Shown: in pieces, positions 1 through 25,491 of the stretch
How positions within the stretch are numbered: the first letter of the stretch is position 1
Layout of the letters: the number at the start of each line of letters is the position of its first letter
IMG/VR virus record: IMGVR_UViG_3300047163_000146
Coordinates: 1-25,491 of that record
Length of the DNA: 25,491 nucleotides
Strand: one strand, 5' to 3'
Source of the DNA: a virus
The notes under the pieces: generated by a model
The model's input: only the letters and a program-made list of their open reading frames with translations
The model's database searches: none
Told to the model about the DNA's origin: nothing
Translations under genes and position numbers: made by a program

Positions 1-50
1 AACAAAAGCCAAAAGATTATCCCTGTCGCCTTCATTGCAGAATCTGACAT
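1..50 (-). CDS. Start of a gene running off the left edge (partial)
   Basis: On the minus strand an ATG at 50-48 opens a frame that stays open to the window edge, giving MSDSAMKATGIIFWLL. The last residues visible are hydrophobic, so a membrane segment may begin here. It lies 21 bases after the stop of the preceding gene in the same direction, as expected for the next gene of the operon. No clear Shine-Dalgarno sequence precedes it. Only 16 codons are visible, so no function can be assigned; a small membrane protein would fit. Confidence 0.4.
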   Translation of the reverse strand, partial: MSDSAMKATGIIFWLL

Positions 51-71
51 TGGAAACGGGGCTAGGGAATG

Positions 72-1376
72 TCATATTTTTACCTTGCTGCCCACAGGAT
101 GGGCCAATGATAGCATTTCTTTGGCTATTTTCTGCCTTTGCAATACTACCCAGTGGTCAAGGATTTTATGCCCTCTTTTTAAGCTGCCAAACTTGTTGAT
201 AATCTGCTGAGGCGAGAGCACGTGTTCGCCGCCCGCAACCACGACAGGAGCCTTGCCATCGTCAGTCTTGCCACCCTTTGCATAGGTTCCGGCACTATTA
301 ATGGCCGCAGTATTCACTGTTGGGCCAGATTGCACACCTGTGGGAGGTTGCCTAGGTTCAGAAGACGGGGGATTGGGAATTTTTACACCGCGGCCTTCAC
401 GAATGTTCGGCGCTTTGACGCCATGCGGTTGAGAGCTAAACATACGATCAATTACAGCAGACCCGGCAAGCGTATTTCCTTCGCCAAGACCAGAAACCAC
501 ATCTGCAGGGATGACATACGCACCTGTTGGAACATTAGTATTTATGGTATCAGTGCGTCCCGGCCCCGCGCTATTAAGCAGGCCGCCGGGATGATAAGTC
601 TCACCTGCTTCACGGCGCATGAGGGAGTTGGTTAAATCATTTACCTCGCCGCCATCTGCGCGTTCAGTAATTGCACCTCCTTTAGCTGCAAGCATAAATA
701 AGGTTTCCAAAGCCTCTGCGCCTCCGTCTGCTGCCGCCGCATCTGTAGTGGCCGCCGCTGCAGTTTCTGCCGCAGCAGGAAGAGCAGCATCTGCAGCAGC
801 AGAGCTGCTTCCAAGAGTATCAAGAGACATGCCGGGTGCGAAGCTGTTCGTGCTCATAAATGGGTCAGCAGACTGAGCATTTGCCCCGCTTAATACCCCG
901 CCATAGCCATTGCCAGCTAATCCACTCTGAATGCTTCCTGCCAAACTGGGGTTAGCTCCTGAAAAGAACTGGCCGATTCCGCCATACGCAGATTTAGCTG
1001 CGTCCGATAGACCGCTTCCTGCATTAACAAGGCTGTTAGCTGCTGCGCCTGTCTGCGCAATATCCTGTATGCCGCTTGATTGCTTTTGCGGTTGCGGAGA
1101 TTGCTCCTTAGGAGGCCCTTGACCGACACTAAGTTGTGGCGACGTTATAAAACTAACATCAGCATTCGGGATTGCGCTATTGGCGCCGATAGGCTGGAAC
1201 ATATTGGCGCCAATGTTTTCAGCGTTGGCTATGCCGCCGCCTGCCAGATGCATACGCGGTGCGGCAATGCCGGTCTTTGCGCCCATTACCTTGCCAATGG
1301 CAGAAGGATGGGGAACAAGGCTTCCTAGCGTTCGCTTGACGTTTAACGGGGCATCTCCAGGTATTGCTATTGGCAT
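72..1376 (-). CDS. Large low-complexity phage virion-type protein with duplicated C-terminal motif
   Basis: The protein has 434 residues. The N-terminal half is rich in Gly, Ala, Ser and Asn, with an almost pure Ala/Thr/Asp tract around residues 193-220. The C-terminal half carries a conserved-looking segment at about 285-312 (TGAYVIPADVVSGLGEGN) and a related one at about 383-409 (VVVAGGEHVLSPQQI), each followed by a Gly and an Ile/Leu-Asp pair. KGG motifs occur near residues 232 and 367. From memory, proteins with these two motifs are common and unnamed in phages of Alphaproteobacteria, near the tail genes. The start is well set: AGGA lies 8 bases before the ATG and the previous gene ends 9 bases upstream. 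An internal or ejected virion protein is a guess from position and composition only. Confidence 0.75.
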   Translation of the reverse strand: MPIAIPGDAPLNVKRTLGSLVPHPSAIGKVMGAKTGIAAPRMHLAGGGIANAENIGANMFQPIGANSAIPNADVSFITSPQLSVGQGPPKEQSPQPQKQSSGIQDIAQTGAAANSLVNAGSGLSDAAKSAYGGIGQFFSGANPSLAGSIQSGLAGNGYGGVLSGANAQSADPFMSTNSFAPGMSLDTLGSSSAAADAALPAAAETAAAATTDAAAADGGAEALETLFMLAAKGGAITERADGGEVNDLTNSLMRREAGETYHPGGLLNSAGPGRTDTINTNVPTGAYVIPADVVSGLGEGNTLAGSAVIDRMFSSQPHGVKAPNIREGRGVKIPNPPSSEPRQPPTGVQSGPTVNTAAINSAGTYAKGGKTDDGKAPVVVAGGEHVLSPQQIINKFGSLKRGHKILDHWVVLQRQKIAKEMLSLAHPVGSKVKI

Positions 1377-1385
1377 GTCAATGTC

Positions 1386-2858
1386 CTAGTCAAAAACAGC
1401 AAAATTTACACCAGCAGGGTCCGTTCCTGCGCTATTTGTCACAATTACCGTTGTAATAGTAAATTGGGAAGAACTGCTTCTGCTAGTGGCATAACTTACT
1501 ATGGCAGCAGTGGCGCCTGCATCGGGCGACACCAGAACCGCATAATTAGAATCTGACAATGGATTGGTCATAGTCACCACATAAATGCCAGGGCCGCTGC
1601 GAATTATAGATGTTATGTTTAAGCTCTTTATTACACTTAATGAGCTGCCGTTCCATGTAAAATACCCCCATGCTTTTGGAGAGACAAAAGCAGTGGTGGC
1701 AACTTTTGTGGAGCTGTCTGCAGCAGTTTGGGTAACAGCTGTAGATCCGCTGGCAAGCGTAAGAGCCGTGCTATTCACAAAAGCGGTAGTAGCAAGCAAA
1801 TTAGTGCTTGTTCCTGCTGGCGCGGTTAATCCATACATTGAAGATGTGGATAGCGAAGAAAGGTTGTTGTTGATGACAGAAAGATAAATATTGCCATTAG
1901 CATCCGTGACAAAATAAGAAACAGAACCCTTGGGCTGAACATAACTTCCGCCTGCTGGCAATGCAAACCCGTTAATCCATATAACGTCAGTACTGTATGG
2001 TATCCACGTGACAGGCCCCCCTCCCGCCGTGACACTGCAGGAAAAATAATAAGCCAGATTGATTGAAACCTGCGGCAGCGTTATATTAATTGCAGAAGTT
2101 GCGATTATTGGCTCAAAGAGATTCGCAAAACTCAAAGAAACATTAGCAGATGTCTGAGTCGGAGTTCCGTAGAAAATAACGTTTAAAAGCACCCAGACGG
2201 AGCCATTCCAATAAGCTAAATTGGGAGTTCCTGCAAATATCTGATTGGCGACAAGATTAACCAACCCTACCGCCCCAAGAGTTTGTAGCGGATATGCAGT
2301 TCCGCCATTAATAGCAAGTGTAGCGGAACCTGTATTGTCTGCAGTAGGGGTAAACGTTATAAGAGTTCCGGGGTTTAGCTGAAAATTGGATGGGTAGGTA
2401 ACGCTACAGGCTAAGGCGTTCGCAGTTCCTGCGATAGTTCCAAGCGAATATACATACTGCGTGCCTGTCAACCCTCCAACAGTAGGCGGCCCAGATGAGT
2501 TATCTACATAAACAGGCGATTGCGTTCCCTGCGGGACAACAAGTCCTGCAGTGCTGTTGCCAGCCTGTATAGTAATCGTATAGCTTCCTGTAGTCTGATT
2601 GTTGATAAAATAAAATCCACCCTGCGCAGGAAATATGACATTAATGTTTCCAGTCAACGCTCCGGTAAAATTATAAATAAGATTTTGCGCCTGTGAGGTG
2701 GTAAGCGTTACATTGGAACTGCCAGCAACACTAAGAGACAATGTTCCGCCTAAATTGCTGTCAATAGCAGATAGAATACTGTTGAGGACAACCCCCCATG
2801 TGCCGGAATTGGTTCCGGTCTGTTGCAGTGTATACCCCTTATTTGGTGTGCTCGTCAT
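1386..2858 (-). CDS. Tail fibre protein
   Basis: The protein has 490 residues and is rich in Ser, Thr, Asn, Gly and aromatic residues, as in beta-structured fibres. The N-terminus (NKGYTLQQTGTNSGTWGVVL, residues 6-25) is a pattern I recall at the start of many phage tail fibres, followed by a segment with a GFYFINNQTTGSYTITIQ signature near residues 80-98. The middle has two copies of an 'ATTAFV' motif (near 360 and 390), typical of fibre shafts. The C-terminal segment after about 395 (YFTWNG through NFAVFD) looks like a compact end domain. It probably binds the host surface. It follows the small gene at 2877-3095 by 18 bases and is followed closely by the 434-residue protein. Attachment point on the virion and receptor are unknown. 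Confidence 0.85.
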   Translation of the reverse strand: MTSTPNKGYTLQQTGTNSGTWGVVLNSILSAIDSNLGGTLSLSVAGSSNVTLTTSQAQNLIYNFTGALTGNINVIFPAQGGFYFINNQTTGSYTITIQAGNSTAGLVVPQGTQSPVYVDNSSGPPTVGGLTGTQYVYSLGTIAGTANALACSVTYPSNFQLNPGTLITFTPTADNTGSATLAINGGTAYPLQTLGAVGLVNLVANQIFAGTPNLAYWNGSVWVLLNVIFYGTPTQTSANVSLSFANLFEPIIATSAINITLPQVSINLAYYFSCSVTAGGGPVTWIPYSTDVIWINGFALPAGGSYVQPKGSVSYFVTDANGNIYLSVINNNLSSLSTSSMYGLTAPAGTSTNLLATTAFVNSTALTLASGSTAVTQTAADSSTKVATTAFVSPKAWGYFTWNGSSLSVIKSLNITSIIRSGPGIYVVTMTNPLSDSNYAVLVSPDAGATAAIVSYATSRSSSSQFTITTVIVTNSAGTDPAGVNFAVFD

Positions 2859-2876
2859 GCGCGTATAGCCCTATAT

Positions 2877-3095
2877 TCAATCGCCATAATATCCTAATTT
2901 TACCGTGCCGATTCCCGGTAAATTCACTGTTGCATATCCCTTTAAATTTAAGGGTATTATGCCGCCTGACGTCACGCTGGCAGCCGTGCCTATAAATTGC
3001 GGGAATACATTGTTTATCGTTTTTGTTTGCTGCGCTAATTGCAATGAAATCTGGTTGAGGGCGTTTACCGCATTTTGATTAGGATTGTCTGTCAT
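2877..3095 (-). CDS. Small phage structural-operon protein
   Basis: The protein has 72 residues if started at the ATG at 3095, which directly follows the TAA of the gp10-like gene (TAACATG). The open frame extends upstream to 3167, but that part lies wholly inside the preceding gene and adds nothing plausible. Residues 1-35 are polar and Gln/Asn-rich and look helical (ALNQISLQLAQQTKTINNVF); the C-terminal end (GYATVNLPGIGTVKLGYYGD) looks like beta hairpins. I recall short phage proteins ending in a similar 'G-hydrophobic-V-G-KxxYY' pattern next to fibre genes. No function is known; a small fibre-associated or chaperone-like protein would fit its place between neck and fibre genes. Confidence 0.7.
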   Translation of the reverse strand: MTDNPNQNAVNALNQISLQLAQQTKTINNVFPQFIGTAASVTSGGIIPLNLKGYATVNLPGIGTVKLGYYGD

Positions 3096-3096
3096 G

Positions 3097-5124
3097 TTAC
3101 GGGCGTCTTCCAGATCCGGTTCCAATCCATAAAAACTCTCCCAGCCTCCAAAAGCTTCCCGAATCACTGCTGCTCATGCTGATTTGGGCAAATCGCCCGC
3201 GTCCACGCACAATAATATATTCAGTCGTTCCGGCTATCCATGTAAAAGTCTTGGAAAACAGAGGAGTATCGTCAGGATAGTTTACCATATTAACTGTTAT
3301 CTGTATAGAGGCTCCGGTCGTAGCCACAAAGTCAGGAATCATGCGCTCAAGAAAGATGATAACCAGACCTTCCGCCAGCTTAAAAAAACCGGTCGTTATA
3401 GATGATGTCATGGGCGAGCCATCAGCATCATTGGTGTTTTCATGCTGCTGAATCAGAGCATTGCCGTCAACCCCGATGGGATTATTGGACAATACGTCAT
3501 TCTGGTCAAACCACGCAGTCCTTATCAACGTTCCATAATCCCACGCGCTATCCACCTGATTGAATTTGATATAAGAATCTATTTCCCCGCTTCCCGATAA
3601 AGAAACAAAGAAGTAAAAGAATTCATTAAAGTGGCTATTGGGGGCAAGTAAAAACTTATCCTGTTCGGAAAAATTTGCATTCTGGAAAAAGAAATCCCAT
3701 ACGGCGCAGGATAACGGGGAAACAGCAGCGCCATTAAATAAATAAAACTGGTTAATTGAGCACCAGTAGACAACGCCGCCAAGCACACCAGCCGACCGCA
3801 TGGAAATAAGGCCGCACCCCTGCGCTATTTCATTAAATCCATAAACAAGCGGAAATCCGATATACTGCTGCAGCCATACACCAAGATCAGTCCAGTGCAT
3901 TGCATATTGCGGACCTTGCAATGCGCCGACAATACGACTCCCCCTTGAAAGCCGGAACGTGCCAGCCTGATTGGTAGCTGTGGCTGTCCAGCTATTGAAA
4001 TTAGCCACGTCGCACCAGCCGATAAGCATAGGGTCCTGTGCCATGGTATTGGGATCTATAATTCCATAGGCGATAATCTGCTGTTGGGCCATGGCAACAA
4101 AAATTCCGGTGGCTATGGCGGGAGCCCCAGATAAAATAACAGCTTGATTTTCAAAGAAGCCAGAAGCTGGATTCCATTCGTAAATAGATCCGCCAATGGG
4201 GCAGGCAATTAATATCTGGCCAAACTGGCCAAAAGTCCATTGTCGCAGTTGCGTTCCTATATTGGATGATGCTCCTATGCCGTAGGGGCCAAGGCCATAC
4301 CCTCCCTCTCCCCATCCCATAGCTGGAGTGCTGGACACTGCTCCCGTCTGTAAGAGATATTGAATTCTTACATAGCCACCGTTTTCATATCCAATAGTAG
4401 TGGAGTTGGCGGCAACCACCTGAGATATGGTAAAAGTGCTGGAATTCAGCACAGACTGAACAATATAAGGTCCGCTTAATGTAATACCTGCAATTGTAGT
4501 GGAAACATAGACTGTATATATCGAAGTAGTTGCCGTATAGCCATGATTTGCAAGGGTAACGACAATTGTGCTTTGGCCGTTGTACGTATGAAATTGCGAT
4601 GTCACGCCACCCGCTATCACATGCGAGGTAGCGGCAGATGCTGCAGTGATAGTGTAATGAGTGCCATCAATGACACTTTGCACCTGATAGAGTCCCTGCA
4701 GGACAATGCCACCAATAGCCACATCGGATGCAATATTTACCCAATCGCCAGATGACGGGCTGGTATTGGGGTCATAAACAATTATCGTCGCCTGGCCGCT
4801 ATAAGTGGAGAAAGGCGCAGGATAACCTAAATTATTAGTCGCATAAATAGGAGTAATATCGTAAATCGCGCCTTCATTCCAGACTTCTAAACGCTGCTCA
4901 GTACCTGCTGCTATATAGCCATCGCCGTTAAGGGATGCCCATGCGAATAATCCCCGGCAAGTTCCTATAAGGGCGGTGGATGAAAGACGTGACCACCCGC
5001 CTAATTTCTGAGCCATCTTTTGAAAAAAGCGTATAAGCTGCGATGATGAAAAGCCTGCCTCATTCAAGGTTTTTGATTTTTCCGCATTAACCCCTGGGAG
5101 CATATTTAACGGTGTTTGCGGCAT
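3097..5124 (-). CDS. Neck/tail protein of the P22 gp10-like (DNA-stabilising) type
   Basis: The protein has 675 residues. The N-terminus shows the pattern I associate with this family: MPQTPLNMLPGVNAEKSKTL, then 'LIRFFQKMAQKLGGW' (about 30-44), 'CRGLFAW' and 'AAGTEQRLEVW' (about 56-82), then 'YDITPI'. In P22, gp10 is added below the portal and adaptor to keep packaged DNA in the head and forms part of the short tail. Residues about 104-252 are two copies of a beta-rich module interrupting the family pattern, which resumes with a Gly/Tyr-rich stretch (GWGEGGYGLGPYGIG). The start codon overlaps the stop of the adaptor gene (TGATG), implying coupled translation. The neighbourhood (adaptor upstream) supports the call. 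The gp10 name is a family-level assignment made by eye. Confidence 0.82.
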   Translation of the reverse strand: MPQTPLNMLPGVNAEKSKTLNEAGFSSSQLIRFFQKMAQKLGGWSRLSSTALIGTCRGLFAWASLNGDGYIAAGTEQRLEVWNEGAIYDITPIYATNNLGYPAPFSTYSGQATIIVYDPNTSPSSGDWVNIASDVAIGGIVLQGLYQVQSVIDGTHYTITAASAATSHVIAGGVTSQFHTYNGQSTIVVTLANHGYTATTSIYTVYVSTTIAGITLSGPYIVQSVLNSSTFTISQVVAANSTTIGYENGGYVRIQYLLQTGAVSSTPAMGWGEGGYGLGPYGIGASSNIGTQLRQWTFGQFGQILIACPIGGSIYEWNPASGFFENQAVILSGAPAIATGIFVAMAQQQIIAYGIIDPNTMAQDPMLIGWCDVANFNSWTATATNQAGTFRLSRGSRIVGALQGPQYAMHWTDLGVWLQQYIGFPLVYGFNEIAQGCGLISMRSAGVLGGVVYWCSINQFYLFNGAAVSPLSCAVWDFFFQNANFSEQDKFLLAPNSHFNEFFYFFVSLSGSGEIDSYIKFNQVDSAWDYGTLIRTAWFDQNDVLSNNPIGVDGNALIQQHENTNDADGSPMTSSITTGFFKLAEGLVIIFLERMIPDFVATTGASIQITVNMVNYPDDTPLFSKTFTWIAGTTEYIIVRGRGRFAQISMSSSDSGSFWRLGEFLWIGTGSGRRP
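4369..4815 (-). repeat. Two tandem copies of a ~70-residue beta-rich module inside the gp10-like protein
   Basis: Residues about 104-177 and 179-252 of the gp10-like protein share a pattern: a strand with I/V-V, then 'G-I-x-L-x-G-x-Y-x-V-Q-S-V', then 'YTI' or 'FTI', then a small-residue tract ending in Gly-Gly. The same pattern occurs twice in the 399-residue protein at 9177-10376. The match is at protein level; I saw no long identical DNA stretch. Confidence 0.65.
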
Positions 5125-5879
5125 CAGGGTCTCGGAGGCTGACTCTCCGGTGCAGGAGAATAGTTGGACCAGTTCTGGCCTTGATTTTTCTGGCGTTGAA
5201 TTTCACTGAGCACAGAAGCTTTAACTTTTTGATATTCCGTTTCCCACTTCGTCACGTCTGCGCCTGCAGGCGCCCCTTGTGGCAAATCAGCATCTTTCTG
5301 ATACAGCATACCAAATACCATGCAGGCATTGAGAAACAGATCGGGATAGGTAGTGCCAAGGTAAGTAGTTGTATTGGTAGACGACATGGCAGGTGGACGC
5401 GTAATTCCTGTATATTCCAACACATAGTTAGCATTGGGAGTCGGGGCGACCAGAAGCGTATTCGTATTTAAAAGGCATCCATAAGTAGGTATGGCATTAT
5501 ACGTTGCGCCGCCCTGCTCAACGGGCCAGATAATGTCCATCACATCTTTAGAAATCATTTCCAGTCGATTGCGACTTCCGGATGAAGGCTGGGCACCGGC
5601 AGGAGTAATAACGTTTACCCCTTGCACCACAACGAAGGTGTTTGCAGTAGGTAGCGCCATAGAACGACTGTTGGACTGCAGGGATGTGCTGGAATCTGTA
5701 GTGCGGTCGTAGAGGAAATCCAGTTCGCGGTAGATACGCTGCTCTGCCGCTTCAATAATGCGTGGGAGAATATTGTTGAAATTAGTATCATTAGATGGCG
5801 TGGCTGAAGCTGAGTTGGTAATTGTCACTACCATCAGCTCACCCAGTGCAGTCGTTAAATCCGAATATGCTATGCTCAT
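5124..5879 (-). CDS. Head-tail adaptor (connector) protein
   Basis: The protein has 251 residues. The N-terminal part is helical, with 'ILPRIIEAAEQRIYRELDFL' (about 37-56), a signature I recall from phage adaptor proteins of the short-tailed phages (T7 gp11 / P22 gp4 functional class) that sit under the portal ring. The middle (residues 75-165) is beta-rich, and a helical 'YPDLFLNACMVFGMLYQKDA' stretch follows at about 180-200. The tail end is polar and Pro-rich. It is directly upstream of the gp10-like gene, with overlapping stop and start, as expected for neck proteins that assemble one after another. A GGGA lies close before the ATG. The functional class is well supported; the exact family name is not. 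Confidence 0.82.
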   Translation of the reverse strand: MSIAYSDLTTALGELMVVTITNSASATPSNDTNFNNILPRIIEAAEQRIYRELDFLYDRTTDSSTSLQSNSRSMALPTANTFVVVQGVNVITPAGAQPSSGSRNRLEMISKDVMDIIWPVEQGGATYNAIPTYGCLLNTNTLLVAPTPNANYVLEYTGITRPPAMSSTNTTTYLGTTYPDLFLNACMVFGMLYQKDADLPQGAPAGADVTKWETEYQKVKASVLSEIQRQKNQGQNWSNYSPAPESQPPRP

Positions 5880-5888
5880 TTTCTGTCC

Positions 5889-8837
5889 CTATGGCTCCAG
5901 CCATTCAAGTGTATATCCTTCGAGGGTAATTGTATCTGTTCCCGATGCCAGCACCCCATCAATGTTGAAATACATTGCCTGCGTTGAAGTATTATAGCTC
6001 GTTGTAACGTTTGCAGCACCAGAATTACTAAAGCCAGAATTAGGCGATCCGGCCCCCACCTGAGAACTTACTGAATTTCTATTGCTTATTTGCTGCTGGA
6101 ATCTCCCGCTGGCAATGGCAGTTACGGTAGTCCCAAGGAATAAGCTGCCCTGTCCGGCACCTGAAACATTGCCAAAGCGTATATTAATGGTTTTATTATC
6201 TGCATTATTGGTTACCGTCCATATGCTGGTCAGTCGCAATGATCCATTGGCAGATAATAATGCAGCGGGAATAGTAACGTTGGCAAGAGATACTTCGGCA
6301 GTAGTTCCTGTAAGGCTATTGCTCACATAGTTTTGCGCAAGAACCGCTTCTCCGGTTGCTGGCTTCCATAAAGAGCCGTTAGAGATAAGAAGTACTCCGG
6401 AAGTGCCGAGATCTGTAGCATAGTAGATTTGCGCATTGGAAGCAGAAGGCTTGGCGGCAAATGTGCCGCTGGGCACCAATCCGCTTTTTTGTGAAGTCCA
6501 TAACGGACTTGCCGCTGTTCCTGTATTAATATATTTTATGCCAGCATTGCTATCAGTGTATTCACTCCCGGTTCCAGCCTTAAGATATCCTGTGCCGTAG
6601 GAGCCGCTCGATGGAGCGCCGCTGCCCGTTATTTTATACACCCCCCCGGAAATAAGCGTCCCGCCTGAAATGCTGCCACTCATTGCCCCTGAGTTGGAAA
6701 CTGTAATTGTTTCAGTCCCTGCTCCCACTACAGACCCGGCAAAAGTAGTGTTATTGGCATCAGCCCCAAATTGCTGGATAGTAATAATAGCTCCGGAATT
6801 TGAAGCGGTCATGCCGGTAGAAGTCACCATCGAATCAGAATTTATCGCAGCAACCAATGCAGCAGCCATATTTGCCGTAGTTGCCCCGGATGTAACCGTT
6901 GAAGTTATTGTGCGTGGGTAATTATAGGTATAGGATAGCACCGGATTGCTGATAATCAATTTCAGCACGTCATTATTAGTTGCTGTGCCGCCAATAGTGA
7001 CTGTGATGCTTCCCGGCGTTATATTCACATCAGAGTCCCAGACATCCAGTTCACAGGTGGATGGTATGACGCCGGACGTAATGGAATTATATGTCAGCTC
7101 AATAGACCCCTTTACCCTTCCATAGCCAACGCCAGATCCGAAAGTCGCTATTTTATTTATTACCGAAAATACGCTTCCATAACCAGCATCACGATTGCTT
7201 GCGGGGATGTCAATGTCATAGCAACTTACGTAAGCAAGCGAAATAGCAGGGGCTCCAATACTTGAAACATGGCTTGCATCTCCACCGCTGCCTGCAGAAA
7301 GCATACTGAAACTTAGTCGTATATTCTCGCTTACAGTTGTAAGAATACTGCCTATAGCAATCGCCGCAGGCCCCTGAGATCCTAAATTCGACAAACTATG
7401 AAAAAATATAGTGCCACGCAAATCTATTAACGAACTTGCGTCAATTAACATCGCCGAAGACGCGCCCGTTGGCGTATCTATAATTACCTGGGGGCAGTGA
7501 ATATTTGAGCTATTTTCCATATACACCCCGGCCTCACATTGCACCGGATTAAGCTTGGTAATATGAAGATCAGAGCAAAAGTTAAATATGAATCCATAAA
7601 AAGCCAACTGAACCTCAAACTCACCCAATTTTCCATTCAATCCGTAAAATTGGCAATTAAATGTCGGGCCATAGGTAGAGTCAAAACTGCGCGCTGACTG
7701 AACGATATTTACATGATCAATAATATAATCGGAAATGACGCTGCCATACCCCATAAGGTAGGTTTTTCCTCCAGAGACAGTCCAGTCAGCCACCCATGTA
7801 TTGGAAATAGAAGCCCCGGATCCAGTTCCGCCTGTAACACTAATATTCCCATTAGCGTCAAAGACCGAGAACCCATTGGCCGCTGTCCATTGGTATGCCT
7901 GGAGAACCGGAGGAAGCGCATAAGCCCCAGCGACAGTTAGGTTTATTCCTGTTATCGTCCCGCTTCCATTAACACTTGCTACTGTTGCAGTGGCAGCTAC
8001 ATAGGGTGCAACTGATGGCCGGCTAAACGTCAGAACGTCATTCACTGAGTACCCAGTTCCTCCGCTCGTAATTCCAAGTGCTGCCATGGTCCAGTTCTTG
8101 CCCACCGCCATGCCTGAACCCCGATCACTACCATTGCTGTTGCAGATAATATTAAGTCTTCGAGCGTGCGAACGGGGGACGAGAATGACAGTGGGCTGGT
8201 AAAGATTTGCCAATGCTTTGGTAGTTGTGTCTCCAGTGTAAAAGCCAGTAACCGTTCCGCTCGAACCGGTGCGGACCCAAAAACCATCCATAACCATATT
8301 GACATATTCAGGAATGATAACAGGACAGGAAACCGGATAAGAACCACGTGGGAAATAGGCATTGACCGAAGCGCGTTGAATCAATCCGTCCGTACCGCTC
8401 CCTGCTTTCATAGTTAACGCGACAAGCTGGCAGTATAAAAGAAACTGCTGGACGGAAGTGGTTACATCCGAAGACGTGATTTTACTTATATTCGCCCATG
8501 TAAAATAGTTTATGGAATCTGTATAAGTCGGATAACTTGGAAAAACATTTGCAGGCAAAACATTTGTACCGCTATTGCCAACAACATTCTGGGCATTTAC
8601 AGACGGAACCTGTGGGTAGTATTGCGAGCCATTGTAAGCCAATATCTGACCGGTCAATGGAACAGTTGACGACACAGGGATATTCTGTATAGCAGTAGCA
8701 TTGCCGGAGGTATTGGCAATGCTGGCGCCAAGTGCATTAATATCATTAAATGCTGCTAAAAAATTATTACGTATGACGCTGGATGAAACCGGATTACCGG
8801 GCAACGGGACGTTTGGATTTATAGTGCTGGTACTCAC
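5889..8837 (-). CDS. Large tail spike / receptor-binding protein with beta-helix-type body
   Basis: The protein has 982 residues from the GTG at 8837, preferred over a GTG at 8846 because GGAG lies 8 bases before it and it forms a 4-base overlap (GTGA) with the upstream stop. The N-terminus (STSTINPNVP, then a helical 'NNFLAAFNDINALGASI') looks like a virion-attachment part. Residues about 165-240 have 'YFPRGSYPVSCPVIIPEY', the usual opening of pectate-lyase-like beta-helices. A 'ITSGGTGYSVNDVLTF' module follows near 260, then beta-helix-like rungs with Asn and small residues. Near 610-720 is a 'GGTATNNDVLKL' module typical of phage adhesins. The last about 170 residues form an end domain ending 'TITLEGYTLEWLEP'. 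It probably binds or cuts surface glycan; no catalytic residues can be named by eye. Confidence 0.85.
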   Translation of the reverse strand: MSTSTINPNVPLPGNPVSSSVIRNNFLAAFNDINALGASIANTSGNATAIQNIPVSSTVPLTGQILAYNGSQYYPQVPSVNAQNVVGNSGTNVLPANVFPSYPTYTDSINYFTWANISKITSSDVTTSVQQFLLYCQLVALTMKAGSGTDGLIQRASVNAYFPRGSYPVSCPVIIPEYVNMVMDGFWVRTGSSGTVTGFYTGDTTTKALANLYQPTVILVPRSHARRLNIICNSNGSDRGSGMAVGKNWTMAALGITSGGTGYSVNDVLTFSRPSVAPYVAATATVASVNGSGTITGINLTVAGAYALPPVLQAYQWTAANGFSVFDANGNISVTGGTGSGASISNTWVADWTVSGGKTYLMGYGSVISDYIIDHVNIVQSARSFDSTYGPTFNCQFYGLNGKLGEFEVQLAFYGFIFNFCSDLHITKLNPVQCEAGVYMENSSNIHCPQVIIDTPTGASSAMLIDASSLIDLRGTIFFHSLSNLGSQGPAAIAIGSILTTVSENIRLSFSMLSAGSGGDASHVSSIGAPAISLAYVSCYDIDIPASNRDAGYGSVFSVINKIATFGSGVGYGRVKGSIELTYNSITSGVIPSTCELDVWDSDVNITPGSITVTIGGTATNNDVLKLIISNPVLSYTYNYPRTITSTVTSGATTANMAAALVAAINSDSMVTSTGMTASNSGAIITIQQFGADANNTTFAGSVVGAGTETITVSNSGAMSGSISGGTLISGGVYKITGSGAPSSGSYGTGYLKAGTGSEYTDSNAGIKYINTGTAASPLWTSQKSGLVPSGTFAAKPSASNAQIYYATDLGTSGVLLISNGSLWKPATGEAVLAQNYVSNSLTGTTAEVSLANVTIPAALLSANGSLRLTSIWTVTNNADNKTINIRFGNVSGAGQGSLFLGTTVTAIASGRFQQQISNRNSVSSQVGAGSPNSGFSNSGAANVTTSYNTSTQAMYFNIDGVLASGTDTITLEGYTLEWLEP

Positions 8838-9175
8838 GGTTCCCACTCCGCATCACCCTCATCCCAATAAAGTCCTGGCTGATTATAAACCGGAGTAGGT
8901 CCGCCCGCGTTTTCTTCAATGGCAAAGGGTTCCACACGAGGATCTAAAACCGGCACCGGGTCGGGAGGCAGCTTAACAGGGCGATAGCCCTCATACGGTT
9001 TATCCATGCAAGGCGGGCATACGCGGAAGCGCGTATTGGTCAGGGTATCGCCACGATACTCATATTGATATTGAAGCTTGCTGAGCTCCCATTGCTGAGT
9101 ACAGCGATCACATGAGCCATGGGCTCTGCCCGCATATGGATCGGGCGAATAGGAACCGTGATAGCGCCATGCCAT
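8834..9175 (-). CDS. Small zinc-ribbon-like phage protein
   Basis: The protein has 113 residues. Two cysteine pairs (C22-D-R-C25 and C53-P-P-C56) about 28 residues apart have the spacing of a zinc ribbon. A conserved-looking 'YQYEYRGDTLTNTRFRVC' lies between them. The second half is acidic and Pro-rich (KLPPDPVPVLDPRVEPF). I recall unnamed proteins of this layout in many phages of Alphaproteobacteria, placed beside the tail spike gene as here. The ATG has a textbook ribosome binding site (AGGAGG, 5 bases away) overlapping the end of the previous gene. Its 3' end overlaps the spike start by 4 bases. Function unknown; a structural zinc-binding protein or assembly factor is possible. Confidence 0.78.
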   Translation of the reverse strand: MAWRYHGSYSPDPYAGRAHGSCDRCTQQWELSKLQYQYEYRGDTLTNTRFRVCPPCMDKPYEGYRPVKLPPDPVPVLDPRVEPFAIEENAGGPTPVYNQPGLYWDEGDAEWEP

Positions 9176-9176
9176 G

Positions 9177-10376
9177 CTATCCTCCTATATTCCAAAATGG
9201 GCTCAAATTTGGCGCCAAAAAAACTTCTGCGCGCTCTCTGTTCTCTTCAATGAAGTTGTCCCACGCTTCTTTAGCCAGTGGCTGCAATACTGGCAACATC
9301 GCTTTAGCATATTTTACTGCAAGTCTTGCTGCCATACGCGCGCATATTGCATCCAATGCAAGAAAATGGATATCAGGTATCTCCCCCATACCAACACCCG
9401 CATTCTGAATGCGGCGCATCAGATAAGTGCAAAGCACGTATGGCCCATTGCCATCGGGGACCTGATAAAGTGTGACCGTAGGATTCACATTGCGCATGAA
9501 TAAATATTGCGAGGGGATGGTCTGTGTAAACTTGTCGGGAAACTGCGCATAGTCCGTTCGGCCAATCGGCGTCAATATCCTGTCAATGGGATCTACGCTG
9601 TAAGACTGCGCCTGCACTTGCAAAAGGCCGCCATTCTCAGATGCAAAGGTGCTGGACGATGCCGGAGTATAGGTTTGTATGGTAAAATTATTAAGATCTA
9701 TAACACTAGTAATATTATATGCGCCATAAAGTGTCAGACCATCTACCGATGTTGTGGCGCCGACATTAAATATCTGTCCTGCAGCATAGCCATGGTTATT
9801 GAGTGTAACCAGTACACTTGAGCTTGCAGAGGTGGTCGTAAATACGGCAAGCGTGCCACCGCCTGTTACGCCATAAGTCGCATTTCCTGAGGCCTGAAAA
9901 GTGAATGTATTGGCATTGTAGACATCAATGACCTGATAATATCCAAACAGTAAAAGCCCATCTATATAGACAGGAGTGACGATCTGGAACCAGTATCCCG
10001 GTAAGAGGCCACTGCTGCTTATTACAGCAGTGATAATATTGCTGCCTGCGGTTGTGGTAAAATAAGGAGCAACATTAAACTGATTGGAAAGCTGAAAGGT
10101 GCGGATATATGTGTCCAGCATGGTCACGGTATCGGTCGGGAGATTATAGACTGACACACCTTGCTGAAGCGGTATAAGAGTTGGCGTGGAATCCACTTTC
10201 CACAAAAGAGGAACGTCCGAACCCCATGATGCCATTTCAAGGTTGAGCGAGCGGCGACCGGATATAATATGTTCACCCGTCAGCGCAGGTGGGCGAAGTT
10301 CAATTCGGTCAAAACTTTCAATGAGGATATCCGCATTAGAAAGAAAGTAATTGCTGGATCCACTGGTGCTTGCCAT
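9177..10376 (-). CDS. Virion connector-type structural protein
   Basis: The protein has 399 residues. The N-terminal region (NADILIESFDRIELRPPALT, then 'RRSLNLEMASWGSDVPLLWKV') and the C-terminal region (residues 265-399, with 'RILTPIGRTDYAQFP', 'NPTVTLYQVPDGNGPYVL', 'DAICARMAARLAVKYA' and the end 'VFLAPNLSPFW') match, from memory, an unnamed structural protein found next to adaptor and capsid genes in short-tailed phages of Alphaproteobacteria. Residues about 106-252 are two copies of a beta-rich module that interrupts this pattern and also occurs in the gp10-like protein. It probably sits at the neck, like an adaptor or collar. The zinc-ribbon gene follows after 1 base. Confidence 0.78.
   Translation of the reverse strand: MASTSGSSNYFLSNADILIESFDRIELRPPALTGEHIISGRRSLNLEMASWGSDVPLLWKVDSTPTLIPLQQGVSVYNLPTDTVTMLDTYIRTFQLSNQFNVAPYFTTTAGSNIITAVISSSGLLPGYWFQIVTPVYIDGLLLFGYYQVIDVYNANTFTFQASGNATYGVTGGGTLAVFTTTSASSSVLVTLNNHGYAAGQIFNVGATTSVDGLTLYGAYNITSVIDLNNFTIQTYTPASSSTFASENGGLLQVQAQSYSVDPIDRILTPIGRTDYAQFPDKFTQTIPSQYLFMRNVNPTVTLYQVPDGNGPYVLCTYLMRRIQNAGVGMGEIPDIHFLALDAICARMAARLAVKYAKAMLPVLQPLAKEAWDNFIEENRERAEVFLAPNLSPFWNIGG
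9621..10061 (-). repeat. Two tandem copies of the beta-rich module inside the 399-residue structural protein
   Basis: Residues about 106-178 and 179-252 share 'D-G-L-x-L-x-G-x-Y-x-(V/I)-x-(D/S)-V' followed by 'FTF' or 'FTI' and a small-residue tract ending in Gly-Gly. The second copy contains 'VLVTLNNHGYAAG', very close to 'IVVTLANHGYTAT' in the gp10-like protein. Confidence 0.65.
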
Positions 10377-10390
10377 TGCGCTCTCTCAGT

Positions 10391-10415
10391 TTGCGGCCTC
10401 GCCGCCGAGGCGCAA
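10391..10415. other. Intergenic hairpin
   Basis: Plus-strand TTGC-GGCCTCGCCGCCGAGGC-GCAA forms a 6-bp core stem (GCCTCG with CGAGGC) around a 4-base loop, extended by 4 more pairs across one bulged base. It lies between the stop of the KGG-motif gene and the start of the 399-residue gene. No run of T follows on the minus strand, so it is not a classical terminator for the operon; T-rich sequence follows only on the plus strand. It may stabilise the messenger or mark a processing site. Confidence 0.45.
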
Positions 10416-10417
10416 TG

Positions 10418-10726
10418 TTATTTTTTCCATTTAGCTGCATTGGCAGCAAAATTGGCTTCCTTGCCCAGAGTGCCGCCAGCATCTTTCTTTTCTTCAGCAT
10501 ATTCATGCACAGTCTTGCCAGCCGCCTTCGCCTTCGCGGTAAACTTGCCTTTATTCTCCGGCTTAATATGAATACTTCCGCCACGCGCCTTTTTATCTAG
10601 CCTGTGCTTAGGCTTTTCGCCATGAACCTTGCCGCCTTTTTTCTTTTTCTGTGGCGGTTTTTTATCGGCATCAATACCTTCATCGTCAGGCTCACTGCTA
10701 CCGATATCATCAGGTTCATCGGCCAT
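10418..10726 (-). CDS. Basic KGG/RLDK-motif phage protein with 'KPENKGKFTA' domain
   Basis: The protein has 102 residues from the ATG at 10726, directly after the previous stop (TAACATG). A TTG at 10747 is possible but lies inside the upstream gene. The first 20 residues are acidic, then comes a highly basic stretch 'KKKKGGKVHGEKPKHRLDKK' followed by ARGG. Residues about 45-102 contain 'IHIKPENKGKFTAKAKAAGK' and end 'EANFAANAAKWKK'. I recall this last pattern (…KP.N.GKFTA..K..GKS… ANFA.NA.KW) in small proteins of many unrelated phages, without known function. The same KGG/RLDK cassette is in the next gene upstream and in the protein at 20452-21060. A DNA-binding or internal virion role is a guess from charge. 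Confidence 0.75.
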   Translation of the reverse strand: MADEPDDIGSSEPDDEGIDADKKPPQKKKKGGKVHGEKPKHRLDKKARGGSIHIKPENKGKFTAKAKAAGKTVHEYAEEKKDAGGTLGKEANFAANAAKWKK

Positions 10727-10727
10727 G

Positions 10728-11024
10728 TTAATCGTTCTGTTTGCCAATCTTTTGCTTTTCGCTAAAACCGCTGCGCATTTTCGTTGGAGCTGCGCCAGAA
10801 AGAGGATGGCTGGGCGAAGTTACCTTGCCACCGCGCGCACGCTTATCAAGACGATGTTTTGCAGCGCCGCCATGAGCGTGATGAGCTTTTTTTACTTTGC
10901 CACCTTTTTTTAGCGGTTCATCAGGAGTTTCGCCATCTTCACCGGTATCAATTTTTTTCTTATCTTCTTTTTCTTCATGATAATCATGTTCTTCTACTTT
11001 TCCGCCCTTTTTGCACGCTTTCAT
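10728..11024 (-). CDS. Small charged KGG/RLDK-motif phage protein
   Basis: The protein has 98 residues and is strongly charged. It starts MKACKKGGKVEEHDYHEEKE, continues through an acidic stretch (DTGEDGETPDEP), then repeats 'LKKGGKVKKAHHAHGGAAKH' followed by RLDKRARGGKV. The C-terminus (GAAPTKMRSGFSEKQKIGKQ) is basic. The start is well set: AAGGAG lies 7 bases before the ATG. It sits directly upstream of the related basic protein at 10418-10726. I do not know a function for this family; the motifs recur in four proteins of this window. Confidence 0.72.
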   Translation of the reverse strand: MKACKKGGKVEEHDYHEEKEDKKKIDTGEDGETPDEPLKKGGKVKKAHHAHGGAAKHRLDKRARGGKVTSPSHPLSGAAPTKMRSGFSEKQKIGKQND

Positions 11025-11041
11025 CGCAATTCTCCTTAAGA

Positions 11042-11070
11042 ATTATAGACTAAATAATATGCTATTTTAA
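11042..11070 (-). promoter_or_regulatory. Weak promoter candidate
   Basis: Reading the minus strand, TTAAAA (11070-11065), 17 bases, then a perfect TATAAT (11047-11042). The predicted start of transcription would fall on the Shine-Dalgarno sequence of the gene at 10728-11024, which argues against use for that gene. The gap is AT-rich, so a chance match is likely. Confidence 0.25.
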
Positions 11071-11095
11071 CACTGTTTCCCGCTATTTGCATTAT

Positions 11096-11593
11096 CTAAT
11101 TTATGCCGCCAAAGCTTGGCATATTAGCCATTTTTCCCACCCAACCCGCACTTGCACTGCGATTGACAGTTAAAACAGGGATGCCATGGGCCTGCAAATG
11201 GTTATTAACTTCCTCGAAAAATTTCGGCTCCATTTCTGAGGTTTTTATCTTTCCCAAAGCTACCATCTGATGGGCTATTCTGGCCGATTTAGCCAGCGTA
11301 TCGGGGTAGGTTATTATCACAGTAGGAGTCTTGCCGGACTGCATAATCTTTAGCGGAACATGGGGGAGGCAGGAAAGCGACAAAAATATTTCACCGTCCT
11401 TATTTTCTTCCGGACCGATAGAAACATGCGTCATAACAAATTCAGAATTTTCCAGCACTTCAGGAAATTTTAATTGTATATACAATGACCCAATTTCGCA
11501 GTCTGCCGGAATACGACAGTACCCCTCATATTCCACCTCATTGTCGGATTGAGAGGAAGGCCTGGCGCTGTGAATTGATGCAAATGCCTTCAT
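11096..11593 (-). CDS. Unknown protein coupled to the Tad2-like gene
   Basis: The protein has 165 residues and I do not recognise its family. The first 100 residues look beta-rich, with alternating hydrophobic residues (EIGSLYIQLKF, EIFLSLSCLPHVPLKIM, PTVIITY). Residues 105-145 look helical (TLAKSARIAHQMVALGKIKT), and the C-terminus is a flexible Ser/Gly/Asn tail. There is no signal peptide or membrane segment. The ATG overlaps the stop of the upstream Tad2-like gene by 4 bases (ATGA), so the two are probably made together and may act together. It could equally be a small virion protein, given its neighbours. Confidence 0.7.
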   Translation of the reverse strand: MKAFASIHSARPSSQSDNEVEYEGYCRIPADCEIGSLYIQLKFPEVLENSEFVMTHVSIGPEENKDGEIFLSLSCLPHVPLKIMQSGKTPTVIITYPDTLAKSARIAHQMVALGKIKTSEMEPKFFEEVNNHLQAHGIPVLTVNRSASAGWVGKMANMPSFGGIN

Positions 11594-11784
11594 AATACCA
11601 CTTCCCAGTCTTCTGCAAAAATATCATTATGCATAGGATGGTAATGCTGCGAGGCATGATCCCGTGATTGCCAGAGCAAATCTCCATTGCCAAAGCTTAC
11701 GCACGCATGATTTTCGTGCCATATTTTTCGCCTGACACTTTCGCCTTCATTTTTCGCTATAACCATAGATTCAAGAAAGTTCAT
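11590..11784 (-). CDS. Tad2 / DUF2829-like small protein (candidate anti-Thoeris)
   Basis: The protein has 64 residues. The N-terminal MNFLESMVIAKNEGESVRRK followed by IW and the C-terminal 'NDIFAEDWEVV' match the two ends of the DUF2829 (MW1434-like, Tad2) pattern as I know it: F-x-E-A-L-x(3)-K-x-G-x-x-V-x-R-x-x-W near the start and D-x-x-A-x-D-W-E-V at the end. Tad2 proteins are phage-coded and sequester the signalling nucleotide of the Thoeris defence. This one is shorter than the members I recall (about 70-90 residues), with a compact middle. It sits 3 bases after a virion gene and overlaps the next gene by 4 bases. Family match by eye is moderate; activity is inference. Confidence 0.55.
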   Translation of the reverse strand: MNFLESMVIAKNEGESVRRKIWHENHACVSFGNGDLLWQSRDHASQHYHPMHNDIFAEDWEVVL

Positions 11785-11787
11785 TGT

Positions 11788-12213
11788 TCAGCTCAAGGTC
11801 AAAATTGAGGCGGTTGTGATAGACGGAGTTACCCCGCTTGACACGGCGATGGTCGGAGATATGGAGCCTGCAAAGAATAAAAGTCCGTTACCGCTGGAAA
11901 CTGCTCCAATTCCAGCATAGGCCTCTGTTTCGCTTCCGCCGGTAGCAGCAGGAAAGTTGATATTGGCCACTGGAATAGCTGTGTTGGTGCTGACAGTCCA
12001 TCCGCCCGCTGAGCGCGCCACTGCTTGCCGGGAATAGCTTACATACTGAGCTTCGCTTGTGCTCTGAGTCCCCGAAGTAGGATCTGCTGTATGCAGGGAA
12101 ATATAAAGATTGGTAATGGGAGCCGCAGCATTTTGCGCCACGCCTGCTATTGCAGTTCCTTCAAATATCAAATTAAGTATATCATTAGCAAAAGTAGTGT
12201 TAGTGCCGGTCAT
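11788..12213 (-). CDS. Conserved phage virion/tail-associated protein
   Basis: The protein has 141 residues. The layout matches a very common unnamed phage family I recall: 'NDILNLIFEGTAIAGVAQNA' at 10-29, then 'LYISLHTADPTSGTQSTSEA' (36-55), 'YVSYSRQAVARSAGGWTVS' (57-75), 'IPVANINFPAAT' and a beta-rich C-terminus ending in Thr/Ser repeats. These proteins are found near tail fibre genes and are thought to be structural, perhaps fibre-associated. The upstream neighbour (12224-12574) and this gene often occur together in such phages, from memory. The start has an AGGTG-like site about 9 bases upstream. Exact virion location is unknown. Confidence 0.78.
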   Translation of the reverse strand: MTGTNTTFANDILNLIFEGTAIAGVAQNAAAPITNLYISLHTADPTSGTQSTSEAQYVSYSRQAVARSAGGWTVSTNTAIPVANINFPAATGGSETEAYAGIGAVSSGNGLLFFAGSISPTIAVSSGVTPSITTASILTLS

Positions 12214-12223
12214 TTATTAGCAC

Positions 12224-12574
12224 CTATGTTGGTCCGCCAGCACTGCCAGCCTGGATGGAAGTCATTTTTACAGAGTCGGCTCCGGAAGTGCCAATAGAAT
12301 TTACAAAAATTCTTGATGCAGACACAGGGAAAGTAAAGTTATCATTCTGGCTGGTCGTTGCGTTTACCAAATCACTATTATCATGCGGGAACCATGTGCA
12401 GGCTACAGCGCCAATATTGGTAATGTCATCGCCGGTATGCTGTATGGTGTAGTTAATATTCCCCGTTCCTACGACGCAAAACAAGCTGACATTAAATGGG
12501 CTGTGGAAGATGTCATAAACAACAGGAATACTGGCTCCTGAAGCAAGACTCATGCTTGTAATCTGAGGGCGCAT
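12224..12574 (-). CDS. Small conserved phage structural protein
   Basis: The protein has 116 residues. It shows 'ASIPVVYDIFHSPFNVSLFC' (residues 13-32), 'INYTIQHTGDD' and a C-terminal 'SRIFVNSIGTSGADSVKMTS' pattern. I recall a widespread unnamed phage family with the same order (…PLD…SPFNV…CVV.G…YTV.YT.DD…I.L.V..GTG.V.M.V.QAG), encoded beside capsid and fibre genes. It is predicted to be a small beta-sandwich. Residues 85-108 form the last strands and the C-terminus is Gly/Ala-rich. A promoter-like sequence lies upstream at 12605-12633, so this could be the first gene of a transcript running to lower coordinates. Confidence 0.75.
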   Translation of the reverse strand: MRPQITSMSLASGASIPVVYDIFHSPFNVSLFCVVGTGNINYTIQHTGDDITNIGAVACTWFPHDNSDLVNATTSQNDNFTFPVSASRIFVNSIGTSGADSVKMTSIQAGSAGGPT

Positions 12575-12604
12575 TGCTTGTCTCTTTTAATAAATTATTT
12601 ATCA

Positions 12605-12633
12605 ATAATACAGCATTATATAAAGAATGTCCA
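12605..12633 (-). promoter_or_regulatory. Sigma-70-type promoter candidate
   Basis: On the minus strand TGGACA (12633-12628) is followed after exactly 17 bases by TATTAT (12610-12605). Each box differs from the consensus at one position. It lies in the 100-base gap upstream of the gene at 12224-12574, leaving a leader of about 25 bases. This is the best promoter match I found in the window. Confidence 0.45.
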
Positions 12634-12675
12634 ATATCACTATCCTGCTCAGTAAAGACATTTCAAACCCTTAAA

Positions 12676-12915
12676 TTAAGCCCATACGCCCAGCACCAGC
12701 GGGCCATTAATATCATCTTCCGCCACGCCGGTTGGAAGGGTTATCACGCTGCCGTCGGTTATCCGTATAGCCACATACCAAAGGTTGTTTGCCTGCATGG
12801 GGCCGATAACATTCTGATAGGCGAGCTGTATGAAACCGCCCTGTACGGTGGTGAGCATCCCTGCCAGCAGGTCATAGCTTGCAGCGCATAGGTAGTAATC
12901 CGTTCCATTTATCAT
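12676..12915 (-). CDS. Small protein coupled to the lectin-like fibre
   Basis: The protein has 79 residues from the ATG at 12915, which overlaps the stop of the fibre gene (ATGA). A GTG at 12981 gives a longer frame, but that part lies inside the fibre gene. The sequence is mainly beta-type (YYLCAASYDLLAGMLTTVQG, NNLWYVAIRITDGSVITLP) and has a Thr/Val-rich core with no membrane segment. I do not recognise the family. Its coupling to the fibre gene suggests a fibre cap, chaperone or small virion protein. Confidence 0.65.
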   Translation of the reverse strand: MINGTDYYLCAASYDLLAGMLTTVQGGFIQLAYQNVIGPMQANNLWYVAIRITDGSVITLPTGVAEDDINGPLVLGVWA

Positions 12916-14258
12916 GTCGTTATACTCGCTAATTGTGAGGGGGTTAGCTGATAATTCCAGTAGCTGGCCTTGCGAATCCACATATTGGGCAGAGTCTGGT
13001 AATGCATTGCGCCGGAAGCGATATTGAACTGCACTATAGTAGGGGTGGCTGATACTGTAGAAGAGCCTGTATAATTAGTGGCGTTTACCGCAAAATTAAT
13101 GACCTGCCCCACTGCCCATGAAGAAGCCATTTTATAGACTTTTCCGGTGACAACGGATAAGGGTGATGAACCGCTGCTTGTAGTGACCCCCGCTACCGCA
13201 ACCCCTGCCGCCGATATAGATGGATTCTGGCCTGCCGGGATACTAAACTCGCCGCCGTCGATAAAATCCGTTCCTGTGCTTGAACCGACAAAGCAGGCGG
13301 TGCTGGGAAAGGCATTGACAGTGCCTTCCATGATCCATTCGGTCTGAAGCGTGCCTTTGGTGGTATTATAGAAAGACAGGTTTGTCGTATAAAGGCTATC
13401 CGCCGCCCGCGTGACGGTGCTGCCGGTCGTAGGCAGGTAAGAACTTGCAGAGGGGGCGGCCTCGCATTGCACGCCGAAAACATAGACACCGGTTCCCGTG
13501 CCACCGGAATAAACCGCAAGCCGCGCCGCACTGGTAACATTGTTGACAAGCCCTAGTGCCACCACAGCGGCAGCGCTTGCGTTGGCCGTAGCCGTCAGCG
13601 AGCAGCGATACCAGCCATTGGAAAGCGCCTGTATGCTTTGCGCAACGTTTGTGCTTCCCGTACCCCCTACCGTGCCGTTGGCGAGGTTGAAGTTGGCATA
13701 CTGCGTAGAAGCAAAGCCGCTCACGCCATAGGTAAGCTGGACTACGCTTTGCCCATTAGCTTTTGCAAAACAGGATAAAGTATAGGTAGTGCCCGAAGCA
13801 AAGCTCGTGCCCGGCGTATACTGGGTGTAATGGCGATCGTTTGCGGCGTTATCGATAAGCGAAGTGGCGTCCATCAGGCCATCAGGTGAAATCGTTGCCG
13901 CCGTGGTTGCGCTCGCAGAGTTGAACGACCAGTAAGTGCCGCTGTCCGGAATGGAATGCTCCACCAGATTAGTGGTTGCATTGGGTTCCATCAGCAGGCC
14001 ATTGAGCACCAGCGTGGACGGGTTATAATCAAAGCGCGGTACATTATTTGCCGCACTTACCAACACTCCCGCAGAATTATAATAAGTGGCATTGGAAGCA
14101 CGGGAATACGTCAAAGAGGGGGGAATGGAACTTAACAAAAAATTATAATTAATGACAGGTGAATATGCACTTACCCCCAAAGAGCCGCTTACGCCCTTGG
14201 GGACACTGGACAATCCCTTGTACCCCGAAACGCCTTTTAGGGGTTGCGAGACTGCCAT
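12912..14258 (-). CDS. Head- or tail-fibre protein with lectin-like domains
   Basis: The protein has 448 residues. The N-terminal 30 residues (PLKGVSGYKGLSSVPKGVSG) form a short repeated Gly/Ser/Lys motif. Residues 45-100 contain 'LTYSRASNATYYNSAGVLVS' and 'GLLMEPNATTNLV', a signature I recall from phage head-spike and fibre proteins. Residues about 105-275 look like a carbohydrate-binding beta-sandwich (FCFAK-like 'LSCFAKANGQSV', 'NGWYRCSLTATAN', 'VYVFGVQCEAAP'). The last 150 residues, ending 'YWNYQLTPSQLASIT', look like a LamG/concanavalin-type end. It probably binds host-surface sugars. It lies between a virion protein gene and the small coupled gene at 12676-12915. Confidence 0.82.
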   Translation of the reverse strand: MAVSQPLKGVSGYKGLSSVPKGVSGSLGVSAYSPVINYNFLLSSIPPSLTYSRASNATYYNSAGVLVSAANNVPRFDYNPSTLVLNGLLMEPNATTNLVEHSIPDSGTYWSFNSASATTAATISPDGLMDATSLIDNAANDRHYTQYTPGTSFASGTTYTLSCFAKANGQSVVQLTYGVSGFASTQYANFNLANGTVGGTGSTNVAQSIQALSNGWYRCSLTATANASAAAVVALGLVNNVTSAARLAVYSGGTGTGVYVFGVQCEAAPSASSYLPTTGSTVTRAADSLYTTNLSFYNTTKGTLQTEWIMEGTVNAFPSTACFVGSSTGTDFIDGGEFSIPAGQNPSISAAGVAVAGVTTSSGSSPLSVVTGKVYKMASSWAVGQVINFAVNATNYTGSSTVSATPTIVQFNIASGAMHYQTLPNMWIRKASYWNYQLTPSQLASITT

Positions 14259-14269
14259 TGCATTTTACC

Positions 14270-15487
14270 TTATACCGGAGTTGTGCCGTAGAGGTACTGC
14301 GGAGTCTGCGGCGATGCTTTTCCAGAATTGCTAAACGGAAGCGTTTGATAAAAGGCAAGCCTGTTAATCCCCTGCGAAGAAGTCTGAAGCGCATAGGTTC
14401 CGCGCGGATCGCCAGTTGACGTAGTGGCGGGACTGGTCTGGTCGCCCGCGGTCCAGCCTACGTTTGAAATAATAAAGCTTCCGGCATAGAAAATAGAAAG
14501 ATTTTCCCATAAATCCGAGCGGAACATGAAGCCAAACAAGTCTTGCGTAGTCACAGAATAAGTATGGGTGCTATCCACAAAGCCGGGAGTTACCGAATTA
14601 ATAATCTTATAGCATTTCTTTGATTTACCCGTTGTCGCGCCAGATGCAATGGTGATTATTTCACTCTGCGTCTGGCCGTAAATGTCAGCACCTCTTACCG
14701 TGAAAGATCCGCCCGTTGCTGCCACCGTCCCCGTCACGGCAATGCCACGCTCCAAAGCCTGCGTTTCATCCCAGATAAGGGCAGCGCCACCTGCAACATA
14801 AGGAGCGTAAAAAGTGGGGCGGATAGCAGGAGTAGCGCCATTAAGATTGGCCCATCCAGGCAATCCAGAACAGATACGAGCGGTCGTAGAATTGCTGGCA
14901 AGCGGAGAGTCTGCAATGGTAATAGTCGTGGGGGTCGGCGTGCCGGTAACATAAGTAAACAAATGAGTGGTGCCAGCAGCGTTACCCACATTGGTTATAA
15001 TAATCGGCTGGCCATTGCGGTAAATAGAGCTATTGGCGACAGTTACCGTCTTATTGGCAGAAGTAACAGTCGGAGTCTCAATTCCCAGATCCATGGCAAG
15101 CGCACCCGTCTGCACAAGACCGGTCGCAAAATTGCGGTAAGGAACATTCAACGTTATGCCGACCGAAGCATTGGTGGCAAGCGTCATTGCCGTGCCGTTA
15201 ATAGCGGGCTGCGGACTCGCCACATTCGCCGGACCGCCTGCAGTGCCAACTGTAGATGGAATGCAATTCACCGAAAGAATTTCAGGCGTATTAAAAAATG
15301 TCGGTATTACTCCGGGATTATCGAGCGCATCTTTAGGCATGGGATAATAGCGAACGTCGGGAAATCCATCAGCCTGATAAGTAATATCAGGGCCAGCAAG
15401 AGGGTCTGTATTTTGCGGCGCACCTGATAAAGCGTCCAGCATATTGCCAGCGCTAATCATCGGTCCTGCATTTACTGTGGCTGACAT
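14270..15487 (-). CDS. Phage virion protein, probable capsid accessory
   Basis: The protein has 405 residues. It has 'MLDALSGAPQNTDPLAGPDI' (16-35), 'YYPMPKDALDNPGVIPTFFN' (47-66), a beta-rich middle, 'FTVRGADIYGQTQSEIITIA' (about 263-282) and a C-terminal 'TSTGDPRGTYALQTSSQGI' stretch. I recall an unnamed family of this layout next to the major capsid gene in phages of Alphaproteobacteria. The start has a good ribosome binding site (AGGA, 8 bases upstream). It follows the major capsid gene by 33 bases, fitting a decoration or head-fibre role, which is inference. There is no membrane segment or enzyme motif. Confidence 0.8.
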   Translation of the reverse strand: MSATVNAGPMISAGNMLDALSGAPQNTDPLAGPDITYQADGFPDVRYYPMPKDALDNPGVIPTFFNTPEILSVNCIPSTVGTAGGPANVASPQPAINGTAMTLATNASVGITLNVPYRNFATGLVQTGALAMDLGIETPTVTSANKTVTVANSSIYRNGQPIIITNVGNAAGTTHLFTYVTGTPTPTTITIADSPLASNSTTARICSGLPGWANLNGATPAIRPTFYAPYVAGGAALIWDETQALERGIAVTGTVAATGGSFTVRGADIYGQTQSEIITIASGATTGKSKKCYKIINSVTPGFVDSTHTYSVTTQDLFGFMFRSDLWENLSIFYAGSFIISNVGWTAGDQTSPATTSTGDPRGTYALQTSSQGINRLAFYQTLPFSNSGKASPQTPQYLYGTTPV

Positions 15488-15520
15488 GGGCTATTTCCTA
15501 ATTTTAATATACACAAAACC

Positions 15521-16429
15521 TTAGAGAAGCGGCGCAGTGCCCCAGAGTGCGCGCCAGTCATTGTACCCGAATGAATAACGCTGATAACCTTTCACCAGAA
15601 CGTTGTCAGTCGTGTCGTCCGTCCAGATGGAAGTTTCAAACGGAATGCGCTCAAGATAAATGAGCCCCTTAATATTGGAGAGTACAAACCATGCGTAATT
15701 GGACGTAAAGAAGTCCATCACCTCATAGCCTTCGGGAAGCTGACCGGTGGCAATAAGTGCATTCACATCGTTATCTGCCGTACCGGGGCGAAGCTCTGTT
15801 TTGGTGAGGCGCGATGCCACATATTCCAAAGAAGGCGGCACCAGAAGCTTACGGCCACGCGCAAAGATTTTGAGGTTAGCGTTGTTACGGAAAGCGCGAA
15901 TGGCAATAAGGGCATTATAAAGCGATGTCTCGTTAAGATCTACATCAGTCGTAGGCTGATTGGCAACCGTGCCGCCGTCAACTGGATGAGCCGTATTGAT
16001 GAGCGATACGCCATCTCCGCCAATCTGAGTCTGATAGGTGGTCGCCGTATTAAACAGGTTGGCGCCAAGGATTTCCTGACCCTGCTGGAATGATTCCAGA
16101 AGACCAAGATTCATCGGGTCAAAGGCAGTTTTGTAAAGGTTGTCATCAATAGATTTGCGCGTCAGTGAGTAACCAAGCGCAATTTCCAGATGTTCCTGCG
16201 TATAAACATAACGCTGACCGGAATTGTTGTCAAAGGTGGTTGCCTGACCCTCTGCTTTGATGTACGGCAGACCGACATAGCGCATACTGACCGAGCGCTC
16301 GACCGCCATCTGCGATGTGCCTTTGCTGTAGACTTTCGACCACTGCATCGGAATCTGTTCATACATGCCCGGAAGTTCCATGACGCCCGGCAGGAGGAGA
16401 TCTTTAATATAGGCAAGTGATATGGCCAT
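15521..16429 (-). CDS. Major capsid protein (HK97 fold)
   Basis: The protein has 302 residues, the usual size for this type. It has an N-terminal 'KDLLLPGVMELPGMYEQIP', then 'YIKAEGQATTFDNNSGQRYV', 'LEIALGYSLTRKSIDDNLYK' (about 81-100) and 'GDGVSLINTAHPVDGGTVAN' (about 138-157). 'LKIFARGRKLLVPPSLEYVA' (about 186-205) and a C-terminal beta-rich region with 'YSFGYNDWRALWGTAPL' follow. This order matches the Mu gpT-like/HK97-fold capsid proteins I know. It would form the icosahedral shell around the scaffold. It sits immediately after the gene for a capsid accessory protein and before another virion protein. No separate protease gene was seen in the window, so cleavage of the capsid protein is not indicated. 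Confidence 0.92.
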   Translation of the reverse strand: MAISLAYIKDLLLPGVMELPGMYEQIPMQWSKVYSKGTSQMAVERSVSMRYVGLPYIKAEGQATTFDNNSGQRYVYTQEHLEIALGYSLTRKSIDDNLYKTAFDPMNLGLLESFQQGQEILGANLFNTATTYQTQIGGDGVSLINTAHPVDGGTVANQPTTDVDLNETSLYNALIAIRAFRNNANLKIFARGRKLLVPPSLEYVASRLTKTELRPGTADNDVNALIATGQLPEGYEVMDFFTSNYAWFVLSNIKGLIYLERIPFETSIWTDDTTDNVLVKGYQRYSFGYNDWRALWGTAPLL

Positions 16430-16444
16430 AGGTCTCTATTCCCC

Positions 16445-17059
16445 TTATACGCCGGTTGCGTTAGTTGCCGACCAAGCAGTAGGATTGGCAATAACTTCGA
16501 TAGTGTTGTTAGCCTGTGTATTGTCATAACCAAGGTTCCCAATGGGGCCGAGGTAATTGTTATAACCGATACCCAGAATGCGGAACGGATAAGTGCTGGC
16601 TGTAGAAACAGTAGCAAAATCTACATAGGCCGTGCTGAGTCCGGTCGTTGTATTGGGAGCCGCATTGGCTGCAAAGTTAATATTCAGGCCAACGTTTGCC
16701 TGAACCACCGGGCCGCCATCGCCTGACTGGACAGCGAACACTGCCTGTGGATCGGTAATAACTGAAGCAAAAACACTGTTTGCAAGGGCAGTGCCAGGAG
16801 CAAGCCATGCGAGTGTGCGAATTTTTTTCTGCTGGACGGTGTCGTAATACTCGACCCAGTCAATAACGCCAAAAACGGGGTTATCCGTGGTAAGCGCGCG
16901 GTCAATAAAACCAGTATTGAGAAGTTTTACTACATCGCCCTTGCCAAAGGAATTGGCATTGGTGCTGGCAATTTCAGCGATCGTAGTCTGATAAGTAGGG
17001 GCACCGCTATAATAGTTGCGAACGAAGCTAAAGCCGTTCGGAGCGAAAGTATTAGCCAT
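16445..17059 (-). CDS. Capsid accessory/decoration-like protein
   Basis: The protein has 204 residues. It begins MANTFAPNGFSFVRNYYSGA, then 'SFGKGDVVKLLNTGFIDRAL', 'NPVFGVIDWVEYY', 'TDPQAVFAVQSGDG' (about 102-115), 'QANVGLNINFA' and 'YPFRILGIGYNNYLG' (156-170). I recall an unnamed capsid-gene neighbour of this order (…PFGF.P…GD.V…GV..GV…DP.A.FEVQ…D.G.N…LRILG…) in many tailed phages. It lies directly upstream of the major capsid gene, 15 bases apart, behind a leader with a promoter-like sequence and two hairpins. A role in stabilising the head is inferred from context. Confidence 0.8.
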   Translation of the reverse strand: MANTFAPNGFSFVRNYYSGAPTYQTTIAEIASTNANSFGKGDVVKLLNTGFIDRALTTDNPVFGVIDWVEYYDTVQQKKIRTLAWLAPGTALANSVFASVITDPQAVFAVQSGDGGPVVQANVGLNINFAANAAPNTTTGLSTAYVDFATVSTASTYPFRILGIGYNNYLGPIGNLGYDNTQANNTIEVIANPTAWSATNATGV

Positions 17060-17061
17060 AT

Positions 17062-17079
17062 GAACAAACTCTTTTGTTC
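17062..17079 (-). promoter_or_regulatory. Hairpin directly before the capsid accessory start
   Basis: On the minus strand GAACAAA-AGAG-TTTGTTC forms a perfect 7-bp stem with a 4-base loop, ending 2 bases before the ATG of the capsid accessory gene. The loop AGAG is the nearest purine-rich, ribosome-binding-like sequence. It may set translation of this gene; the stem is AT-rich and therefore weak. Confidence 0.45.
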
Positions 17080-17125
17080 TATGAGTAACACATCCGGCGC
17101 GGAGGGTTGGTCTCGTTCAATTTAC

Positions 17126-17144
17126 CACTTGCGGCGCGCAAGTG
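17126..17144. promoter_or_regulatory. GC-rich leader hairpin upstream of the capsid genes
   Basis: CACTTGCG-GCG-CGCAAGTG is a perfect 8-bp inverted repeat with a 3-base loop. No T-run follows on the minus strand, so it is unlikely to end transcription. If the promoter at 17161-17188 is used, it lies near the 5' end of the capsid messenger, where it could protect it from decay. It could also be a binding site for a dimeric regulator. Confidence 0.5.
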
Positions 17145-17160
17145 AACTTCATTAATGGTT

Positions 17161-17188
17161 ATAATAACATTTTATGCCATTAAGGCAA
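17161..17188 (-). promoter_or_regulatory. Promoter candidate for the capsid genes
   Basis: On the minus strand TTGCCT (17188-17183) is followed after 16 bases by TATTAT (17166-17161). The match is 4 of 6 and 5 of 6 to the sigma-70 boxes. It lies in the largest gap of the window, upstream of the capsid accessory and major capsid genes, leaving a leader of about 95 bases. An overlapping TATAAC is an alternative -10 box. Confidence 0.35.
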
Positions 17189-17203
17189 AGATTTTTTTAT
17201 GGT

Positions 17204-17311
17204 CTATTTATTAGGCGGGATGTGCAGAGGTGTATAGCGGAACCATAGCGCATCCCATTTATCGTCTTCGGCGCATCCTGATAGCAAAAGAATCAGGATG
17301 ACTATCCTCAT
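17204..17311 (-). CDS. Tiny lipoprotein, possible lysis accessory
   Basis: The protein has 35 residues from the ATG at 17311, which overlaps the stop of the upstream lipoprotein gene (ATGA). Longer starts up to 17431 lie inside that gene. MRIVILILLLSGC is a compact lipoprotein signal with an L-S-G-C lipobox; cleavage would leave a 23-residue lipid-anchored peptide (CAEDDKWDALWFRYTPLHIP plus NK). It has the size and Pro-containing end of a very short outer-membrane spanin-like peptide. Its translation is probably coupled to the upstream gene. It could also be an entry-exclusion lipoprotein; the coding call itself rests on the lipobox and the overlap. Confidence 0.55.
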   Translation of the reverse strand: MRIVILILLLSGCAEDDKWDALWFRYTPLHIPPNK

Positions 17312-17520
17312 TTTGGAGGTGCCCATCCGCAATGCGATATCCCATAAACATCGACTATCTTTAATTTGCGCGCATTCATATCGCTCAAAAACTCGGAAGA
17401 ATCTAAATAAACAGGGCTGGCGACTAAACAAAAATCATTATTATTGCTTTGTTTCGTGCAGCCACTTATTTGCATCGCCATCAGGCTCAGACATAATCTT
17501 ATCACGAATTGTTTTTGCAT
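17308..17520 (-). CDS. Outer-membrane spanin-like lipoprotein (Rz1-like)
   Basis: The protein has 70 residues from the ATG at 17520, with AAGGG 9 bases upstream. MQKQFVIRLCLSLMAMQISG then Cys is a lipoprotein signal with lipobox I-S-G-C. The mature part has 'DFCLVASPVYLDSSEFLSDM' and ends 'YGISHCGWAPPK'; two further cysteines may form a disulfide. I recall a similar 'CL..P.Y.S…C' pattern in short phage lysis lipoproteins. The gene starts inside the reading frame of the membrane protein gene at 17441-17665, in another frame, overlapping by 80 bases. That nested layout is typical of two-component spanins (Rz/Rz1), which fuse inner and outer membranes at lysis. Confidence 0.65.
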   Translation of the reverse strand: MQKQFVIRLCLSLMAMQISGCTKQSNNNDFCLVASPVYLDSSEFLSDMNARKLKIVDVYGISHCGWAPPK

Positions 17521-17665
17521 CACAAGCTGCCCTTAAAGACTGTTCGCTATCAGAATTCTGCTGTTTTAATTCACCCATTTCCTGCATCTGATCATCATGA
17601 GTCTTTTGCTTCTCTTTTACAAAAAAACTAATTACCCATTCGATAACAGATGCAAGAAATGACAT
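17441..17665 (-). CDS. Inner-membrane spanin-like protein (Rz-like)
   Basis: The protein has 74 residues. An N-terminal hydrophobic segment (SFLASVIEWVISFFV, residues 2-16) is followed by a charged, helical, coiled-coil-like stretch (KEKQKTHDDQMQEMGELKQQ onward). This is the layout of an i-spanin: membrane anchor plus periplasmic coiled coil. It is shorter than lambda Rz. The 3' third overlaps the lipoprotein gene at 17308-17520 in another frame, and the upstream Ala-rich gene ends 4 bases before its ATG. No strong ribosome binding site is visible, so coupling to the upstream gene is likely. A holin is a weaker alternative. Confidence 0.6.
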   Translation of the reverse strand: MSFLASVIEWVISFFVKEKQKTHDDQMQEMGELKQQNSDSEQSLRAACDAKTIRDKIMSEPDGDANKWLHETKQ

Positions 17666-17669
17666 AAAA

Positions 17670-18038
17670 TTAAGATGCAGCCGTTACGGAAGCAGCGGTG
17701 CCATTGACAGCCGCCTGCGCGGCTGAAATCTTGGCAGACACCATCGCAGATAGCGTTACAGCCGCTTCCTGCGATAGCGAAACTCCCTGTGAAGCAAGGA
17801 CTGGCAAAAGAGATTCGGCACCAGCTACAATGCCTGCAATAGGATCCCCCCCAGTCGTGATTGCCGTTGTGATTCCAGTCAGCAACGCAGATCCATCGGC
17901 AAGTAAATCTTTTTCAAACACAGGCGAAAGTTCGTCAATAATACTTTTTGCATTTGACACAACAACAGCGGCAGATGTGCCAAACCAGTTTAGAAAACCT
18001 GCCCAGCCGTTCTTAAAGAAAATAAAGATAGCGTTCAT
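17670..18038 (-). CDS. Ala-rich small phage protein in the lysis region
   Basis: The protein has 122 residues from the ATG at 18038, chosen over the ATG at 18050 because GGAG lies 6 bases before it. The N-terminus (MNAIFIFFKNGWAGFLNWFG) is hydrophobic and aromatic, then 'TSAAVVVSNAKSIIDELSPV'. Residues 55-122 are Ala/Gly/Thr/Ser-rich with weakly hydrophobic helices (LLTGITTAITTGGDPIAGIV). I do not recognise the family. It precedes the spanin-like pair and could be a holin-like or virion protein, but no clear pair of membrane helices is present, so I leave the function open. Confidence 0.65.
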   Translation of the reverse strand: MNAIFIFFKNGWAGFLNWFGTSAAVVVSNAKSIIDELSPVFEKDLLADGSALLTGITTAITTGGDPIAGIVAGAESLLPVLASQGVSLSQEAAVTLSAMVSAKISAAQAAVNGTAASVTAAS

Positions 18039-18062
18039 TTTAATCTCCATTAAATAGTTAAT

Positions 18063-18656
18063 TTATTCAGGCACGGACACAGCAGCAGGATTGCCGCCTT
18101 GTAGTTTTTCCTCAAAGCCACGTTCAAGCACAAATCTTTTTCCGGGAATATCCTTATGTTCCGACGTCATTCCCATTTCAGCCATCTTGTCCTGGACAAG
18201 AGCGCCAGCCTTGCGACCTTCTTCTTTTTTAGCCGCATCGCTCATAGTTTTGGGCCGATACATGAGAACCAGACCTTCATATTCAAATATGTCGCCCGTG
18301 ACAAAAGAGGCAAAATGCTCTGCAAATCCATCAGAATTGCTGGGAAGAAAACGCCACCCGGCGCGCCATACTTCCGCGCTATGCTTTTTATCGGCTTTAT
18401 TTAAAACGCTGGAGCGCTTCCATTCAATGGCAATGCCATCGGGGATAAGCTCTTTAGGGACATATAAAAAGTCCTTAGCCTCATCCACTTCACGTTTAAT
18501 TCCAGAAAAATCCGCAAGTGAAATAGCCTTACGCGGCACAGAAGCTGTGCTTATTTCTGCCTCCGGAAGCGGTTTGCCGCGATGGACTGCCAGCGCATCA
18601 GGCGCTTGTGTTGCTTGCTGACCCCAAGGCTTGGCTGCTGTCGGAATATCTACCAT
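18063..18656 (-). CDS. Conserved phage protein between scaffold and capsid genes
   Basis: The protein has 197 residues. The centre has 'IAIEWKRSSVLNKADKKHSA' (74-93), 'VWRAGWRFLPSNSDGFAEHF', then 'EYEGLVLMYRPKTMSDAAKK' (about 124-143) and a helical, charged C-terminal part. I recall an unnamed phage family with the same order (Y.W.R..VLN..D…GW.PVP…HPG.F…GLVLM.RP…) that sits next to scaffold and capsid genes, so a head-assembly role is plausible. The start overlaps the previous stop by 1 base (TAATG), with GGAG 9 bases before it. There is no membrane segment or enzyme motif. Confidence 0.75.
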   Translation of the reverse strand: MVDIPTAAKPWGQQATQAPDALAVHRGKPLPEAEISTASVPRKAISLADFSGIKREVDEAKDFLYVPKELIPDGIAIEWKRSSVLNKADKKHSAEVWRAGWRFLPSNSDGFAEHFASFVTGDIFEYEGLVLMYRPKTMSDAAKKEEGRKAGALVQDKMAEMGMTSEHKDIPGKRFVLERGFEEKLQGGNPAAVSVPE

Positions 18657-19684
18657 TATATTTTCTCCCCGTTAGCGCGTTTATCTTTAATTTCTAACTG
18701 ACGAGCTGCATAGCGCTTGTACGCCTCTCCATCAGAAAGCTTGAACATTGAATTTTTGCCGTAAATCTTAATAGCCTGTTCACGCATATTGCCGTCAAGC
18801 TTAAAGGTTCTTCGCCCTGTGCGCTGTTCCTCGGCAGCATTACCGCCGCGCGCACCAGCTCCGGTCGAATCATGGCTGGCAGGGGCTGCCATCGAAGTCC
18901 CGGAGGCGGTTTTACGCACGGATGCAACAACGGTGGAAGAAGAATTTTCATCGTCATATCCAGCTTCAGCTAAAGCTGAATTTATGCGGCGAAAATACTC
19001 GGAACTATCCGCAGGAACCCCATCTTCAATAGCATCTTCATGGGCTGCCACTGCAATGCGCTTATATTTTTTATCCGTATTAAATTTAGGATGGGAGTCG
19101 ACCCATTCACGCGCTTTTGGACTCATGTCATCATTGGCAGTCTTAACTTGCGGCTTATTTTTCTCTTTTTCTTTCCAGTTGTCAAAATGGGCCTTGGCTC
19201 CCTCTGCGCCTTTTTGCTTATAGACAGCTTCAGCCAGCTTCTTTTGCAGTGCAATTTGCTCTTTAGCGGGTTTGCCCGTATCAATGGCCTCTTCAAGCGC
19301 GCGTTCCGCATTTTCCACTTCAGCTTTGGCGGTTTCTACGCGATTTAAAATAGCAGCTTCCTGCGCCACCACTTTTTCGCTTTCAGCTTTTGTCAGCGTG
19401 TCCCTCGTGGCATTAACCTGAGCGCGGGCAGTATCACGCTCCCGTTCTGCCGCTAAGCGACGCTCTTTTTCGTCTGCCAATGCCCTTTCGGCAGATTCCT
19501 GATTTTTGCGCAATTCTGCAATCGGATCATCCTTGGGCTTTCTGGCAGTATTCGCGCCAATAGGCGTACCTTCCGGCTCACCGGCATGTTCAATAACAAC
19601 ATCTTCAGGCTTAACCTGTGGCGATGACATTATGACAGTATTGTTTTCAGCTAATTTAGACTCGTCTTTGGGAACTTCTACCAT
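18656..19684 (-). CDS. Probable scaffolding protein
   Basis: The protein has 342 residues. Residues about 52-178 form a long, heptad-rich coiled coil full of Ala, Glu, Lys and Arg (ELRKNQESAERALADEKERR onward). The first 50 residues are acidic and flexible. A globular-looking segment follows (MSPKAREWVDSHPKFNTDKK, near 190-210), and the C-terminus is basic (KDKRANGEKI) after a Ser/Thr/Ala/Gly-rich linker. Coiled-coil, highly charged proteins placed between portal and major capsid genes are usually scaffolds, which bind the capsid protein through a basic C-terminal end. It follows the GroES-like gene by 4 bases. The call rests on composition and position. Confidence 0.72.
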   Translation of the reverse strand: MVEVPKDESKLAENNTVIMSSPQVKPEDVVIEHAGEPEGTPIGANTARKPKDDPIAELRKNQESAERALADEKERRLAAERERDTARAQVNATRDTLTKAESEKVVAQEAAILNRVETAKAEVENAERALEEAIDTGKPAKEQIALQKKLAEAVYKQKGAEGAKAHFDNWKEKEKNKPQVKTANDDMSPKAREWVDSHPKFNTDKKYKRIAVAAHEDAIEDGVPADSSEYFRRINSALAEAGYDDENSSSTVVASVRKTASGTSMAAPASHDSTGAGARGGNAAEEQRTGRRTFKLDGNMREQAIKIYGKNSMFKLSDGEAYKRYAARQLEIKDKRANGEKI

Positions 19685-19688
19685 TTTC

Positions 19689-20129
19689 TTACCATACTAA
19701 AGTTGGATCTTCGATGACCGCGTCGATATGAATGTCCTGTAGAAATCTGCAATGAAGACCGGCAATCTCACGAGCAGAGCCATGCACCGGCCTATAGGTA
19801 ATCCACTCAAGCGGCTCAGCCTTAAATCCTGCAAAGCTAGTGCTTGCATCGTCTTTAAATGCAGCAGCGCCAATTTTTAACACTAAGCCAGCCGCTCCTT
19901 GAAATTTATCCTCTTCCATGGACGCATCGGTACGATAAAGACCGCCTTCAGTCTTTTCAGGCTGACGATAAGTTGCAACCAGCATTTTATCAGCCGATAA
20001 GCGGACACTATCCAGATATGGAGATATAAAATCAAGAATAGCCTTATGTGGATTGGCTGAGTATTCATTGGTTTTATGAATATTCTTCCCATAATTATCA
20101 CGCTCACGTCGATTGGCAAAGTCAGGCAT
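19689..20129 (-). CDS. GroES-like co-chaperonin
   Basis: The protein has 146 residues. After a polar N-terminal extension of about 45 residues it has a GroES-type order: 'ADKMLVATYRQPEKTEGGLY' (46-65), 'EDKFQGAAGLVLKIGAAAFK' (73-92), 'PLEWITYRP' (106-114), and the end 'FLQDIHIDAVIEDPTLVW' (129-146). This matches the fold signature of GroES (…D.V.V…E.KT.GGI…G.VV.VG.G…GD.V.Y…I…D.I.A.I). The segment after GGLY (65-75) is the likely mobile loop that contacts GroEL. Phages such as T4 (gp31) carry their own version to fold the capsid protein, and its place in the head operon fits this. The ATG overlaps the upstream gene by 8 bases. Confidence 0.8.
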   Translation of the reverse strand: MPDFANRRERDNYGKNIHKTNEYSANPHKAILDFISPYLDSVRLSADKMLVATYRQPEKTEGGLYRTDASMEEDKFQGAAGLVLKIGAAAFKDDASTSFAGFKAEPLEWITYRPVHGSAREIAGLHCRFLQDIHIDAVIEDPTLVW

Positions 20130-20310
20130 CGTTTAATTTCCTTTCAATTTCCTGAGACCATGTAAGAACTTCTTTTAACGCCATAAGAAATCCGCGCTGA
20201 ATTCCGTTTTCATGCGGATCGCCATTACGCATATTGACAAAATTGTCACCACGCTCAAGAGCCTCTTCCTTGATGCGGTTTTCCAGAATATCTCTAAATT
20301 TAGAACTCAT
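20122..20310 (-). CDS. Small helical phage protein
   Basis: The protein has 62 residues, charged and probably all-helical, with 'RGDNFVNMRNGDPHENGIQR' (residues 20-39) and 'GFLMALKEVLTWSQEIERKL' (40-59). I do not recognise a named family, but short proteins of this type sit near portal genes in several phages, from memory. The ATG at 20310 has GGAG 4 bases upstream. That site lies in the 3' arm of a hairpin (20313-20328), so translation may be controlled. The end overlaps the GroES-like gene by 8 bases. Confidence 0.65.
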   Translation of the reverse strand: MSSKFRDILENRIKEEALERGDNFVNMRNGDPHENGIQRGFLMALKEVLTWSQEIERKLNDA

Positions 20311-20312
20311 TC

Positions 20313-20328
20313 ATCTCCATTCGGAGAT
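20313..20328 (-). promoter_or_regulatory. Hairpin holding the ribosome binding site
   Basis: On the minus strand ATCTCC-GAAT-GGAGAT is a perfect 6-bp hairpin. Its 3' arm contains GGAG, the only ribosome binding site for the ATG at 20310. A closed stem would hide that site, so translation of this gene, and perhaps of the GroES-like gene behind it, may depend on the hairpin opening. Confidence 0.5.
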
Positions 20329-20335
20329 ATCAAAA

Positions 20336-20358
20336 TTCATCAACATTGCATTGATGAA
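20336..20358. other. Inverted repeat in the leader
   Basis: TTCATCAA-CATTGCA-TTGATGAA is a perfect 8-bp inverted repeat with a 7-base loop, 8 bases away from the ribosome-site hairpin. It is followed on the minus strand by a short TTTT, too short for a convincing terminator. It may pair with the neighbouring hairpin region or be a protein-binding palindrome. Confidence 0.45.
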
Positions 20359-20451
20359 ACCGGGCCAGCCGGGCGATTATCGCTTTAATATCTCTACTTT
20401 ATGCTTTGCAGTATGCAGTTCGTAGAAAAATCTTAGCCCTTTACATTAATA

Positions 20452-21060
20452 TTAAGGAGCAGCCTCAGCATTGTTACGTTTTTCCAGCCTTCCCTTACCG
20501 CCGCCAGCGCCAAATTGCATTTTAGAGACCTTACCGCCCTTGGCGCGCATCGGCATACCAGCACCCGGAGGCAATGGAGTGCCTGGCCCCATCGGAGGCG
20601 GACCGCCTGCACCCGGAGGCGGCATTGCAGGGCGCGGAGCTGGCATCGGAGCAGCCATAGCAGGCGCAGGGGCTGCAATTGGACCGCCAGAAGCAGGCTG
20701 TGGACCATGGCCTCCCACAATAACATTAATCTGAGTCTTGCCCTTAGCTTTCACCTTGCCGCCCTTGGCAAATTTTTCTTTGCCAGCAGGGAATGGCTGC
20801 GTTGTATTGGCGTCACCCTTAGCAGTCTGACGGCTGATTTTATCAAGACGCTTTTTGGGCATTCCGCCATGGACAAAGCCACCTTCAGCCTTCTTTTCCT
20901 TCAAATCCTTTTTTTTTACCATTTTTTTGATGAGCTTTTTGTCTTCTGCCTCATCCTTATGAACGGCGCCACCTTTTGCATAGGTGCCAATTTTAGTGGA
21001 ATATCCAGCCTGCTTCAAAATGCGATGTGCATTTTCCCGCTTATGTTCATCATGTTTCAT
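20452..21060 (-). CDS. KGG-motif Lys/Gly/Pro-rich phage protein
   Basis: The protein has 202 residues from the ATG at 21060, which overlaps the upstream stop (ATGA) and has AAGG 9 bases before it; a TTG at 21066 is less likely. Basic, His-rich residues open it, then 'YAKGGAVHKDEAEDKKLIKK' and 'EGGFVHGGMPKKRLDKISR' in the first half, 'FAKGGKVKAKGKTQINVIVG' near residue 100, a Pro/Ala/Gly/Met linker (about 118-175), and 'RAKGGKVSKMQFGAGGGKGR' with 'LEKRNN' at the end. Four KGG-type motifs repeat, and two are followed by R-L-(D/E)-K. The same cassette is in the genes at 10418-11024. No known function; nucleic-acid contact is possible from the charge. It lies in the head block, two genes after the portal. 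Confidence 0.75.
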   Translation of the reverse strand: MKHDEHKRENAHRILKQAGYSTKIGTYAKGGAVHKDEAEDKKLIKKMVKKKDLKEKKAEGGFVHGGMPKKRLDKISRQTAKGDANTTQPFPAGKEKFAKGGKVKAKGKTQINVIVGGHGPQPASGGPIAAPAPAMAAPMPAPRPAMPPPGAGGPPPMGPGTPLPPGAGMPMRAKGGKVSKMQFGAGGGKGRLEKRNNAEAAP

Positions 21061-21488
21061 AAGCAAAGCCTTTTAATAATAGTTTTCATTTTCAAAGCAT
21101 ATGACTCGCATTCAGAAACAAGTTCCTGATTGTCTTCTTTAGATCCATAGTGCGCCAGAAGAACAAGAATCGAATTGGCAATATGAATTTTTTCCCTGAT
21201 TTTATCTTCTTTATGAGAGCGCAGACTGTCCACTGTCTGTAACGGCGGTAAATCCGCAATATCAAGAAAGGAAAAAGAAAGATTGAGCGCCCAATTTAAA
21301 AAATCACCGCTGGAAACTGCCTCTGCAACAGCAGGGGGCAAAATATAAGATACAGCCTCAGAAGAAACGGTCACTGAGGCCGAAGATTGAGGTTCAGAAA
21401 GGCCCTGTATCTCTTGCTCAAGATTATTAGCAGCAACATGAGCAGATGATAGTGCATCGTCTTCTGAATTGAGATTTTCATTTTTCAT
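21057..21488 (-). CDS. Unknown acidic phage protein
   Basis: The protein has 143 residues and I do not recognise it. The first 45 residues are acidic, Ser/Asn/Gln-rich and probably disordered. Residues 48-85 are hydrophobic and helical (SYILPPAVAEAVSSGDFLNW, LNLSFSFLDIADLPPL). The C-terminal part is charged and helical (SHKEDKIREKIHIANSILVL). It follows the portal gene by 17 bases and overlaps the KGG-motif gene by 4 bases (ATGA), so it belongs to the same transcript. No strong ribosome binding site is visible. It may be a small head-assembly factor. Confidence 0.65.
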   Translation of the reverse strand: MKNENLNSEDDALSSAHVAANNLEQEIQGLSEPQSSASVTVSSEAVSYILPPAVAEAVSSGDFLNWALNLSFSFLDIADLPPLQTVDSLRSHKEDKIREKIHIANSILVLLAHYGSKEDNQELVSECESYALKMKTIIKRLCL

Positions 21489-21505
21489 ATTTCAATATAA
21501 TACCA

Positions 21506-23707
21506 TTATTCTGCTGGAGCCTCAAGCGGCTTTTGCGCCTGCTGAACCCTGTCCTGCTCTGCATTATGCAAATCAGCGCCCACTTTCAGCTTCGCCTCTT
21601 CAAGCTTCATCTGTTCAATTCTTTCGCGTGAATCGCGGTCAGCCTGAGCACTCTGATCTTCCATTTGCTGCTCATTTTCACGCGCCTGCGTTTCCATAAT
21701 CGCTGTTGCCGCCTCACGCTGCTCTTGCTTGGCCTTAACCTGAACAAGCGCCATTTTAGACGGGTCGGGAGGAGGGGGCGGAGGAGGTTGTGGGGGCGGA
21801 GCGGGCGGATTAATAGCGCCTTGAGAAGGATAGCCAAGGGTAGAAAGAATAATCTCCAAAGCCCATGTTTTATTAAGCTCAGGTTCAAAGATATTAACCA
21901 GCTGAGAAAGAGCAGTCGCCATCATCACGCGATGGACATGAGACGGAACATTGGGATCTGAAACTGGCACCAAGTCCAAGTCGTTAAACTCTTCGGCTTC
22001 TTCCCATTTACGACGCGGATTTTTAGCATAGCGCGAAAGAGCGGTCGGATCTTCAGCAAACAATTCCTTGAGCTTCTCAAATTCTTCCTGCTGCGAAGAA
22101 TGGTTCTGCTTATGAAGCGCGGCCATGGGCTTAGTAGCCTGCTCAATTAACGCCATCATAGTTCCCACCGGGACATCCGCGCGACCTTCACCCACTTGCA
22201 CCTGAGCCGTCATGGCAAGGCGACGCGCATTATCAGATACATTCTTAGCTAGTGTCATCAAAACCTGACTAGGTTCCTTGTAGGGAAGCGCCATCACCAC
22301 ATCAGTAATTTTCATGCCACCGGTTTTTATGGTTTTCATGCCGCCCGGATTTACCCGGATTTGCGTAGTCTCTTGCCGCCCTCCAACATCAGATGACAGC
22401 AATCCCGGAAAGTTGGCGAATTGTCCGGCATCAAGTAGCTGTCGGCCAAGAGCTGTAAGGGCTCGCGCAGTATTTCCAAGAATGTGTATGAAACCATAGT
22501 GGTAAAATCCGAGCCCAGGAATGAACCCGTAATGGACAAAGCGGATGATGGGAGTAAAATCTTCATCATCTTCCCTCCAGTTGCGCCTGATTTCCAAGAT
22601 TTCACGGCTATCCTTGTCAATAGTTATGCGATAAGGCAATGGCAAGCCGTCCGGCGCGCCGGGCTCATAAAAGCCATATTCAGATAAATCAACTTCAACA
22701 TAGCTTTCATAGACTGTATGTCGCTCGTCCTCATAACGAGGCTGAGGCATAATGCCTTCAATCTTCTTAATCTTGCGTTCAGTTGTGGTCGGCTGCTCAT
22801 GCGGATGAACCAGGTCTACGTCACGATACACACCGGCAAGCATCATGCGCTTCATAACCGAAGGCCGCAGGGCGGTTTTATGTGTCATGCGCCCGCAATT
22901 GGCAAGACTTACTGTGTCATTCGATACAATAAAATCCTGCATTGATACATAATCTGAAACGGGAGCCTTGCGAATAGGACAACGATATATCTTTTTAAAA
23001 CCATTCCCGCAAAAACCCTGAGCAAATAACATACGACGTGTATCGGGGTAATATTCCTTGCGCACCGATGTAAGATAGTAATTCATGTCGTTTTCAAGAT
23101 CATCCGCAAGGCGAAGGCGATCATCCGTTATGTCACGCGTATAATCCTTAACCTTGACTGGCCCGGTAGATGGCAATAATTCGGCGCTGGTAGTGCATTG
23201 GTAATTAATAACCGCCTCAAGAAGAGTGGAGTCGTAAGTTTTGGACACCGTCCCCTCAGCAGTTGCCTCACTTGAGGCCTCTTCAAGCGTCAGGCCAAGC
23301 AGATCAATGCCGCGATCATACGTCTTTTCAAGCTGAGCGCGTGTTTCAATATCATTATTGATACCGCGAAGAATATCATCGCATAAACCGGACAATTCAT
23401 AGTCATTGACCTTTTCAGCAAGATTGGCAGAAAAAGATGTGTCTTTCGCAGCCATTTTTTTTCTGGCATCAAAGTCCACCTCGACATCACCATTTTCAGA
23501 CACAGTAATGCTTATACCTGTCAATGGATCGTAGGATGATTTTTCAGCATCCGCCGCCTCGCCATCGTCAAGCACAACATCAATGCCTGAAACAGGCGAC
23601 GCAGCGGGCTCCTGATTATCAGGCAATGTAGCGGGAGAAATCGGCATTTTCTCATTATACATGATTTTAGTGCCTTTTCCAGTGAAAGGACGTATAATTG
23701 GCTGCAT
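21506..23707 (-). CDS. Portal protein
   Basis: The protein has 733 residues, the size class of P22-like portals. Markers I recognise are 'LEAVINYQCTTSAELLPSTG' (about 162-181), 'DMNYYLTSVRKEYYPDTRRM' (about 207-226), and 'IPGLGFYHYGFIHILGNTAR' with 'ALTALGRQLLDAGQFANFPG' (about 390-430), followed by a GGMK pair. 'RADVPVGTMMALIEQATKP' (about 501-519) is near the wing/crown region. Residues about 631-648 are nearly pure Pro (PPPQPPPPPPPDP), followed by an Ala/Glu/Gln-rich coiled coil to the C-terminus. It forms the ring through which DNA enters. The ATG has AAGGA 7 bases upstream. An internal ATG at 23662 is an alternative start; the terminase gene expected upstream is not in the window. Confidence 0.88.
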   Translation of the reverse strand: MQPIIRPFTGKGTKIMYNEKMPISPATLPDNQEPAASPVSGIDVVLDDGEAADAEKSSYDPLTGISITVSENGDVEVDFDARKKMAAKDTSFSANLAEKVNDYELSGLCDDILRGINNDIETRAQLEKTYDRGIDLLGLTLEEASSEATAEGTVSKTYDSTLLEAVINYQCTTSAELLPSTGPVKVKDYTRDITDDRLRLADDLENDMNYYLTSVRKEYYPDTRRMLFAQGFCGNGFKKIYRCPIRKAPVSDYVSMQDFIVSNDTVSLANCGRMTHKTALRPSVMKRMMLAGVYRDVDLVHPHEQPTTTERKIKKIEGIMPQPRYEDERHTVYESYVEVDLSEYGFYEPGAPDGLPLPYRITIDKDSREILEIRRNWREDDEDFTPIIRFVHYGFIPGLGFYHYGFIHILGNTARALTALGRQLLDAGQFANFPGLLSSDVGGRQETTQIRVNPGGMKTIKTGGMKITDVVMALPYKEPSQVLMTLAKNVSDNARRLAMTAQVQVGEGRADVPVGTMMALIEQATKPMAALHKQNHSSQQEEFEKLKELFAEDPTALSRYAKNPRRKWEEAEEFNDLDLVPVSDPNVPSHVHRVMMATALSQLVNIFEPELNKTWALEIILSTLGYPSQGAINPPAPPPQPPPPPPPDPSKMALVQVKAKQEQREAATAIMETQARENEQQMEDQSAQADRDSRERIEQMKLEEAKLKVGADLHNAEQDRVQQAQKPLEAPAE

Positions 23708-24752
23708 GGCAATTTCCTTCTATGACAGGGTAAAAGAGACCTCTGCAACCACTGGACTTGCCTCCATAGCTCTTGGAGGCGCCGTAACTCAGTTTCGCTC
23801 CTTTGCAAGCGTCTATTCCAATGCTGTTCAATCTTATTACTGTGCCGCAGATCAATCCGGACCCAACTGGGAGGTGGGGATTGGGACATACCTAAGCTCA
23901 GGAAATGTCCTTGGGCGCACCTCTATTCTGGCTTCCAGCAATTCAGGCAATATCGTTAACTTTACCTCTGGCTCTCTGTTCGTATTTAACACGATTCCAG
24001 CTATAAGCGCCCCCAATTCGATAGCGGGAAGTGGCAGGAATATAGTAGTAAGGCAAGCGAGCACAACAACTGCAACAGTAACGGCTGATGAATTTATAGT
24101 AGAAAATTCGCTTGGAAGCGGAGCTGTAAAACTAGCCAATATAAATCTTACTTTAAACGCAGGCACCAATGGAGCAAATGGGCTTGATACTGGCGCGTTG
24201 GCGGCAACTCAATTTTACTGGGTATACATTATATACAATCCTTCTTCCAATACCCAGGCCGGATTGCTGCAAGTTGCATCTGGGTCGCCCCCTACGGTTT
24301 ATAGCGGAGCACATATGCCATCCGGATATCAAATGTCAGCATTAGTAGGAATTTTAGCAACAAATGGTTCATCGCAATTTATTGTCACAACGCAAATTGA
24401 CAGAGAAGTATTTTATCAATCCGCTCAAGTTGTATTCAGCAATCAGGCTAATTCAACAGGGTTCACCGCTCAAACAATTACGCAAATACCCAATGGAGCT
24501 AAAAATGCCAGCGGGTATTATGATTGCGCACCAATACTCAGCACATTATTAGAATTAGGGGTCGCAGCAGATGCAACTGGCACAGGGGCGCAATATTCCA
24601 ATCAGACCACTTCGGTGGTAACAGGATTATCATTACTATTGCTTAATTTTAGGCAAGTGCCAGTTATTACCTCTCAATTGCTGTATATATTGGCAAGTGA
24701 TTCTACCGCCTCCCCCACTAATTCATTAGCAATACAAAGTTTTACTTTTTAA
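23706..24752 (+). CDS. Fibre / receptor-binding-type protein on the opposite strand
   Basis: The protein has 348 residues from the ATG at 23706. The first 95 residues (AISFYDRVKETSATTGLASI, 'FRSFASVYSNAVQSYYCAAD', 'GPNWEVGIGTYLSSGNVLGR', 'LASSNSGNIVNFTSGSLFVF') match, from memory, a widespread N-terminal domain of phage tail proteins. Homologues I recall start at this Met; an ATG at 23661 would add 15 residues that look unrelated. Residues 105-280 include 'ATQFYWVYIIYNPSSNTQAG' and a Ser/Thr-rich beta region. The end is beta-rich. It is on the plus strand, against all its large neighbours. Its start codon overlaps the portal start on a shared CATG. TATAAT lies 7 bases before the ATG, leaving little or no leader. 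Confidence 0.82.
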   Translation: MAISFYDRVKETSATTGLASIALGGAVTQFRSFASVYSNAVQSYYCAADQSGPNWEVGIGTYLSSGNVLGRTSILASSNSGNIVNFTSGSLFVFNTIPAISAPNSIAGSGRNIVVRQASTTTATVTADEFIVENSLGSGAVKLANINLTLNAGTNGANGLDTGALAATQFYWVYIIYNPSSNTQAGLLQVASGSPPTVYSGAHMPSGYQMSALVGILATNGSSQFIVTTQIDREVFYQSAQVVFSNQANSTGFTAQTITQIPNGAKNASGYYDCAPILSTLLELGVAADATGTGAQYSNQTTSVVTGLSLLLLNFRQVPVITSQLLYILASDSTASPTNSLAIQSFTF

Positions 24753-24758
24753 TATAAA

Positions 24759-25214
24759 ATGCTTGGCTTCACCGCAATATCGGAAGATCCCATTGATGCT
24801 CTGAATGCGAACATTCAGCAATCTATAGCTACATGGATGGCATCAGCTTCATTTTCTGCCGCAGGAAAGCTTACAGAAAAAACCATTGCAACATGGTCCG
24901 GACACTCTGCATTCTCTGCGCAAGGAAAGGCACTGGAAAAAGGCGTGGCAGCGTGGACAGCGTCCGGAACATTTAATCCCAAGGGGGCAATCGCAAGAAA
25001 GTCTCAAGCCACATGGCTTGCCCATACAACTTTTTTAAGTAAAAGCCCCTCACTCAGGGCAAGCAAAGTAAACTGGAAGTCTGGCATCGTCTTTCAGGCT
25101 GTCGGATCTTCCAAAATGGGGAAAATAGGCTATCCATTCCCCGCTCAACATCTTCTTGGCGATCCATTTCCTAAAAAAATACGTCCACTTTACCAAAGAA
25201 TGCGAATTCAATAA
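24759..25214 (+). CDS. Protein of five 20-residue repeats
   Basis: The protein has 151 residues. The first 22 residues (MLGFTAISEDPIDALNANIQ) resemble the start of a small phage structural family. Residues 23-122 are five tandem 20-residue units with a Trp at position 4 and a Phe at position 10, and often a Gly at 14. The C-terminus is basic and Pro-rich (YPFPAQHLLGDPFPKKIRPL). It follows the fibre-type gene by 6 bases on the same strand, so both are probably made together and may sit on the same virion structure. No ribosome binding site is clear. It ends 7 bases inside the end of the opposing gene at 25208. Confidence 0.72.
   Translation: MLGFTAISEDPIDALNANIQQSIATWMASASFSAAGKLTEKTIATWSGHSAFSAQGKALEKGVAAWTASGTFNPKGAIARKSQATWLAHTTFLSKSPSLRASKVNWKSGIVFQAVGSSKMGKIGYPFPAQHLLGDPFPKKIRPLYQRMRIQ
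24825..25124 (+). repeat. Five tandem 60-bp (20-residue) repeats
   Basis: The units read IATWMASASFSAAGKLTEKT, IATWSGHSAFSAQGKALEKG, VAAWTASGTFNPKGAIARKS, QATWLAHTTFLSKSPSLRAS and a last KVNWKSGIVFQAVGSSKMGK. Trp at position 4 and Phe at position 10 hold in all five. The first two are closest and the last two most diverged, suggesting growth by duplication. Confidence 0.7.
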
Positions 25215-25447
25215 CCTGAAAGCACCTGGACAAGAAAATTACGCTGATCCCGGCTTGCATGGCACCTGTTTTCATCATGTTGAAGCAATATTTCCAACTC
25301 AGACAAACGCTTTTTACATGCGACAACCTGCTCTGGGTCATTTTTTAAACGATCCATAAGGTCGCTACGCCCGAAAGGAGTTGTTAGGTAGAATTTCTGG
25401 TACAAATCCGACTTTTGATCGGGAACATTTAATTTATTATATGCCAT
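25208..25447 (-). CDS. Small unknown protein upstream of the portal
   Basis: The protein has 79 residues from the ATG at 25447; a TTG at 25453 is a less likely start. It is charged and helical, with 'YQKFYLTTPFGRSDLMDRLK' and 'LSELEILLQHDENRCHASRD'. I do not recognise it. Its end overlaps the end of the plus-strand repeat gene by 7 bases, so the two are convergent. Its start overlaps the end of a further upstream minus-strand gene by 11 bases, so it belongs to the same operon as the genes beyond the window edge. No terminator-like hairpin is visible at the convergent ends. Confidence 0.6.
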   Translation of the reverse strand: MAYNKLNVPDQKSDLYQKFYLTTPFGRSDLMDRLKNDPEQVVACKKRLSELEILLQHDENRCHASRDQRNFLVQVLSGY

Positions 25448-25491
25448 AGTCAATCTTAGCTATAATTTTACCATCAACTTTTACTTTGTGG
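25437..25491 (-). CDS. End of an upstream gene (partial)
   Basis: The only open minus-strand frame at the right edge reads HKVKVDGKIIAKIDYGI and stops at 25439-25437. It overlaps the start of the next gene by 11 bases, as is common in this operon. The terminase gene expected upstream of a portal would lie in this direction, but 17 residues are too few to identify it. Confidence 0.45.
   Translation of the reverse strand, partial: HKVKVDGKIIAKIDYGI

Follow-up and report, generated by a model that had tools for sequence, protein, structure and literature searches.

Short glycine-glycine boxes in three late phage proteins and a possible link to cargo stored inside the head

To our knowledge, how a phage chooses the proteins that it stores in the head and injects is understood for few systems, and the locus described here raises the question of whether three small proteins with short boxes around a glycine pair belong to such a system. 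The window, that is, the whole stretch of DNA analyzed, comprises 25,491 nucleotides (IMG/VR virus record IMGVR_UViG_3300047163_000146, positions 1 to 25,491). An earlier note on it had pointed to a repeated KGG and RLDK motif in the open reading frames (ORFs) at 10418-10726, 10728-11024, and 20452-21060, all of which are present at those positions and are here called gA, gB, and gC. These ends correspond to an ATG at 10726 for gA and at 21060 for gC, and starting from TTG at 10747 and 21066 gives longer versions that are also open; gB lies one base from the ATG of gA. The features are given below; the labels "scaffold" and "w197" used in this text are our own, based on gene order and profile matches.

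72..1376, minus strand: 434-aa protein, probably also box-bearing (two or three GG boxes of the broader kind), membership uncertain
9177..10376, minus strand: head-tail adaptor-like protein (neighbor), directly downstream of gA; Pfam SU10_adaptor, E 3.4e-4, 21.6 bits, under the cutoff of 27; 267 bits against a profile in which its own sequence is included
10418..10747, minus strand: gA, 109 aa (102 aa from ATG 10726), one double-GG unit and a C-terminal three-helix module
10421..10576, minus strand: gA C-terminal module SIHIKPENKGKFT...NFAANAAKWKK, residues 58-109, common to crAss001 gp45 370-424
10577..10642, minus strand: gA double-GG unit KKGGKVHGEKPKHRLDKKARGG, residues 36-57; profile 20.1 bits, E 3.5e-5; 0 of 2000 shuffles
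10728..11024, minus strand: gB, 98 aa, three GG boxes, disordered-protein composition
10821..10910, minus strand: gB double-GG unit KKGGKVKKAHHAHGGAAKHRLDKRARGGKV, residues 39-68; 9.9 bits for the stretch alone, 15.3 bits (E 0.0011) for whole gB
15521..16429, minus strand: major head protein (neighbor); phrog_371, E 7.7e-13
18656..19684, minus strand: charged protein, probable scaffold (neighbor), a putative function assigned from position; alignable with the genes found at this place in 12 named phages
19689..20129, minus strand: GroES-like co-chaperonin (neighbor); phrog_3188, E 6.4e-4; 130 bits against a profile in which its own sequence is included
20452..21066, minus strand: gC, 204 aa, short member of the portal-to-GroES KGG-array family
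20479..20550, minus strand: gC C-terminal box and GAGGGKGRLEK signature, residues 173-196
20551..20715, minus strand: gC Pro/Ala/Met-rich stretch, residues 118-172
20716..20775, minus strand: gC third box and GKTxINVIV block, residues 98-117, kept across the gC family
20839..20892, minus strand: gC second box with RLDK KAEGGFVHGGMPKKRLDK, residues 59-76
20908..20982, minus strand: gC first box and predicted helix YAKGGAVHKDEAEDKKLIKKMVKKK, residues 29-53; family consensus KKGGxAxHxDxAEDKALIKKMVK
21506..23707, minus strand: portal protein (neighbor); phrog_1216, E 2.9e-14

In these three late genes, boxes of the form (R/K/F/Y)(K/A)xGG(K/R)(V/A/T) exceed the composition expectation. When each window protein was permuted 2000 times, only gA, gB, and gC stood out among the 30 genes tested; the KGG boxes reported for them, written as [KRAE]GG[KAFS][VI], occur two, three, and four times, respectively, which no shuffle of any of the three reproduced. 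R(L/M)(D/E)K was matched by 6, 17, and 0 of 2000 shuffles for gA, gB, and gC, and the double unit Rx(D/G)(R/K)x(A/P)R(0-2)GG is found in gA (0 of 2000 shuffles) and gB (1 of 2000) and was not found in gC by pattern search. A double-box profile, GGKVxGExxxxRxD(R/K)x(A/P)RxxGG, was built from 34 gC-family proteins of other phages, with the window gC and its relative in locus L006 left out. It ranks gA (20.1 bits, E 3.5e-5) and gB (15.3 bits, E 0.0011) above all other window ORFs and above 900 shuffles, the best of which reached 8.0 bits, whereas the window gC scored -2.7 bits. This profile served as the check for mere Lys/Gly bias named in the earlier note. The single KGG-plus-RLDK family that the earlier note had proposed is partly confirmed, in that all three proteins share the box, but two separate motifs had been merged in it, namely, an RLDK beside the second GG (gA and gB) and a C-terminal GAG(G/S)GxGRLEK signature (gC family).

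The absence of a named domain, also remarked upon there, holds for all three proteins, which have no convincing match in Pfam, PHROGs, or NCBIfam. Pfam returned no family at E ≤ 1 for them or for the 434-aa protein, and its KGG stress-induced repeat model, which we take to be PF10685, matched none of the four at this threshold; NCBIfam gave nothing for gA and gC and only E 0.023 (12.8 bits versus a cutoff of 750) for gB. PHROGs 20603, 5333, and 25798 match 23, 6, and 3 of the 41 rows of the gA module alignment, and PHROGs 16028, 22379, and 11180 match 5, 4, and 2 of 26 gC-family rows; all are without stated function, and gA, gB, and gC match none of them at E ≤ 1. By the charge-hydropathy criterion all three proteins count as disordered. 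Residues C, W, F, Y, I, L, and V make up 12% of gA, and pLDDT is 51 to 59 over residues 1 to 60 of its AF2 model; the gC model has a mean pLDDT of 53.8, and the helix of its first box covers residues 39 to 49 in this low-confidence model.

The C-terminal module of gA has one convincing relative among solved structures, crAss001 cargo protein 1 (gp45), which was the single match at E ≤ 1 among 177,635 PDB sequences (E 0.011; gA 55-108 to gp45 372-424). A 41-row module profile reaches gp45 residues 370-424 with E 3.2e-13, directly before residues 425-552, which form a compact portal-bound segment; gp45 itself was detected in virions and, within the capsid, binds the portal wing (PMC10172136, as given in the portion of that paper available to us). 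The gp45 C-terminal end, ...KKAKGGKVRTKKKKGLTYG, carries a KGGKV box and a lysine-rich tail, and the protein has 4 boxes versus 0.34 expected (0 of 500 shuffles), while no box was found in the remaining 37 of the 38 crAss001 proteins examined. Among the five cargo proteins of crAss001, gp46, gp47, gp49, and gp50 are without a box, so the box is not a universal loading tag and is not required for loading generally. Box and module of gp45 fall outside the cryo-EM-resolved segments named in the available portion of PMC10172136, a point against the docking role proposed below. Structures of crassvirus cargo protein 1 are found under PDB 7qog, 7qol, and 8ckb.

Both gp45 and gA have the helical module, bear boxes, and are encoded among late structural genes; however, the KGGKV box is C-terminal in gp45 and the gA boxes are N-terminal to the module, and gA, which comes from another phage group, ends at the module (109 aa) without the 425-552 compact domain. 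Four of the eight probability-1.00 Foldseek matches of the gA model are crassvirus proteins annotated "Cargo protein 1 compact domain," and one PolyVal ART protein also matched; E values ranged from 0.003 to 0.07, with none below 0.001, and among PDB structures no fold matching gA was found (best E 7.1). The 49 ORFs of at least 250 aa with the module core pattern contain 78 boxes versus 6.5 expected, only identical starts having been removed. The gp45-like protein of DAC15 has 2 boxes, neither near the C terminus (the DAC15 labels "gp45-like" and "muzzle" are ours, from gene order and profile or module matches).

The gC family is represented in 277 related stretches, where its genes sit between the portal and GroES/scaffold genes; it contains 481 boxes versus 21.6 expected, about nine per protein. 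In all 27 readable loci gC precedes GroES or scaffold, and the portal precedes gC in all 14 loci that have it in view. In the box-bearing relatives HTVC027P and DSL-LC04, too, small boxed proteins are encoded between the portal and GroES genes. gB was found at four loci in viral contigs, and gB-like genes follow a capsid or scaffold gene in five loci. A tblastn search of 50,697 phage records for direct homologues of gA and gC in named phages gave no match, and 236 bacterial-genome candidates from a scan with a three-row alignment contained no true relative. The scaffold, GroES, w197, and adaptor classes have zero boxes and the MCP class has one, which is not depletion, because only 0.5 to 1.9 were expected. 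Portal proteins gave 26 matches to the box pattern versus 2.9 expected, but 24 of them are one portal strand, MR(V/I/L)GGT(S/A), which we read as unrelated; the later box pattern, used for the upstream-protein, crAss001, charge, and tail counts, excludes most of these. Matches at the TerL C terminus in L004 and L178 may be chance.

The boxes are concentrated in the large proteins encoded upstream of gC. Non-redundant ORFs of at least 250 aa from gC to the portal or locus end have 116 boxes in 52 proteins versus 9.5 expected from composition, and 27 of the 52 have a box in their last 45 aa (0.8 expected), whereas 40 large proteins downstream of gC have 0 boxes versus 4.4 expected. Nine chosen upstream ORFs, all box-bearing, were scanned with Pfam, which identified ART-PolyVal in three, InPase in two, a cell wall hydrolase in one, and no family in three; in the six with a family, none of the 21 boxes lies in the best-matched stretches, where about 4.6 were expected by length. 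With GG flanks counted pattern-free (fixed-position counts within the box pattern are circular and were left out), V at +3 is enriched 5.7-fold in the gC family and 3.6-fold in upstream proteins, and F at -3 is enriched 6.1-fold and 2.4-fold. AL-type helix cores occur in 21 of 27 C-terminal tails (no control), and an amphipathic tail as a defining part of the box has modest support, 7 of 22 tails being in the top 10% of shuffles and 15 of 22 in the top 25%. A Bacteroidota-type tail common to several proteins of one phage was seen in 0 of 24 loci. The arrangement recalls the phage polyvalent proteins of Iyer, Burroughs, and Aravind (2017), in that such proteins are encoded beside gC with boxes outside domains and at C termini. 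It differs in that gA, gB, and gC have no effector domain in Pfam or NCBIfam and in that boxes are sparse or missing in the InPase-bearing proteins from four other phages (3 versus about 1.8 expected; 5 versus about 2.8 when six neighbors are included).

As the best explanation we propose that gA, gB, and gC may serve inside the head as small, largely unfolded accessory proteins produced along with those of the late head genes. They are assembled from short GG boxes and, in gA, also from a small helical module, elements that related phages place on large proteins as well; these large proteins are probably kept in the head and enter the cell together with the DNA. The boxes could then be short docking motifs that keep box-bearing cargo assembled close to the portal of the prohead, with gC as a multi-box hub and gA and gB as smaller pieces, and docking might let the cargo exit ahead of the DNA. 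A virion location of the three proteins is reasonably probable; docking as the role of the box is put forward tentatively, and the explanation as a whole we consider evenly balanced. More speculative, and on present evidence rather doubtful, would be a previously unnamed loading system, in which an (R/K/F/Y)(K/A)xGGxV tag, often followed by a short helix and placed C-terminally and between domains, marks injected proteins for a portal-proximal prohead core, gC is the collecting hub, and crassvirus cargo protein 1 is made of the same parts. The internal complex of the head suggested in the earlier note is indirectly supported by the presence of both module and C-terminal KGGKV box in a portal-bound, virion-detected protein, as well as by the concentration of boxes in large, partly polyvalent proteins encoded beside the portal.

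The same note's other suggestion, condensation of DNA, would have basic KGG arrays bind and neutralize the DNA packaged around the portal, in the manner of T4 internal or histone-like proteins. The net charges of gA, gB, and gC (+8, +8, and +25), the lysine-rich gp45 tail, and the basic 27-aa windows around gC-family boxes (mean charge +3.8) agree with it. However, the corresponding windows of the portal-to-gC proteins are near neutral (mean +0.18; 48% at or below zero), which makes this role weaker as a general one; charge alone requires neither the F at -3 nor the V at +3 that both sets favor, and gA and gB have many acidic residues (18 and 16). We hold condensation to be unlikely, and the interpretation in that note is, overall, partly supported. 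Low-complexity Lys/Gly bias without function is very improbable: K and G are abundant in all three proteins, but the shuffle, profile, and position tests go against it, and the boxes recur over many loci.

The placement of boxes outside Pfam domains can be read in other ways as well. Flexible spacers with no binding partner, letting domains unfold and thread singly through the portal at ejection, would account for the glycine pairs, the disorder, and the placement; the sequence-specific GG flanks, the boxes at extreme C termini, where no linker is needed, and whole proteins built of boxes, such as gC, make this improbable. A phage or host protease could also cut the boxes at GG or behind it while the head matures, with the boxes separating polyprotein domains; this would suit box positions near the C termini of large proteins, and processing of polyvalent proteins by zincin-like peptidases has been proposed (Iyer et al. 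2017, PMC5512222, in the portion available to us). We regard it as quite unlikely: a cut would waste the conservation beyond GG (V at +3, helix cores), gC-family proteins would be shredded, and, short of a systematic search, no protease was linked to the boxes here. Literature on protease cleavage of the virion RNA polymerase of crAss-like phages was looked for, and what came up concerned another virus.

The docking reading has a partial precedent in the T4 internal proteins, since there, too, a short peptide brings proteins into the head, but the T4 capsid-targeting sequence is N-terminal and cleaved. Literature searches, with most subscription journals outside their scope, found nothing on a "KGG motif" in phage virions and no paper related to the gA module peptides, and a name-based search, which covered relatives lacking gC, found no virion proteomics of a gC-bearing phage. 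Should the box prove to be a signal for sorting or docking, its sequence would allow injected proteins to be picked out in many uncultured phages, and loading of foreign proteins into the phage heads of laboratory strains could be tried with a short peptide. Even without a docking role, an anonymous lysine-rich protein is tied to a structurally studied crassvirus cargo protein, which gives it a first testable location.

KGG boxes had also been reported in the 434-aa protein at 72-1376, for which only its own near-identical copy was found in viral contigs and no useful match in the PDB. Under the strict pattern it has one box, equaled by 7% of its own shuffles, and it lacks RLDK. Two broader patterns derived from the gC family give two or three boxes, matched by 19 and 1 of 2000 shuffles; because these are rare in shuffles, the protein is probably box-bearing, with boxes of the YAKGGxT/LAGGGIA kind.

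The 25,491-base window is a fragment of a tailed phage deposited as a virus record. Its minus-strand late genes run in the order portal, 143-residue gene, gC, 62-residue gene, GroES-like gene, probable scaffold, 197-residue gene, capsid genes, gB, gA and adaptor-like gene. The features under discussion are as follows:

72-1376, minus strand, 434-residue protein
10418-10747, minus strand, gA, 109 residues
10728-11024, minus strand, gB, 98 residues
20452-21066, minus strand, gC, 204 residues
23661-25214, plus strand, tail-fibre-like gene and its neighbour

As called, the portal ORF is overlapped at its 5' end by the tail-fibre-like gene. The portal has matches in 18 phage records at 22 to 40% identity, including uncultured spring phage MW202675, Pelagibacter HTVC027P and HTVC023P, Roseobacter CRP-901/902, and Caulobacter RW.

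The motif studied here is a short GG box, (R/K/F/Y)(K/A)xGG(K/R)(V/A/T), which also occurs as a double unit, GGKVxGExxxxRxD(R/K)x(A/P)RxxGG. The motif is real: among 30 window genes, gA, gB, and gC stand out for the strict pattern of the earlier note against 2,000 shuffles per protein. A double-box profile built from 34 members of the gC family in other phages recovers gA (E = 3.5e-5) and gB (E = 0.0011), which outscore everything else in the window and 900 shuffles. Window gC, from which the double unit is absent, is not recovered. The proposal in the earlier note that one unit of KGG plus RLDK is common to three proteins therefore holds for gA and gB; gC shares the single box, carries RLDK with no second GG, and has GRLEK as part of a separate signature at its C-terminus. 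The 434-residue protein has two or three broader boxes (reached in 19 and 1 of 2,000 shuffles), and a 738-residue piece of a neighbouring large gene has three (0 of 2,000).

Direct relatives of gC occur in two loci, one in the near-identical record and a second, L006, with 70% identity. An MW202675 protein, 34% identical to gC in the alignment, led to 277 related stretches in viral contigs, from which the 80 best were retrieved, so that the loci are biased toward close relatives of the query. Family members of about 200 to 860 residues have in common VDSSxWTPxExLNADVKTGMRPISRRAFKxGGKV, several KxGG(R/K)(V/A/T) boxes, KKGGxAxHxDxAEDKALIKKMVK, GKTNINIVI, a Pro-rich stretch, and RKxGGRV...AGAGSGxGRLEK; window gC is a short member that lacks the N-terminal portion. 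With redundant loci kept, gC comes before GroES or scaffold in all 27 loci with readable order, the portal precedes gC in all 14 with a portal in view, and gB-like genes follow a capsid or scaffold gene in five. In the record with the closest relative of gC, the portal gene (G002:C1:8968-11082) has one internal TAA stop, which is either a genuine break or an error of sequencing.

The gC family was inspected before the box patterns were picked, and these were afterwards counted in other proteins, against shuffles that ignore shared ancestry; k-mer filters lessened kinship, without removing it, in the GG-flank and portal-to-gC ORF counts. Across 1,692 ORFs of 97 loci, gC proteins hold 481 boxes versus 21.6 expected and unclassified ORFs 256 versus 71.7; in the scaffold, GroES, 197-residue, adaptor, and capsid classes the box is absent or single, against an expectation of only 0.5 to 1.9. 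After redundancy reduction, 52 proteins of at least 250 residues encoded from the portal (or locus start) to gC contain 116 boxes (9.5 expected), 28 such ORFs upstream of the portal contain 5 (1.8 expected), and 40 downstream of gC contain none (4.4 expected). A box falls within the last 45 residues of 27 of the 52 proteins; shuffled tails predict 0.8, and an even spread would put 5.7 boxes there. At least two proteins other than gC have boxed C-terminal tails in 12 of 97 loci, counting one TerL (L178) and a gB-like protein (L158). A second tail type, GG...HKALEIIHH or MKALEIIHH, distinct from GGxVxxRALMLxxR, ends several different portal-to-gC proteins (L105, L121, L123, L145, L147, L160).

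Nine upstream proteins, each with at least one box, were chosen for a Pfam scan, which gave ART-PolyVal in three, InPase in two, a cell wall hydrolase domain in one, and no family in three; in the six with a family, none of 21 boxes lies inside the best-matched stretches. InPase-bearing proteins of four other phages hold three boxes (1.8 expected), or five with six neighbours included (2.8 expected). Because these show few, the box is a property of certain phage lineages and not of polyvalent proteins in general.

The C-terminal module of gA (residues 58-109; consensus IxIKPENKGKFTxxAKxxGxxVxExA...KxANFAxNAxKW) is predicted to form three helices (pLDDT 71 to 84 at residues 61-100) and has 104 related stretches, of which the best 80 loci were fetched. 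In the PDB only crAss001 gp45 (cargo protein 1) is convincingly related to it, at E = 3.2e-13; an amidase comes next, at E = 0.017. Foldseek matches in BFVD agree with this link, the search drawing on sequence too. According to the published structure, gp45 is detected in virions by mass spectrometry, with residues 425-552 on the portal wing in the capsid interior and residues 214-245 in the tail barrel (PMC10172136); the module, at 370-424, immediately precedes the portal-bound domain. gp45 has four boxes, a C-terminal KAKGGKV among them (0 of 500 shuffles), and the box is found in none of the 37 other crAss001 proteins examined, the four other cargo proteins included. In 49 large ORFs with the module core pattern, 78 boxes occur versus 6.5 expected. 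Large module-bearing proteins of other phages (L009, L013, L015, several of L042-L081) end in KYGGTIKKRSLKK in some cases and in GG...VDSxxLAKLIAAGADIExL in others. Apparent variants of the module occur in a gC member (L141, read by eye) and a gA relative (L169, E = 4.8e-8).

Predicted disorder, the abundance of short conserved motifs, and the placement of genes and boxes fit gA, gB, and gC as head-interior docking proteins; their proposed role would be docking near the portal. Of the two roles raised in the earlier note, DNA condensation or an internal head complex, condensation may apply to gC, gA, and gB, which are basic, but is less likely as a general role of the box. Plain spacers and cleavage sites are further, less probable readings of the boxes.

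The portal-GroES interval of Pelagibacter phage HTVC027P (L004:22376-25147) encodes a run of about 10 small, mostly lysine-rich proteins; by eye, that at 22376-22642 resembles a variant of the gA module, and that at 23232-23570 has KGG boxes. The window also lies within a 66,105-base IMG/VR record (G001, IMGVR_UViG_3300047496_000334), with 51 of 51 sampled 40-mers identical and gA, gB, and gC 99 to 100% identical. Its ORF listing, in which gC is masked by a longer opposite-strand ORF, yielded no further small lysine-rich proteins with at least two GG boxes. Since 1-831 and 65779-66105 encode the same low-complexity SGDYS-type repeat, the sequence suggests that G001 closes into a circle through this repeat gene. 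By eye, a run of ORFs at 49231-55942 resembles sugar-nucleotide genes of epimerase-, kinase-, nucleotidyl-, and aminotransferase-like types, which may serve to modify a surface.
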